Shown here: positions 1-64,000 of the stretch, in pieces
How the letters are laid out: each line of letters starts with the position of its first letter
Position numbering within the stretch: the stretch's first letter is position 1
Assembly (NCBI GenBank): GCA_018066245.1
Contig: JAGHRT010000015.1
Location: forward strand, 1-64,000
Length of the DNA stretch: 64,000 nt
Reading direction: 5' to 3'
Origin: Candidatus Equimonas faecalis
GTDB lineage: Bacteria; Bacteroidota; Bacteroidia; Bacteroidales; Bacteroidaceae
The notes under the pieces: model-generated
What the model was told of the DNA's origin: nothing
The model's database searches: none
What the model saw: only the letters and a program-made list of their open reading frames with translations
Made by a program: the position numbers and the translations under genes

Positions 1-27
1 TACCTCACCCGTTGCGTTTTTTCTCAA

Positions 28-90
28 GGAGCGCTGTAAGTGCGACATTATTCTCTACTTACTTGAAATAGGTCGCACTTACAGCGCTCC
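28..90. repeat. Perfect 19-bp inverted repeat with 25-nt loop (strong hairpin)
   Basis: GGAGCGCTGTAAGTGCGAC (28-46) is the exact reverse complement of GTCGCACTTACAGCGCTCC (72-90). Confidence 0.9.
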
Positions 91-436
91 CATAAAGGGG
101 TGTTCCCAACAGATAGGGCTTCCGCCCCATCCTCCACCCTATCGCACCTTCGGCGCTTAATACTCTCCCCTCTCTCACTCTTACTACTCCATAGAGTAGT
201 CTTTCCTACAGTAGGGAGTAGTTTTCCCTACCCCTACGGGCGTTCCCGCCCGCCCATTCTCGACGTGACGCATTCGACGCACTCGACGCACAAAAAGTTC
301 AATCTGCCAAACACTCGGCAGGACACCGCGCGACGTTTAGCGCTTCATTCTGCCAACTTCGCCTGTCAAAAAATGGGGGGGGTAGATTTTTTCGCGCTTT
401 TTTCGCAAATTATTATCTCCGCTTGATAAATATATG

Positions 437-444
437 TACCTTTG
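437..444 (+). promoter_or_regulatory. Bacteroidetes-type -7 element TACCTTTG upstream of the 652 gene
   Basis: Matches TAnnTTTG consensus; no clear -33 seen. Confidence 0.5.
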
Positions 445-651
445 CATCCAAGTTAAAATCTTTTCATAAAGAAGGCAAATCCCAATTCGTGAGAACAAGA
501 AATGCCACAAAGGTTAGTCAGATGGGCTACTGCTGTGAAGCACAGGCCCATCTTAAATGCCACTCCGCGCGTAGGCGCACACAACATAAATAAGGAATAT
601 CAAACAAAACCCATTACAATCAACATTAACCAACCTAACAAAAAAAGCAAA

Positions 652-3600
652 ATGAAAAAGATTCTTGCACTCTTAGTCTTTGCTCTCACGCTGCTCGTCC
701 CGAGTGCCGTGGCGCAAACGACTTATGAGCCTGTTGTGTACCCCGCACAGCAGACCGCTGTAGGAAACGCTGCTCTTAGCGTGAGCAACGGCACCTACAC
801 CTTCAGCAACAACCTTTTCTCTGCCTCATTCGTGCAAACAGGCGACCAAATCAAGTTTGGCGGCTGCTCCGCGATGAGTCTGAAAGCCGGTACGGAGCTC
901 TTCACCGTCACTTTCGGTGACGGCACCACCGTGAAGGCTTCCCAGCTGACCAGCCCCGTGGTAACCTCCGGTGACCTTACGGGCAACGACAAGGCAGTGA
1001 AAGGTTCCGACCATTACAACGGCAAGTATTTGCAGGCCGTTTACACCTACACGAAGGGCGAGGCTACCCTCACCCTGACATGGCGTGCCGAACTGCGCGA
1101 CGGTTCCCACTATTTGCGCACCGACCTCACCGTGCGTTCTAACAAGGACATCGCCATGAAGTCATTCGTTCCCATGCAGTACATCTACGACACCACCACG
1201 GGCGGCACCGCTCCCGAGAAATTGGGAAATGTCACCTATGGCAACCTGCTGATGAACGACAAGATCTTCGCCGGCCTTGAAACGCCTATGGGCAAGAACT
1301 CAGTGGGCGACAGCGACGGCGAAACCTACACGGCCTTCCCCAATGTGTCCGGCTGGACCAAGGACCTTATGACTTGGACGCCCAGCTCTATTCCCTCTGC
1401 ATTGCAGTCTCAAAATGGCGTGGCCTATACCGCTGCCAACTATTTGGGCACTCAGGGTCTCGTAACCTTCAGCACCTCCGGTTCCGTCACGGCCACTTTC
1501 CAATACCAGAACGGTGCCTGCGGCCTTTGGGTAGCCGGCATAGAACTTGTCAATCCCGAAACGGGAACGGTGGAAAGTTCCAACTACAACCTTCAGTTCA
1601 CCGGCGGTGGCAAGCAGCAGATTAGTTACACGCTCGCCAATGTTGTAGCTGACAAGGTTTACCTCATGCGCTTCTACTACGACAGCAAGAAGGAAGGTGC
1701 AGCCAACCGTAACACTTCCAACGGCAACATCACCTGGACTTCCGCTCCCACGGCTTATACGCCGACCGGAAGCGGTGCCGCCGACAAATACATCAAGGGC
1801 CTCTGGAGCCGCAACACCACGCTCTACGCCTATGCTCCCGATACGAACGGCGAGTTGGGCAAGGATATGGAATGGAATGTCAGCACCGTCGTGGGCCTCG
1901 TGAATCCCGCCCAGAAGCGCCGCTCCTACCTCGCTTATCACGAGCGTGAGCGTGCAGTGCCCTGGCGCCCCTTCCCCCTCTACAACTCTTGGTATGAACT
2001 CAATATCAACCGCAAGGATGCCGACGACCCTGCCAACAACATGACCACCGCTCAGGCCGTGGGCGTTGTCAATCAGTGGAAGGAACACATGTACAATGTC
2101 TATGGCGAGGGCATCCAGGCCTACGTCTGGGATGACGGCTGGGATCAGTACGGCACTTGGGAACCTCATGCCAACTTTACCAACGGCTTTGCGGAGACCG
2201 ATGCCATTGCCAAGACCATGAACACCGGTATCGGCTGCTGGCTCGGCCCCCGTGGCGGTTACGGCCACAGCGCCGACCTGCGCCGCAAATACTGGACCGA
2301 CAAAGGCAGCTCCCACCAGCTCTCGCAGCCCGATTTCTTCAAGGCCTTTATGAGCGCTTGCTCTGAGAAGGTGAAGAACTACGACTTCCGCTTCTTCAAG
2401 TTCGACGGCATCTCCACCCTCGGCACGGCCTATGGCCCCCAGAACGAAGAAGACGCCGAAGGCATCATCACCGTGGAGCGTCTGGCCCGCAAGATGAGGG
2501 AAGACCTCTTCTTCAACACCACCGTGGGCACATGGGCTTCCCCCTTCTGGTTCCACTTCGCCGATGCCATCTGGCGTCAGGAGAACGACCATGGCACCAT
2601 TGGCACAGGCGCCAACAACCGTGAGCAGTGGATTACCTACCGCGACAACTTGGTTCACACCATCTTCACGGCCCCCAATCCCTACTGCCCCATCAACTCC
2701 ATCATGACGCACGGATTCATCCTCTCCACGCATGGTGGTTCCAGCGACCGCTCTTACAACTCTGTCCTTAACGAGTTGCGCTGCGCATTCTGCAGCGGCG
2801 ATGCCATGGTTGAGCTCTATGCCGATGCCGACCTCCTGAACACCATCAACGGCGGCATACTTTGGGAAAAAATTGCCGAGTGCATCAAGTGGCAGAAGGA
2901 CAATGCCGACGTACTCCCCGACATCCACTGGGTAGGCGGCGACCCCTGGGACGGCTCCAACCATAACATCTACGGCTGGGCTTCCTGGAACGGCACAAAG
3001 GCCACCCTCACCCTCCGCAATGGCGACCCCAACGAGAAGACCTACACCACCACCCTCCGCGAGGCTCTCGACATTCCCAGCAGTTTCACAGGCAAGATTT
3101 ATCTGAAAGCCGCTTTCGGCGATCAGTTTGGCGCATTGAAGGAGATTTGTGACATCGACGACAACACGGCCATCGACCCCACACAGTCCATTACCTTCAC
3201 GCTTCCCGGAAGCAGCGTCTATGTCTTTAACGGCAAAGCCAATGCCCCTGTGGAGACCGTGCTCAACACCTACACCGTAACCACCACTGATATGCCCAAC
3301 GACGCTACGGTTACATACAAAGGTGCTGCCCTCGGTTCTTCCGTCAGCGCAGAGTATATCAATGAAGAAGACATCACAGTGACCGCTCCCACAGGATACA
3401 AATATACGGTCAAAGTGGACAATGTACTCCATACGGTAAAGGTTACCTTCATTGCTCCTCTCACCTTTGAAAGTGCAATCAAGGATGGTGCTACTTACGC
3501 TTTCGTAAACATCCAGCCTACGGATCCCCGCAAGACGTATTATCTCTATAGCGACGGTACAACCCTGAAAGCTACTTCTGCCGATGCTTGCAATGCCAAT

Positions 3601-6600
3601 ACTGAATGGCCTACCTCGGCACAGTTCGTGGCCATAAAGCAAGAAGGTGAAAATAAGTATGCCTTCAAGAATGTGGCTAACGACAAGTATCTTGCTTGGA
3701 ACGCCTTTGCTAGCGACATTAATACCGACCTCTCCGTATGGACGGCCCATGATGGTAAGCGCTCTTATTTCACCGACATCCACACCTTCTGGTTTGGTGT
3801 TAATAAGCGTAGCAGCGGCAGCAATCAAACAGGCACAATCATTCTCAAAAATGATGGTAATCTAGACAAATGCGAAGCTGTAGAATTTGACAAAAATACC
3901 ACTTACTCCAACAACTTCGGTCTCGTGCTGGTAGAAGATGTTCCTCTCACAGATATTGAGAAAGCCTTCAATTACACGACCAACTCAAACGTTACCGCCA
4001 CCCAGTTGGCAGGCTTGACCATCACCTTCACGGGCGACAACGCAGCCAATGTTAAGCTCAGTGCAACCCAGCACGTCGCTTACCTCACTCCGAAGGCTTC
4101 TACTCCCGCTCAGGTGAAGGCTCAGAACGGCAAGTTCAATGCTCCCCGCCTGAAGGCTGCCGGTGAAACACCCGAAGGCATCGCTGGCGAAATCACAGCC
4201 ACCGGCGAAACCGGTAAGTTCAGCATCGCCTTCCCCGAAGACCAGATAACGGAAGGCGACTATGAAGTAACCATCCCCGCCGGCACCTTCTATGTAGGCA
4301 CCACCGCACATCCCGTGGCTGAACTCAAGGCCAATTACACGGTAGAGGAGTCCGCTCCTGCAACTGAAACTGTTTTGGCTCGCATGACTGACCTTGTAGG
4401 CGGTGGTACTAACCACGACGGCGTTGTGTCCACTGAGTGGAGTACCGATGTTGAAAAAGGTGCCGTATATGACTTCACTGCTTCCAATTCCTATGTAGGT
4501 GCTATTAATAACAGCGCAATTGCTACAGCACTTAATGATGGGACAAATTACATAACCGTAGCTGCGTGGGTATATGGTAATGGTACGACCAGCCAGTCTA
4601 ACATATTTGGCTACGGTGGCGGTTCGAAAGGTGTAAAATTCAATATTAATGGATCTACACTTAAAACAACGACGAAGAATGTCAAGGATTTCCCCAATCA
4701 GGCTGCAAGTTTACAGGAAAATCAGTGGAACTTGATAGCTTACACAATTCCTGAGAAATCCAATACGTCTGCCACGCAGTATGCGTATTATGCTGGCACA
4801 TCAACTGGTACCAGATATTTGAAGGACGGCTATAGTAGTAGCAGCGGATGGGCATACAATGTTCCTGCCACCCAGCAATTCAGCATAGCCAGTGCAAACT
4901 GCGATGGAGCATCTGAATGTTACAGCGGCCTTATTGCTAATCTCACAGTCATTGAATCCAATGATTTTATGACTTATGAAAAGCTCTATTCTTTGGTTGG
5001 TCCCGCTCCTACGGCATCTGCTACTCCCGACCCCTACGACGGCAAGACCTTCATCATCCGCCACGCCAACCCTGCTCAGGCTACCAAGCACCTTGCAATT
5101 GCAGACGATGGCGAGAAGGTTGTATTCTCTACACGCAATGACGGACTTGAAGCCTGGACATTTGAAGCTACTGGCACTCCCGGTCAGTACAAGCTGAGTA
5201 ACCCCAATATCGGTTACCTCAAGAATACAGCTAACGAAACCGAGTGTACTCTTGACTTTACTACCGATGGTGAGGCAGCTGCCATTGTAGCGATTGCAGA
5301 CTATACGCCGACCTCTGGACAAGCTACGGCAGGTCTCACCGGTGTGGTTACCCTTACCAATACGGCTACCAACAAGCAGCTCTTCAATAACGCAGAAGCC
5401 AATGCCAAGGCCTATTTCGGCTACGGTGCTGCCACAGCCAGCAACTCATGGGGCTGCCAGTTCATCATTGAAGAATATGTAGCTCCTTCCGAACTTCTTC
5501 CCACTTTCGAAGCACAGGCTCCTAATGCAATTACGAGTGGCTGGTATCAGATTAAGTGGGATGATACGGACTCCGACAGTAAGACAGGCGTCGTATCCTC
5601 TCCTAATGGTAAGTTTGTGAAGAACTACGATACGGACATCACCGTGAGCGACAAAGCCTATCCTCTCTATCTTGATACTGAGAATGGTGTTCCCGCCACA
5701 GCAGATGAAAGTGCTAAGACTTATGTTTATGTAGATCGTGCAAATGCCAATGTAGGTACAGTGGCTAGCATCCGCAGTGCCAATGGCCATTACGTGTCTA
5801 TCGATGGTTCTGCTTCCATTGCGGAGGCAAAGAATCTCTATCTTATTTTCAGAAGTCAAGGAAGCAAGCCCAAAGGGACTGTAGTTAGCTCCGGAACAGG
5901 CGGTAACCGCAATTCCTGGCTGCCCATTGAAGAAAATGGGGATAAATATATAGGCCAGGGCTCTCAGAACAAGTTCCCTGTGGCTGAGTTCTCGCCCGTT
6001 GACCTTGCAACCATCGGCCTTACTGAATATACCGTGAATGTGGAAGGTACAACCTCACCTGTTCAGGTAAGCTACAGCGGTAGTGACAACAAGGGTCTGG
6101 ATAAGGTTTACGATAACGGCACCTTCTTCTTCACCACCGGCGCTACTCCTACAACTGAACAGTTCTCTGCTCCACAAGTTTCAGGTTCGTATGCCACCAT
6201 TACCGTTGATGGTACCAATCATACCATTACTGTAACATACAGTATTGTGGATGACATCACGGAACAGATTACCTATGATAGACTGGATGGAAACACTTGG
6301 ACAAAGTGGGCTGAATCTGCATGGGCCGGTAGTGTTCCTACAGATATTACCGCATTGGATAATACCAATTACACAGAGGCCAACCTCCGCGTCATCTCCA
6401 AGAAATACGAGTTTGAGGCAGGTGAGAACCTGCAAGCCACTTTCCAGTATGTAGCTGAAGGACACACCCAACGTACTGACATCGTAGGTGTGGATATTGT
6501 AGATGCAGACGGCAACGTGGTGTTGTCTGATTACCACAATGGCTATACGGGTGGACACCATTCTCTGAATGTCTATACCCTGAACAACATTCCTGCCGGT

Positions 6601-9303
6601 ATCTATACCGTACGCTACATCACTTCCGCACGATCTTCAGACGGAGCGAATATCAATACGGGCGGTACGATTACCAATGTCATAACTGTTGGCCAGATGC
6701 CCGTAGGAGGTCATGTATATACTATATATAATGACCATAGCGACGTAGCCTACTACCTCCAGAACAACACCGAAGGCTACACCCAAATCAGTACGGACGC
6801 TGCTGAAGGTGATGCCAACAAGTGGATTGTCTGGGGTGATAACACCACCGGCATTCAAATCTACAACCTTGCCAACAAACATTTGTTCACGACTAAAGAC
6901 GGAACACTCCTTGATATAAAGAATGTAAACGCTCAAGTAGGTGTTACAATCTATAATCATGGAACAAATACCACACAGGCTGGTAATAAAGCTTCAGGTG
7001 CATTACGAGTGAACGACCACTACACCAACGGCTACAAGGCTAATGAAGATAGAACGTACTCTACCGACTTCGTCTTCATCCCCACGGGTCAGTTTGCTTA
7101 TCATGTGGAAAGTTATGGCGAACTTACCGGTCTTACCGTCAATATTAAGGGCGTAAGTCATAATATCGGTGACTTCTACATAACCGACACCGAACTGACC
7201 GAAGCCGACCTTGAATCAGTTGGCGAGAACACCAAGGTTGTCCTCGACGGTTACGCTATTCGTCTTGACAAGAAGTGCACTTACAAAGTGAACATCACAG
7301 AAAACGAGAAAGGTGCCACCGCTGTGCTTTATAACGGAGAAAGTAAGAGCGATGGTACGACTTTCGAGGCCTTCATATCTGAAGTAAATGCAGAAAACTT
7401 TGAAACAGCCTACGACTACCTCTCTCAGACAACTGCTATCACGCCCAATACTACGGATGATGCAGTGGACTATGACGTAACAACTACCTACACCGTTCTC
7501 TACCATCCCACATGGCGTACCGACGGTATTGAAGGTCACGAAGGCGTTACTCGCGCCTTGAAACCGGATGGAGAAACAAAGTACATGATTTTCGATACGG
7601 CAACCCAAAACACAGACAACTGGGCAGGCTTCATGTATCCCAAGGGCAACAAAGTTGGGAAAACATCCCCCTGCACGCCGCTTGAGTACAAGGGTCCTGA
7701 GATTATGCTGTGGACAGTAGAGGATGCCAACGTTGAAACCGGTGACGGCTACTACCTCAAGAATGTGGGTACCGGCAAGTATTACGACGGCTATGGAAAC
7801 CCACACGATAGCAAGGAAGAATCCGCAATCATCTACATCCAGATGTTCCCCGAAGCTACAATGGCGACAGCCGACAGCACCGCTCACTCCGTCAATCGCT
7901 ACGAAGAACCTATCGTAGATATCAAAGATGACAAGGGTTGCTGGGCAATCGGCGCAAGCCGCGAGGCTATGACCGTAGTTGGCAACGGCCCCTGCTGGAA
8001 CGGCGGAAAGGCTGCCTTCAACGCATGGTGGTGCTCCTCTCCCTTCGCCTTCTATGAAATCTGCGAACTGGAAGACAACCTTAATAATACACCCGAGATA
8101 AAGGATGTCCTCATTGACTACTGTCAGTACTTTGAAGGTATGAATGACGACTCCCACGACTATCGCACGTACCAAGAGAAGGTTGAAGATGCAAGGGATC
8201 TTGATCTGAGCGGCTCTTTCACAGATTATGTGGCTATTCTCCGCGAAGAAAAGGATATGACAGTCAAGTATCCTCAGCCTGTTGAAATCGATGGTCAGAA
8301 ATACGGTCGCTTCATTACTGTCCGCAACGCTGTAAACCTTGACTATCTGAAGGGTAACAGCGTATCTATGGACCGTGCCGTGATGTGGCTGAATGCTGAC
8401 AACGAACTCGTATCTTACGACACGGGTCTGGGCTACAGCGGTACCGATGCTGCCACTGCCATCGCCGGCGGCAAGAACTTCTCTGTACTGACGCTCAGCG
8501 AGGTGAGTCCGACGCGCGGTACCCTCGTTGTGAAGACCAGCGACAACAAGTATCTGGCTTCCGGCGGCGACCGTGAACATGGTACATCCTACACTTCTAA
8601 GACAGAAGCCACCGCAACCAACGCTACCACCTGGTATGTGGACAACGCCGACTATGTAGTGGCCACCATCCCTGCCAGCGGCTACACCACATTCTACGCT
8701 CCCGTGCCTATGCAAGTTCCCGAAGAAGACGTAACGGCCTACACCATCGTTGCCGAAGAAGGCAAGGACGATAGTGGCCTGCACATCTGCACGCTTACGC
8801 TGACTACACTTGCAGGTGGTCAGATTCCTGCTGGAACCGCTGTTGTTCTTCAGGGTAATCAGGGCTCTACCAGAGTGGATGTAATCTATGGTGAGGAAGA
8901 TGGTAAGGTGGATGAAAGCACTTATGCCGATATCGCTTTCACTGGCAATAATGTTCTGAAGGGTTACGACTACACTTGCACGAACCCGCAGACTTCTGCC
9001 AGCGGCGGTGCAGGCGGCAAGTACATCTACACCCTCTCCAACGGCAAGTTCCAGTACTACACCGGTTCCACCATCAAGGCCTTCAAGTGCTTCCTCGAAC
9101 TCACGCAGGATTACCGTGCTGGCTATAACAGGGAAGGTGTCGCCACCAACCCCTTCCGTATCATCATCAACGATGAGACCACGGGCATCAGCGGCACCAA
9201 GACCAGCTCCGACAACAATGCCTTCGACCTCAGCGGTCGTCGCATCAACGTCCAGAGCGAGCGCGGCCTCTACATCCTCAACGGCAAAAAGGTGATTCGT
9301 TAA
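652..9303 (+). CDS. Very large secreted multidomain protein with glycoside hydrolase (GH36/clan GH-D-like) catalytic region, LamG-like and lectin-like modules, C-terminal sorting-type tail
   Basis: Signal peptide MKKILALLVFALTLLVPSAVAQ at in-frame ATG 652; motifs YVWDDGWDQYGTW and FRFFKFDGIST typical of alpha-galactosidase-like barrels; tail FDLSGRRINVQSERGLYILNGKKVIR. Confidence 0.75.
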   Translation: MKKILALLVFALTLLVPSAVAQTTYEPVVYPAQQTAVGNAALSVSNGTYTFSNNLFSASFVQTGDQIKFGGCSAMSLKAGTELFTVTFGDGTTVKASQLTSPVVTSGDLTGNDKAVKGSDHYNGKYLQAVYTYTKGEATLTLTWRAELRDGSHYLRTDLTVRSNKDIAMKSFVPMQYIYDTTTGGTAPEKLGNVTYGNLLMNDKIFAGLETPMGKNSVGDSDGETYTAFPNVSGWTKDLMTWTPSSIPSALQSQNGVAYTAANYLGTQGLVTFSTSGSVTATFQYQNGACGLWVAGIELVNPETGTVESSNYNLQFTGGGKQQISYTLANVVADKVYLMRFYYDSKKEGAANRNTSNGNITWTSAPTAYTPTGSGAADKYIKGLWSRNTTLYAYAPDTNGELGKDMEWNVSTVVGLVNPAQKRRSYLAYHERERAVPWRPFPLYNSWYELNINRKDADDPANNMTTAQAVGVVNQWKEHMYNVYGEGIQAYVWDDGWDQYGTWEPHANFTNGFAETDAIAKTMNTGIGCWLGPRGGYGHSADLRRKYWTDKGSSHQLSQPDFFKAFMSACSEKVKNYDFRFFKFDGISTLGTAYGPQNEEDAEGIITVERLARKMREDLFFNTTVGTWASPFWFHFADAIWRQENDHGTIGTGANNREQWITYRDNLVHTIFTAPNPYCPINSIMTHGFILSTHGGSSDRSYNSVLNELRCAFCSGDAMVELYADADLLNTINGGILWEKIAECIKWQKDNADVLPDIHWVGGDPWDGSNHNIYGWASWNGTKATLTLRNGDPNEKTYTTTLREALDIPSSFTGKIYLKAAFGDQFGALKEICDIDDNTAIDPTQSITFTLPGSSVYVFNGKANAPVETVLNTYTVTTTDMPNDATVTYKGAALGSSVSAEYINEEDITVTAPTGYKYTVKVDNVLHTVKVTFIAPLTFESAIKDGATYAFVNIQPTDPRKTYYLYSDGTTLKATSADACNANTEWPTSAQFVAIKQEGENKYAFKNVANDKYLAWNAFASDINTDLSVWTAHDGKRSYFTDIHTFWFGVNKRSSGSNQTGTIILKNDGNLDKCEAVEFDKNTTYSNNFGLVLVEDVPLTDIEKAFNYTTNSNVTATQLAGLTITFTGDNAANVKLSATQHVAYLTPKASTPAQVKAQNGKFNAPRLKAAGETPEGIAGEITATGETGKFSIAFPEDQITEGDYEVTIPAGTFYVGTTAHPVAELKANYTVEESAPATETVLARMTDLVGGGTNHDGVVSTEWSTDVEKGAVYDFTASNSYVGAINNSAIATALNDGTNYITVAAWVYGNGTTSQSNIFGYGGGSKGVKFNINGSTLKTTTKNVKDFPNQAASLQENQWNLIAYTIPEKSNTSATQYAYYAGTSTGTRYLKDGYSSSSGWAYNVPATQQFSIASANCDGASECYSGLIANLTVIESNDFMTYEKLYSLVGPAPTASATPDPYDGKTFIIRHANPAQATKHLAIADDGEKVVFSTRNDGLEAWTFEATGTPGQYKLSNPNIGYLKNTANETECTLDFTTDGEAAAIVAIADYTPTSGQATAGLTGVVTLTNTATNKQLFNNAEANAKAYFGYGAATASNSWGCQFIIEEYVAPSELLPTFEAQAPNAITSGWYQIKWDDTDSDSKTGVVSSPNGKFVKNYDTDITVSDKAYPLYLDTENGVPATADESAKTYVYVDRANANVGTVASIRSANGHYVSIDGSASIAEAKNLYLIFRSQGSKPKGTVVSSGTGGNRNSWLPIEENGDKYIGQGSQNKFPVAEFSPVDLATIGLTEYTVNVEGTTSPVQVSYSGSDNKGLDKVYDNGTFFFTTGATPTTEQFSAPQVSGSYATITVDGTNHTITVTYSIVDDITEQITYDRLDGNTWTKWAESAWAGSVPTDITALDNTNYTEANLRVISKKYEFEAGENLQATFQYVAEGHTQRTDIVGVDIVDADGNVVLSDYHNGYTGGHHSLNVYTLNNIPAGIYTVRYITSARSSDGANINTGGTITNVITVGQMPVGGHVYTIYNDHSDVAYYLQNNTEGYTQISTDAAEGDANKWIVWGDNTTGIQIYNLANKHLFTTKDGTLLDIKNVNAQVGVTIYNHGTNTTQAGNKASGALRVNDHYTNGYKANEDRTYSTDFVFIPTGQFAYHVESYGELTGLTVNIKGVSHNIGDFYITDTELTEADLESVGENTKVVLDGYAIRLDKKCTYKVNITENEKGATAVLYNGESKSDGTTFEAFISEVNAENFETAYDYLSQTTAITPNTTDDAVDYDVTTTYTVLYHPTWRTDGIEGHEGVTRALKPDGETKYMIFDTATQNTDNWAGFMYPKGNKVGKTSPCTPLEYKGPEIMLWTVEDANVETGDGYYLKNVGTGKYYDGYGNPHDSKEESAIIYIQMFPEATMATADSTAHSVNRYEEPIVDIKDDKGCWAIGASREAMTVVGNGPCWNGGKAAFNAWWCSSPFAFYEICELEDNLNNTPEIKDVLIDYCQYFEGMNDDSHDYRTYQEKVEDARDLDLSGSFTDYVAILREEKDMTVKYPQPVEIDGQKYGRFITVRNAVNLDYLKGNSVSMDRAVMWLNADNELVSYDTGLGYSGTDAATAIAGGKNFSVLTLSEVSPTRGTLVVKTSDNKYLASGGDREHGTSYTSKTEATATNATTWYVDNADYVVATIPASGYTTFYAPVPMQVPEEDVTAYTIVAEEGKDDSGLHICTLTLTTLAGGQIPAGTAVVLQGNQGSTRVDVIYGEEDGKVDESTYADIAFTGNNVLKGYDYTCTNPQTSASGGAGGKYIYTLSNGKFQYYTGSTIKAFKCFLELTQDYRAGYNREGVATNPFRIIINDETTGISGTKTSSDNNAFDLSGRRINVQSERGLYILNGKKVIR

Positions 9304-9324
9304 ACTCTTAAATCATTGACAGAA

Positions 9325-9498
9325 ATGAAAAAGATATATCAAGCACCCGTAGCCAAGAACGTTCTCCTCAACGGAGAGGAACTGATGCAAATCGTCGTCG
9401 GCAGCGAAGAATCCGGCGATATGGAAACCAAGAAGCAAGGTGCCGGCCCCTCCGGCAGCGGCATCTGGAACACTTGGACTTCCGAAGACGACAAGTAA
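9325..9498 (+). CDS. Small peptide (57 aa), MKKIYQAP-type family
   Basis: ATG 9325, stop 9498, followed at once by a terminator; resembles peptides at 10523 and 15981. Confidence 0.65.
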   Translation: MKKIYQAPVAKNVLLNGEELMQIVVGSEESGDMETKKQGAGPSGSGIWNTWTSEDDK

Positions 9499-9520
9499 AG
9501 ACCCCTACACACTCTCTATA

Positions 9521-9556
9521 AAAAAAGGCCGCGCAGAAATGCGTGGCCTTTTTTTC
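9521..9556 (+). terminator. Rho-independent terminator
   Basis: AAAAAAGGCCGCGCAgaaaTGCGTGGCCTTTTTTT. Confidence 0.9.
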
Positions 9557-9620
9557 AATAAAAATCAGGCGAACAGTCGTTTTTTCAGATTATTTAGCCA
9601 ACACTTTGAAAAATAATGCT

Positions 9621-9628
9621 TAACTTTG
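9621..9628 (+). promoter_or_regulatory. -7 element TAACTTTG
   Basis: TAnnTTTG match 21 bp upstream of ATG 9650. Confidence 0.5.
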
Positions 9629-9649
9629 CAACGCAAATGGAATAGCACA

Positions 9650-10492
9650 ATGAACGCACCGCGGTATATCAACCCTCTGACCGACTTCGGCTTCAAGAAA
9701 ATCTTCGGCAACGAAGACGTGATGATAGCCTTCCTCAACGACTTGCTTGAACCCCAATCCCCCATTGCCCATGTTACTTTCATCGACAAGGACGAACTGG
9801 GCGTGACGAGGTACGAGCGCGGCGTAATCTACGACCTGCGCTGCAGGTGCGAGGACGGCAGCGAGGTAATCGTGGAAATGCAGAACAAGGGGCAGCTCAA
9901 CTTCTCCGACCGCATCCTGTACTACCTCTCCCGCAGCATAGCGTCGCAGGCCGAAAAGGGCAACACGGAGTGGGACTACAAGCTGACTCCCGTATTCGGC
10001 ATTTTCTTCATCAACTTCCATCTGCAAGGCTTCAAGCCCCAGTCGATACGGACGATACAGATGAAGGTCAATGAGACGGGCGAGGTGTTCAACGACAACC
10101 TGAAAGCCTTCACCCTGGAACTCCCAGACTACCGTAAGAGGGATGAGGCCGACTGCAAGACGTATATAGACTATTGGTTGTATAACCTGGCAAACATGGA
10201 AACCATGACGAAAGCAATTCCTTTCCAGACTCAGCGCCCTATCTTCGAGAAGGTAGGCAATATCTCCGAACTTGTCAATATGACGGAGCAGGAGCGCGAG
10301 ATGTACAACATCAGCCTTGACTCGTACCGCACGAACCTCTCCGTGATGAAGAACGAACGTGCCGAAGGACGCGCCGAAGGACGTTTAGAGGAACGCATGG
10401 CAAATGCCCGGAACCTGAAACGGCTGGGTGTGGATAATGCAACCATATCCCATGCGCTGGGCCTGACACTGGAAGAAGTAGAGAGCCTCTAA
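9650..10492 (+). CDS. Rpn/PD-(D/E)XK nuclease family protein (PDDEXK_2-like)
   Basis: MNAPRYINPLTDFGFKKIFGNED... DLRCRCEDGSEVIVEMQNKGQ; C-terminal AEGRAEGRLEER repeat typical of the family. Confidence 0.85.
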   Translation: MNAPRYINPLTDFGFKKIFGNEDVMIAFLNDLLEPQSPIAHVTFIDKDELGVTRYERGVIYDLRCRCEDGSEVIVEMQNKGQLNFSDRILYYLSRSIASQAEKGNTEWDYKLTPVFGIFFINFHLQGFKPQSIRTIQMKVNETGEVFNDNLKAFTLELPDYRKRDEADCKTYIDYWLYNLANMETMTKAIPFQTQRPIFEKVGNISELVNMTEQEREMYNISLDSYRTNLSVMKNERAEGRAEGRLEERMANARNLKRLGVDNATISHALGLTLEEVESL

Positions 10493-10522
10493 ATAATCGT
10501 GTTTCTCCGATTACAATTCACA

Positions 10523-10699
10523 ATGAGAAAATCTTATAAAATACCAGAAACCTTTTGCTTGCCATTCTACGGCGGTGCCGTGATGCTCAATGTAGTGAGC
10601 GGTGAGTCCGAAGATATGGAGACAAGAACCATGGAACCGGATTTGCACGATGACTGGCAACACTTCCCTTGGGAAAAGGACACGAATGATGATTTATGA
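10523..10699 (+). CDS. Small peptide (58 aa), MRKSYKIP-type family
   Basis: MRKSYKIPETFCLPFYGGAVMLNVVSGESEDMETRTMEPDLHDDWQHFPWEKDTNDDL; adjacent to an exported-protein gene. Confidence 0.6.
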   Translation: MRKSYKIPETFCLPFYGGAVMLNVVSGESEDMETRTMEPDLHDDWQHFPWEKDTNDDL

Positions 10700-10712
10700 T
10701 TTTTCTACAACA

Positions 10713-12203
10713 ATGAAACATCTTCACAATACCTCCTGCCTCCTTATTTTACTTGCTCTCATGGCAGGCTGTGCCAATGACACCGACATCGACGAGCCCA
10801 TAGACCGTACCGTGATAACTTGTCAGGTGGATGCCTTCCAGTGGACAGGCACGCCTCAAATCGGCACGCGCAAGCTGACGCAGGCCCAACACAATGGAAG
10901 AGGGGGCATTTCCTTCATCTGGAACGCTACCGACACTCTGGGCATCTATCCCAATGCAGGCACGCAACAGGCCTTCTGCATAGGCGATGGTGCAGGAACT
11001 TCAACGGCCGTATTCGACGGCGGCGGTTGGAATACGAAGGCAGGTTACACCTACACGGCCTACTATCCCTACAGTAAATACAACTTTGACCGAAGCCGCA
11101 TCAACCTGATCTATGGCACACAGGAACAGAAGGGCAATGACAACCCCGACAGTCTGACACGCTATGACTACATCGTGTCGCAGGGCACTGCGCCTGCAGA
11201 CAACCGGCTCTCTTTCCAGTTCCATCATCTGGGAACTCTTGTGCGCTTTACGCTGACCTGCCCCGAGAGCGGGAGTTTCAACCATTTCTCTTTCAGCTGC
11301 GGCGAGGCACTCCTTCCTGTTCGTCAAATCCTCGACATCAGCGGAGACGAGCCTGTACTGACTACGGAACAATGGACTTCCCACTTCAACATGAACCTTT
11401 CCAACATCAGCGTGAACGCTGGCGACAATGTGGTGCTCTATGCCCTTCTGCCTGCTGCACAACTGGGTGGCCAAACGCTTACCGTCTCGCTCTACGGCGA
11501 TTACACCTGTACCGGACATATCGACGCTCAAAACATGGAAAGCGGCAAGGCTTACAGCTATTCCCTCAATATGACGAAATGTGAAGAAGGCCTGTGCAAC
11601 GGCTACGAATGGGTGGACCTCGGACTAAGCGTGAAATGGGCTACGGCGAATGTGGGAGCACTCTCTCCTGAACAGAGCGGGACCTACTACGCCTGGGGTG
11701 AAACGACACCGCAGGACCTCACTTTAAGCGATGCCTACAAATGGGGCAACTATTCGCTCTGTAATGGTACCTACTCGAAACTGCTGAAATACTGTACTAC
11801 GCCAGCCAACGGCTTTAGGGGATTTACCGACGGGCAAGTAACTTTGTTGCCCGAGGACGATGCGGCATCTGTCAATATGGGGCAGCCTTGGCGCACTCCC
11901 ACAGAGGCTGAGTTGGACGAACTCCGGAATAACTGCACATGGACTTGGACTTCACGGAACAGCGTAGCTGGTGCTTTGGTTACAAGCAACATCAACGGCA
12001 AGAGCATCTTTATTCCCGCTGTAGGGTATTACAGTAGCCCCACCCTCTCCAATGCCGGTAAGTTCTGCGACTTGTGGTCAAGCACGATATATGCTGATTA
12101 TCCCATTAACGCCTACACCCTCCATCTGGAATCTACTTTGTCTGACTGGAAATTCAACCATGGTCGTGCTCAGGGCCGCCCCGTACGCCCCGTATTGCCA
12201 TAA
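10713..12203 (+). CDS. Fimbrillin-like lipoprotein with C-terminal FISUMP-like domain
   Basis: Lipobox LILLALMAGC; Mfa/FimA-like N-terminal region; C-terminal YEWVDLGLSVKWATANVG...WRTPTEAELDEL. Confidence 0.75.
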   Translation: MKHLHNTSCLLILLALMAGCANDTDIDEPIDRTVITCQVDAFQWTGTPQIGTRKLTQAQHNGRGGISFIWNATDTLGIYPNAGTQQAFCIGDGAGTSTAVFDGGGWNTKAGYTYTAYYPYSKYNFDRSRINLIYGTQEQKGNDNPDSLTRYDYIVSQGTAPADNRLSFQFHHLGTLVRFTLTCPESGSFNHFSFSCGEALLPVRQILDISGDEPVLTTEQWTSHFNMNLSNISVNAGDNVVLYALLPAAQLGGQTLTVSLYGDYTCTGHIDAQNMESGKAYSYSLNMTKCEEGLCNGYEWVDLGLSVKWATANVGALSPEQSGTYYAWGETTPQDLTLSDAYKWGNYSLCNGTYSKLLKYCTTPANGFRGFTDGQVTLLPEDDAASVNMGQPWRTPTEAELDELRNNCTWTWTSRNSVAGALVTSNINGKSIFIPAVGYYSSPTLSNAGKFCDLWSSTIYADYPINAYTLHLESTLSDWKFNHGRAQGRPVRPVLP

Positions 12204-12268
12204 AGCCCTTGTACAAAGGGGTATTGGGCTGAAAGGTTCTTGCTCTGGCAAGCGTCCCTGCGGGCCGA

Positions 12269-12387
12269 GCGGCAATGGGTATATCACGGCTCGTCATCCT
12301 ACTGTGTGGGGGCCTACACCTACGGCGGCGCTCCCGACGGTCGCTCTGCCGCAGGCTATACAACGTAGGGCCTTCAGCCCAATGCCA
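12269..12387. repeat. Dispersed intergenic repeat, copy 1
   Basis: Aligns by eye with 31884-31993, sharing GGCTCGTCATCCTACT, CGGTCGCTCTGCCGCAG and CCCAATGCCA blocks. Confidence 0.75.
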
Positions 12388-12657
12388 CCCCGACGCGCGT
12401 GCGTAAATTATGAATATGGTGGATGCAGGCCGCTGTATCATCCCTCGGGATGCCGTCCGTCCGCTACGATGTCCAGCCATTACGCTCCGCTCATGGCTGG
12501 CTACCATTGTCCAATCCCTACGGGATTTTTCTTTTGGCATAAATGGGCCGAAGGCCCTATGCCCCCATATCCCTACGGGATGTCCCCTTTCCTCATTTCC
12601 TAATTCCCGCATTTCTTCATGGAACAGGGGCTTTGCAGCTTTTGGGACAGGAAAAAC

Positions 12658-12688
12658 TTGGCAATACAGTAAATAATTCGTAATTTTG
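12658..12688 (+). promoter_or_regulatory. Promoter TTG-N20-TAATTTTG upstream of ruvX
   Basis: -33/-7 Bacteroidetes arrangement. Confidence 0.65.
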
Positions 12689-12714
12689 CAGGCGATAAGA
12701 ATTTACGTCTGCAA

Positions 12715-13137
12715 ATGAGCCGCATACTTGCTATAGACTATGGAAAGCGCCGCACGGGGTTGGCCGTGTCGGATCCGCTGCAAATCATAGCGGGAGGGTT
12801 GTGTACCGTGGAAACGCCCCAGCTGATGGCCTACCTCCAAAACTATATGGCCCGCGAGGAGGTGGAGTGCGTGGTTGTGGGCCTGCCCACGCAACCTAAT
12901 GGGCAGCCCTCGGAGAACCAAGCCCGCGTGCGGGAATTTACGGGTCGGCTGCGCAAGGCTTTCCCCACGCTCAACGTGTGCTTTTGGGATGAGCGTTTCA
13001 CCAGCGTCATGGCCCACCAGACCATGCTCCAAAGCGGCATCGGTCGGAAACGCCGCCAAGACAAGGCTCTTGTAGATGAGATTTCTGCCACCATCATCCT
13101 CCAGTCCTTTATGGAAAGCCGGAAAGAAACCCTCTAA
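12715..13137 (+). CDS. ruvX: Putative pre-16S rRNA nuclease / YqgF-RuvX family
   Basis: RILAIDYGKRRTGLAVSDPL ... VVGLPTQPNG ... DERFTSVMA. Confidence 0.92.
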   Translation: MSRILAIDYGKRRTGLAVSDPLQIIAGGLCTVETPQLMAYLQNYMAREEVECVVVGLPTQPNGQPSENQARVREFTGRLRKAFPTLNVCFWDERFTSVMAHQTMLQSGIGRKRRQDKALVDEISATIILQSFMESRKETL

Positions 13138-13157
13138 ATCTCCATAGGGAGACTTTC

Positions 13158-13210
13158 CATTTCCTCATTCGCTAATTCTCTAATTTGCTAATTTCCTAAT
13201 TTGCTAATTA
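13158..13210. repeat. Degenerate TTTGCTAAT-type short tandem array
   Basis: tcctcattcgctaattctctaatttgctaatttcctaatttgctaatt. Confidence 0.8.
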
Positions 13211-13220
13211 CAATCCCAAT

Positions 13221-13778
13221 ATGATTCTTCCCATCTACATTCTTGGTCAGCCTGTGCTGCGGCAGCAGGCGCAAGACATTCCTGCCGATTATCCCGACCT
13301 GAAGCAACTCATTGCCGACATGTTTGAGACTATGTACCGCAGCAACGGTGTGGGACTGGCTGCTCCGCAGATAGGAAAGCCCATTCGCGTGGTGGTCATC
13401 ACGCTGGACTGCCTGGCTGAAGACTTTCCCGAGTACAAGGGCTTCAACGCGGCCTATATCAATCCGCACATTGTGGAGGTGGACGACACCGAGACTGAAG
13501 TCCTTGAAGAAGGTTGCCTGTCTCTTCCGGGCATCCATGAGCCCGTGAGAAGGCCCAAGCGCATCCGCGTGCAGTGGCTTGACGAGGATTTGCAGAGCCA
13601 CGACGAATGGGTGGACGGCTATTTGGCCCGCGTGATGCAGCATGAGTTTGACCACCTTGAAGGCAAGGTGTTCACCGACCGTATATCCCCCCTGCGACGC
13701 CAACTCATCAAGCGCAAACTGCAAGCCTTGCTCCACGGCCAGGTGTCGTGCGACTATAAGGTGAAACTTCCCCGATAG
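13221..13778 (+). CDS. def: Peptide deformylase
   Basis: GVGLAAPQIG, EEGCLSLPG, QHEFDHLEG motifs. Confidence 0.97.
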   Translation: MILPIYILGQPVLRQQAQDIPADYPDLKQLIADMFETMYRSNGVGLAAPQIGKPIRVVVITLDCLAEDFPEYKGFNAAYINPHIVEVDDTETEVLEEGCLSLPGIHEPVRRPKRIRVQWLDEDLQSHDEWVDGYLARVMQHEFDHLEGKVFTDRISPLRRQLIKRKLQALLHGQVSCDYKVKLPR

Positions 13779-13801
13779 CCCATACCCATCCATAGGCTGC
13801 C

Positions 13802-15307
13802 ATGACCAAAAAAGAACTGCGCCGCCAGCTTCGTGCCCAGCCGCTATGTCCTGCCGTGCTCCGTGATGACCTCCTGCCGGCAGGCCATTGTGTGATGCTG
13901 TTCTGGCCGCTCCCTGATGAAGTGGACACGCGCCCTTTCATCCGTCAGCTTCATGCGGCGCAGGTAGAGGTGGTGCTGCCTGTTGTGGTGGGCGACGACA
14001 TTGAACTGCGCCGCTATGAGGGGGACGACAGCCTCCGCCCGGGGGCTTTCGGCATTCTTGAACCGCAGGGCAAGCCTTTCTGCAACTTGGGGCGGATAGA
14101 GCGCATCTATGTGCCAGGCATGGCCTTCACGCCCGACGGCAGGCGCATCGGGCGAGGGCGTGGCTATTACGACCGCTTTCTCCAGCGCCTTGAAGCCGAA
14201 GGCTACTGCCCCGAACTGGTGGGCGTGTGTGCTCCCGACCGCCTGCTTCCCGACTTGCCCACCGAGCCCCACGACCGCAGGGTACACCGTGTGCTGCAAG
14301 GCCTATTGTCGTTTTTTCTCCTGCTTGTGCTTGGCACGGGACTGATGGGCAGTTGCAAGCGCCGGCCCGCTCCCGAAAATCCCGTCTTCGCCCAAACGCT
14401 TGACACTACGGGTGCCGCCGACCCCTATATCTACGAGGGCGATTCGGCCTACGATGAAGCCATTGCCATCCATCGGGTGCAGGACAACTGGCGGCTGCGC
14501 CAACAACGCCACCGGCGCGTGCGTGCACCTTATATCAACAAGGAAAAAGGCATTATATCGGCCTACGATGACCTGTTCAAGGAGGTGGCCGCGCAGACTG
14601 GTTGGGACTGGCGGTTGATTGCTGCCCAATGCTATCAGGAAAGCGGTTTTGACCCCGAAGCCCGCTCAGGAGCGGGTGCCCGCGGCCTGATGCAGATTAT
14701 GCCTGCCACGGCCCGTCAGTTGGGTCTGAGCATGGCCGACATCCATAAGCCTGCTGCCAATATGCAGGCGGCGGGACGTTATCTGCACTATCTGAGCGGG
14801 CTGTTTCGGGACATACGCTCCGGTGAGGAACGCACTCACTTCGTGCTGGCGGCCTACAATGGCGGCTACAACCACATACGTGATGCCATGGCGCTGTGTA
14901 GGAAATACGGCGGCTCAGCGCAACGCTGGCAGGACGTGAGCCGCTATGTGTTGGGTTTGCAACAGCCGCGCTACTACCGCGACCCTGTGGTGAAGCACGG
15001 CTACATGATAGGCAGTGAGACGACAGGTTATGTGGCCAACATCGTGCAGCGGGCACGCCAATACGGAGCTAATCTCGCTTCAGTCAGCCTTCCTCCCGGG
15101 TGGAAGGCGTTCAGCCTGGGTGGGAAGCCGCACAAGGACAAAGGCGATGAACAGGCTGCCGAGGACGTGCGCCGACGGCCCACCAACAGGTTTACGCGAG
15201 GAAACTCCACCGTGAAACGCCCCGAAGAACTGGAAAAAAGCGTGGAAAATCCCGCTGAATTGCAAAAACCTAGCCAAAAGCTTGGCCAAGTCAGTGAAAA
15301 ATCGTAA
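13802..15307 (+). CDS. In-frame fusion: 5-formyltetrahydrofolate cyclo-ligase followed by lipoprotein-type SLT lytic transglycosylase
   Basis: N-terminal GRGRGYYDRFL; lipobox-like LLLVLGTGLMGSC; C-terminal QCYQESGFDPEARSGAGARGLMQIMPATA...AAYNGG. No stop codon in between; internal GTG 14291 and TTG 14306 are alternative starts. Confidence 0.85.
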   Translation: MTKKELRRQLRAQPLCPAVLRDDLLPAGHCVMLFWPLPDEVDTRPFIRQLHAAQVEVVLPVVVGDDIELRRYEGDDSLRPGAFGILEPQGKPFCNLGRIERIYVPGMAFTPDGRRIGRGRGYYDRFLQRLEAEGYCPELVGVCAPDRLLPDLPTEPHDRRVHRVLQGLLSFFLLLVLGTGLMGSCKRRPAPENPVFAQTLDTTGAADPYIYEGDSAYDEAIAIHRVQDNWRLRQQRHRRVRAPYINKEKGIISAYDDLFKEVAAQTGWDWRLIAAQCYQESGFDPEARSGAGARGLMQIMPATARQLGLSMADIHKPAANMQAAGRYLHYLSGLFRDIRSGEERTHFVLAAYNGGYNHIRDAMALCRKYGGSAQRWQDVSRYVLGLQQPRYYRDPVVKHGYMIGSETTGYVANIVQRARQYGANLASVSLPPGWKAFSLGGKPHKDKGDEQAAEDVRRRPTNRFTRGNSTVKRPEELEKSVENPAELQKPSQKLGQVSEKS

Positions 15308-15312
15308 TTTTG
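15282..15312 (+). promoter_or_regulatory. Promoter TTG-N20-TAATTTTG for tRNA-Ser
   Basis: Exact spacing, 39 bp upstream of the tRNA. Confidence 0.7.
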
Positions 15313-15351
15313 CACTCGCAATCGCCCGAAAAGATCAGGTAGAGCGCACAT

Positions 15352-15439
15352 GGAGAGGTGCTCGAGTGGTTTAAGAGGCACGCCTGGAAAGCGTGTATAC
15401 CCCTAAAGGGTATCGAAGGTTCGAATCCTTTCCTCTCCG
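15352..15439 (+). tRNA. tRNA-Ser (anticodon GGA)
   Basis: Acceptor GGAGAGG/CCTCTCC, anticodon stem CACGC/GCGTG around CTGGAAA, long variable arm, GGTTCGAATCC T-loop. Confidence 0.95.
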
Positions 15440-15678
15440 CAAAGTAGTCAGCAAGTAGCCCATCGCTGCTTGCTGATTGTCTTTATTATGGGAGGCTGTA
15501 CCGCCTGCGTGGGCACTGCGGAAACCATTCTCCTTATTAATATACGCGTGCGTGCGCGGAGTTTGGGAAGCTGCCGTAAAGGGGGCTGGATGTGGCTGCT
15601 GTTTCATTTTATTGTTACGGTTGCGTATGCGTGGCCAGCGGCCTATGCCGCAGGTGCGGCAACCGACTTCTCTTTCTT

Positions 15679-15741
15679 AGTCCTGCGATAGGAAAAAAAA
15701 GTCCACCGATAGAAAGAAAAAGTCCTGCGATAGGAAATAAC
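15679..15741. repeat. Three tandem 21-bp units AGTCC(TG/AC)CGATAG(G/A)AA...
   Basis: 15679-15699, 15700-15720, 15721-15741. Confidence 0.85.
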
Positions 15742-15888
15742 AAATTTGCCGATAATCCGAATAAAAACGGTGTTAGTTTTGGAGGTTCCTATGATGGCCG
15801 AGGAAAGTCCTGCCGTTTTTTTGTAAAAACTCACATTGCAAAATGCGGTAGGGTAAAACGCACTTTTGCGATATTTTTTAAGTTTTTT

Positions 15889-15919
15889 TTGTTTAGTTTG
15901 GAAAAAAATCCTACATTTG
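15889..15919 (+). promoter_or_regulatory. Promoter TTG-N20-TACATTTG for the 15981-31475 gene run
   Basis: -33/-7 match with exact spacing. Confidence 0.65.
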
Positions 15920-15980
15920 TGGCGGAAAACACCTTTTCTGATAGAAGGTATTTAGCAACAGTTGTATTATAATCTGTATT

Positions 15981-16175
15981 ATGAAGCAAGTTTATACTAT
16001 TCCGAGTGTTGCCGTAGTGGCGGCAATGAGTGCGCAGATGCTGGCCTTGTCCGCTACTACGGGCGGTTGCGGCACCATTGGCGGTGGCGGTAATGCCTCC
16101 GAGAGTGGAAATCCTCCTCTTGACACCCGTCGTCAGGACCTGTGGGGTAATGACTTTGATTGGGAGGACGAGTAA
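15981..16175 (+). CDS. Small peptide (64 aa), MKQVYTIP-type family
   Basis: MKQVYTIPSVAVVAAMSAQMLALSATTGGCGTIGGGGNASESGNPPLDTRRQDLWGNDFDWEDE; 33 bp before the next CDS. Confidence 0.65.
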   Translation: MKQVYTIPSVAVVAAMSAQMLALSATTGGCGTIGGGGNASESGNPPLDTRRQDLWGNDFDWEDE

Positions 16176-16208
16176 TTGTTGAAAATATAACTTTAATACA
16201 TTATAATT

Positions 16209-19106
16209 ATGAAAAAGATTCTTTTCATTATGGCCGCTCTGCTCGTGGCAGGTGCCGGCGCAGCAATGGCTCAGGAGAGCGGTACGCCTAATACCGACCT
16301 GAGCAGTATCGTAACAACGGCGGGCGATGTGCAAATTGTCAGCATTACGAATGATGCGGTGTATCCTTGGTATGTGGAGGACGGCGCCGCCAAGAGTGCT
16401 AACAGCAAGTCCAATGTGAGATGTACCTCTGGCTTTACCATTAAGTTTAAGTGTGAAGGTCGCGCTTACTATCGTTACGAATACACGCACGAAAGTTACA
16501 GCAGTTGGGACTATCGTAAAGTTTTTCTCGACGGCGTGCAGAAAATGAATGAATGGAATTACAAGCCTTCGTGGACTGGCGTTGGGGAGTTTGTCGTCTT
16601 TGAGCCAGGAGAACACGAATTGACATTCCAGTTGGAACATTACGGTTGGACGGATGACAGTCGATCTCAGATATTTGCTGTCAAGGATGTCCAGATTTAT
16701 ACGGCCGAGAGCCAGTATATGGACATAGAACTGAGCGAGGCCGGCACGCTGGGCGTGGAAGCCCTGTCGCGCGTCAATACCTTGCCCGATATGCACTACC
16801 TGCGCCTTACCGGCTCGCTGAACGCCAACGACTGGAGTACCATCTCCAAGATGACGGGCCTCTATGGCATAGACTTGCAGAATACGACCGTGACGGACAT
16901 TCCCGCCAATGCCTTCGTAAACTGCCCGTTGCGTTATCTGGACCTTCCGAAGAACTTGAAGACCATCGGCGAGAGGGCTTTCTACGACCGCTATCTTACC
17001 GGTGTGTTAGCGTTGCCCAGCACTTTGGAGAGCATAGGCGCGTCTGCTTTCTATCGCAACTATATCACAGAGGTTACCTTCCCCGCCAGTCTCACTTCCG
17101 TGGGGACTTACGCCTTTGAGGACAATAATTATCTAAAGAGCGTGACCTTCGGTGGCGGTTTGAAGGAAGTGCCCAACTATATGTTTGACAATTGCGACAT
17201 ACTGTCCGAGGCGCATAATTGCGCCGGCATAGAGACCGTGGGGTCTTATGCTTTTTGCAATTGTCCCTATCTGGTTACCGCAGAAGGGATGCAGCCCGTC
17301 TCTGTGGGCAGTTATGGCTTCCAGGCCTGCCGTCGTCTGGCAGACATTGACCTCAGCAAGACCGTCAGCATAAGCAATTCGGCCTTCAACGACTGCGACT
17401 CGCTGAAGACCCTTGACCTCGCCAGCCTCACCTCGCTCGGCAACTACGCCTTCGACTATTGCGACGGCTTGACCTCCGTGCGCTTCAACGACAAAATCAC
17501 GACCATCCCCAACGGCGCCCTCCGCTACTGCTCCAATCTGGAGGAAATCGTGCTGGGCAGTTCCGTCCGCACCCTTAACGGCGACTCTTTCTATTGCAAC
17601 CCCTCAAAGATAAAGCGCGTCTATGTCAATGCCCCCGCGCCTCCCACGGTGGGCTCTACGCCTTTCTACACCCGCTCGGGCATTACGCTCTATGTACCGG
17701 AGTACGCTATGATGAGCTACAAGCTGGACAGCTACTGGAGCCAGTTCACCAGCGTGGAGGCTAACCCCAACCCCGTGAGCGAAATCACGCTCTACGGCAA
17801 CCTGGAACTCGCCAGCAATGTGCGCATCCCCGGCAGTCCCAAAATCACGATGGGCTACAGCAGCACCAACAGCGCCGGCAGCAGTTTCGTGGTGAACGGC
17901 AACAACGCACAGGAACTGGGCGACTTCGCACAGGTTGTGGCGTGGGGCACTTACAGTCCCAGCCTCATCAGCCGCTGCAACACTATGACGAGCACGAGCA
18001 GCACCGTGCGTTTCCACATCCCCAACGCCTCCACATATTGGTATTATGTGACGATGCCTTACGATGTGCAGCGCAGCGCCATCACCGCCACCGACGATGC
18101 CGCCTTCGCCGTGCGCTACTATGACGCCGACCATCGCGCCTCCAGCGGTGCCAGTGGCAGTTGGACCAATGTGGCCGACGATGCCACCCTCAAAGCCGGA
18201 CAGGGCTATATCTTCTGTGCCAGCAAGGCTTGCTATATCTGGCTGCCCGCCGTCGAAGGCCAGCAGAACCAGCTCTTCACCTCCACGGCCATCAACACTC
18301 CCCTTGTGGCTCACACCTCCACGGTGAGCAACGATGCCGACTGGAACCTTGTGGGCAATCCCTATCCCGCCTTCTACGATATCTACTATATGGACTATAC
18401 GGCTCCCATCACCGTGTGGAACACCACCAACAAGACCTACACCGCCTATAGCGTGGCCGACGACAACCTCGCCCTCTATCCCCTCCAGGCCTTCTTCGTT
18501 CAGAAACCCGAACAGGTGGATGCCATCACTTTCCAGACCGCAGGCCGCCAGATAAGTAATGTCATTGACCACAGCGCAGCCACCCGCAGTCAGAAGGCCG
18601 GAGCCTTTGGCCAGCGCAGCGTCATCAACATCACGCTGAGCGACGGCGCAGGTACCGACCGCACCCGCATCGTGGTGAATCCCGCCGACACCGACGACTT
18701 CTGCGCCGACACCGATGCCAGCAAGATGCTCGCCAACGAAGGCACACCGCAAATCTACACCCTGCGTGGCGAGGACATCTACGCCATCAACGAAGGCCCG
18801 CAGGCTGACGGCACCGTAAGCCTCGGCCTCATCCTGTCCGCCGACGGCACCTACACCCTCGACCTCGACCGCGCCGACATTCCCGTCACACTCCTTGACG
18901 ACGGTGCCGCCGTGGAAATGCCCTACACCTTCCAGGCCGAAGCCGGAACATTGGAAGGACGCTTTATGATTAGTCTGCCGACGACGGGAATTAAGGCCCT
19001 CTCCACCTCCCCCAACGGCGAGAGCCGCTACGACCTGCAAGGCCGCCTCGTAAAGGGCCAGGCCAGTGGCGTCAGCATTCAGAACGGAAAGAAAGTGATA
19101 AAATAA
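16209..19106 (+). CDS. BspA-like leucine-rich-repeat surface protein with C-terminal sorting-type tail
   Basis: Signal peptide; repeated LxxIGxxAFxxC-type LRR_5 units; tail YDLQGRLVKGQASGVSIQNGKKVIK. Confidence 0.85.
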   Translation: MKKILFIMAALLVAGAGAAMAQESGTPNTDLSSIVTTAGDVQIVSITNDAVYPWYVEDGAAKSANSKSNVRCTSGFTIKFKCEGRAYYRYEYTHESYSSWDYRKVFLDGVQKMNEWNYKPSWTGVGEFVVFEPGEHELTFQLEHYGWTDDSRSQIFAVKDVQIYTAESQYMDIELSEAGTLGVEALSRVNTLPDMHYLRLTGSLNANDWSTISKMTGLYGIDLQNTTVTDIPANAFVNCPLRYLDLPKNLKTIGERAFYDRYLTGVLALPSTLESIGASAFYRNYITEVTFPASLTSVGTYAFEDNNYLKSVTFGGGLKEVPNYMFDNCDILSEAHNCAGIETVGSYAFCNCPYLVTAEGMQPVSVGSYGFQACRRLADIDLSKTVSISNSAFNDCDSLKTLDLASLTSLGNYAFDYCDGLTSVRFNDKITTIPNGALRYCSNLEEIVLGSSVRTLNGDSFYCNPSKIKRVYVNAPAPPTVGSTPFYTRSGITLYVPEYAMMSYKLDSYWSQFTSVEANPNPVSEITLYGNLELASNVRIPGSPKITMGYSSTNSAGSSFVVNGNNAQELGDFAQVVAWGTYSPSLISRCNTMTSTSSTVRFHIPNASTYWYYVTMPYDVQRSAITATDDAAFAVRYYDADHRASSGASGSWTNVADDATLKAGQGYIFCASKACYIWLPAVEGQQNQLFTSTAINTPLVAHTSTVSNDADWNLVGNPYPAFYDIYYMDYTAPITVWNTTNKTYTAYSVADDNLALYPLQAFFVQKPEQVDAITFQTAGRQISNVIDHSAATRSQKAGAFGQRSVINITLSDGAGTDRTRIVVNPADTDDFCADTDASKMLANEGTPQIYTLRGEDIYAINEGPQADGTVSLGLILSADGTYTLDLDRADIPVTLLDDGAAVEMPYTFQAEAGTLEGRFMISLPTTGIKALSTSPNGESRYDLQGRLVKGQASGVSIQNGKKVIK

Positions 19107-19153
19107 GGAAATTAGCGAATTAGCAAATTAGTAAATTAGCAAATTAGCGAATT
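19107..19153. repeat. Degenerate AAATTAGC-type array (reverse orientation of TTTGCTAAT)
   Basis: ggaaattagcgaattagcaaattagtaaattagcaaattagcgaatt. Confidence 0.85.
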
Positions 19154-19158
19154 GTCCT

Positions 19159-22100
19159 ATGAAAAGATATCTATATAAAATCCATACCCCATCTTCCCCC
19201 CTTGGGGGGATAAGAGGGGGGCTGTTGCTCTTGCTGTTTGTCCTTACGGCAGTAATGGCTCGCGGCCAGGGATTCAATCCCGACAGTCCTGCGGAGCCTT
19301 CGTCGCGCTATCGCCTCAGCGTGGCGGCGCAGCCTCAGGAAGCGGCCACCGTGACGGGCGGCGGACTCTATGCCGTGAACACCAATGTCACGGTGAAGGC
19401 CACAGCCACCGACACGAAGTGGCAGTTCACGGGCTGGACAAACAGCGAAGGAACCGTGGTGAGCACCAGTCTCAATTACAGTTTCCGCACCACCAACAAG
19501 AACGAGACCCTTACGGCCCACTTCGAGGAGGTACGCACCGGTACGCTCACCGTGGCCTACGACCCCGCCAGTCTGAAGGCATCCACCTCCACCGTCTATA
19601 AGGAAGGTACCTCCGTCACTCTCACTGCCGGTGGCTACAACTACTACGTGTTCCAAAACTGGACGGACAAGAACGGCACCGTGGTGAGCACCACAGCCAA
19701 GTTCAACTATGTCACCACCGGTGAGGACCAGACACTCACGGCCCACTACCGTTTCGACCCGTCGGCTCCCGCAGAACCTTCCTCCACGAAGCCCAAGCAC
19801 AAAGTCTATTTCACCGCCGACCCCTCCGGCACCTGCTCGTTCAACCAGACCAACGGCTTCCAGGTGGCAGAAGGCAGCACCTTCTCCGTGAAGGCCACCC
19901 CCTCTACGGGTTATGTGTTCCAGAACTGGACACAGGACGATGTCGTGGTGGGTACCAATGCCACATATAGCGGCACTATGGGTACGGAGGATGTAACCCT
20001 TGTGGCCCACTTCGCTTTCAACCCCGGTGGTCCCGGCGAACCTTCCGCCGATACCCGCGAGCATTATTCGCTCTATCTCCCCACGCTGGAAATGTACCGG
20101 GGGGAAACAGCCTTGCTGCCTGTGTCGCTGGAGAACACTGGCGATGTGAAGACGCTCAGTTTCACAATCCTTCTCCCCGAAGGCGTTACCGCCGATGCCA
20201 GTGCCTTGCAGACCACTCTCCGCACCTCCGCCTACACGCCGACTGCCACCCTTGACGGCCAGACGCTCACCGTCAGCCTCACGGGCGGCACGCAGATAAG
20301 CGACCGCAACGGCGTGGTGGTGCGCATCCCCTTGTTGGTTGATAGCAGTGCGCAGATTGCCGACGGCGAGTATGGCATAAGCCTCACCAACTGTTCAGTG
20401 ACAACAGACAACGGACAACAGACAACAGTTACCGCCCGCAACGGCCGTCTCATAATCAGCACCCTTGAAGAGGGCGACCTCCAGGCCTCCTTCTCCGTGG
20501 ACCGCTATATGAACCGTGCGCAGTTCACCAATACCAGCACGGAGAGCGCCCGCAGTTTCGTGTGGGACTTCGGCGACGGCACCACCAGCACCGAGGTCAG
20601 CCCGATGCACATCTATGCCACTCCCGGCACTTACACCGTACACCTCACTGCCAAGGCTATCGTCAAGAGCAGCGAGGCCGAGCAGACCATCGTGATAAAC
20701 CCCGCCAGCACCTGGATTGCCGACGGCGACTTCACCCTTGATGCCAATGGCACCGGTGCCCGCAACTTCACCTCACTGGAAGAAGCCTTCACGCTACTGG
20801 CACAGTGCCAGACCTTCGGAAATATCGGAATCAGCGTAGTGGGCAGCGAGACATACGCGTGTCAACTGACAACAGACGAAGGACAACCGACGGCAGTCAA
20901 TACACCCCTCTCCGCAATCGTCAATCAGTTGGAAGATAACAACCTGACGCTTCACTACTCCTCCGAAGCCACTGAGGACGGTACTCTCAACTTCGTCAGC
21001 AGAGCAAACGACCTGACGCTTATAGGTCGCCTGTTGGCCCATATCACGACCGACAATGTGGCCGTGAAGGTCAACGGCGTTCTTCTCAACCCCGCCGCCC
21101 TGACAACGCATACGGCGCAGACCGTGTGTGCCGGAGTGGCGACGCAGAAGGAAAGCCTCTCCAATATCTCCGACAGCGACCGCGTGCAAGTGTCGTGGGT
21201 GGTGAGTGTGAGCCCGAACTGCCACCTCTCCGGCTATGCCACCAACGGCAACGGCGACCTGCCCGCAATGACAGTCGGCGGTACGGCCCAACATACGGCT
21301 GTGGAAACACTGTCCTACCACATCACCGTGAGCCTGGACGGCGCCACGCTCTATACATATTTATATAATGTGTCCGTGAAGCCCTTGCTGGCTAACCGCA
21401 CCTTCACCACCAGCGGACCCGCTGACGGCTCCACGGTGCGTGCCGCCAGTAAGACATTGAGTTGGAGCAATATCGCCGACCCCAAGCAGGGCTATACGCT
21501 GTATCTGAAACGCACACTGGAGAATGTGGTGACTACCGACACCTTGGAACTCACCTCCACGAGTTACTCCTTCTTCGCCGCCGCCGGTGCCACCTACTCC
21601 TGGAAGGTGACGGCCTACGGAGAGTGCGACGCCGTGACAAGTGCCGAGAAGACCTTCTCCGTGGAGGAATACGCCGACCTCACCGTGGTGGCCCTCGACG
21701 GAGTGCCCGAAGCCACGACCAGCGGAAGCCCTCTCACTCTCACCGCCACTATCCGCAACATAGGAAAGGCCGTGACGGCTGTGACGAACTGGACGGATGC
21801 CCTCTATTACAGCACCGCTCCCGATGACTTCGCCCACGCGGTGCGCCTCGCCTACACCAACCACAGCGGTGCGCTGGTACCTTATGATGAGGAACAACCG
21901 GCAGTTGGACAATATCAGGTAACTTGGAACATTACCGTGCCGATGACGGATGCCACGAACATTTACTTCTATGTGATGACCGACTCCGGCAACAGCGAGA
22001 CGGAAGCCTCCGAGACCAACAACACCATTGCAAGCGCCGCCGTGGAGATGGTGACGGCATACGTGGATGACGACGATTATGCCGCCCTCTGTCTGCTCTA

Positions 22101-23496
22101 CAACGCACTGAACGGCGAGGTGTGGACGAAGCCGTGGAAAATCAACAATTCCGCCATCACCACGACGGCTTGGCCCGGCGTGACATTCAACACCGAAGGT
22201 CGCGTGACGGCTATCAGCCTGCCGAACAACAACCTCGCCGGCACTCTGCCCACCGAGGGCTTCTCCCTGCCTTACCTCGAAACGCTCAACCTGAGCAGCA
22301 ACGACATAAAGGGCGACCTCGCCGCGTTCTGCGAGGCACTTGTGGGAGGAAGGAACGAAAACGAAGACGAAAACGAAAACGAAAACGAAAACGGAATACT
22401 GAAAACGCTCAACCTTTCCTACTGCAACCTGACGGGACTGACGGGTGTGCTACCCGCCAGCATCACCTCGCTCAACCTTGGTTATCAGCAGAACGTATAT
22501 CCCCTCTCCGCCTTTACCAAGCAGGAGTGGACGATGGGCAGCAGTGAGGCGGAGGTGGCTCTGGGCTCCCTTGTCGCCTACAACCACGCGGCGCAGGACT
22601 TCTCCGCCCATCCTAAGCTCCAGCTCCGCACGGCCGACACGAATACTTACGTGGGCCAGATGGTGTGGAACGGTGAATACTATGCCTTCTCCCTCTCTGG
22701 CGACTACAAGATGGCCAGCGGCACGGAATACCTCGTGCAGCCCACCGAAGGACCTGCGGCTTATTGTAAGTTGCGTGCTACACTGGACTGGATTCCGGGC
22801 GATGCCAATGTGGACGCCAGCGTGGATGTGCTCGATGCCCAGCACACTCTGAACTATATATTGGCCCGACAGAGCGGCAGTTTCAACTTCCTCGCTGCCG
22901 ACACCTATGCGACTGGCACGATAAATGTGCAGGATGTGGTGGCTACGATAAATCTGTTTATTGAAGCCCCCTCCCCGCTCCCCCTTTGGGAGAGAGCTTC
23001 AGAGAGCGATTTGGCTTTCTCCAATCCCGCCACATCCCCCCAAAGGGGGACTTGGGGGGCTGGCTGTCTGTTTAGTCAAGATGGCGGTCTGTGGCTTCGC
23101 ACGACGGAACCTGTGGCTGCGTTGGACTTCACACTTGAAGGCGTGAGCGGTAGTCAGGTGAGCCTGATGCTGAACCGCAAGCGCTATCAGATGACGACAC
23201 ACGACACCGGTACGGGAGTGCGCATCGTCATTATCAGTACGGCCGGTGATGAGATAGTCGCCGGCGACACGCGCCTGCTACGCCTCGGTGCAGAGGCCGA
23301 AGTCACCCGCGTGGTGGCTGCCGACATCGACGCACAGCCCGTGATGATAGCCTGTGGACAACAGACGGAAGGCCTCCCCCCCAGCCCCTCCCTGATAGAA
23401 ATGGGAGACCGTAGCGTGTTTGACCTGACGGGCCGACGCATTAAGACCGGTACAACTGGCGTAAGCATTCAGAATGGAAAGAAAGTGATAAGATAA
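19159..23496 (+). CDS. Secreted multidomain protein: InlB-type repeats, cohesin-like module, PKD, CARDB, LRR, dockerin-like module, C-terminal sorting-type tail
   Basis: FTGWT/FQNWT...LTAHF repeats; EMYRGETALLPVSLENTGDVKTLSFTILLPEG; FVWDFGDGTTST; GDANVDASVDVLDAQHTLNYIL...GTINVQDVVATINLFI; tail FDLTGRRIKTGTTGVSIQNGKKVIR. Confidence 0.8.
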   Translation: MKRYLYKIHTPSSPLGGIRGGLLLLLFVLTAVMARGQGFNPDSPAEPSSRYRLSVAAQPQEAATVTGGGLYAVNTNVTVKATATDTKWQFTGWTNSEGTVVSTSLNYSFRTTNKNETLTAHFEEVRTGTLTVAYDPASLKASTSTVYKEGTSVTLTAGGYNYYVFQNWTDKNGTVVSTTAKFNYVTTGEDQTLTAHYRFDPSAPAEPSSTKPKHKVYFTADPSGTCSFNQTNGFQVAEGSTFSVKATPSTGYVFQNWTQDDVVVGTNATYSGTMGTEDVTLVAHFAFNPGGPGEPSADTREHYSLYLPTLEMYRGETALLPVSLENTGDVKTLSFTILLPEGVTADASALQTTLRTSAYTPTATLDGQTLTVSLTGGTQISDRNGVVVRIPLLVDSSAQIADGEYGISLTNCSVTTDNGQQTTVTARNGRLIISTLEEGDLQASFSVDRYMNRAQFTNTSTESARSFVWDFGDGTTSTEVSPMHIYATPGTYTVHLTAKAIVKSSEAEQTIVINPASTWIADGDFTLDANGTGARNFTSLEEAFTLLAQCQTFGNIGISVVGSETYACQLTTDEGQPTAVNTPLSAIVNQLEDNNLTLHYSSEATEDGTLNFVSRANDLTLIGRLLAHITTDNVAVKVNGVLLNPAALTTHTAQTVCAGVATQKESLSNISDSDRVQVSWVVSVSPNCHLSGYATNGNGDLPAMTVGGTAQHTAVETLSYHITVSLDGATLYTYLYNVSVKPLLANRTFTTSGPADGSTVRAASKTLSWSNIADPKQGYTLYLKRTLENVVTTDTLELTSTSYSFFAAAGATYSWKVTAYGECDAVTSAEKTFSVEEYADLTVVALDGVPEATTSGSPLTLTATIRNIGKAVTAVTNWTDALYYSTAPDDFAHAVRLAYTNHSGALVPYDEEQPAVGQYQVTWNITVPMTDATNIYFYVMTDSGNSETEASETNNTIASAAVEMVTAYVDDDDYAALCLLYNALNGEVWTKPWKINNSAITTTAWPGVTFNTEGRVTAISLPNNNLAGTLPTEGFSLPYLETLNLSSNDIKGDLAAFCEALVGGRNENEDENENENENGILKTLNLSYCNLTGLTGVLPASITSLNLGYQQNVYPLSAFTKQEWTMGSSEAEVALGSLVAYNHAAQDFSAHPKLQLRTADTNTYVGQMVWNGEYYAFSLSGDYKMASGTEYLVQPTEGPAAYCKLRATLDWIPGDANVDASVDVLDAQHTLNYILARQSGSFNFLAADTYATGTINVQDVVATINLFIEAPSPLPLWERASESDLAFSNPATSPQRGTWGAGCLFSQDGGLWLRTTEPVAALDFTLEGVSGSQVSLMLNRKRYQMTTHDTGTGVRIVIISTAGDEIVAGDTRLLRLGAEAEVTRVVAADIDAQPVMIACGQQTEGLPPSPSLIEMGDRSVFDLTGRRIKTGTTGVSIQNGKKVIR
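22357..22392 (+). repeat. In-frame hexanucleotide array (GAAAAC x6, one variant unit)
   Basis: gaaaac gaagac gaaaac gaaaac gaaaac gaaaac encoding (EN/ED)n. Confidence 0.9.
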
Positions 23497-23552
23497 AGAC
23501 GCTGGAATTTCTAGATTTTCTATATTTTCTAGACCCTCACAATCCAAGACAA

Positions 23553-26500
23553 ATGAAAATACAACGATATATAATATGTTTGGCCCTGAGCCTTGTGGGG
23601 CTTATGGCGGGTGCACAGAACACGCTGTCGGTGCCCGACCTCGTCGGTGGCAGCGGCAAGGAAGTGAGCGTGCCCGTCAATATGACGAACACCGACGAGA
23701 TTGTGGCGGTGCAGTTTAACTTGCATCTGCCCTTCTCGCTGGCTTCGGGCAAGAGTCCCGTGCTCAACAGCAGCCGAAACACGGCAGGCCATACCATCGC
23801 CGTGCGCTCTCTCGGTGGCAATGTCTATACCATTGTTATCGTCAATATGAGCAACAAGCCCCTGGCAGGTAGCGACGGCACCCTGCTCACCTTCCCTATG
23901 AAAGTGGCCTCAAACCTTGAAGGCGGTGCACAATATGAGATGACCGTCAGCGATGTGGTGCTCACCAACCGCCACGGCGACAATATTCAGACGGGCGCCA
24001 CGGGCGGCACCTTCACCGTGCAGCGCGAGGACAGCCCCGACCTCGAAGTGAGCGACGTGCATATAGTCCCCACCGCAGGCACCGACTTCGTGCCGGGAGA
24101 GACGGTTGATGTCAGTTGGCGCGTCAGCAACATCGGCAATGCCGACACCCGCAGTGGCTGGACGGAGAAAGTGTATCTCGTCAGCACCCTGACGGAGGAG
24201 AGCGTCTATGTGGGCAACGCCTACTTCAACTATGTGCTCCTCAAAGGCGGCTATACGGCCCGCAATGTGGCCTTCACCTTGCCCGAAGCAGCAGGAATGG
24301 AGGGCGAAGTGGTCGTGAAGGTTGTCGTGGAGCCCAACAGCGGTACGGGTGAATACCTTGCCGACCGCGGTAATAACACCGCCACGGGCGATGTCCTCAC
24401 GCTGGCCTCGCGCCTCTTCCTGAAAGCCCCGGCTGAAAAGGTAGCCGAAGGCGGTGCGCTGCGTTTCACCCTCTTGCGCAGTGGAGACCGCAGTCTTGAA
24501 GAGACGTTCAGTCTTTCATCCTCGCTGCCCCAGCGTGTCACGCTGCCCGCCACCGTGACGATACCTGCCGGACAGGCCTCTGCCAGTTTCAATGTGCAGG
24601 TACCGCAGAACGCACTTGTCAATGACTACACCACGGCCACCGTCAGCGTGGCTCCGACGGGAGAATACACGCAGGGCGTCAGCGCCTCGTTCATCATCGA
24701 GGACGACGAACTCCTGCCCCTCACACTCTCCCTCGACAAGACGGAATACAACGAGGGCGACACGATGCACCTCACCGTCAGCGTGCCCTACCGTATCGGC
24801 GACCAAGAACTCACCGTGTTCTTCGGCATAGAGCAGGCCAAGCGCTTCTCTCTGCCCAAGTCCGTCACGTTCGCTCCCGGCGCCACCTCCGCTGAAGTGG
24901 AAATCCCCATCAAGCAGGACAACACGCCTGCCAATGTGGCCACCATCCAACTAAACGCCTCGGCGGAGCACCATCTGTCGGCTTCTGCGCTCTTCGTCCT
25001 CAACGACGATGATGTGCCCGCCATCGACCTTGCCCTCACGCCCACCGTCATCAGTGAGGCCGCCGGCGGCAACGCCATCTATGGCACCATCACCCGTCAG
25101 GAGGCCACCAACAGCAAGATTACGGTGAAACTCTCCGACGACTCCGGCGGCGCTCTCTACTACACCTCCACCCTGACTATGCCCGAAGGCACCACCAGCA
25201 TCTCCTTCCCCATCGGCGTGAAGGACAACCAGCGTGTGGACGGCACCCGCCCAGTGAAACTCACTGCTGCCGTCTATATCACCGACTGTGGCTGCTCCGC
25301 CATCGGCGACAAGCAGACTTCCGTGGTGCGTGAGATAGAAATTACCGACAACGACGGCCCCACGCTTTCCATCACGGCCAACAAGACCACCGTGCTCGAA
25401 GGCAACGCCGAGGGCACCGTGCTGACTATCAGCCGTAACGATGGCACCGACTCTGCCTTGCCCGTCACTCTCGCTTGCAATGCCAGCGATGTGAATATGC
25501 CTTCCTCCGTCACCATCCCGGCTGGCCAGGAAAGCGTCACTGCTGTGTTCAAGGCCCTGAGCAACGCCACGCAAGAGGGCAACCGCACCGTGAGCATCAA
25601 GGCCGTAGCCGACGGCTATGCCTCCGGGTCAATGTGGCTTCTCATCTCCGACCAAACTCTGCCCGACGCCGTACTCGACAAGGTGGAGGCTCCCGCTTCC
25701 GTGGAGGCCGGACAGCGTCTCAATGTCCGTGTGACGCTCTCCAATATCGGTGCCGTGGCACTCCCCAAGAATACCGACGTGAAGCTCTCCTTCGGCAACC
25801 AGAAGACCCTCGTCACGCTCAACGAACCGCTGGAAGCGGGTGCTACGCGCGAAATGCCTTTTGAACTGGAAGCCCCCATCGTGCCGGGTTCCTACACCCT
25901 CACGGCAAAGGTGAACCCGTCGGGCACCATCACCGAACTCCAGCTCCTCAACAATGAGGCTGCGCAGACCATCAGCGTGACATCATCCTACGACTTCACC
26001 GTGCAACCCGATGCAGCCCGCTACAAAGCCGGCGACACCGTTCATCTCTCCGGTACGGTACAGACGAAGGGTGGACAACCCGCCGCCGGCATCGCCGTGG
26101 AGCCCTATGTTATCTATGCCGGGTCGCGCACTCCGCTGACGGCAACCTCCGACGACGAGGGACACTACACCGCCGACTTCGTTATTCCCGAAGGAATGGC
26201 GGGTACTTTCACATACGGCGTCTGCAACCCTGACGAGAAACTCTTCACGGAGAAGGGCACCTTCAAGGTGTATGGCTTCACCCGCGCTACCTATGACTAC
26301 CTCACGCATAAGGTGTTCGTAGGTGAGCCCTACGCTGGCACTGTCAGCCTGAAAAACCTCTCCGACCTGCCCCTTCACAACATTCGCGCCACCTACGACG
26401 CCACGGAGGGATACACCCTCGTGGTGAATGAGATACCTCTCCTTGAAGGTAACGCCACTGTAGAACTTCCCTACGCCATCCTGGCATCACAGACCTCGAA

Positions 26501-29500
26501 GACCCCCGACTGGGACCGTATCAAGATACACCTCTCCTGCGACGAGGGCGCTACGCTCGACCTCATTACTTATAATTACGCGCAGACGCATACGCCGACT
26601 CTCGTGGTGGGCACTAACAGCATCAACACTTCCGTGACGAAAGGCAAGACGCGCCTCGTGCCGCTCACCCTCACCAATACGGGTCTGGGCGAGACGGGCA
26701 AAATTTCCGTGCTGCTCCCCTCCGGTATGGGACGCTTCGTCACTCTTGCCACGCCCGCCGAGATGCCCAGTCTCGCCACGGGCGACAGTGCCACCGTTAT
26801 GCTCCGCTTCGACGGCACGGGCTACGATGTGAACCTCATCCAGAAGGGCAGCATCGCCATCAACTGTGAGAAAGGCAACGGCAAGGCTGTCTATTTCAAT
26901 GTGAAGGTGGTCAGCGAGGACAAGGGTAATCTCCTCGTGCGTGTGGCCGACGAAGCCACGCAGTATGGCGACAAGGACGGCAACCGCCCCTATGTCAGCG
27001 GTGCGACGGTGAAACTCACCGACTACAACACCGGTGCCGTAGTGGCCACCGACGTGACGGGTGCCGACGGCAGCCTGCTTCTTGAAAATATCGCCGAGGG
27101 CTACTACCACCTCAATGTGTCGGCACCCAAACACGACACCTACGACCAGAACGTCCTCATCTCGCCGGGCGAGACGACGGACCTCACGGCCTACATTTCG
27201 TATCAGGCCATCAGCGTGAAGTGGGATGTGGTGGAGACGGAAATTGACGACGAATATGAGATTGTCACCTCCCTCACCTATGAGACGCAGGTGCCTGTGC
27301 CGGTGGTGGAAATCACGGCGCCGGACACCCTTCTATTAGAAAACATAGAGCGGGGCAAGAGTACGCTGATGAACGCCGTGCTGCGCAATCGCGGCCTTAT
27401 CACGGCGGAGGATGTGAAGTTTACCGTGCCGGAGGCCAAGGGCTTCGTGTTCCGTCCCCTCGTGCCGGTCAGTGGATTTGAACTGGCTCCCGAACAGAGT
27501 TATGTTATCCCCATACTGGTTTATCACGAAGAAGACGACTTCTTCAACGATGCCGAGGCGCGCCGTCAGGTGAAGCGCAAGGCGGACAAGCCTAACTGTA
27601 ACGGTAAGTTTGGCGGCGAGTATAAGTGGCCCTGCGGCCCCGACAGTAAGTTTGCCTGGCTGGAGAAACCCATCCAGTGGGCCACCGACATTAAGTGTGC
27701 CAAGGGCGGTGAAAAAGCCAAGACGGGCCCCGGCCACAACACTCCGCTGGGCGACCCCAATTCGGCGGGCGGACTGGGCCTCCTCCACATCGGCCCCGGT
27801 GGCGACGCCGTGTTTGCCGCTATGGTGGAGTTCCTCTGCCGTATGTGCGACTGCTTCTGCGTTGACCCCGTCTCCGACCTTAAGGACGGCCACAAGACGC
27901 TCAACGGCTGCGGCGGTTCCAGCGGTCCGAGAGGAGCCTTCAATGTTGCAAACTATGTTGTGACCGGCGACCGCTCTTCGCTGCAACCTTTCAAGGACTG
28001 CGCCGCCGGTGCCGCCAAGTTCGCGGCCGGAAAACTCCCCGTGCACCTCGACTGCCTCATCAATCCCTTCATCGACGAAATGAGCAAGGCGCCCCGCCGC
28101 AAGGCGCAAAGCAAAATGCCCGACCTGCTGGAGAGCGCCGGAGAAAAAGAGGTGCTGTACCTCTACCATTGGGCTTTGTTCTACGACTATCTGAAAGAAA
28201 TGACCGATGCCCCCGTGGCCTGCGACACGCTGGCCAATATCGATGAGTTCGTCATGGCCCTCGAGGACGTGGAGCGCATCGTTGAGCCTATGTGGGAGGA
28301 CGGCTCTCTCCACGATTTCGACTTGACCTCCATCCCCAATGCGGTACAAGGAAACTACACCACCTCCGACGGTATTGGCCTCTATCTCGCCTCCCTTATG
28401 CCGCAGGGACAGACTATACTTTACGACTTCGACCTGCGCCGCTATGTGGAGCGCCTCCGTAACACCTGGGACCTGCAAGCCGGTCGTGAAGTAACCTCCG
28501 ACAACCACATCGACTTCCGCGTGATAGAGAAACTGGCCGCCCGTCAGGACTCTTGCGTGGCCAAAATGGTGGCCTACGGCTATCCTACGATGAACGATGT
28601 GCTCAACGGGGCGCAGAAGGACTGGCTGGAATACCACGAGAACGCCTCGAAAAACACCTGTGCCACCGTGAAACTGGAAATCAAGCAGAAACTTGTCCTC
28701 ACCCGTCAGGCTTTCCGTGGCACCCTTACCGTGGACAACGGCTCCGGCACGAAACTCACCGACATAGACCTCAGCGTGGATGCCATCAACCAGGCAACCC
28801 TCGCCGTGGCCACCGCCCACGAGATGCAAATCAATGTGGAGAGCATCGAAGGCTTCGCGGGCGACAAGGACGGCAAGTGGTCGCTGGAACCCGGACAGAC
28901 GGGCGTGGCCACCATACTCTTCATCCCCACGAAATATGCCGCCCCCGACACGCTGACGACATACAGTTTCGGCGGCACGCTGGCCTTCAACGACGGCACC
29001 ACCGTGCAGAGCCGCGCCCTCTATCCCGTCAGCCTGCAAGTGAAACCCTCGCCCGAACTGGACCTCACCTACTTCATGCAGCGCGATATCTATGGCGACA
29101 ACCCGCTGACAGAGGATGTTATCGAACCTGTCGTTCCCGCCGAGTTCTCCGTGCTCATCCACAACAAGGGCCGCGGCGACGCTACCAATGTGCGTATGCT
29201 CACGCAGCAGCCCGAAATCGTGGACAACGAGAAGGGCCTGATGGCTGACTTCGCCATCGTAAGTTCCTCTCTCAACGGCGGCGAGAAGGCTATGGCCCTC
29301 GACAGCGAGATTGCCACGCAGTTCGGCGACATACCCGCCGGCACCTGCTCCTACGCCACCTGGGACCTCACCTGCTCGCTCCTCGGCCACTTCACCGACT
29401 ACGATGTCTCCTACACCCATCTGACATCCTACGGTAATCCCGACCTCTCGCTCCTCGACAAAGTCACCATCCACGAACTCATCCACAGCGTCAATGCCCG

Positions 29501-31475
29501 CGTAGGCGACCAGACCTACCGTGCCTGGGTTACCAACGACTTCGCCGACGGTCACGATGAGCCCGACCATATCTATCTCGCCAACGGCACCGACGAGGAC
29601 CTCGTCACCCTCACCAATGTCACGGAGGTGGAGCCGCTGGGTAACTATCAGTACCGCATCAGCGTCACGGTGCCCCAGAAGGAGTGGTTCTACACCAACG
29701 TCAGCAACCCCGGCGGAGGATACTCCAAGATTCTCTACCTTAAAAACGAGGACACCGGCGAGGAACTCGACCCTGCCAACTTCTGGACCACCGACTACAC
29801 GATGCAGGACGGCTTCGACCCGCTGAAAGACTACCGTCTGCACCTCGCCGACCTCTCTTCGGGCCCCGGCACACGCCACTATATCGTGGAGTTTGAGCCT
29901 ATGCCCGAAGTACGCCTCAATGTCGTCAGCATAGAGACCGTGCCCGACGACGAAGACATCGCCGAGGCACCTATCGACGAACTCACCGTGACCTTCAACA
30001 AGGACATCGACCACACCACCTTCACCCGCGCCGACATCGTCCTGCGCTATGAAGGCGAGATTAAGGACATCGAACTGCCCATCACGCGCCTCAATGGCAC
30101 CAGCCAGCGTGTGTTCAAGATTGACACCAGCAGCCTCACCACCAACGGCTACTATGCCCTTCAGGTGAAGACCGACAGCATCACCGACCTCGAAGGCTTC
30201 CTCGGAGCCGAGGGCAGGCAGGTGCGCTGGATGCTTTTCAAGGACGGCCTCGTACACTACAATATCGATGTCTATCCCAGCACCGACTACGGGCACATAC
30301 AGACTTCCACCAACTTTACCGGTGGCGACCTGTCCTACGGTTCGCAGATTTCCTTCCACGCCGTCCCCACGACCGGCCACCGCTTCGTACAGTATAACTC
30401 CTGCACCTGCTACGCCGGCAACTCGGCTTGGCGCGTTCGCCGCCGCGACAAGGCCGCAGAATCTGACGACGAGATCGTCGTTCTCGGTACTGACCCCGAC
30501 ATCACTCTCGAAATGAACCAGGTACGCTACCTCCGCGCCGTATTCGAGCCCATCCCTTACAGCGTCACCGTCAGCTGTCCCGCCGAGCAAGGCACCCTCG
30601 CCACGCCCAGCGGCATTTACGACTACGGCACCGTGCTCACCCTCGATGCCCGTCCCGCTTCGGCTGACTACGAACTGCTGGGCTACAACGTCAACGGCAC
30701 CTTCGTGCCCGCCACCGAGCCTTACGCCCTCACCGTGGAAGGCAATACAACGGTGGAGCCCGTCTTCAAGAATCTGGCCCCCGTCAATGTCCTGCTCAAC
30801 GAGAGCGTGAACTGGACCGGCGAGGCCGTGGAACGAGCCAACGTGAACTTCTATCGTTCCTTCCGCAAAGGCACGTGGAACTCCGTCTGCCTCCCCTGCG
30901 CCGTGTCCGATATTGATGCCGCCTTCGGCTCCGGCACGCAGGTGGTGCGCCTCACCGGTATCGTAGGCACCGTGGCACAGTTCTCCCCCGTTACCGAGAT
31001 GGAGGCCAACGTGCCCTACCTCATCAAGCCCGGCGCCCTGAATGCCGCCTACTATGCCGACGGAGGACTCTTCACGCAGCTCTATGACCTTGGCCTCACC
31101 GCTACCGAAGAACCTGTCAGCGAAGAACCCACCGACACCCACGGCGACATATCCTACATAGGCACCTACACCGTGCATCCCATCGACAAGGACGCCGGCA
31201 ACTACTACATCAGTTCCGACCTCTTCTACTATGTCGATGCTGCCGCCAGCGTCAATACCGGTCGCTATCGCGGCTACTTCCACGTGGATGACGCCTCCGC
31301 CTCGCGCCTCTTCCTCGGCATCGGCACCGAGGGCATCGTGCGGCCGCGCCAGTGGGCCAACACCTCCGGCGTCTTCCGTCTCGACGGCGTACTCGTCCGT
31401 CCTGCCGGCACCTCGCTCGAAGGCCTTGAGTCCGGCCTCTACATCATCGACGGCCACAAAGTGCAAGTGCGATAA
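23553..31475 (+). CDS. Giant surface protein (2640 aa): cohesin-like N-terminus, CARDB and Calx-beta modules, Cys-rich central insert
   Basis: Signal peptide; PDLVGGSGKEVSVPVNMTNTDEIVAVQFNLHLP; repeated EDDELLPLTLS / NDDDVPAIDLAL / DNDGPTLSITANK Calx-beta junctions; tail SGLYIIDGHKVQVR. Confidence 0.8.
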   Translation: MKIQRYIICLALSLVGLMAGAQNTLSVPDLVGGSGKEVSVPVNMTNTDEIVAVQFNLHLPFSLASGKSPVLNSSRNTAGHTIAVRSLGGNVYTIVIVNMSNKPLAGSDGTLLTFPMKVASNLEGGAQYEMTVSDVVLTNRHGDNIQTGATGGTFTVQREDSPDLEVSDVHIVPTAGTDFVPGETVDVSWRVSNIGNADTRSGWTEKVYLVSTLTEESVYVGNAYFNYVLLKGGYTARNVAFTLPEAAGMEGEVVVKVVVEPNSGTGEYLADRGNNTATGDVLTLASRLFLKAPAEKVAEGGALRFTLLRSGDRSLEETFSLSSSLPQRVTLPATVTIPAGQASASFNVQVPQNALVNDYTTATVSVAPTGEYTQGVSASFIIEDDELLPLTLSLDKTEYNEGDTMHLTVSVPYRIGDQELTVFFGIEQAKRFSLPKSVTFAPGATSAEVEIPIKQDNTPANVATIQLNASAEHHLSASALFVLNDDDVPAIDLALTPTVISEAAGGNAIYGTITRQEATNSKITVKLSDDSGGALYYTSTLTMPEGTTSISFPIGVKDNQRVDGTRPVKLTAAVYITDCGCSAIGDKQTSVVREIEITDNDGPTLSITANKTTVLEGNAEGTVLTISRNDGTDSALPVTLACNASDVNMPSSVTIPAGQESVTAVFKALSNATQEGNRTVSIKAVADGYASGSMWLLISDQTLPDAVLDKVEAPASVEAGQRLNVRVTLSNIGAVALPKNTDVKLSFGNQKTLVTLNEPLEAGATREMPFELEAPIVPGSYTLTAKVNPSGTITELQLLNNEAAQTISVTSSYDFTVQPDAARYKAGDTVHLSGTVQTKGGQPAAGIAVEPYVIYAGSRTPLTATSDDEGHYTADFVIPEGMAGTFTYGVCNPDEKLFTEKGTFKVYGFTRATYDYLTHKVFVGEPYAGTVSLKNLSDLPLHNIRATYDATEGYTLVVNEIPLLEGNATVELPYAILASQTSKTPDWDRIKIHLSCDEGATLDLITYNYAQTHTPTLVVGTNSINTSVTKGKTRLVPLTLTNTGLGETGKISVLLPSGMGRFVTLATPAEMPSLATGDSATVMLRFDGTGYDVNLIQKGSIAINCEKGNGKAVYFNVKVVSEDKGNLLVRVADEATQYGDKDGNRPYVSGATVKLTDYNTGAVVATDVTGADGSLLLENIAEGYYHLNVSAPKHDTYDQNVLISPGETTDLTAYISYQAISVKWDVVETEIDDEYEIVTSLTYETQVPVPVVEITAPDTLLLENIERGKSTLMNAVLRNRGLITAEDVKFTVPEAKGFVFRPLVPVSGFELAPEQSYVIPILVYHEEDDFFNDAEARRQVKRKADKPNCNGKFGGEYKWPCGPDSKFAWLEKPIQWATDIKCAKGGEKAKTGPGHNTPLGDPNSAGGLGLLHIGPGGDAVFAAMVEFLCRMCDCFCVDPVSDLKDGHKTLNGCGGSSGPRGAFNVANYVVTGDRSSLQPFKDCAAGAAKFAAGKLPVHLDCLINPFIDEMSKAPRRKAQSKMPDLLESAGEKEVLYLYHWALFYDYLKEMTDAPVACDTLANIDEFVMALEDVERIVEPMWEDGSLHDFDLTSIPNAVQGNYTTSDGIGLYLASLMPQGQTILYDFDLRRYVERLRNTWDLQAGREVTSDNHIDFRVIEKLAARQDSCVAKMVAYGYPTMNDVLNGAQKDWLEYHENASKNTCATVKLEIKQKLVLTRQAFRGTLTVDNGSGTKLTDIDLSVDAINQATLAVATAHEMQINVESIEGFAGDKDGKWSLEPGQTGVATILFIPTKYAAPDTLTTYSFGGTLAFNDGTTVQSRALYPVSLQVKPSPELDLTYFMQRDIYGDNPLTEDVIEPVVPAEFSVLIHNKGRGDATNVRMLTQQPEIVDNEKGLMADFAIVSSSLNGGEKAMALDSEIATQFGDIPAGTCSYATWDLTCSLLGHFTDYDVSYTHLTSYGNPDLSLLDKVTIHELIHSVNARVGDQTYRAWVTNDFADGHDEPDHIYLANGTDEDLVTLTNVTEVEPLGNYQYRISVTVPQKEWFYTNVSNPGGGYSKILYLKNEDTGEELDPANFWTTDYTMQDGFDPLKDYRLHLADLSSGPGTRHYIVEFEPMPEVRLNVVSIETVPDDEDIAEAPIDELTVTFNKDIDHTTFTRADIVLRYEGEIKDIELPITRLNGTSQRVFKIDTSSLTTNGYYALQVKTDSITDLEGFLGAEGRQVRWMLFKDGLVHYNIDVYPSTDYGHIQTSTNFTGGDLSYGSQISFHAVPTTGHRFVQYNSCTCYAGNSAWRVRRRDKAAESDDEIVVLGTDPDITLEMNQVRYLRAVFEPIPYSVTVSCPAEQGTLATPSGIYDYGTVLTLDARPASADYELLGYNVNGTFVPATEPYALTVEGNTTVEPVFKNLAPVNVLLNESVNWTGEAVERANVNFYRSFRKGTWNSVCLPCAVSDIDAAFGSGTQVVRLTGIVGTVAQFSPVTEMEANVPYLIKPGALNAAYYADGGLFTQLYDLGLTATEEPVSEEPTDTHGDISYIGTYTVHPIDKDAGNYYISSDLFYYVDAAASVNTGRYRGYFHVDDASASRLFLGIGTEGIVRPRQWANTSGVFRLDGVLVRPAGTSLEGLESGLYIIDGHKVQVR

Positions 31476-31483
31476 ATCCTTTT

Positions 31484-31538
31484 GTATCAGCAAAGCGCCT
31501 CGATCTTCACTACAGAAGTTCGGGGCGCTTTGCGATAC
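31484..31538. terminator. Hairpin downstream of the giant protein gene
   Basis: GTATCaGCAAAGCGCC ... GGCGCTTTGCGATAC. Confidence 0.7.
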
Positions 31539-31712
31539 GCTCGGCATGAGTATAATGCGAAGGGGGAGAGGCCGCTCTTTGAGCGGTGCTTTGCCATAAA
31601 CGACTACAAACCTAAAGACTTACAGCCCAATGCAAGCGGTATTAGGCTTTGCCACTATTTGTCATTTTCTGCTACACCCTCTACCCCCCTCTACCCCCCT
31701 GTGAGTCATCGT

Positions 31713-31800
31713 GCCACCTTGGTGGCATAAGCCTGTCACCTTGGCGACACGAGCCTGCCACCCTGGTAACACAAGTCTGCCACCAAGGTGGCACGACAAC
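31713..31800. repeat. Four 22-bp tandem units, each with a palindromic or near-palindromic 14-bp core
   Basis: GCCACCTTGGTGGC.ATAAGCCT / GTCACCTTGGCGAC.ACGAGCCT / GCCACCCTGGTAAC.ACAAGTCT / GCCACCAAGGTGGC.ACGACAAC. Confidence 0.9.
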
Positions 31801-31883
31801 GCATTGGGGATTACCAAGACTTCAGCGCCTCGAAAACAAGGCGTTTATCCCGAACCGAAGTGCTTTTTGACGACCGCCGCAAC

Positions 31884-31993
31884 GCGGCAATGGATACGTC
31901 ATGGCTCGTCATCCTACTATGTGCGCGGCCACGCACCTACGGCGCCGCTCCCTACGGTCGCTCTGCCGCAGACTATACTTCATCCCAATGCCA
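31884..31993. repeat. Dispersed intergenic repeat, copy 2
   Basis: See 12269-12387. Confidence 0.75.
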
Positions 31994-32213
31994 AGAGCAG
32001 ACGCCATTATTCAAAATCCCTTCCAGCACGAGCGGCTTGCGATTAGTGCTCTCTTTCCATTTGAGCAATGAATTGTAAATACTTCTCTTCATAATTTGCT
32101 CTATTTCTAAATCCGCACGCAAAAGCACACAAAATAAAGCAATTACGCAAGCATTTTACACTTTTATTGGGGAATATCGCGGCGAATCATAAGGAAGGAA
32201 AGTATAATGCAAC

Positions 32214-32251
32214 ACCAGCGGTATGCTCATGCAACGGGGCATACCGCTGGT
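32214..32251. terminator. Perfect 13-bp stem hairpin
   Basis: ACCAGCGGTATGC / GCATACCGCTGGT. Confidence 0.6.
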
Positions 32252-32438
32252 TTATTGGGAGGAAGATTACATTTTCCTGCGCCTATGGTCTCTTTTTTTT
32301 TCATAAAGCAATGCACCGAGGGCACAGTGCGCTCGACCGCTATCTCCGCAAGGTAGGCGCCCAGCGTCCCTCCTTCACCGCCACAAGCAAGCCCTGTCCC
32401 TGGCCGGACGAAGTCAAGTAATCCATAAATGGAAAGTA

Positions 32439-32485
32439 ACACGAAAATTCCCCGAAGGCACTATCGCCTTTGGGGGATTTCGTGT
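32439..32485. terminator. Long hairpin downstream of the minus-strand cassette (terminator-like)
   Basis: ACACGAAAaTTCCCCgAAGGC ... GCCTTtGGGGGATTTCGTGT. Confidence 0.7.
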
Positions 32486-32558
32486 GAGCGGCATTGGCTC
32501 TATTACACGTTGTCTTCAAGTTTTCTTCAAACAAGTTGTGCGTATTTGGCAGGCAACG

Positions 32559-33416
32559 TTAGTTCAGGAAATTCTTGATGATTGTTTCAGTATTATCTAA
32601 GTTGGCATCTGTTTCAGAGATGACCACATTCTTAACTCCCATGGCTTGGAACCAATCCGTCATTACCTGCACCATCTTGTCACGATGCTGGGGTTGATAA
32701 GGATTAACTTCCAGCACCAGCACTTCAAGATTGTCAAGAGGCACATCTGTACGCCGTGCGATTAAAGAGGATTGTGGATTCTGTAATGTTTCCGGCAATA
32801 TATAAGAATAGGCATTACCTTCTTTTATTTTGTTATTGGCCTGGAATATATACCCGTCGCTCAAAATAATTAAGATATTGCGAGCATCTTTCTTCACACA
32901 TTGAGCATCAACCTTCTTGCTTGAGAAAAAATCCCAGATGTCGCAGCCTATCCAATTTTTTGCATTTACCGTTTGGTCATATATGTGAGCAAGATTCTCT
33001 TGAAATTGAGATTTCAACCCTTCAACGGCCTTTCGCCTTTCAACACCTTTCAGCGCACCGACATCAACACTCAAACCTTTTGCCACAGTAGCAATAGAAG
33101 CACATGACGGGGTGGGATAAAAGAACACCTTTATCTTATTTTCACTCTTTAGTATCTGGGGGCCAAGAGTCGCAGTCTTGAAATAGTCGCAGACCATTCC
33201 CACGATTGCAGTATCACGATAGGTTTGATTGGGTTGCATATTGCGAACAAGCCTATCCGACAAGTCCAAGAATATAGAGATATTCAATGACGGATTTTCC
33301 GATTTCTCTTCATCTTTGACAGAGCCGTTCTTAGTATCTCCGCCACAGGACAAAAGGCTCCATGCTGCGACAAAAAGGACACCAATTCCTAAAACACTTA
33401 ATATAGTTTTTTTCAT
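32559..33416 (-). CDS. Lipoprotein with VWA-like domain
   Basis: Lipobox WSLLSC; SIFLDLSDRLV (MIDAS-like) and ILIILSDGYI. Confidence 0.7.
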   Translation of the reverse strand: MKKTILSVLGIGVLFVAAWSLLSCGGDTKNGSVKDEEKSENPSLNISIFLDLSDRLVRNMQPNQTYRDTAIVGMVCDYFKTATLGPQILKSENKIKVFFYPTPSCASIATVAKGLSVDVGALKGVERRKAVEGLKSQFQENLAHIYDQTVNAKNWIGCDIWDFFSSKKVDAQCVKKDARNILIILSDGYIFQANNKIKEGNAYSYILPETLQNPQSSLIARRTDVPLDNLEVLVLEVNPYQPQHRDKMVQVMTDWFQAMGVKNVVISETDANLDNTETIIKNFLN

Positions 33417-33421
33417 AGTCG

Positions 33422-34642
33422 TTATTTTATTAAATTCTGAATTTCTGCATCAAATATACTCTTTGCTAAAGTTTGATCTTGCTCAGACATTGATAGGACT
33501 GTCATCATCTTTACCCATCCTGCAAAGAAGTTATTCATTTCCGCACGAATCGCTGCATAATCAATAAAGGTCTCATGCCCGAGTTTTGACATCAGTTGAG
33601 AAACTTTATTCTTCAAACCTGCTATTGCTCCTTCCAACTTTTGTTTTTCCTCGCGCAATGCTTTCTTGTTTTCTTCTATACTCAGGATGTCTCTATCAAT
33701 TGCTTCCAAACGTGTCTTGCTCAAATCCAATTTATCATAAGCACTCATACACAAGTCAAAAACGATGCCCCAAATGATATAAACGATGAAACCACAGAAA
33801 ATCACGGCCCAGGTATTAGGATCACTAATGGCCATTGCCACAGAATACTCCTCGCCAACAGGTCTCGTGCCTATAATCACTTCCATTGAGTGAAGTTGCT
33901 TGCCAATAAGATAAGCCAAAATGCAGTCAAACATCACTGTTACAAAAAGAATTCCTCCCATTTTAACAAATTTGGCATAGCCTTTCTGCACAGAGAAGAA
34001 ATGCAAGCAGAAACCCAACCCTAAAAAGATAATTGGAGCGCTCATCACAAAGCATAATTCTGTGATACCGTCGTTGTAAGCATTTGACAACGCATTCGAG
34101 TCAAACATTGAGTTCATCACAGAGGTTATATTCTCCGGATTTCTAAAAAATGCGGAGTAAAATGTGGAACTATAGAACAAGAACAGGTAGAATGTCAGCG
34201 GAATAATAATGACAAGACCAATAATTAACTTTAGTTTCTCGTTTTTATTTACAAGGCTCTTGTTGTTCTCTATTTTATCTTTTTCCGCCTTTAGCTCTTG
34301 AATCTTTCCCTTCGCTTCTTCTATTTCAGACTCTTTGTCACGCACTTTCCCTTCAAGATTCTTGATATTGTCATTCGTCTGCTCTATCTCTGTCTCTGTG
34401 TTTTTACGAGCAGCCTCCTGGAGTTCAACGTTCTGGGCCTGCTCGTTATACATGGCATTATACACTTTGTGCAAATACGGAGGAAGTGCATGTAAACTTC
34501 CCTGCACGATGCCGCACATACGAACACCCCATTTCTCATAGGTTTCACCCTCACGCCTTGCTTCAGGGTTGTCAAGAATGACAGGCTGTGCTGCCACAAC
34601 CTCTGGCTCTTTGGATTTAAATAAATTCTTCAACTCAAACAT
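33422..34642 (-). CDS. Membrane protein with N- and C-terminal coiled coils and central TM segments
   Basis: Coiled coil NTETEIEQTNDNIKNLEGKVRDKESEIEEAKGKIQELKAEKDKIE, then several hydrophobic segments, then a second coiled coil. Confidence 0.75.
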   Translation of the reverse strand: MFELKNLFKSKEPEVVAAQPVILDNPEARREGETYEKWGVRMCGIVQGSLHALPPYLHKVYNAMYNEQAQNVELQEAARKNTETEIEQTNDNIKNLEGKVRDKESEIEEAKGKIQELKAEKDKIENNKSLVNKNEKLKLIIGLVIIIPLTFYLFLFYSSTFYSAFFRNPENITSVMNSMFDSNALSNAYNDGITELCFVMSAPIIFLGLGFCLHFFSVQKGYAKFVKMGGILFVTVMFDCILAYLIGKQLHSMEVIIGTRPVGEEYSVAMAISDPNTWAVIFCGFIVYIIWGIVFDLCMSAYDKLDLSKTRLEAIDRDILSIEENKKALREEKQKLEGAIAGLKNKVSQLMSKLGHETFIDYAAIRAEMNNFFAGWVKMMTVLSMSEQDQTLAKSIFDAEIQNLIK

Positions 34643-34654
34643 AGCTTTTATACA

Positions 34655-35050
34655 TTAAGCGTTAACAATTGCTGCGATTGTATCTTTTTCACTCACATTC
34701 CCCTTTACTTGCTGAAGCATAAAATCTGCTATGCCTTCCGCATTTTCCTCTAAGAAACCAAGGCGCACGGCATACTTTATCAGCAGCGAACGCTCTGCCG
34801 GCTCAATTTCTCCGTCGGCCCAAGCTATCTCTGCCATTTCATACAAAATACTCACTCTGTCCTCCAATTTTGTTGGGGCTACGAATGATGTCCCCGAAGA
34901 CACCACAGCGGCATTAATCTCCTCAGAAGCGAGACCGTAGTTTTCCCTACCGATACGATAGAGCACCTCCAACTCTTTCGCATCTACTACACCATCAGCC
35001 ATTACCATACAATAGAGGCTGAGGAATCTGGATTTCAGTAATTCTTCCAT
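34655..35050 (-). CDS. TerB-like protein
   Basis: LYCMVMADGVVDAKELEVLYRIG ... AEIAWADGEIEPAERSLLIKYAVRLG, the paired acidic motifs of TerB-like domains. Confidence 0.75.
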   Translation of the reverse strand: MEELLKSRFLSLYCMVMADGVVDAKELEVLYRIGRENYGLASEEINAAVVSSGTSFVAPTKLEDRVSILYEMAEIAWADGEIEPAERSLLIKYAVRLGFLEENAEGIADFMLQQVKGNVSEKDTIAAIVNA

Positions 35051-35133
35051 TTACCTGAAACTTTGTGCTGTCCTTCCTGCGCCCAAGGACAAGTCAATAG
35101 ATATGGAAAGCGTGGCGCCGACTATGCCACACC

Positions 35134-35259
35134 GTAAACTGGAGGTCCTAGGAAAACCTTTACACAAGGGGTAGAGATAGCAGCCCACGCTATATGCGCA
35201 GGTAACCATCATGCTTCCTTCTTGTGTAAATTTGAAAATTTCCTAGGTTTTCAGTTTAC
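35134..35259 (-). ncRNA. Long imperfect hairpin: structured 5' leader or independent small RNA (candidate)
   Basis: GTAAACTG..CCTAGGAAA..TTTACACAAG (35134-35168) pairs with CTTGTGTAAA..TTTCCTAGG..CAGTTTAC (35221-35259); lies between a minus-strand promoter and the TerB-like start. Confidence 0.55.
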
Positions 35260-35332
35260 AAGATAAGCATAACGCTTCCGTTATTTTCAAATGTCTGCAC
35301 GCGCTCTCATGCGTATGCGCTGCAAAAGTACG

Positions 35333-35363
35333 AACTTTTCTCCATACAACCAAGCAGATGAGG
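35333..35363 (-). promoter_or_regulatory. Minus-strand promoter TTG-N20-TACTTTTG for the TerB/VWA cassette
   Basis: Plus strand CAAAAGTA (35333-35340), N20, CAA (35361-35363). Confidence 0.65.
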
Positions 35364-35764
35364 AATAAATGCGTGCAAAATATTTTCTTGGCATTTTTAT
35401 TTTGCGCAGCAAGGTGCATAGGGCGGATTTGGGGACGGCAATGTTACTTTTTCTGCTACATTATTTCAATAAGTTCCAAGCCCATTCGGTTCCTTTTTTC
35501 AATAATACGCTATTTTTTTTGCTTTTAGCCTCGTTTTAAGGCTGATTTTTTACAAAATCCCCATTCACTCCGTATATCACAGTGAACAGGGAAAGAGTGA
35601 ATAGGGAAAGAATGGGAGAGTGAACAGAGCCGTGTTCCCGGCCTCGGCGGCATTACCTTGCCGGCACAAATCTTTTGTTTTACAAAGATGTAACGCTTTT
35701 GCAATCATTCTGTAACAACAAGTTCGTTCCTTTGCATCGTCATCGCAAATAATTAAACAACGGA

Positions 35765-35995
35765 TTGGATGGCCACAGCGACGGCAAAAGCGGTTTTGAG
35801 GAAACTGCGAATAAGCTTATCCTTACCGACACCCAGCGCCATCGCTTCACCGTCGGCCTCACCTTGCATCTCCGCAACCGCTATTTCCCTACCGACATCC
35901 GCCTGAACTACGAGAAGTACCTGTATCCTCATGGCAAAGCGCCCAAGGAGAGCGAGCAGGACAAAATAGCGGCAGAACTGATGATACGGTTCTAA
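35765..35995 (+). pseudogene. 3' fragment of an outer-membrane porin (phosphate-selective porin-like)
   Basis: HRFTVGLTLHLRNRYFPTDIRLNYEKYLYPHGKAPKESEQDKIAAELMIRF looks like a C-terminal beta-barrel strand set; no signal peptide or barrel body upstream. Confidence 0.6.
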
Positions 35996-36055
35996 ATCTC
36001 CCTACAGTGATGCGAGAGACGGTATAAAGCGATGGAAGCCGCAGTTTTGGCCGGC

Positions 36056-39000
36056 CTACATGAGCGGGCCGTGGCCGCCCTGACGGGGCATGGACTGGCG
36101 CATGATTTCGTGGGCTTCGTCGGCTCCGCGTCCGTGGCGGGCGGCTGCTTTCTGCGCCTTGGAGGCCTTGGAACCTTGTGCCTCGGTGTCGTCGGCGTGC
36201 TGACCGGAGAAGATGTTGAACTTGTAGATGACGTGGAGCATCATGTAGGAGTTCAGGGCCATGTGCCAGGAGTCGGAGCGCATCGTGGCGTTGATGGTGC
36301 GGGAAATGTTGCTCTGCTGGCCCAGTATGTCGTAGAACTGGAGCATCACGGTGAGGGGACGTCCTTTCAGGAAGCTTTGTGAAATCTGGGCATTCCAGAG
36401 GAGCTCGTTGGTGTTGAGCGACTTGGAGGAATAGCCCCTGCGTGAGTTCATGCGGATGTCGGTGGAGAAGGCAAAGCCGCAGTCGAGTGTTACGTTGCCC
36501 GACACGCCGTAGTCAAATCCCCAGGTGTCCATGTTGCCGTTGCTTTGGAGCTGGGAGCGGGAGTGCTGGTAGTTCACGCGTCCGTTGGCTGAGATGTCCC
36601 ACAGGCTCTGTCGGTAGCTCAGCGCGAGGCTTTCGCTGAGATTGGTGGTGCGGTTGATGTTTGTCTTGGCGTAGGGCAGGGCCTCGGCGAAGAAGCGGGA
36701 TATGCTTTCGTTGGTATAGATGGCGGGAATCACGATGCCCGCATCGGCATCGGTGCTGACGTAGGCCGTGCTGTGGTTGTAGCGGAAATTGGAGTGGGTG
36801 CTGATGTTCCAGAGCTTTTCGTAGCCCAGTGCCGAACTGAACATGAGGCCGAGGGCGGTGTTCCAGTGTCCCTTGATGTTTTGGGGAGAGGAGAAGGTGC
36901 GGCCCGTCTCGCGGTCATAGATGGACAGGGTGCTGATGGTGTTGCGCGTGTGCGAAAAGTTCCAGTTGGCGGCCCAAGACTGCTGGCGGTCGGCGTTGTA
37001 GTCGTTGAAGTTGGCGGAAAGGCTGGTGTTCCACGACGGTTTCAGGCCGGCGTTGCCGGTGGAGATGCGCAGGGGGTTGCTCGTGTCGATGACTTCGAGA
37101 AGATTGGTCATGGAGGGCTGGGAGCTGCTGCCTCGGAAGTTCAGTTCGAGGCGGCGGTTGCGGGTCATGTTCCAGCGGAAGCGCACCTGCGGAGCCACGT
37201 TGAACACGTTGCGCGTAACGAGTGTGTCGATTGCTCCCTTGGTGTAGTCCATGCGCGTGTGTTCGGGATTGAAGCTCACGCCGGCGCTGAGGCGGATGTC
37301 GCCTTCGTTGTAGCGCAGGCCGAGGTTGATGGAGTGGTTGTCGTACTTATAGGTGGCGTACTGCGAGTTTTGATTGTCGCGCAAGGCGGCCAGCACGTCG
37401 TCGGGGTTCATCAGGAGGAACTGGTTGAGGAGGTCGGTGGTGGGGATGTCCCGTTCGTCGCTGACGGAGCCCGTGTGCTTGATGCTTCCGGAGGGATGGA
37501 AGTAGGCGGCGTGCGTGGTGCCTTGATATTTGGCTACGATGCGGCCGATGCTCGTCTGGGGCTGTGCAAAGTCGTAGAGGTTCCAGAGGGTGCGTGTCTG
37601 GTCGTTGAAGCGGTGGTTGTAGGTGTAGCGCAGTTCGCCGTAGAGCTTGCCCACGATGGGCTCCACATAGCCGCCTCCCACGCTGACGTTCCAGTTGGTG
37701 GAGGGGGTGGTGGTGAACTGGTGGGTGGAGTTGTCGAGGTTGTGGGTGTAGCCCTGCTGCGGGTTGCCCTGTCGGGTGAGCACGTTGGCCAGGGAGTAGC
37801 TGGAGTTTCTGCTGTGGGAATAGTTGCCGCTGGCCTGGAAGGAAATGTTGCGGCCCTGCTTGCCCAGGAGGCGGCGCGTGGCGGAAAGGTTAGCCCCCAC
37901 GCTGTGGCTCTGGCTTTCGGAGCGCGAAGCGTTGTCGCGCAGGTTCACGAGGAAGTCGGCGTAGGCGGTGTCGGGCTTGATGGCGTGTGTCTGGGTGTTG
38001 AAGTAGTGGCCCAGGATGTCGTCGGCATCGCCGGCATCGGGGAACTGCTCGAAGGGGTCTTTGTCGAAGGTGGCGTTGATGGAGCTGTTGTGGCTGCGGC
38101 TCTTGCTCCAGGAGTAGTTGGGCCTGAAGGAGATGGAGGTGAGGCTGTCGGGGCTCCACTGGAGGCGCAAGTTGGCCTGAATGCCCTGCGCGAGGGAGCC
38201 GCCCCAGGAGTGGGAGTTGGAGAAGGAGCGGTCGCGGTTGGTGGTAAGGAAGGTTTCGCTGGAGGTGGTGCTTTCGGTGGTGTTTTCACGGCGCGTGTAG
38301 CGGGCACTTCCGCCCAGTTCCAGCTTGCCGCCCTCATATTTCTTGCGTCCGTTCTCCCAGTTGAAGTCCACGCCCACCATGGTGTTGATGTTTATGCCGT
38401 TGCCGCCGCCACCGCCGCCCATGCCGCGCGGGCCGCCGAAGCCGTTGTCGCCGATGTTGTTGTGGGAGGCCACGAGCGTGACGCGGCTATGGTCGGAGAA
38501 TCGGCTGACGAAGAGTTTGCCGCTGTAGAGCCCTCGGTCGTGGTAGTCCCAGCCGCCGGCGAGGTCTATGTTGCTAATCCACGATTCGTTGAGCTCGTGC
38601 TTCGTCATGATGTCGAGGACGAAGGAGTCGTTGCCGTCGTCGATGCCGGTTTGCTCGGCGTAGTCGCTCTTCTTGTCGTAGGTTTTTATTTTCTTTACCA
38701 AATCGACGGGCAGGTTCTTCATTGCCGTCTCGGTGTCGCCCTTGAAGAAGTCCTTGCCGTTGACGAGTATTTCGCTGACCTGCTTGCCGTTGATGGTGAT
38801 GGAGCCGTCGTCGCCCACTTCGGCTCCGGGGAGTTGCTTGACGAGGGCTTCGAGGGTGGCTCCCTCGGCGGTGCGGTAGGCGTCGGCGTTGAACATGGTG
38901 GTGTCGCCCACTTGCTGCACCTTGGCCACGGAGGCCCGCACCACGGCGGCGCGGAGCACGTATGTGTCGGAGTACATGGTGAGGTCGCCCAGCCGGAGCG

Positions 39001-39328
39001 TGTCGGTGAGCTGGCGGGCAGAGTCGGCAGGGGCTTCGGGAAGCGTGAGTTCCTGGTAGATACTGCGATAGCCTATGTAGGACAGGCGCAGGATATACTT
39101 GCCCGGTTTGGCTCCGCTCAGGACGAAGGTGCCGTCCTCCTCGGTGTTGGTGCCGGCTATCATGGTGCTGTCCTTCGGGGTCATAAGGCGCACGGTGGCG
39201 TAGTCGATGCCCATTTGGGCTTCGCGGTCGATAACTTTGCCTGTGAGCACGTAGGTCTGTGCGCCGGCGGCGAGGGTGGCAAGCGTCAGCAGGAGGCTGG
39301 CGGCAAGGCGGTGGGTGAGGGTTTTCAT
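36056..39328 (-). CDS. TonB-dependent receptor-like outer membrane beta-barrel protein with CarboxypepD_reg-like N-terminus
   Basis: Signal peptide; LTGKVIDREAQMGIDYATVRL; plug-like TLEALVKQLPGAEVGDDGSITINGKQVSEILVNGKDFF; barrel. Confidence 0.88.
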   Translation of the reverse strand: MKTLTHRLAASLLLTLATLAAGAQTYVLTGKVIDREAQMGIDYATVRLMTPKDSTMIAGTNTEEDGTFVLSGAKPGKYILRLSYIGYRSIYQELTLPEAPADSARQLTDTLRLGDLTMYSDTYVLRAAVVRASVAKVQQVGDTTMFNADAYRTAEGATLEALVKQLPGAEVGDDGSITINGKQVSEILVNGKDFFKGDTETAMKNLPVDLVKKIKTYDKKSDYAEQTGIDDGNDSFVLDIMTKHELNESWISNIDLAGGWDYHDRGLYSGKLFVSRFSDHSRVTLVASHNNIGDNGFGGPRGMGGGGGGNGININTMVGVDFNWENGRKKYEGGKLELGGSARYTRRENTTESTTSSETFLTTNRDRSFSNSHSWGGSLAQGIQANLRLQWSPDSLTSISFRPNYSWSKSRSHNSSINATFDKDPFEQFPDAGDADDILGHYFNTQTHAIKPDTAYADFLVNLRDNASRSESQSHSVGANLSATRRLLGKQGRNISFQASGNYSHSRNSSYSLANVLTRQGNPQQGYTHNLDNSTHQFTTTPSTNWNVSVGGGYVEPIVGKLYGELRYTYNHRFNDQTRTLWNLYDFAQPQTSIGRIVAKYQGTTHAAYFHPSGSIKHTGSVSDERDIPTTDLLNQFLLMNPDDVLAALRDNQNSQYATYKYDNHSINLGLRYNEGDIRLSAGVSFNPEHTRMDYTKGAIDTLVTRNVFNVAPQVRFRWNMTRNRRLELNFRGSSSQPSMTNLLEVIDTSNPLRISTGNAGLKPSWNTSLSANFNDYNADRQQSWAANWNFSHTRNTISTLSIYDRETGRTFSSPQNIKGHWNTALGLMFSSALGYEKLWNISTHSNFRYNHSTAYVSTDADAGIVIPAIYTNESISRFFAEALPYAKTNINRTTNLSESLALSYRQSLWDISANGRVNYQHSRSQLQSNGNMDTWGFDYGVSGNVTLDCGFAFSTDIRMNSRRGYSSKSLNTNELLWNAQISQSFLKGRPLTVMLQFYDILGQQSNISRTINATMRSDSWHMALNSYMMLHVIYKFNIFSGQHADDTEAQGSKASKAQKAAARHGRGADEAHEIMRQSMPRQGGHGPLM

Positions 39329-39374
39329 CGTTGGGAAAAGGCGTTTTTGTGTAAGGGCCATAATTTTCAGGCTA

Positions 39375-39382
39375 CAAAGTTA
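39375..39382 (-). promoter_or_regulatory. -7 element TAACTTTG (minus)
   Basis: Plus strand CAAAGTTA 47 bp upstream of ATG 39328. Confidence 0.5.
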
Positions 39383-39477
39383 CGCAATATTTTTCATATA
39401 CATGCGCGTGGGAGCCCCCTTTTTGCCGTTTTTGCCGGCGGGCGGCGTGTTTTTTGCCAAAAATGCCGTCTGAATGC

Positions 39478-39508
39478 TTGCCCGATAGCGAAAAAGTATG
39501 TAACTTTG
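39478..39508 (+). promoter_or_regulatory. Promoter TTG-N20-TAACTTTG upstream of the ATPase/DUF4435 pair
   Basis: Exact -33/-7 spacing; about 190-nt leader. Confidence 0.7.
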
Positions 39509-39703
39509 CCCGGCAGCAGGTCTTCTCCCCGTCAGCGGAAGCCGCCGCCTCCGCCCTTGCTCCCGCAGGGTAAGGAATCCGCCCTTAAAGGCTGCGAGCG
39601 CCGTCCTATAGGCTGCGGAAAACTACTGTATATACTAGAAAAAACTAGTGTACAAACCAAGAAAAACCATCGGCGGACAGCGAAAAGCCGCCCCATAAGC
39701 CCT

Positions 39704-40531
39704 ATGCAAGCCAAGTATATCTCACGCATCGTCATCGACAGCCTGTGGCAAGGCCACAAGCACATAGACTGGGTTCTCCGCCCGGGAGTGAACGTGCTCA
39801 GCGGCAAGAACGGCGCGGGAAAGAGCACCATTCTGAACCGCATCGTCAGCCACCTCGCCGAAGTGCTGCCCCTCGAAGGAGCCCTCGCCAAGAGCACGGC
39901 GCCCGGCGGCGTAACGCTGGAATTCATGCCTGCCGAGGCCGACACCATCCGCTACGACATCGTGCGCTCCTTCGACCGCCAGCTCATCCGACTGGACAAC
40001 ATACTCAACTCCACGGAGGTGAAAATCCGCACAGAACTGGACTGGCAGCTCTACCAGCTGCAACGCCGCTACCTGGACTACCAGGTGAACGTGGGCAACC
40101 GCATGATTCAACTCCTCACCTCCGGCGACCCCACCGCCCAGCAGCAGGCCACGGCGGCGGCGGGGCAGAAGCGCCTGTTCCAGGACATGGTCGATGAACT
40201 CTTCCGCGACACGGCCAAGACCATAGACCGCAGTTGCAACGAGCTGCGCTTCCTCCAATATGGCGAGCCCCTCCTGCCTTATCTCCTCTCCAGCGGCGAG
40301 AAGCAGTTGCTCATCATCCTGCTCACCGCCCTCACCGAGGACGCACAGCCCTGCGTGCTCTTCATGGACGAACCCGAAGCCAGCCTCCACTTCGAGTGGC
40401 AGAAGGTGCTCCTGTCCATGGTTACGCGCCTCAACCCCAACGCCCAAATCATACTCACCACCCACTCGCCCGCCGTCATCATGGACGGCTGGGCCGACTG
40501 CGTAACGGAGGTGGAAGAAATAGAGCGATGA
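39704..40531 (+). CDS. AAA/ABC-type ATPase (OLD/AriA-like, 275 aa)
   Basis: Walker A GKNGAGKST, signature LLSSGEKQLL, Walker B CVLFMDEPEASLHF, H-loop TTHSP. Confidence 0.85.
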   Translation: MQAKYISRIVIDSLWQGHKHIDWVLRPGVNVLSGKNGAGKSTILNRIVSHLAEVLPLEGALAKSTAPGGVTLEFMPAEADTIRYDIVRSFDRQLIRLDNILNSTEVKIRTELDWQLYQLQRRYLDYQVNVGNRMIQLLTSGDPTAQQQATAAAGQKRLFQDMVDELFRDTAKTIDRSCNELRFLQYGEPLLPYLLSSGEKQLLIILLTALTEDAQPCVLFMDEPEASLHFEWQKVLLSMVTRLNPNAQIILTTHSPAVIMDGWADCVTEVEEIER

Positions 40532-41541
40532 GCCTGCAAAAGTACCTTTCGAGCGACTACATCAAGGCGGCCAACACCCTCAAGGGCGGGCGGCGTTGCA
40601 TTGTGGCCTATGTGGAAAGCTACGACGACGTAGCCTTCTGGAGCCAGGTGCTGCGCCAGTGGGAAACCCCCGACCGCTACTTCGAGGTGATGCTCCCCTC
40701 GCGCTCATCGCTGGCCAAAGGCAAAAAAATAGCCCTCAGCCACGAACTCGGCCCCGAACTCATCGCCTGCGTCGATGCCGACTACGACTGGCTCATGCAG
40801 GGCAGCACGCCCACCTCCAAGTTCCTGTGCGAAAGCCCCTACGTCCTCCACACCCACGCCTACGCCATCGAAAACCTGCAATGCTTCGCCCGAGGACTGC
40901 ACGAGGTGTGCGTCAAAGCCACGCTCAACGACCGCCACGTGTTCCCCTTCGCCCAATTCCTGACCGAATACTCCGAAACCGTGTGGCCCCTCTTCGTGTG
41001 GAGCGTCTGGGCCTACCGCTACGACAGGTACAAGCGCTTCTCACTCTCCGACTTCGCACGCATAGCCACCTCCCTGAAAATCGACGTGCAAGCCCCCCAA
41101 AAAGCCCTCGACGAACTCCGCAAACAAGTAAACAAGGCCGTAGCCCAACTCCAACACCGCTTCCCCGAAGGCCGCAAGACCTACGCCCCCCTGCGGCAGC
41201 AGATGCTCGACATGGGCATTACGCCGCAGGACACCTATTTATATATGCGAGGCCACGACCTCATGGACAATGTCATCCTGCCCCTCGTGGAGGACGTCTG
41301 CAACAGGCTCCGCCGGCAGCGGGAGCGCGAAATCAGCGCCCTGGCCTGCCACAGCCAGCAGAAACAGAACGAACTCTCGGCCTATCGCCGCGCCTGCGCC
41401 TCGCCGCAGGAAATGATACGCAAGTATTCGGGCTACACCGAAGCCCCCCCCTACCTCCTCATCTGCGCACAGGCCGCCCAACTCTTCGCAACCGACGAAA
41501 CCGACGGCGCAGCCCTGCCAAAAACAGAAGAAACCCGTTAA
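40528..41541 (+). CDS. DUF4435/TOPRIM-like protein
   Basis: IVAYVESYDDVAFW and LIACVDADYDWL acidic motifs; start overlaps the ATPase stop (ATGA). Confidence 0.75.
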   Translation: MSLQKYLSSDYIKAANTLKGGRRCIVAYVESYDDVAFWSQVLRQWETPDRYFEVMLPSRSSLAKGKKIALSHELGPELIACVDADYDWLMQGSTPTSKFLCESPYVLHTHAYAIENLQCFARGLHEVCVKATLNDRHVFPFAQFLTEYSETVWPLFVWSVWAYRYDRYKRFSLSDFARIATSLKIDVQAPQKALDELRKQVNKAVAQLQHRFPEGRKTYAPLRQQMLDMGITPQDTYLYMRGHDLMDNVILPLVEDVCNRLRRQREREISALACHSQQKQNELSAYRRACASPQEMIRKYSGYTEAPPYLLICAQAAQLFATDETDGAALPKTEETR

Positions 41542-41588
41542 AAAAACTTTAAATCCCCCTCCGCGCCGCAAATATCCCCGCCAGACAC

Positions 41589-41619
41589 TTGCCGAATCCA
41601 AAAACTCTGCGTAACTTTG
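41589..41619 (+). promoter_or_regulatory. Promoter TTG-N20-TAACTTTG for lemA
   Basis: -33/-7 match. Confidence 0.7.
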
Positions 41620-41652
41620 CCCCGACACTAATCACTTAACCCTATAAACACT

Positions 41653-42216
41653 ATGACAACCGTTATCATCATCGTGGCCGCCGTCGTCGTACTCGGCCTC
41701 ATCGTAGCCAGCATGTACAACAGCCTCGTGGGCGCACGCAACAACCGCGAGAACGCCTTCGCCAACATCGACGTGCAGCTCAAGCAGCGCTACGACCTCA
41801 TCCCCCAGCTCGTGAACACCGTGAAGGGCTACGCCGCCCACGAAAAGGAACTGCTGGAAAAAATCACCGCAGCACGCTCCGCTGCCATGAATGCCACAAG
41901 CATCAACGACAAAATCAAGGCCGACAACGAAGTGAGCAACGCCCTCGCCGGCCTCAAGGTAAGCCTCGAAGCCTATCCCGACCTCAAGGCCAACCAGAAC
42001 TTCCTGCAATTGCAACAGGAAATAGCCGACATGGAAAACAAGATTGCCGCCACGCGCCGCTTCTTCAACAGCGCCACCAAGGAACTCAACACCCTCGTGC
42101 AGTCCTTCCCCCAGAACATCATCGCCGGTATGTTCGGTTTCCACACAGAGCCGATGTTCGAAGTGCCCGAAGCTGAGCGCCAAGCCGTGCAAAAGGCCCC
42201 CGAAATACAATTCTAA
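41653..42216 (+). CDS. lemA: LemA family protein
   Basis: N-terminal TM; YNSLVGARNNRENAFANIDVQLKQRYDLIPQLVNTVKGYAAHE. Confidence 0.95.
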   Translation: MTTVIIIVAAVVVLGLIVASMYNSLVGARNNRENAFANIDVQLKQRYDLIPQLVNTVKGYAAHEKELLEKITAARSAAMNATSINDKIKADNEVSNALAGLKVSLEAYPDLKANQNFLQLQQEIADMENKIAATRRFFNSATKELNTLVQSFPQNIIAGMFGFHTEPMFEVPEAERQAVQKAPEIQF

Positions 42217-42267
42217 GCGAAAGCACCGGCTCATTCACCCAATCGCCCCATTTACCCGTGCGATAAT

Positions 42268-42341
42268 TGGCCCATTCGCTCATTTGCCAATTTGCTAATC
42301 CGCCAATACGCCCATTTCCTCATTTGCTAATTTCCCCAACC
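42268..42341. repeat. Degenerate TTTGCTAAT-type array
   Basis: cccattcgctcatttgccaatttgctaatccgccaatacgcccatttcctcatttgctaattt. Confidence 0.75.
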
Positions 42342-42355
42342 TCCCCCCTCGCAAC

Positions 42356-43348
42356 ATGGCCTACATAGGAATGCACATGCAGCAGGCACGCAACAACACA
42401 CGCTCCCTGCTGCTACTGGCCTTTTTCCCGCTCATCGTGCTCGGTATGGTGTGGCTGTTTTTCTACATCCTCGCCACCGTGGGCAACAACGGCTACTACT
42501 CCACCGATGACCTCACCCTTATGGCCACCGACCAGTGGGTACAGGCCCTGCCGTGGGTGGTGGGTATCATCGGCATCTGGTTTGCCATAGCCTACTTCTT
42601 CAACGCGTCCATGGTGCGCCGAGCCACAGGTGCCCGCCCCCTTGAACGCAGAGAGAATCCGCGCGTCTATAACATCGTGGAGAACCTCTGCATGGCCTGC
42701 GGTATGGACATGCCGCAAATCAACGTCGTAGACGACCCGCAACTCAACGCCTTCGCCTCGGGAATCGATAAGGGAAGCTACACCGTAACCGTAACGACAG
42801 GCATTTGCCAGCGTCTAAACGACGACGAACTGGAAGGAGTCATTGCCCACGAGCTGACCCACATTCGCAACCGCGACACACGTTTGCTCATCATAAGCAT
42901 CGTGTTCGTCGGCATACTCTCCACCGTGTGCTCCCTGGCCATCCGTATGCTCTGGAACACCTTTATCTACGGCGGAGGCAACCGCCGCTCCAACGACCGT
43001 GAAGGCGGAGGCAACGTAGCCATCGCCGTGGTGTTTGCCATCGCAGCCCTGCTGGCCGCTATCGGCTATCTCTTTGCCCTTCTCACCCGCTTCGCCATCA
43101 GCCGCAAGCGCGAATTTATGGCCGACGCAGGCGGAGCCGAAATCAGCGGCAAGCCCTGGGCCCTCGCCAATGCCCTCCGCAAAATCAGCGGCGACCCAGG
43201 CCTTCAGGACGTAGAGCGCGAAGACATCGCCCAGCTATACATCGTACACCCACAGGCATTTGGCGGCGGATTCTCCAGCTGGTTCAACGGCCTGTTCAGC
43301 ACCCACCCCGACACGGCGGAGCGCATCCGCCTGCTGGAGCAGTTCTAA
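42356..43348 (+). CDS. htpX: M48 family metalloprotease, HtpX-like
   Basis: HEXXH motif VIAHELTHIRNRD with TM segments. Confidence 0.88.
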   Translation: MAYIGMHMQQARNNTRSLLLLAFFPLIVLGMVWLFFYILATVGNNGYYSTDDLTLMATDQWVQALPWVVGIIGIWFAIAYFFNASMVRRATGARPLERRENPRVYNIVENLCMACGMDMPQINVVDDPQLNAFASGIDKGSYTVTVTTGICQRLNDDELEGVIAHELTHIRNRDTRLLIISIVFVGILSTVCSLAIRMLWNTFIYGGGNRRSNDREGGGNVAIAVVFAIAALLAAIGYLFALLTRFAISRKREFMADAGGAEISGKPWALANALRKISGDPGLQDVEREDIAQLYIVHPQAFGGGFSSWFNGLFSTHPDTAERIRLLEQF

Positions 43349-43355
43349 ATTCCCC

Positions 43356-44585
43356 ATGCTGACCACACCTTTTTCCAAGCCCCTCTATGTGATGCTCAAG
43401 CCGGTGGGTGCCCATTGCAACCTCGCCTGCCACTATTGCTACTATTTGGAAAAGGCCAACCTCTATAAGGATGTCGCCACGAAGCACGTCATCAGCGACG
43501 AGCTTCTGGAGGAATTTGTGAAGCAATACATAGGAGCGCAGACCATGCCCGAGGTGCTCTTCACATGGCACGGCGGCGAAACGCTCATGCGCCCCCTCTC
43601 GTTCTACAGGAAGGCGATGCAGTTGCAACGCCGCTACGCCGGCGACCGCACCGTCGATAACTGCATACAGACCAACGGCACGCTGCTCACCGACGAGTGG
43701 TGTGAATTTTTCGCTGAAAACGGATGGCTGGTCGGCGTCAGCATCGACGGGCCGCAGGAGTTCCACGATGAGTTTCGCCGCACCCGCTCCGGCAAGCCTT
43801 CCTTCCGCGATGTGATGCACGGCATCAGCCTGCTGGAGAAGCACGGCTGCCAGTGGAACGCCATGGCCGTGGTTAATGACTACAACGCCGACTATCCGCT
43901 GGACTTCTACCGCTTCTTTCGCGACGAGCTCAAGTGTAAGTATCTCCAGTTCGCCCCCATCGTGGAGCGCGTCCTCCCCCGTGCCGACGGGCGGCACTTG
44001 GCGCACCTCCAGGACAGGGATGCGCCGCTGGCCGACTTTACCGTGCGTCCCGACCAGTGGGGCAATTTTCTCTGCACCCTATTCGACGAATGGGTACACC
44101 ACGATGTGGGCGAATTTTTCGTACAACTGTTTGATGCCACCCTATGCAACTGGTGCGGCCAGCAGCCGGGCGTGTGTTCGATGGCCGCCACCTGTGGCCA
44201 CGCAGCCGTGATGGAGTTCAACGGCGACGTGTACAGTTGCGACCACTTCGTTTTCCCTGAATACAAGTTAGGCAATATCCGCCAGCACACGCTTTATGAG
44301 ATGCTCCACGGCTCCCGGCAGCAGGAGTTTGCCCGCCTGAAGACGCAGCATCTGCCCCGCCAGTGCCGCGAATGTACCTATAAGTTTGCCTGCAACGGCG
44401 AGTGTCCGAAGAACCGCTTCGCCACCACCGCCGACGGGGAGCCCGGGCTCAACTACCTCTGCGCGGGCTACAAGCGCTTCTTTGCTCATGTGGCGCCCTA
44501 TATGGACTACATGAAAGCCCAGCTTGACCAGGAACTCCCGCCCGCCAATATCGTGGAATATCTCAAGACACACAGTTTAAGCTAA
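43356..44585 (+). CDS. Radical SAM/SPASM protein, anaerobic sulfatase maturase-like
   Basis: CNLACHYCYY; TWHGGETLM; C-terminal Cys clusters CRECTYKFACNGECPKNRF. Confidence 0.88.
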   Translation: MLTTPFSKPLYVMLKPVGAHCNLACHYCYYLEKANLYKDVATKHVISDELLEEFVKQYIGAQTMPEVLFTWHGGETLMRPLSFYRKAMQLQRRYAGDRTVDNCIQTNGTLLTDEWCEFFAENGWLVGVSIDGPQEFHDEFRRTRSGKPSFRDVMHGISLLEKHGCQWNAMAVVNDYNADYPLDFYRFFRDELKCKYLQFAPIVERVLPRADGRHLAHLQDRDAPLADFTVRPDQWGNFLCTLFDEWVHHDVGEFFVQLFDATLCNWCGQQPGVCSMAATCGHAAVMEFNGDVYSCDHFVFPEYKLGNIRQHTLYEMLHGSRQQEFARLKTQHLPRQCRECTYKFACNGECPKNRFATTADGEPGLNYLCAGYKRFFAHVAPYMDYMKAQLDQELPPANIVEYLKTHSLS

Positions 44586-44600
44586 TCCATACACCTCTCC

Positions 44601-46031
44601 ATGCTTCGCCTTTCTGAAAAAATCGGCTACGGCCTTGGCGATATGGCTTCCAGCACTTTCTGGAAAATCTTCACCGCCTACCTCCCCTTCTTCTATGCCC
44701 AAGTGTTCCATCTCAGCCTGACGGCTACGGGTGTCCTTATGCTCGTTACCCGCATCTGGGATGCCGTGAGCGACCCCATGATGGGTATTGTGGCCGACCG
44801 TACACAGACGCGTTGGGGCAAGTACAGACCCTATCTGCTTTGGGTGGCCCTGCCTTTCGCCGTGGCAGGCGTGCTGCTGTTTACCGACCCGGGAATGGGC
44901 GAAACCGGCAAGACCGTGTGGGCCTTCGCAACGTACATTCTCATGATGACGGTTTACACGGCCATCAACGTGCCTTACGGATCCATGCTCGGCGTGATGA
45001 CGGACGACAGCGATGAGAAGACGGTGTTCTCCTCCTACAGAATGTTTTTCGCCTACGGCGGCTCGTTCATCATACTGGCCGTGTGGGAGCCCCTTTGCAA
45101 GGGCTTGGGCCAGCTTCTGGGCAGTCCCTCGGCACAGGCCGCCTATCTCAACCCCTCGGCGTGGCAAGCCGCCATGATTGTGGTGGGGCTATATGTGGCT
45201 GTCCTTTTTGTACTGACTTTTCTCCTTACGCGCGAACATATCCAGACACAGCCCAAGCTGACTTCCGTAGGGGCTGACCTCCGTTCCCTGCTGCACAACA
45301 GTCCGTGGTGGATACTTCTGGGCGGCGTGCTTACCATGAACTTCTTCAACGCCATACGCTACTCAGCCATACCCTTCTTTTTCGCCAGCGTGGTGCCTGC
45401 GGATGCGGAGCTGAACTTCCTCTCGTGGCATTTTCTCTTCTACGCAGGCTTCTTCCTCGCCGTGGGCGAAGTGGCCAACATGGCGGGCGTGGCCTGCACC
45501 CCTGCCCTGACGCGCCGTTTCGGCAAGAAGACCAGTTTCATCGCCTCGCTGCTGATTATTGCCGTGCTGTGCAGTCTGTTTTTCTTCATACCCACGCACA
45601 CCGCCACGGGCTACTGGCTGATGCTGGCCGTGCAGGTGGCCTTCTGCATCCTTACGGGCGTGATTTCTCCCCTCATATGGAGCATGTATGCCGACATAAG
45701 CGACTACGCCGAACTCAAATTCCACACCGCCTCCACGGGGCTGATATTCTCCTCGTCCAGCATGGCGCAGAAATTCGGCGGCGCCTTGGGCGGCGCAGGC
45801 GTGATGTGGTTGCTTCAAGCCTTTGGCTACGACACCGCAGAAGGCGTGGTACACCAGACTCCCGAAGCCATCGAGGGCATCCGCTACCTGATGAGCTTCA
45901 TTCCCGCCGCCATAGCCATCGTGTCCGCCCTGTTCATTGCAGCCTACCCGCTCACCACAAAACGTATGCGGCAGATTGACAGCGAGCTGAAAGGCTTACG
46001 CATTGGGAATTCAGCAAATTCGGAAATGTAA
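44601..46031 (+). CDS. MFS / GPH-family sugar:cation symporter-like transporter
   Basis: EKIGYGLGDMASSTFWKIFTAYLPFFYA; WDAVSDPMMGIVADRTQTRWGKYRPYLLW. Confidence 0.88.
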   Translation: MLRLSEKIGYGLGDMASSTFWKIFTAYLPFFYAQVFHLSLTATGVLMLVTRIWDAVSDPMMGIVADRTQTRWGKYRPYLLWVALPFAVAGVLLFTDPGMGETGKTVWAFATYILMMTVYTAINVPYGSMLGVMTDDSDEKTVFSSYRMFFAYGGSFIILAVWEPLCKGLGQLLGSPSAQAAYLNPSAWQAAMIVVGLYVAVLFVLTFLLTREHIQTQPKLTSVGADLRSLLHNSPWWILLGGVLTMNFFNAIRYSAIPFFFASVVPADAELNFLSWHFLFYAGFFLAVGEVANMAGVACTPALTRRFGKKTSFIASLLIIAVLCSLFFFIPTHTATGYWLMLAVQVAFCILTGVISPLIWSMYADISDYAELKFHTASTGLIFSSSSMAQKFGGALGGAGVMWLLQAFGYDTAEGVVHQTPEAIEGIRYLMSFIPAAIAIVSALFIAAYPLTTKRMRQIDSELKGLRIGNSANSEM

Positions 46032-46074
46032 CAGTCAGCAAATGCCGAGCATTCCCCTGATTTGCCGATTTCAC

Positions 46075-46155
46075 CCTTTGCTAAGTTCCTCAATGTGCTA
46101 ATTTGTCAATCCCCCTCATTCGCTAATTTTTCCCATTTGCTAATTTGCTAATTTC
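46075..46155. repeat. Degenerate TTTGCTAAT-type array ending 4 nt before an ATG
   Basis: tttgctaagttcctcaatgtgctaatttgtcaatccccctcattcgctaatttttcccatttgctaatttgctaatt. Confidence 0.8.
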
Positions 46156-46159
46156 CCCC

Positions 46160-46777
46160 ATGTTTTCAGGAATCGTTGAAGCCACGGCCACGGTCGTGGA
46201 CATCAGGAAGGAGCAGGACAACGTCCACTTCACGCTGGAGTGCCCCTTCGCCCAAGAATTGCACATCGACCAAAGCGTAGCCCACAACGGCGTGTGCCTC
46301 ACCGTGGTTAGCCAGAACGGCAACCGCTACACCGTAACAGCCATACAGGAAACCCTGCGGCGCACCAACCTCGGCGACCTCCGCGTGGGCGACGAAGTGA
46401 ACGTGGAGCGTTCCATGCTGATGAACGGCCGCTTGGACGGGCATATCGTGCAGGGGCATGTAGATTTGGCCGCACGCTGCACGCAAGTAGTGGAGGCCGA
46501 AGGATCGTGGGAATTTACTTTCGCCTACGACATTCAGCCCGAACAGGTGCGGCGAGGCTATTTCTGCGTGGACAAGGGCAGCGTAACGGTGAACGGCGTG
46601 AGCCTCACCGTGTGCGAACCCACCGCCTCCAGCTTCAAGGTGTGCATCATCCCCTACACCTACGCCCACACCAACTTCCACGCCATACAGCCGGGTACGC
46701 GCGTCAATATAGAGTTTGACATACTCGGCAAATACGTAGCCCGCCTGCAAGAAATCGGGCAGGACAGTCGTAAATAA
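46160..46777 (+). CDS. ribE: Riboflavin synthase, alpha subunit type
   Basis: MFSGIVEATATV; NGVCLTVV; GRLDGHIVQGHVD; duplicated barrel with VNGVSLTV. Confidence 0.95.
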   Translation: MFSGIVEATATVVDIRKEQDNVHFTLECPFAQELHIDQSVAHNGVCLTVVSQNGNRYTVTAIQETLRRTNLGDLRVGDEVNVERSMLMNGRLDGHIVQGHVDLAARCTQVVEAEGSWEFTFAYDIQPEQVRRGYFCVDKGSVTVNGVSLTVCEPTASSFKVCIIPYTYAHTNFHAIQPGTRVNIEFDILGKYVARLQEIGQDSRK

Positions 46778-46797
46778 AGGAATTAGAACATCAGCAG

Positions 46798-47442
46798 ATG
46801 ACCCGCCAGCAACGCTTCGACCACGTACTCGCCTACTTCCGCGACCACTTGCCGCCGACGGAGACCGAGTTGAACTACACCACCCCCTTTGAACTGCTTG
46901 TGGCCGTAGTGCTTTCGGCGCAGTGTACCGACAAGCGCATCAACCAGGTTACGCCCGCTCTCTTCAAGGCCTACCCCACGCCGCAGGCCATGGCCGAAGC
47001 TTCGGCAGACGACCTGTTCGGCTTCATCAAGTCCGTAAGCTACCCCAACAACAAAGCCAGCCACCTTGCCGGCCTCGCACGGATGCTGGTGAGCGACTTC
47101 GGAGGAGAGGTGCCTTCCACGCTGGAAGAACTCACTCGCCTGCCAGGCGTAGGGCGCAAGACGGCCAACGTCATACAGGCCGTAGCCTTCGGCAAGGCGG
47201 CTCTGGCCGTCGATACCCACGTCTTCCGCGTCAGCCATCGCCTGGGGCTGGTGCCCAAAAGCGCCACCACACCCTACAGCGTGGAAATGGCCTTGCGCCG
47301 CTACATCCCCGAGGAGGAAGTGGCCGCCTCCCACTACTGGCTGCTCCTACACGGGCGCTACACCTGCACGGCACGCAAGCCCCATTGTCCCAACTGCCCA
47401 CTCGCCGCAATTTGCCCCAGCAGAGAGACCCCAGCCCCCTAA
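46798..47442 (+). CDS. nth: Endonuclease III
   Basis: VVLSAQCTDKRINQVTPALF; LPGVGRKTANVIQ; C-terminal Cys4 cluster. Confidence 0.96.
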   Translation: MTRQQRFDHVLAYFRDHLPPTETELNYTTPFELLVAVVLSAQCTDKRINQVTPALFKAYPTPQAMAEASADDLFGFIKSVSYPNNKASHLAGLARMLVSDFGGEVPSTLEELTRLPGVGRKTANVIQAVAFGKAALAVDTHVFRVSHRLGLVPKSATTPYSVEMALRRYIPEEEVAASHYWLLLHGRYTCTARKPHCPNCPLAAICPSRETPAP

Positions 47443-47502
47443 AGCCGCTAAAAGCACACCCGACAAACGAAAAACAAAGCATTAAACAACAAGTCCTACA
47501 CT

Positions 47503-48300
47503 ATGAAACACTCCGTACTCCTTGCCTCCCGCTTTCTGCTTCTTGCCCTCTGCCTCCTGCTGTCCACCGCGTCCCGCGCCGACAGCCCGCTGCGCATTGC
47601 CGTACTCGGCGACAGCTATTCCACCTTCGAGGGGAAAATGTGCCCTGCCATAAACGCCGTTTGGTACTACCCCGCCGAATCGTCGCACCACAACAAGGCC
47701 AACGACGTGGTCAGCGTAGAGCAGACCTGGTGGCACCAGACCGTGAGCCGGCTCGGAGCCACGCTCGTCCAAAACAACTCCTACAGCGGCAGCACCATCT
47801 CCTTCCAAGGCTATGTGCGCCGCAGCCCGCGCCAGAACGACGGCCAGAGCTTCCGCGCCGGCCAGCCGGCCGATGTCAGTCCCTCCAGTTTCATCACCCG
47901 CGCCGCCTGTCTGGGCGACTCCCTCGGAGGACCCAACCTCATCCTCGTGTTCGGCGGCACCAACGACTCGTGGGCCGGCACACCCGTCGGCACCTACCAG
48001 TGGGGCCAATGGACGCGCCACGACCTCTTCACCTACCGGCCCGCCATGGCCCGCCTGTGCCACGACCTGAGCCAGCTATACCCCACGGCACGCGTGCTCT
48101 TTCTCATCAACGACAATCTGCGCGACGACATTGTGGAAAGTACCCACACCGTGGCCGCCTACTATGGCATGGAGTGCCTCGACCTGCACGACATCGACAA
48201 ACAGAGCGGCCACCCTTCGCAGAAAGGCATGACTGCCATTGCCGACCAGCTTTGCAGCTATCTTCAGGCCACGCCCGCACCCGCCTCGTCCCAACAGTAA
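47503..48300 (+). CDS. SGNH/GDSL-type hydrolase, secreted
   Basis: Signal peptide; IAVLGDSYSTFEG; VFGGTNDSW; HPSQKGMTAIA. Confidence 0.85.
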   Translation: MKHSVLLASRFLLLALCLLLSTASRADSPLRIAVLGDSYSTFEGKMCPAINAVWYYPAESSHHNKANDVVSVEQTWWHQTVSRLGATLVQNNSYSGSTISFQGYVRRSPRQNDGQSFRAGQPADVSPSSFITRAACLGDSLGGPNLILVFGGTNDSWAGTPVGTYQWGQWTRHDLFTYRPAMARLCHDLSQLYPTARVLFLINDNLRDDIVESTHTVAAYYGMECLDLHDIDKQSGHPSQKGMTAIADQLCSYLQATPAPASSQQ

Positions 48301-48345
48301 CCGCCACCAGTCCATACGCCTCCCGGCCTTCCCGTAGGGACACAA

Positions 48346-48426
48346 AAAACGATTGTATAGTGTAGCGCAAACTACCCTATACAATCGTTTTACTTATCCT
48401 ATACGACAGTTTGCACTGTCCTATAG
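48346..48426. repeat. Two-hairpin intergenic element, copy 1, between convergent genes
   Basis: 15-bp stem AAAACGATTGTATAG/CTATACAATCGTTTT with inner GTAG/CTAC, then CTATA-CG-ACAGT-TTGC-ACTGT-CC-TATAG. Confidence 0.85.
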
Positions 48427-48458
48427 ACCCGTTCCGCTTATCGCAGGACGGGGATTCC

Positions 48459-50207
48459 TCAAAGCCCGAGTTCCTTGGCGATGGCCTCCACCTTCTTCTG
48501 GGCTTCGGCGCAGGCGGAGGGATAGCACTTGGGACAGGCCATCTCGCCCTTCACTTCCATGTAGAACTTAATCTTGGGCTCGGTGCCGGAGGGACGCACG
48601 CTCACCTTCGTGCCGTCGGCGGTGTACCACTGGAGGACGTTGCTGGTGGCGGGCATGTCAAGGTCGGAGGCACGGCCTTCGGCATCATACTGCTTCAGCG
48701 TGCCGAAGTCCTTGGCCAGCACCACGGGGCTGCCGCCCAGACTGGCGGGGCGCTGCTGGCGGAACTGTTCCATCATGGCCTTGATTTCGTCGGCGCCCGT
48801 CTTGCCGGGCTTCACCACGTTGATAGTCTGGTTGTAGGAGAAGCCGTAGTCCTGATAAATCTTCATGAGGAGGTCGTAAAGCGTCATGCCCTGGCACTTG
48901 GCCCATGCGGCTATCTCGCAAATGAGGCAGATGGAGGCGGGAGCGTCCTTGTCGCGCACTTTGTCGTAGGGCAGGAAGCCGAAGCTCTCCTCGCCGCCGC
49001 CTATGTACTTCTGCTTGCCTTCGCTGATGGCAATCTCGCGGGCAATCCACTTGAAGCCGGTGTAGCAGTCGCGGCACTCCACGCCGTTCTTCTTGGCCAT
49101 GTCCATGATGAGCTCGGAAGTAACGATGGTCTTCACCATGAAGTCGGTGGGGAGGAGCTGGCCCAGTTTCTTTTTGTTCTCGATAATATAGTAGGCGAAC
49201 ATGACGCAGGTCTGGTTGCCGTTGAGAATGGCCCACTCGCCCTTATCGTCGCGGCAGACGATGGCGAGGCGGTCGGCATCGGGATCGGTGGCCACCACGA
49301 GGTCAGCATTGAGCTTCGTGCCCAGCTTCATGCCGAGCGTCATGGCCTCGGCGTTCTCAGGGTTGGGACTGACCACGGTGGGGAAATTGCCGTCGATGAC
49401 CATCTGCTCAGGCACCACGTTGATGTTTTGGAAGCCCCAGGAGCGGAGGCACATGGGCACTATGACGCGGCCCGTTCCGTGCATGGCGCTATAGACTATG
49501 TTTAGGTCTTTCTGTCGGTTAATAGACTCCTGGTCGATGAGAGCGGTGTGTACGGCCTGCACGTAGTCCCAGTCCATCTCGCCACCGATAATCTGAATGA
49601 GATCGGGATTGCCCTGGAACTTCACGTCCTCCATGCGGACGGCATTTACTTCGTCGATGATGCCCTTGTCGTGGGGGGCGAGCACCTGTGCGCCGTCGCT
49701 CCAGTAGGCTTTGTAGCCATTGTACTCCTTGGGATTGTGGCTGGCCGTAACGTTCACACCGGCCACGGCACCGAGCTGGCGTATGGCGAAGCTGATTTCG
49801 GGCGTGGGTCGGAGGCTCTCGAAGAGGTAGGCCTTGATGCCGTTGGCGGAGAAGATGGCGGCTACGCTCTCGGCGAAGTCGCGTCCGTTGTTGCGGCAGT
49901 CGTGGCCTACCACAACGCTAAGCTCGCCGTCCTTTGCCTCGGGGAAAGCCTTGCGGATGTAGTTGGCGAAGCCCTGTGTGGCGGCGCCCACAATATACTT
50001 GTTCATGCGGTTAGTGCCGGGGCCCATGATGCCGCGCAGGCCGCCGGTGCCAAATTCCAATGTTTGATAAAATGCGTCGATAAGTTCGGTTTTGTCGTCA
50101 TTGTCAAGCATGGCACGCACGGCCTGCTTGGTCTCCTCATCGTAGATAGAGGAGGCCATCCAGGACTGAGCCACTTGCTCGCAGTGATTGAGAAGGGAGT
50201 TTTCCAT
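48459..50207 (-). CDS. pgm: Phosphoglucomutase/phosphomannomutase
   Basis: TASHNPKEYNGYKAYW; DPDADRLAIVCRD; SVRPSGTEPKIKFY. Confidence 0.95.
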   Translation of the reverse strand: MENSLLNHCEQVAQSWMASSIYDEETKQAVRAMLDNDDKTELIDAFYQTLEFGTGGLRGIMGPGTNRMNKYIVGAATQGFANYIRKAFPEAKDGELSVVVGHDCRNNGRDFAESVAAIFSANGIKAYLFESLRPTPEISFAIRQLGAVAGVNVTASHNPKEYNGYKAYWSDGAQVLAPHDKGIIDEVNAVRMEDVKFQGNPDLIQIIGGEMDWDYVQAVHTALIDQESINRQKDLNIVYSAMHGTGRVIVPMCLRSWGFQNINVVPEQMVIDGNFPTVVSPNPENAEAMTLGMKLGTKLNADLVVATDPDADRLAIVCRDDKGEWAILNGNQTCVMFAYYIIENKKKLGQLLPTDFMVKTIVTSELIMDMAKKNGVECRDCYTGFKWIAREIAISEGKQKYIGGGEESFGFLPYDKVRDKDAPASICLICEIAAWAKCQGMTLYDLLMKIYQDYGFSYNQTINVVKPGKTGADEIKAMMEQFRQQRPASLGGSPVVLAKDFGTLKQYDAEGRASDLDMPATSNVLQWYTADGTKVSVRPSGTEPKIKFYMEVKGEMACPKCYPSACAEAQKKVEAIAKELGL

Positions 50208-50220
50208 ATTTATAAGTTTT

Positions 50221-50260
50221 CTAAATTACTGATTCACCAATTTGCTAATTCGCTAATTTT
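50221..50260. repeat. Short TTTGCTAAT-type array
   Basis: attactgattcaccaatttgctaattcgctaatttt; overlaps the nagA 3' end. Confidence 0.7.
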
Positions 50261-51396
50261 ACCTCGCCCATCTGCATGACAAACGTCAGCTGCTGGTCTC
50301 TGTCAAACATAATTATGTCCGCATCCTTGCCTTTTTCAAGGGAACCTTTACGGTCGTAGATGCCCATAATCCTGGCGGGTGTCTCGCTAATCATGCGGCA
50401 GGCCACGTCCATGGGGAAGCCGGCCTGCTGTACGGCAGTGCGGACGAGGCGGTCCATCGTGGCGATAGAGCCGGCAAGAGCGGAGCGGTCGGCCAGCTTG
50501 CACACACCGTCTTCTATGATTTCGTTGTCGTTGAAGGTGCGGGTGGCATTGCTGCCTGCCACGGCCAGCGAGTCGGTGCAGAAGCACATGTGCTCCACAC
50601 CCTTGGCATTGTAAATCATGCGCATCACAACAGGGGGCACGTGGATACCGTCGGCGATGACCTCCACGGTGTAGTCAGGAATGCTGTACACGGCCTCAAC
50701 GACACCGGCCACCTTGAACTCGCGGTTTTTGTGGAGTGAGCTCATGGCATTGGTGAAGTGAGTGGCATGGCGTGCGCCGGCCTTGTAGGCCATTTCCACG
50801 TCCTCGGGAGCACCAGCCGTATGGCCGATGGAGGCCACGCAACCGGCAGCCACGCAAGCCTCGATGAACTCCTTGGCCCCTTCCAGTTCCGGAGCCACGT
50901 CCCAGCGCTTAATCACGCCGGTGGCAAGCATACGGTTGTAGTCGGCAGGGTTGGGAGGCGTAATCCATTCCGGGCGCTGGGCACCGGCCATCTTCTTACT
51001 AAAATACGGGCCTTCGAGGTGAAGTCCCATCACAGGGCTGTCGGGCTCCGCCATCAGCTTCTTGCAAGTTTGGATGCCGGCTTCGTACATTTCAGGGGTG
51101 GAGCAGCTCATGGTGGGATATATGGCCGTAGTGCCGTGCTGCATGTGTGCATCAACAGCTTGGCGGAAGGCCTTTTCCGTGCCCTCCATGAAATCCCGGC
51201 CACCGCCGCCATGGCAATGCAGTTCTATGCCGCCAGGCACGACATCGCAACCTTTGGCATCGATTATCTCGGCACCGGCAATGGGCAAGGCCGAATTGAT
51301 GACTTCCTTGATGCGGTTGCCCTCAACGACCACGCTGCCGCCTTCCAGCCAACCATTGGGCGTAAGAATGCGCCCATTGACAATTTGTTTAAGCAT
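50245..51396 (-). CDS. nagA: N-acetylglucosamine-6-phosphate deacetylase
   Basis: GGIELHCHGGGGRDFMEG; GLHLEGPYFS; SIGHTAG; HFTNAMS. Confidence 0.95.
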   Translation of the reverse strand: MLKQIVNGRILTPNGWLEGGSVVVEGNRIKEVINSALPIAGAEIIDAKGCDVVPGGIELHCHGGGGRDFMEGTEKAFRQAVDAHMQHGTTAIYPTMSCSTPEMYEAGIQTCKKLMAEPDSPVMGLHLEGPYFSKKMAGAQRPEWITPPNPADYNRMLATGVIKRWDVAPELEGAKEFIEACVAAGCVASIGHTAGAPEDVEMAYKAGARHATHFTNAMSSLHKNREFKVAGVVEAVYSIPDYTVEVIADGIHVPPVVMRMIYNAKGVEHMCFCTDSLAVAGSNATRTFNDNEIIEDGVCKLADRSALAGSIATMDRLVRTAVQQAGFPMDVACRMISETPARIMGIYDRKGSLEKGKDADIIMFDRDQQLTFVMQMGEVKLAN

Positions 51397-51452
51397 AACT
51401 ATAGAGTTTTAAGGTGTTTCTTAAATATGAAATCCCCGTCTGCGAGTCTGCC

Positions 51453-52241
51453 CTATTGCGTACTCCTGTCGCGGATATTGTTACGAATGCGTGCCAAATA
51501 CCTGTCCAAAGCAGCCTCGTCCCTCTCGTCAATGATTTGGAGCAGGCTTTTGAGCTCATCACGTATGCGGCTCACCTGCGCTCCAGAACGCGGATTGAAC
51601 AGGATTTCCCTGAGCAGGCAATCATCCTCGCCCAGTACGCCTTTCGCAATGCGCATGTGCCGTTTGAAGGTCGTGCCGGGAGCCTCTTGCGGTTTCATGA
51701 CAGCGGCAAACACGAAAGTCGATACGAAGGGTATGCTCAGAGAGTAGGCCACAGTCTCATCGTGCTCATCAAAAGTAAACTCACTGATGTGGAGATCCAG
51801 CCGCCGGTAGAGATCGCGGAAGAAACTGCGTCCCTCACGGTCGCCCTCGCTAATGATAATGGCGTTCTCATCGGCCAGTGCCCCCAAATTGGCGAAAGTA
51901 GGGCCGAACATGGGGTGGGTGCTCACAAAGCGACGGCCACACGAGTCATAAAAAGCCTTGAGCCCCGTCTTCACACTGGCAATATCGCTCAGTATGCAGT
52001 CAGCCGGCAAGTAAGGCAGCAGTTGATGGAACACGCCGAGGGTATGCTTCAGCGACACGGCGTTGATGACCAGTTCCGGCTGAAACAGACGTATCTCGTC
52101 TGGCGTGGTAAAGCGCTCGCAGTTGTAGAGGAAGCGCAGGCGCTGCGGGTCATTGTCATAGACCGCCGTCCGGTGGTCAAACGACAGGAGGTCGGCAAAA
52201 AACGACCCCATTTTGCCTGCACCAAGTATAAGTATCTTCAT
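51453..52241 (-). CDS. tyrA: Prephenate dehydrogenase
   Basis: MKILILGAGKMGSFFADLL NAD-binding motif; SDIASVKTGL; STHPMFGPT. Confidence 0.88.
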   Translation of the reverse strand: MKILILGAGKMGSFFADLLSFDHRTAVYDNDPQRLRFLYNCERFTTPDEIRLFQPELVINAVSLKHTLGVFHQLLPYLPADCILSDIASVKTGLKAFYDSCGRRFVSTHPMFGPTFANLGALADENAIIISEGDREGRSFFRDLYRRLDLHISEFTFDEHDETVAYSLSIPFVSTFVFAAVMKPQEAPGTTFKRHMRIAKGVLGEDDCLLREILFNPRSGAQVSRIRDELKSLLQIIDERDEAALDRYLARIRNNIRDRSTQ

Positions 52242-52374
52242 CTGTACGGGAGTTTGGGGCACTCTCTCTGCAAGAAAGAAAGTGATGGGTAACGGCTACG
52301 CCCACAAGCGGAGTTCTGGCACACCCCGGCGTGCGGGCAGACCTGCAAAAGCCGATGCAGGGCATTTCTGCCTG

Positions 52375-52382
52375 CAAAATTA
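52375..52382 (-). promoter_or_regulatory. -7 element TAATTTTG (minus) for tyrA
   Basis: Plus strand CAAAATTA. Confidence 0.5.
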
Positions 52383-52438
52383 CACAAACTTTTCGACACT
52401 GACACAATAAAATCCTAAAAAAAAAGTTTTAAAGGCAG

Positions 52439-54568
52439 ATGAAGCATATTCACTACCTCTTTATCATTCTGTTTACTTGCTTGTCCTGCGGTTCTCCTGA
52501 AAAAAGCGAGAAGCGGGGCGACTTCGCCATGGCCATCGGCGAATACTACGAAGCCGCCAACCGCTACAAGCAGGCCTATCAGCGCACGCCCAACAAGGAA
52601 CGCGAAAACCGCGGGCGGCGTGCCGTCAAGCAGGCCGAGGCATTCGCACGCTATGGCTACACGGCACGGGCGGCGGGAGCCTATCGCTCTGCCGTGCGCT
52701 ACGAAAGCAATGATTCTCTGCTCCTGCGTAAGCTTGGCGACATGCTACGTATGCAAGGAGACTACAAGTCGGCGGCTCAGGCTTACCGGCAGTATCTGGA
52801 CTCCGTACCCGGCGACACGCTCGCCCAAAAAGCCCTAAAAGGAGCCTTGGAAGCTCCAGAGCTCAAACAGAAGGGCAGTGCCTACACCGTGAAACAATCG
52901 CGGCTTTTCAACTCCAACCGTTCCGACTACTGCCCTGCCCTCACGCCCGACGGCGACCAGATATACTTCACCTCCAATCGCAATGCAGCCACGGGCAACG
53001 AACTCTCCAACATCACGGGCCAACTTCCCTCCGACATATTTTGTGCGCGAAAGGACGAAAAGGGCCGCTGGAAGCCTGTGGAACAGGTGGAAGGTGCACT
53101 CAACTCAGCCCTTGATGAAGGCGCACCCGCTTTCTCGCCCGACGGCAAGACCATGTACTTCACCCTTTGTGAGGAAGATGCCAACTATCCCCGCATGGCC
53201 AAGATAGCCACCTCTTCCCGTTCCGATGCCTCATGGGGAAAGCCCCAGGTTCTCAAGCTGACAAGCGACACCTTGTCGTCCTTTGCACATCCCGCCGTCA
53301 GCCCCGACGGACGTTGGCTCTATTTTGCCTCTGACATGCCGGGCGGCTACGGTGGCTTCGATTTGTGGCGATGCACCATAGGCAACAAGGAACAGGGCGT
53401 GGTGGAAAACCTCGGCCCCGGCATCAACACGGCAGGCAACGAGGAATTTCCCGCCTTCCGACCCACCGGCGAACTCTATTTCAGCAGCGACGGCATGGGC
53501 GGCATGGGCGGGCTCGACCTCTATCAATCCACCGAGGATTCCGTCAGCCACACTTGGCACACCGTCCATCTGCCTGCGCCCATGAACTCCCAAGGCGACG
53601 ATTTCGGCATCACATTCGAAGGGCTCCACAACCGGGGATTTTTCTCCTCAAGCCGTAGCACAGGCGGACGCGGCTGGGATAAAATCTACGAGTTTTCCTT
53701 CCCCGAAAACCTCCTCACCGTCAAAGGCTGGGTATATGAGCAGGACGGCTACGAACTCCCCGCAGCCACAGTTTACATGGTAGGTTCCGACGGCACTAAC
53801 GTGAAGACCGGCGTACGTGCCGACGGCTCCTTTGAGCAACCTCTGAAGCCAGGCGTGGACTACATCCTCCTCGCCACCTGTAAAGGCTACCTCAACATCC
53901 CCGAAAAGATCCACGCCGACACCGTGGAGGAAGAGCGGCAGTACGTCCTCCAATTCCCGCTGCCCAGCATCAGTATGCCCGTGCTCGTCCGCAACGTCTT
54001 CTATGAGTTCGACAAGGCCGACATCACGCCCGAGAGCGCAGAAGCACTCAACCGTCTCTCGCAGATGCTCAAGGAAAACCCCAACGTAACCATTGAACTC
54101 TCTGCCCATTGCGACTTCCGCGGCGATTCGCTCTACAACCGTCGCCTCTCACAGCGACGCGCCGAGAGCGTGGTGCGCTATCTCGTCAGGAGCGGCATCG
54201 ACAGCCTTCGCCTCACGCCGCTCGGCTATGGCAAGGACAAGCCCAAGACCATCAACAAGAAACTCACGGAAACCTATTCCTGGCTCCACGAAGCCGACAC
54301 CCTCACGCCTCAATACATACTTGCCACCGACAGCACCGGCCGTCCCCTTCTCGATTCCCTACAGCGCGAAGTGTGTCATGCCCTCAACCGCCGCACCGAG
54401 TTCCGCGTCCTGCGTACCACCTACGGCCTGTTCGATGCACAGGGCCGCCTCATACCCTCGGCCATCAAAATGCCCGTTCCGAAGCCAACCGATGACGTCC
54501 CCACAGACGACAGCTACGACGAAGGAGCCCTGACTGACGAACAAGAAGACGTAGAATTTGAGTTTTAA
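52439..54568 (+). CDS. PorE-like outer membrane lipoprotein: TPR, PD40 propeller, CRD, OmpA C-terminal domain
   Basis: Lipobox FTCLSC; TPR region; SPDGKTMYFTL / SPDGRWLYFASDMPGGYGGFDLW; CRD LTVKGWVYEQDGYELPAATVYMVG; OmpA FYEFDKADITPES...LSAHCDFRGDSLYNRRLSQRRAESV. Confidence 0.8.
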   Translation: MKHIHYLFIILFTCLSCGSPEKSEKRGDFAMAIGEYYEAANRYKQAYQRTPNKERENRGRRAVKQAEAFARYGYTARAAGAYRSAVRYESNDSLLLRKLGDMLRMQGDYKSAAQAYRQYLDSVPGDTLAQKALKGALEAPELKQKGSAYTVKQSRLFNSNRSDYCPALTPDGDQIYFTSNRNAATGNELSNITGQLPSDIFCARKDEKGRWKPVEQVEGALNSALDEGAPAFSPDGKTMYFTLCEEDANYPRMAKIATSSRSDASWGKPQVLKLTSDTLSSFAHPAVSPDGRWLYFASDMPGGYGGFDLWRCTIGNKEQGVVENLGPGINTAGNEEFPAFRPTGELYFSSDGMGGMGGLDLYQSTEDSVSHTWHTVHLPAPMNSQGDDFGITFEGLHNRGFFSSSRSTGGRGWDKIYEFSFPENLLTVKGWVYEQDGYELPAATVYMVGSDGTNVKTGVRADGSFEQPLKPGVDYILLATCKGYLNIPEKIHADTVEEERQYVLQFPLPSISMPVLVRNVFYEFDKADITPESAEALNRLSQMLKENPNVTIELSAHCDFRGDSLYNRRLSQRRAESVVRYLVRSGIDSLRLTPLGYGKDKPKTINKKLTETYSWLHEADTLTPQYILATDSTGRPLLDSLQREVCHALNRRTEFRVLRTTYGLFDAQGRLIPSAIKMPVPKPTDDVPTDDSYDEGALTDEQEDVEFEF

Positions 54569-54570
54569 AC

Positions 54571-54601
54571 TTTGTCAATCCAAAATAAAATTGTAATTTT
54601 G
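54571..54601 (+). promoter_or_regulatory. Promoter TTTG-N19-TAATTTTG for tRNA-Pro
   Basis: -33/-7 match. Confidence 0.7.
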
Positions 54602-54658
54602 CACCTGCAAGTTGGCCTCCTCCTCTTATCCCAATTTGCCAATTCACTTATTTTCCAG

Positions 54659-54732
54659 CGGGGCGTAGCGCAGTCCGGTAGCGCACCTGGTTTGGGACCA
54701 GGTGGTCGCAGGTTCGAATCCTGTCGCCCCGA
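54659..54732 (+). tRNA. tRNA-Pro (anticodon UGG)
   Basis: Acceptor CGGGGCG/CGCCCCG; anticodon stem CCTGG/CCAGG around TTTGGGA; T-loop GGTTCGAATCC; no encoded CCA. Confidence 0.95.
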
Positions 54733-54872
54733 CAAAATAGAAGAAAGGCTAAGATACCCATCCCCTTAGCCTTTCTTGTTTTTTTATATATTACTGAGTT
54801 CTCTTCACGGCTCAGTGGAAAAAAGCTGGGGGCAGATACTTGAAATCAGCGAAGATTGCGTACATTTACGCC

Positions 54873-55170
54873 ATGAATATGCTCGAATAACTCGCGCGTC
54901 TGGCTCTCCCGAAGGAACTCCTTGATTATTTCGATATTGTTAAGAGAGAGACCGAAGAGTCGGATAATCGGTACAATGAGCATGACCATCCATTTGGATG
55001 TGCGCATGAATGCTTATCTTCAGAAGTCAGAGGAATACGAATCAAAGGGGTTTATGGAGCCGATAAGCATAACCGACTTCTCCATTCACGACCACAAGGT
55101 AATTCTCCCCCTTCTGCGCCACTGGCGAGCCCTGCTTTTGACCAGACGGGAAGCAGGGCCGCCGTGAACT
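54873..55170 (+). pseudogene. Degenerate transposase N-terminal fragment (ISAon1-type orfA-like)
   Basis: Early stop after MNMLE; PKELLDYFDIVKRETEES in one frame and YESKGFMEPISITDFSIHDHKVILPLLRHWR in another. Confidence 0.55.
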
Positions 55171-55184
55171 GGCGGCGGACTAAG

Positions 55185-55243
55185 AAAAACTGTCCTACAC
55201 TTGCGTCACAACGCTCGTATAGGACAGTTTTTACTGTGATATA
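55185..55243. repeat. Two-hairpin intergenic element, copy 2
   Basis: AAAAACTGTCCTACAC/GTATAGGACAGTTTTT (one mismatch) with inner GCGT/ACGC; then TATA-GG-ACAGT-TTTT-ACTGT-GA-TATA. Confidence 0.85.
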
Positions 55244-55320
55244 GATTCGTTCCGTCCCTTAAAGGGTGAGGTTGCGCCGGAGTGTATTACCGGCCACGCC
55301 TCTCCCCGAGGACGGGCGAT

Positions 55321-56184
55321 TTACAGCTTCTCAAACTGGGCGGTCAGACCGAGGATGGTGCAATAAGCCACTTTACCATCCACGATGAAGGGGAGGCTGA
55401 ATGAGTGGGGGCCATCTTCTTCATAGAAGTGCGGGCTTCTCCATTCCATTTCTTCCTCATTGCGGTCGCGCCAGTCTTTAAAGAGCTGGTCGGAGTAGGG
55501 CGTGTCTCCCCTGTTGTCGCATACGAGAAACTTCTCCGCATTGAAGTTGAGTTGGCCATTGGCACCGCTGCTTACCGTGCCCTGATAGCGCTCGCCGTAT
55601 ATGGGGATAATCAGATCGAATTTATTGCCGGAGATTTCTATGTATATGCGTGTGTTTTTCGTATCGCCCACATACCAGATCCAACGGCCCTGCACGCTGT
55701 TCACGTCCACCTGAGCGTTCTGCTTGGTCATAAGCATTCTTTCGCCCATGAAGCCCTGTTCGTCCTGAGTCTCAATGACAATGGCCTTTCCACCTGCGAG
55801 TACGGAAATCCTGACGGTAGCGGGTTGCTTCATGTCCTCGTCAAGGGGGACTTCGATGATTTGATTGTTATTGTTGTAGTCGGGCTGATAGTTCTTCTGC
55901 GGAGTGAGAACGACGATGCCGTTTTTCTCGGTATAGGAGCCCACGACTTTGTGACGCATGAAGCGGTTGCCTTCGTAGTCCACGTCGCCATAGAGATAGG
56001 TGAACTCACGCTCAGTGAAGATAATCTGGGAGTAGTAGGAATCGGCGGCCATATCCCAGGAACCGATGAAAGCCTTGGTGCCGCCTTCCGAGTGAGAACC
56101 ATTGTCGGCCGCATCATCGTCGCCGCAACTGAACAGGCTGAATGAAACAAGAGCCGCAAAGGCCAAAAGCAAATACTTTTTCAT
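55321..56184 (-). CDS. Lipoprotein of unknown function
   Basis: MKKYLLLAFAALVSFSLFSCGDDD lipobox. Confidence 0.75.
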   Translation of the reverse strand: MKKYLLLAFAALVSFSLFSCGDDDAADNGSHSEGGTKAFIGSWDMAADSYYSQIIFTEREFTYLYGDVDYEGNRFMRHKVVGSYTEKNGIVVLTPQKNYQPDYNNNNQIIEVPLDEDMKQPATVRISVLAGGKAIVIETQDEQGFMGERMLMTKQNAQVDVNSVQGRWIWYVGDTKNTRIYIEISGNKFDLIIPIYGERYQGTVSSGANGQLNFNAEKFLVCDNRGDTPYSDQLFKDWRDRNEEEMEWRSPHFYEEDGPHSFSLPFIVDGKVAYCTILGLTAQFEKL

Positions 56185-56219
56185 GTTTTTTTAGTGTTAA
56201 AGGGGTTTATGTAAGTGGA

Positions 56220-59200
56220 TTACTGTTGTGCTATCTTCCAGACGTAGCGCTGGCCGTCGGCATTGATGACGAAGATATGGGCTCCGGGGGCTTGCAGGGC
56301 CACGTTGAAGCGGTGGCCGCCGCCAAGTCTTTGCGACTGAAGTTCACGCCCGTCGATGCCGTACACCTTCATCGTGGCCTCCTTGACTTCGGAGGGCAGG
56401 ATGACCTCGTAGTTTCTGTCGCCGCTGTGGTTGAGCATGAAATCGCCCTTCACGGCCTCGATGCCGACAACGGGGTCGTACATCACGTCGCAGGCGCACT
56501 TCTCCGTTTCGGACAGGCCAACATGGTCGGTTACTATGGTGTAGAAGTAATAGTAGGTGTCGGGCTGCTTCTCCACAAGCGTGGATTCGCCGTCGAACAT
56601 CTCCTTGACGGGTTTGAAGTTCTGGTTGTCGGTGGACATATATACGTTGTACCAAGCCACGCCGGAGGATTCGTCGCTGCCGGACCACTGCACGAGGAGA
56701 TGGTTCTCGTCGTAGTTGCTCACCAGATAGGCGGCACTGGAAGGCAAGTCGGTGTCGATGGCATTCACGAAGGTGTTGGTGACGATGGGAGCGTTGCCGT
56801 CGAAGACGATGGAAGCCTTATTGGCTATTTGCGTGCGGGTGGCAAGGCCGGCCTTCTGGCCCACGATGAAGGACACGAAGCCTTCGCCGCGGTGGCTGTC
56901 GTCGTTGGGCGGCAGGAAGCCGAGGTCGGGGTCTTCCTCCTCATCGAGGGTTTCGGGATTGAGAGTGATGAACATCCAGTTTACCACGCCCGTCTCCTTG
57001 TCCAGCTTGCCCGTAGTGCGAACGATGTAGGGCTTGGCGGGACGCATGTCGATGTCGAGGGCAAACTCGCTGCGCTGCTCGCCCGGCACGCTGACGAGGG
57101 TGTCGCCCCAGCCCACGGTGGTGAAGGCGAAGTCATCCAAATCCATCTTGGCAAGATCGAGGGTGTCGGTGACGAACACGGTGTGGGCGGGAGCCGTGGC
57201 TTCCTTCTTGTTTTCAAACAGGATGGTGTAGGGCATATTGCGGCTGGGCGCAATCCAGTGTACGCTGTCGGCGTCCATATACTGCGAGGGGCCTATCATC
57301 TCGTTGGGGTCCCACGCTGAGGCTGTGGGGATGTTGGAGCTGTTTTTCGGTCCGCCCATGCAGCTCTTGCCGCCCAACACGGCTCCAGCCATGCTGGAAC
57401 CCATGCCGATAGAGGTGGCTGCAATATAGCCTATCTTGCCGATGGAGGAAAGACCCGCCGTGGCGCAGCTGAGACCGGTCATACCGAGGTTCATGGCAAG
57501 GTTGCCCCAACGGTCGTTGGCATCGTCGGTGCAAGCGCCATACACGGTTTTCAGAGTGCCCCAGGCACAGCCGCCGAAAGGTATGATGTCGATGACGGCA
57601 TCTATCACACCCATGCCGATGTTGCTTAGCAGACACTCGGCCTGGGCACGCTTGGCGGCACCTCCGGCCTTGGCCTTCACCTCGCCGCGTGCCATGCGCT
57701 TGGCGGCCATATCCTCGGCTTCGTCGCTGAAGTCGCCCCAGCCCTGGTCAGCCCAGTACTTGATTTGAATATCCTTGGAGGTCTTCAGACGAATGTGTAC
57801 ATCGTGGCTGCTGCCGGCCTTGATGATGGGCACCTGGAAGGGATAGTAGCGCCATTCCTTGCCGTCCTCGTCCTTCACGATGACATAGTCGCCGATGTCC
57901 TGCTTGAGCGTCTCGCGCACTTCGTCGAACATCTCGGGCGGTACGACTTCTTCGGTGAGGTTGGGCAGTTTGAAGTCAAAGTCTATGAGCTCCACTTCGA
58001 GGTCGGGATAGTGGGATATGAAGAAGTTCAGGGGCACGTTGTAGGCATCCACATTGCCCTTGTTGCCATACGACAGGGTGTGCGTGAGCCACTTGTTGTA
58101 GAGAATCTTGCCTCTGCCGCGAAATTCCATCCAGGGCTTTTCCTCGCGCGTCTCCTCAATGGTTACGGCATCGGCAAGCGTGGCATCGCCCACCTGGAGC
58201 GTCCAGCGACCCAGTTCGGCTTCCTCCACTTCAAACCATGCCTTCAGGATGCCGGGGCGTTCCTCCCATACCTGGCTGGCCTTTATGGTCTGGCCGTCAC
58301 GAGTGAGCATGGGTGTCTGCTTGGCACTGATGGCACCGCCGGTGATGGTAGCCAGAATCTTACCCGTGTTGCCTATGCGGCGAGGCTGGATGTCGGAGAG
58401 GCCGGCCACCGTTACGCTCTTGGCGGCAGAGGCATAGGTCGTGGCGTTGCATGCTTGGAGCGACACTTGGTATTCGCCGGGCTTGTTGTAGCGATGGGTA
58501 GGTTGGGCGAGCGTGGAGGAGGTGCCGTCGCCGAATGTCCAGAGGAAGGTATCGCAGTCGGTGGAATGGTTGCTGAGAACCACGTCGCCCGTCTCTGTGG
58601 TGCAGATGTCGAAGTCAGCTACGGGCACACGGATGTCGCTGTCGGCGAAATCCACATCGGCCATGCCGTAGCCGTCGTTGCCATTGCCCGAGAGGTCGAG
58701 CAGGGTGTCGTCGAAGCCCAGGTTTATCTTCAAGCCCTCGGCCTTCTCTATGTTCTTGTAAAGATTGGCCCTGATTTCTTCTTCCGGAAGGGCACGGTTC
58801 CACAGGCGGAAATTGTCGATGGCGAAGGCTGCGTACTTGGAACCCCATCCATCGGGATTGCCCAGCACAATGGGGTTCCAGCCCCAGCCTATGGCCCCGT
58901 AGAAGTCCTGTTCCTCGGCCAGCACACCGTTCACGAAGAAGCGGGCCTTGTGGGTGGCCTCATCGTAGGTGAGGGCCAGATGGTACCATTTGCCCATCGT
59001 CAGGGCGGCAGATTTGCAAGTAAGGGTGAGGCGGTCGTCCTTTTCGTTGATCAACTGTGCCGCGAAGAAGCGGTCTTCGCTCCAATAGTCCTTGCTCCAG
59101 CCCAGACCGGTGCAATATAAATCATCCTGGTTGCTGTCGTGGCTCAGGTAGGCCATCGTGCTGCCATTGTCAGCCTTGTCTATTCTTGCCCACATCTCCA

Positions 59201-60755
59201 TAGTCAGGGCTGTGCCGTGGAAGTTGCGGTTGTTCGGGATGACCACGCGGTTCTTGGCAAAGTCTTTATCCGTATAGGGAGCCACGGCGAGAACCTTGTC
59301 AGAATGACCGGGGGCGGACTCTGCCACTTCCCGACGATAAACTATTTCGTGACGCTCAGCACCATTGGAGCGATAGCGGATGAACCAGTGCGGCGTGCCG
59401 TTGCCGTCTATCTCCAAGTTTGTATAGAGGTTATTCCAAAAGCCCACGCCGTCAGGGCAGTGGGAGTCGTTGCACGACACCTCGTCGATGGTTTGGAAGC
59501 CGTCGGTCGTCTTCACCCACGAATAGTCGTTGCCGGCCAGCCAGATGGTGCGGCCTGTGGGGTCGGTGGGGGCAAAGCAAAGCGTGTAGTCGGAGATATG
59601 GCCGCGCTTGTGGATGGTCTCCGTCCAGTCGGTCTGGCAGGCGAAAGTCTCGCCGCCGTCGTGGCTGTGGAAGATGAGGTTGCGGATTTCATACTGGCCG
59701 TAGCCGCCTGTCTCCGTCAAAATATAGACATCGTTGCCCCTCACCTTGAGGTAGGCATGCGGATTAGATTTGGGCTTATACTGCTCTGTGCAGATTTGCT
59801 GCGCCGGAAGCCAGGTCTTTCCCCCGTCGGTGGAGCGATGAAGGGCCAGGTAGTAGGTGCCATCGTCCGCCGTGAGCTGTTCCTGGATTAGCGCATATAT
59901 GCTGCTGCCCTCTATGGCCAGACAGCTCAGAGGCTCGCAGGCACTGTAATCTCCAGCCACCGTATCACCCTTTCGATACACTTTTCCGTCACTCGTTGTC
60001 AGTTCCGTGGCAATCTGGGTGGTAGTGAAGGGTTCGCCCTCGGCGGAAGTTACCGTCCACACCATTCTGTTATCCAACCACCTGTCGTTCCAAATGGCCA
60101 TGGCGGCCATCTTTTCCCCGTCGAAAGCGAAGGACTGCAAATCGGCATCGTAGGTTCCTCCCTCATACCGGCAGGTGACGAGGGAATCGGCGAAGGTTTC
60201 GCCGCCGTCCGTAGAGTAGGCCACATGGAAGCCTGTCTCGCGCGGAAATGTCTGGTAGCACACGGCCACCTTGTTGCCCACGGCCTGCATGAAGGCGGCT
60301 CGCACGGAGTTCGTGGTTGCAGCCACTTGCTTCTTCTGGAACGACTTGCCGTCAGTCGAAGTCAGGCAGACAAGACCTTCCGCATCGCGGGCAACGATAT
60401 GCACCTTGCCACCCGACACGCTCATATACTTCCACATACGCGTGTCAGGATTCCCTTGTTGCTTGACACCGGCAAGGGCGTACAAATCCACGGGGGCTTC
60501 CCATGTCAGGCCGAGATCGTTGGAGCGCCGGTACCACAGTCTGCCGACTCCGTCCACCTCTTCATCCGCCCAAAGCAGATGCAGGGTGCTCCCGTCGAGG
60601 GCAGTTTCCACGCGGCGCATTTCCACGTCGCTGCCTACGCCTGATGCGGCAGAAAGATTCTTGTAGCCATAATTACTGAACAACGGCTCCTGGGCATGAG
60701 CCGGGAAGGCTACGACAAAAAGAACAGCGGCAACGAGAAATTTTAACGCTTTCAT
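56220..60755 (-). CDS. Large secreted protein: sialidase/BNR-like repeats, LamG-like domain, PKD, hydrophobic Gly/Cys-rich insert, C-terminal sorting-type tail
   Basis: Signal peptide at ATG 60755; RRSNDLGLTW, STDGGETF, SHDGGETF BNR-like motifs; MEMWARIDKADNGS...WYHLALTYDEATHKARFFVNG; FLWTFGDGTSS; tail MKVYGIDGRELQSQRLGGGHRF...APGAHIFVINADGQRYVWKI. Confidence 0.8.
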   Translation of the reverse strand: MKALKFLVAAVLFVVAFPAHAQEPLFSNYGYKNLSAASGVGSDVEMRRVETALDGSTLHLLWADEEVDGVGRLWYRRSNDLGLTWEAPVDLYALAGVKQQGNPDTRMWKYMSVSGGKVHIVARDAEGLVCLTSTDGKSFQKKQVAATTNSVRAAFMQAVGNKVAVCYQTFPRETGFHVAYSTDGGETFADSLVTCRYEGGTYDADLQSFAFDGEKMAAMAIWNDRWLDNRMVWTVTSAEGEPFTTTQIATELTTSDGKVYRKGDTVAGDYSACEPLSCLAIEGSSIYALIQEQLTADDGTYYLALHRSTDGGKTWLPAQQICTEQYKPKSNPHAYLKVRGNDVYILTETGGYGQYEIRNLIFHSHDGGETFACQTDWTETIHKRGHISDYTLCFAPTDPTGRTIWLAGNDYSWVKTTDGFQTIDEVSCNDSHCPDGVGFWNNLYTNLEIDGNGTPHWFIRYRSNGAERHEIVYRREVAESAPGHSDKVLAVAPYTDKDFAKNRVVIPNNRNFHGTALTMEMWARIDKADNGSTMAYLSHDSNQDDLYCTGLGWSKDYWSEDRFFAAQLINEKDDRLTLTCKSAALTMGKWYHLALTYDEATHKARFFVNGVLAEEQDFYGAIGWGWNPIVLGNPDGWGSKYAAFAIDNFRLWNRALPEEEIRANLYKNIEKAEGLKINLGFDDTLLDLSGNGNDGYGMADVDFADSDIRVPVADFDICTTETGDVVLSNHSTDCDTFLWTFGDGTSSTLAQPTHRYNKPGEYQVSLQACNATTYASAAKSVTVAGLSDIQPRRIGNTGKILATITGGAISAKQTPMLTRDGQTIKASQVWEERPGILKAWFEVEEAELGRWTLQVGDATLADAVTIEETREEKPWMEFRGRGKILYNKWLTHTLSYGNKGNVDAYNVPLNFFISHYPDLEVELIDFDFKLPNLTEEVVPPEMFDEVRETLKQDIGDYVIVKDEDGKEWRYYPFQVPIIKAGSSHDVHIRLKTSKDIQIKYWADQGWGDFSDEAEDMAAKRMARGEVKAKAGGAAKRAQAECLLSNIGMGVIDAVIDIIPFGGCAWGTLKTVYGACTDDANDRWGNLAMNLGMTGLSCATAGLSSIGKIGYIAATSIGMGSSMAGAVLGGKSCMGGPKNSSNIPTASAWDPNEMIGPSQYMDADSVHWIAPSRNMPYTILFENKKEATAPAHTVFVTDTLDLAKMDLDDFAFTTVGWGDTLVSVPGEQRSEFALDIDMRPAKPYIVRTTGKLDKETGVVNWMFITLNPETLDEEEDPDLGFLPPNDDSHRGEGFVSFIVGQKAGLATRTQIANKASIVFDGNAPIVTNTFVNAIDTDLPSSAAYLVSNYDENHLLVQWSGSDESSGVAWYNVYMSTDNQNFKPVKEMFDGESTLVEKQPDTYYYFYTIVTDHVGLSETEKCACDVMYDPVVGIEAVKGDFMLNHSGDRNYEVILPSEVKEATMKVYGIDGRELQSQRLGGGHRFNVALQAPGAHIFVINADGQRYVWKIAQQ

Positions 60756-60832
60756 AGTCTTTGTCTTTTTAAGAGTTTTGTATTGGCGCAAGAAGCACCG
60801 TGAATAAAGTGGATAAATCCGTATTGACGCTG

Positions 60833-60840
60833 CAAAGGTA
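60833..60840 (-). promoter_or_regulatory. -7 element TACCTTTG (minus)
   Basis: Plus strand CAAAGGTA upstream of ATG 60755. Confidence 0.5.
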
Positions 60841-61012
60841 CACTTTTTCACTCTCATAAAACTTCTCAAAAAGCATAAAGTGCCTGCCAATTCATACGAG
60901 CGACACTTTCATTTCGTACAAAACGACTCTCAAATCGTACAAAACGCCCACGCACAAGCCCTTCCGGACACTTTGTTTGCAAGGGAACAGCGGGCTTTCC
61001 GACAAAATACGC

Positions 61013-61020
61013 TAACTTTG
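61013..61020 (+). promoter_or_regulatory. -7 element TAACTTTG
   Basis: TAnnTTTG match 29 bp upstream of ATG 61050. Confidence 0.5.
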
Positions 61021-61049
61021 CACCGCAAAACAACGGAAAGCCCCCACTT

Positions 61050-62123
61050 ATGCTCAAAACCCTTATCTGTTTCGTGCCCTTCGCAGTGTGCCTCTTTTGG
61101 TTTGCGGCCTTTGCCGCGTGCTACAGGAAGAGCGACGCGGCAAAGCGCACCCTCACATGGTTTCTCGCCACCTGCGTGGTGCTCTACTTCAACCACGGCT
61201 TATTCTTCACCGTGGGCATCCCTCAGAAGACGGAATGCGTGTGGGCCTTCTGTTCGCTGTCGGTGTATCCGCTATATTATATTTATATTTGTGCCCTCGT
61301 GTGCCGACCGCTGAAGGCCTGGCACAAACTGCTGTTCCTCCTGCCCGCCGCATTGGTAGCCGCAGCTATGCTGCTGACCGACGGACCGGCTCCGGAGACG
61401 GCCCGCAAGGTGATAAGCCTCGTCCAAATACCCCTCGTGTGCTATTTCGGATTTCGCAAGCTTCAGGCCTTCGACGCCAAACTGGCCGATACCTATGCCG
61501 ACACCGAGGAGCACAGCACGGGAGAAATAAAGGGACTGCTGCTGGCCTTCTTCCTCATCTCGGCGCTCTCCATCGTAGCCTCCGTGCTGGGCAGACAGTT
61601 CTTTGCCGAGACCAACTGGCCTTATCTCGTCACGGCCGCCCTACCCTTCTCCGTGTTGCTCTATGTGCTGGGCTTTATCGGCTTCGTGCGGCCGCACACT
61701 TCCTTACAGGATGACGATGAGAGCGCGGTACTTACGGCGCAGGACGAGGCCCTGCTGCCGGACTGTCAGCCAGAGGGACTGGGGGCGAAGATAGAGGCGC
61801 TGATGAGCGAGGAACACCTCTTCCTCATGAAAGGTCTGAAGATAGACGACGTGGCAGGCCGGACAGGTTCGTGCCGCACTTATGTATCCAATTATATCAA
61901 CCAGAAGCACGGCTGCTCCTTCTCCGACTATATCAACCGCCAGCGCATTGCCCACGCCAAGACGCTCATGCAGAGAGATGCCGGCGTCAAGATGTTGAGC
62001 GTGGCAATGAACTCCGGATTTTCCAGCGAGCAGTCGTTCTATCGCAACTTCCAGAAGTTTGAAGGCATGAAGCCCGCACAGTGGCAGCTACAACAGAGTG
62101 AATCAAGGGGTCAGACCCCCTGA
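61050..62123 (+). CDS. Membrane-anchored AraC-family regulator
   Basis: Multiple N-terminal TM segments; C-terminal HTH FSDYINRQRIAHAKTLMQRDAGVKMLSVAMNSGFSSEQSFYRNFQKFEGMKPAQW. Confidence 0.85.
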   Translation: MLKTLICFVPFAVCLFWFAAFAACYRKSDAAKRTLTWFLATCVVLYFNHGLFFTVGIPQKTECVWAFCSLSVYPLYYIYICALVCRPLKAWHKLLFLLPAALVAAAMLLTDGPAPETARKVISLVQIPLVCYFGFRKLQAFDAKLADTYADTEEHSTGEIKGLLLAFFLISALSIVASVLGRQFFAETNWPYLVTAALPFSVLLYVLGFIGFVRPHTSLQDDDESAVLTAQDEALLPDCQPEGLGAKIEALMSEEHLFLMKGLKIDDVAGRTGSCRTYVSNYINQKHGCSFSDYINRQRIAHAKTLMQRDAGVKMLSVAMNSGFSSEQSFYRNFQKFEGMKPAQWQLQQSESRGQTP

Positions 62124-62128
62124 TTCAC
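62098..62128. terminator. 15-bp-arm hairpin overlapping the stop codon of the AraC-family gene
   Basis: GTGAATCAAGGGGTC A GACCCCCTGATTCAC, one mismatch. Confidence 0.75.
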
Positions 62129-62164
62129 GTAAACAACCCGTGAACAGAGGGGGAGAGTGAATAG

Positions 62165-63004
62165 TCAGGGCTGGCGGGCGAGGACGAAGCGGGGACGGGA
62201 GTAGCAGTCGGGGATTTCCTCTACGCGGCAGAGCCCTGCGGATTGGAACAGACGGGCCACTTGGGCGGTGAAGGCGGTGTTGCACTCCACGGCTATTCCG
62301 CCGCCCGGCAGGAGCCCCCTGCGGGCAAGGCGGGCCAACGGGCGGTAGAAGCGCAGGGGGTCGTCGTCGGGCACGAACAGGGCCAAGTGGGGTTCGTGGT
62401 TCAGTACGTTGGGGTGCAGTCCGTCGCGCTCTGCCTCCAGAACGTAGGGCGGATTACTGAGAATGAAGGATATGGGGGGAGAGAGAAGGGTGTCGGGCAC
62501 GCGGGTAAGGTCCACTTCCCTGAATGTGGCTTCGAGGCCGTGGAGGCGAAAGTTATCCCGTGCCAGGCTAAGGGCTTGGGGCGATATGTCCCACGCTTCT
62601 ACGGAGATGCACGGGGCGCCGTGCTTGCAGGCGAGGGCTATGCAGCCGCTGCCGGTGCATACGTCAAGCACGCGTCCGTGGTCGGGAGCTTCGCGCAGGA
62701 AGATTTCCACGAGGCCTTCCGTCTCGGGGCGGGGTATGAGGGCTCGGCGGTCGGTGCGGATGCGGTGGCCGCAGAATGTGGTGCTGCCGAGTACGTACTG
62801 CACGGGCTCTCCGGCCTGAAGGCGGGCGGGAATGGTGGGGTCCCAATCTGACGGCACGCGGCCCAGAAGGATGTCGGCCTGGCTGAGGCCATAGCGTTCT
62901 TCAAACACGAGACGGGCTATGGCACGAGCCTCGGCGGCGCCGTAGAGGGGCGTAAGGGCGGCCTGTAGGCTGGCCGAAGGGCTTGGGCGTTCCGTCTTAT
63001 CCAT
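62165..63004 (-). CDS. prmC: Peptide chain release factor N5-glutamine methyltransferase
   Basis: LIPRPETEGLVE; VLDVCTGSGCIALA; FILSNPPYV. Confidence 0.95.
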   Translation of the reverse strand: MDKTERPSPSASLQAALTPLYGAAEARAIARLVFEERYGLSQADILLGRVPSDWDPTIPARLQAGEPVQYVLGSTTFCGHRIRTDRRALIPRPETEGLVEIFLREAPDHGRVLDVCTGSGCIALACKHGAPCISVEAWDISPQALSLARDNFRLHGLEATFREVDLTRVPDTLLSPPISFILSNPPYVLEAERDGLHPNVLNHEPHLALFVPDDDPLRFYRPLARLARRGLLPGGGIAVECNTAFTAQVARLFQSAGLCRVEEIPDCYSRPRFVLARQP

Positions 63005-64000
63005 GGCAAAGGAGGTGGAAGGGACACTGGGCGCAGTGTTCGGTGTTGGGTGTGAATGGCTGTTCGGGATTGAGGATGTCGGCCACGACTGCAGACAGTC
63101 CTTTGAGGTAGTCCCCTGCCAGTGGGGCGAAGTCGGTGAGGGGGGATTGGCCCACCATGATGAGGGGCTCCTCCACCGGCCGGTTGAGAAAATAGAGGGC
63201 GGGAGCCACGGGCAGCGAGGCGGGCAGGAGCGTACTGGAATAGAGGAAAGTCTGGAGCAGATAGCGGGGGCGATTCTTGCCGGGCGTGAAGAGGGACGGG
63301 AGGTCGTCAGCAGATGCCAATGATTCGGCTTTTCCGCCTGTCTTGTAATCAACTACGCGGAGGATGCGCTGCCCGCCGACGGTTACTTCGTCGAGACGGT
63401 CGATGATTCCTCCCACCTGAACGGTGCGCCCGCTTCCGTCGGCACATTGCACGGCGAGTGTCTGGCTGTGCCACCCCTCCAAGCCGCGGATGATGATGGG
63501 CCCTTGCAGGGCCAGCTGCCGGTCGTAGCGCAGGAGCCGCTGCAAGTAGTGCTCCAGCACCTCGGCCACCACGCCGTTGTAATTGACGGGTGTTTCCATC
63601 TCGGCGAATGCCTGGCGGATGAAGCCGGCGATGAGGCTTTTCGCCTTCATGGCGTTGTCTATTTCAGAAGCCGTGATGGGGCGGGCGCAGTCGGCGGACA
63701 GGTGGCGGTAGAGAAGTTCGGCCAATTTGTGGAACAGCAATCCGAAGGTGTTTTCCGCGATGATGTCGGCGGGGTCGTCGGGCTTGCGGAGATGGCGCAT
63801 GTTTTGGTAATAGAACTTCAGGGGGCAGTCCAGATAGGTGTTGATGGCCGAGGGGGCGAGTTTCTTTATGTTGTCCAGCATTTCCGTGGTCTTCGGCTGA
63901 GGTTCGGGTCCGCGCGGCGGCATGGCGGGCATGGCCGTGAGGGTGAGATGGCGGATGGGAAGGGGGCTTTCAACCATAAGTTGCACCATGAAGCGCGACA
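62997..64000 (-). CDS. PD-(D/E)XK exonuclease, AddB/RecB-like C-terminal part (5' end outside the window)
   Basis: SAINTYLDCPLKFYYQNMRHL; ILRVVDYKTGGKAE; C-terminal CAQCPFHLLC; frame stays open to the window edge. Confidence 0.8.
   Translation of the reverse strand, partial: SRFMVQLMVESPLPIRHLTLTAMPAMPPRGPEPQPKTTEMLDNIKKLAPSAINTYLDCPLKFYYQNMRHLRKPDDPADIIAENTFGLLFHKLAELLYRHLSADCARPITASEIDNAMKAKSLIAGFIRQAFAEMETPVNYNGVVAEVLEHYLQRLLRYDRQLALQGPIIIRGLEGWHSQTLAVQCADGSGRTVQVGGIIDRLDEVTVGGQRILRVVDYKTGGKAESLASADDLPSLFTPGKNRPRYLLQTFLYSSTLLPASLPVAPALYFLNRPVEEPLIMVGQSPLTDFAPLAGDYLKGLSAVVADILNPEQPFTPNTEHCAQCPFHLLCHG

Follow-up and report, generated by a model that had tools for sequence, protein, structure and literature searches.

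What does a cassette of three close-packed genes, encoding a TerB-domain protein, a coiled-coil membrane protein (CC), and a lipoprotein of predicted VWA fold, contribute to the bacterium that carries it? We addressed this question for a locus in Candidatus Equimonas faecalis, starting from a 64,000-nucleotide stretch of DNA that is referred to as the window. An initial annotation had proposed a small envelope-spanning sensing or defence module, possibly of horizontal origin. The analysis points to a three-gene membrane module that most likely functions in immunity or in envelope stress closely related to it, an assignment to which we give about an even chance of being correct.

Locus and predicted structures of the three proteins

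Inspection of the open reading frames confirmed the first description of three close-packed minus-strand genes that are AT-richer than their flanks (Table 1). The intergenic gaps are 12 nt between TerB and CC and 5 nt between CC and VWA. The GC content of the trio is 0.41, compared with 0.594 and 0.590 in the flanks, and GC3 is 0.42–0.46 in the trio genes versus 0.77–0.86 in the adjoining genes. Promoter and terminator scans returned counts no higher than in shuffled sequence. The integration site of the cassette was not found by either of the approaches used: comparison with congeners gave no clean empty site, the adjoining outer-membrane gene being conserved and followed by different genes in each, and a scan for direct repeats flanking the trio yielded short chance matches only.

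Table 1. Positions in the window of the cassette genes and of the protein features discussed in the text.
Feature	Position	Strand	Length or residues	Basis or conservation
TerB-domain protein gene (first gene)	34655..35050	-	131 aa	PF05099 match
CC protein gene	33422..34642	-	406 aa	TM prediction, AF2 model, loop charge
CC N-terminal coiled coil	34265..34429	-	aa 72-126	single long helix in model
CC four-TM core	33737..34240	-	aa 135-302	hydropathy and 44-sequence alignment
CC C-terminal coiled coil	33578..33724	-	aa 307-355	single long helix in model
VWA-fold lipoprotein gene (third gene)	32559..33416	-	285 aa	AF2 and Foldseek
VWA N-terminal membrane anchor/lipobox (...SLLSC)	33345..33416	-	aa 1-24	hydrophobic segment aa 3-26, Cys24
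DLSDR, altered first MIDAS motif	33252..33266	-	aa 51-55	D51, S53, R55 in 48/48 homologues
GCDIW, inferred MIDAS Thr loop	32934..32948	-	aa 157-161	D159 in 48/48
DGY, third MIDAS motif	32850..32858	-	aa 187-189	D187, G188 in 48/48

Just upstream of TerB, a short plus-strand ORF (35765-35995) looks like the C-terminus of a porin-type outer-membrane protein and is possibly a gene remnant, and between the trio and a large surface-protein gene there is an imperfect 54-nt inverted repeat with CCACC/GGTGG-type units (31696-31809). At 502-9303, 19159-23496, and 23553-31475, the window encodes secreted proteins of very large size (1445-2933 aa) that contain repeat-like domains, two of these genes being adjacent. 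Positions 39650-41541 (plus strand) hold a gene for an AAA ATPase with the Walker A motif GKNGAGKST, followed by a gene whose product, a putative DUF4435/TOPRIM protein, is reminiscent of the corresponding partner in PARIS-type (AriA/AriB) systems. A link between this pair and the trio is unlikely, because DNA similar to the start of the pair adjoins the outer-membrane gene in some congeners.

The TerB-like domain recognized at the outset was verified by a match to PF05099 (E 1.2e-8; 35.7 bits against a Pfam cut-off of 24.4). The protein is cytosolic, having neither a TM segment nor a signal peptide. Alignment of 44 homologues revealed acidic motifs in both halves, D19...E26 and W77-A-D79...E86, in which Asp-19, Glu-26, Trp-77, and Glu-86 are invariant (44/44) and Asp-79 is retained in 43 of the 44. 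Searching solved structures by sequence gave weak TerB-family matches only, and PADLOC-DB 2.0.0 gave a weak partial match to PDC-S48 (E 2e-4). The same genome (L001) encodes a second, stronger TerB match at C15:147290-147628, in an open frame of 295 aa.

For CC, TM segments are predicted at residues 135-162, 192-218, 224-250, and 275-302, and the AF2 model has a mean pLDDT of 87.8 and a pTM of 0.55. The 44-sequence alignment disclosed three conserved motifs in the core, FYSSxxYSAFF, FDxxLAYxI, and GFxxYxxWG. Loop 2-3 carries a mean of 3.2 Lys/Arg per 10 residues, and loops 1-2 and 3-4 are acidic. Since the number of TM segments is even and loop 2-3 is positive, both coiled coils would lie on one side, the cytosolic one, and the predicted topology by positive-inside loop charge is N-in/C-in in the inner membrane. 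The coils had been described as lying on either side of the TM segments, which holds along the sequence but, judged by loop charge, not across the membrane. A fold search of the CC model against the PDB gave no match at E 0.001. Assignment of CC to a known PADLOC defence family was rejected, as the matches cover coiled-coil regions only and are artefacts. One orthologue (L030:726-1975) is split into two overlapping ORFs, by a frameshift or a sequencing error.

The AF2 model of the gene-3 protein, built with 47 homologues, reached a pLDDT of 90.1 and a pTM of 0.84. Foldseek matched it to the VWA domains of BatB, Rpn10, complement factor B, and integrin I in the PDB with a probability of 1.00, an E-value of about 1e-4, and a TM-score by target length of about 0.5-0.63. 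The model thus predicts a VWA (Rossmann-like) fold, in agreement with the VWA-like lipoprotein first suggested; with the Pfam match of TerB, both fold assignments made at the outset passed this test. Neither the protein nor any of the 47 homologues matches Pfam or NCBIfam, and PADLOC-DB 2.0.0 returned no match of weight. Several orthologues (L038, L054, and L058) lack the lipobox Cys and have an uncleaved N-terminal TM anchor; in these proteins, at any rate, the anchor puts the VWA domain on the outer side of the inner membrane.

The DLSDR motif that had been read as MIDAS-like is present and invariant, but it does not belong to a canonical MIDAS. The Ser that forms the third ligand of DxSxS is replaced by Arg in 48/48 homologues, and the residue matched to the MIDAS Thr, inferred from order along the sequence, is Ser, Cys, or Ala (residue 158: Ser in 32, Cys in 11, Ala in 5 of the 48). 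A complete DxSxS...T...D arrangement was found in none of the 48 homologues. Because of these alterations at the third ligand and at the inferred Thr, classical metal-dependent binding by the VWA protein appears doubtful on the sequence evidence.

Co-conservation, distribution, and neighbours

When 85,462 species genomes were scanned for the gene-3 family, 52 loci were returned, nearly all from Bacteroidota. All three genes occur together in the single order TerB > CC > VWA in 44 of the 52 loci, and the trio thereby passed the co-conservation test suggested for it. The remaining eight comprise four loci cut by contig ends (L037, L048, L051, L057), two with CC-VWA and no detected TerB (L039, L045), and two with VWA only (L060, L063). 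A few records are titled Bacillota, Spirochaetota, Acidobacteriota, or Pseudomonadota and may represent binning errors or transfers. The pairwise distance matrices of the three families correlate with one another (r 0.88, 0.80, and 0.90), as expected for joint inheritance of TerB, CC, and VWA. Among individual loci, L040 (2689-4577) carries a tandem pair of VWA genes after CC and a shortened TerB ORF, and the VWA homologue at L060:9914-10747 has no accompanying CC and is positioned downstream of potassium-uptake (Trk-type) genes.

Within the window's family, CC was detected in 8 and VWA in 9 of 301 sampled genomes, and the cassette is present in none of the roughly 20 congeners listed in that sample. 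CC occurs in 20 of 395 genomes across the phylum, so that prevalence is about 3-5% of the genomes sampled. The trio is AT-richer than its flanks in all 26 Bacteroidales-type loci measured; flavobacterial loci match the base composition of their AT-rich hosts. Patchiness and AT-richness fit a horizontally moving cassette, and the GC contrast and uneven distribution are what the earlier suggestion of horizontal acquisition would lead one to expect. The window's VWA protein had no match in phages, plasmids, or viral contigs, and a profile of the distant relatives had none in viral contigs or phages and a single plasmid relative, from Runella; a reading of the cassette as phage or plasmid cargo was rejected on these grounds.

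Enrichment near defence genes had been proposed as a further check. We compared, by PADLOC, 101 proteins near TerB loci with 101 far proteins on the same contigs. Families matched numbered 67 near and 9 far, with at least 24 of the near ones arising from one or two proteins and no family matching more than two members, and this comparison gave no clear enrichment of PADLOC defence families. The trio proteins themselves match no anti-phage system model in PADLOC-DB 2.0.0. The suggestion of a defence role thus gains nothing from the surroundings of TerB loci, but it is favoured by TerB-less CC-VWA relatives in type III CRISPR and BREX loci. Other neighbours recur, here as raw counts without a genome-wide background rate: HSDR_N proteins in at least 10 flavobacterial loci, secreted EEP nucleases in about 9 loci, and members of the Endonuclease_NS family in 4 Bacteroidales loci, with DUF6804 and a transglutaminase-like protein also recurring beside TerB loci. 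Genes for a TPR/HATPase sensor and a response regulator often precede the trio in Pedobacter and Flavobacterium.

These regulatory neighbours bear on the alternative that survives best, in which the trio is an envelope or metal stress module with no antiviral function: the periplasmic VWA domain would sense damage or a ligand and, via CC, control TerB in a Ter-like protective response. Membership of the TerB family, an anchored VWA domain that faces the periplasm, the frequent sensor and response-regulator genes, and the lack of cas10 and of PADLOC enrichment near TerB trios all agree with such a role. However, a patchy distribution with persistent AT-richness would be unusual for a core stress system, the altered MIDAS speaks against metal sensing by VWA, and the occurrence of the pair inside CRISPR/BREX loci and its fusion to a PLD domain would be left unexplained. 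We therefore consider this explanation rather unlikely.

TerB-less relatives and a proposed mechanism

Divergent CC-VWA pairs without TerB were retrieved by a phylum search with a CC profile, and a subsequent search added two. Placed in the VWA tree, these pairs lie on long branches, separate from the Bacteroidales and from the flavobacterial group, with the root and the order of events uncertain. In genome G437, the pair lies by genes for Card1, a CARF/NE0113 protein, RT-Cas1, Cas2, Cas6, and Cas10/Csm3/Csm4/Csm5 (type III-A), together with CRISPR repeats. The pair in G311 adjoins Csx20 and BREX BrxL, on a contig that also has BrxB, PglX, and an 18-repeat CRISPR array. In G309, a Csx20 gene is positioned immediately upstream of CC, in TerB's usual place; it is the only match of its model in that genome, and cas10 is on another contig. 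Csx20 has been shown experimentally to be a cA4 ring nuclease (PMC12409355). CC of G590 carries a PLDc_2 domain (E 2.1e-24) as an N-terminal fusion, with a diverged VWA gene downstream. The pairs in G516, G713, G720, and G552 have no CRISPR, BREX, Csx20, or PLD neighbour in the stretches read; in G720, phosphate-transport genes flank the pair on one side and respiratory-complex genes on the other, and no defence gene is close by.

Further genes were observed beside pairs of this kind. A protein combining TIR (just below the Pfam cut-off) and FGE-sulfatase domains converges on the TerB-less pair of L039 (10782-12284), with a PIN-like toxin gene upstream. Similar three-gene sets (about 150, 340-370, and 370-450 aa) adjoin two pairs, at L115:435-2996 and L132:3-2870, one protein of the L115 set having a sigma-factor-like HTH. 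A lipoprotein with a weak OmpA-family match is encoded directly after CC-VWA at L118:11267-12202.

Direct evidence that CC and VWA function as one unit comes from a natural fusion on plasmid pSP2_2 of Runella sp. SP2, where both are contained in one 704-aa protein within a type III-B locus. Residues 11-416 correspond to CC (E 3.5e-54) and residues 471-703 to VWA (E 5.3e-36). Because an extra TM segment (442-467) separates the two halves, the VWA half would be outside, a placement that agrees with the signal peptide of the stand-alone VWA protein, and the fusion supports the topology proposed for the separate CC and VWA proteins. The fusion gene comes directly after Csx1 and Csx20, with a WYL gene on the other strand in between, and is flanked by Csx20/WYL on one side and CRISPR primase-polymerase/cas2/cas1 genes on the other. 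It has no PADLOC match.

The gene cas10 is present in three of the seven genomes with TerB-less pairs versus none of the 22 trio genomes, the window's genome (89.8% complete) included; the Fisher p of about 0.01 is uncorrected for relatedness, and in G034, which is counted among the 22, TerB was not detected. Because cas10 is absent from the 22 trio genomes, the window's module is CRISPR-independent and not run by type III CRISPR signalling; membership of a type III locus was found for the relatives in G437 and on Runella pSP2_2, and not for the window's trio.

A second alternative would make the CRISPR and BREX neighbours chance residents of mobile clusters, and the cassette an unrelated mobile gene set with another function. 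About half of the nine TerB-less loci have no cyclic-oligoadenylate gene nearby, type III CRISPR-rich lineages are over-represented among the TerB-less genomes, and the Runella case was drawn from a separate collection. Chance would nevertheless have to account for Csx20, CARF, or cas genes within a few genes of the pair in four separate lineages, as well as for a fusion gene set between Csx20/WYL and the CRISPR primase-polymerase/cas2/cas1 genes in Runella, and we regard it as improbable. Improbable to a still greater degree is an accessory role in DNA processing or uptake, in which the trio would act with adjoining nucleases as proposed for Ter modules: members of three unrelated nuclease families are repeatedly encoded next to the trio and PLDc_2 is fused to CC in G590, but no nuclease gene adjoins the window's trio or the trio of many Bacteroidales loci, and these nucleases are common in Bacteroidota and were counted without a genome-wide background.

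Returning to an immunity-related membrane module, the CC-VWA pair looks like the core and the cytosolic partner like the part that changes. The cytosolic side of CC has a TerB neighbour, a PLD fusion, or a Csx20 neighbour, which suggests an exchangeable cytosolic module on CC. CC, with four TM segments and both ends cytosolic, and the membrane-tethered VWA facing the periplasm would form one membrane-spanning unit, to which TerB could be added as a cytosolic regulatory subunit. The pair may thus serve as a re-used chassis, occurring with TerB, with an N-terminal PLD-like nuclease fusion, or with neither in type III CRISPR loci. A cytosolic signal (TerB-linked in the window and probably cyclic-oligoadenylate-linked in CRISPR loci), an envelope signal received via VWA, or both would switch the membrane unit, which might then perturb the membrane or relay the signal. 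Acting inside-out, a cytosolic signal would set off an effector in the membrane, in the manner of Cam1 or Csx23; acting outside-in, VWA would detect envelope damage and TerB or PLD would be the output. The CRISPR locations favour the former and the PLD fusion the latter. We infer a physical complex of the window's TerB, CC, and VWA proteins and, for the module, an antiviral role, a direction of signalling, and a perturbation of the membrane. Compared with the envelope-spanning arrangement first envisaged, TerB, the VWA fold, the membrane protein between them, and their co-conservation were retained, but the MIDAS proved non-canonical and both coils are placed on the cytosolic side.

The conserved trio order, the agreeing distances, the Runella fusion, the contexts in G437, G311, G309, and G590, the patchiness, and the AT-richness count for immunity. 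Against it count the lack of PADLOC enrichment, the lack of cas10 in trio genomes, the context in G720, TPR/HATPase and response-regulator neighbours that fit stress regulation equally well, and the lack of a recognised CARF in CC or VWA; in the window's CC and VWA, searches of Pfam, NCBIfam, and PADLOC found no CARF, SAVED, or other known nucleotide-binding domain. A more far-reaching proposal, which we put forward tentatively and hold to be somewhat short of an even chance, is that CC-VWA constitutes a new antiviral membrane-machine family with an exchangeable cytosolic module, acting in type III CRISPR loci as a CARF-less effector of the cyclic-nucleotide pathway, in other genomes in PLD-fused form, and in most Bacteroidota as TerB-run, stand-alone, CRISPR-independent immunity. 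If so, TerB, which is widespread and of unclear function, would gain a concrete partner and location and its role would become testable; a membrane machine would join CRISPR-dependent and CRISPR-independent immunity via a common core; and a function would be available for two families without a Pfam name, the VWA-fold lipoproteins and the 4-TM coiled-coil proteins that are unmatched among solved folds.

Comparison with known systems

TerB and VWA are established domains. Neither the gene-3 family nor the CC family, nor the combination of the two, has a name in Pfam, NCBIfam, or PADLOC. No account of the trio or the CC-VWA pair turned up in a literature search that lay mostly outside subscription journals. 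The gene-3 protein shares its VWA fold with BatB, Rpn10, and the integrin I domain, but differs from them in its insertions, an identity of about 10%, and the replacement of DxSxS by DLSDR.

With Ter/TerY-P systems, the trio has in common a TerB domain, a VWA-fold partner, and membrane association. It differs in that its VWA is extracytoplasmic with an altered MIDAS and CC is a different membrane-protein family; a TerY-type VWA with intact MIDAS was not seen in the trio. In about 70 loci, whose neighbours were partly run against Pfam, the ORFs close to the trio included no obvious TerC, TerD, PP2C, or kinase. Of the link to Ter-type stress systems drawn in the initial annotation, the TerB domain stands and nothing else, so that TerB is the sole tie to tellurite-type Ter. 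CoCoNuT systems, with their TerY-P VWA, resemble the trio and its relatives in having VWA, coiled coils, some PLD nucleases, and a predicted antiviral role, according to the accessible part of their description (PMC11090510). They are McrBC-type GTPase systems, whereas we noticed no GTPase gene adjoining the trio, and a membrane VWA lipoprotein is not among the features described in that part of the source.

Parallels in context are the membrane effectors of type III CRISPR systems, which include Cam1, Csx23, Cam2, Cam3, and CorA-like proteins in the accessible parts of PMC11229360, PMC10808066, and PMC11014256; CC-VWA is not among the membrane-effector families named in the accessible part of PMC11229360. 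Like these effectors, the distant CC-VWA relatives present a TM protein beside CARF and ring-nuclease genes. Unlike them, CC has no recognised CARF, SAVED, or REC domain and combines four TM segments and coiled coils with a periplasmic VWA partner, and the form present in the window includes TerB and is independent of CRISPR.
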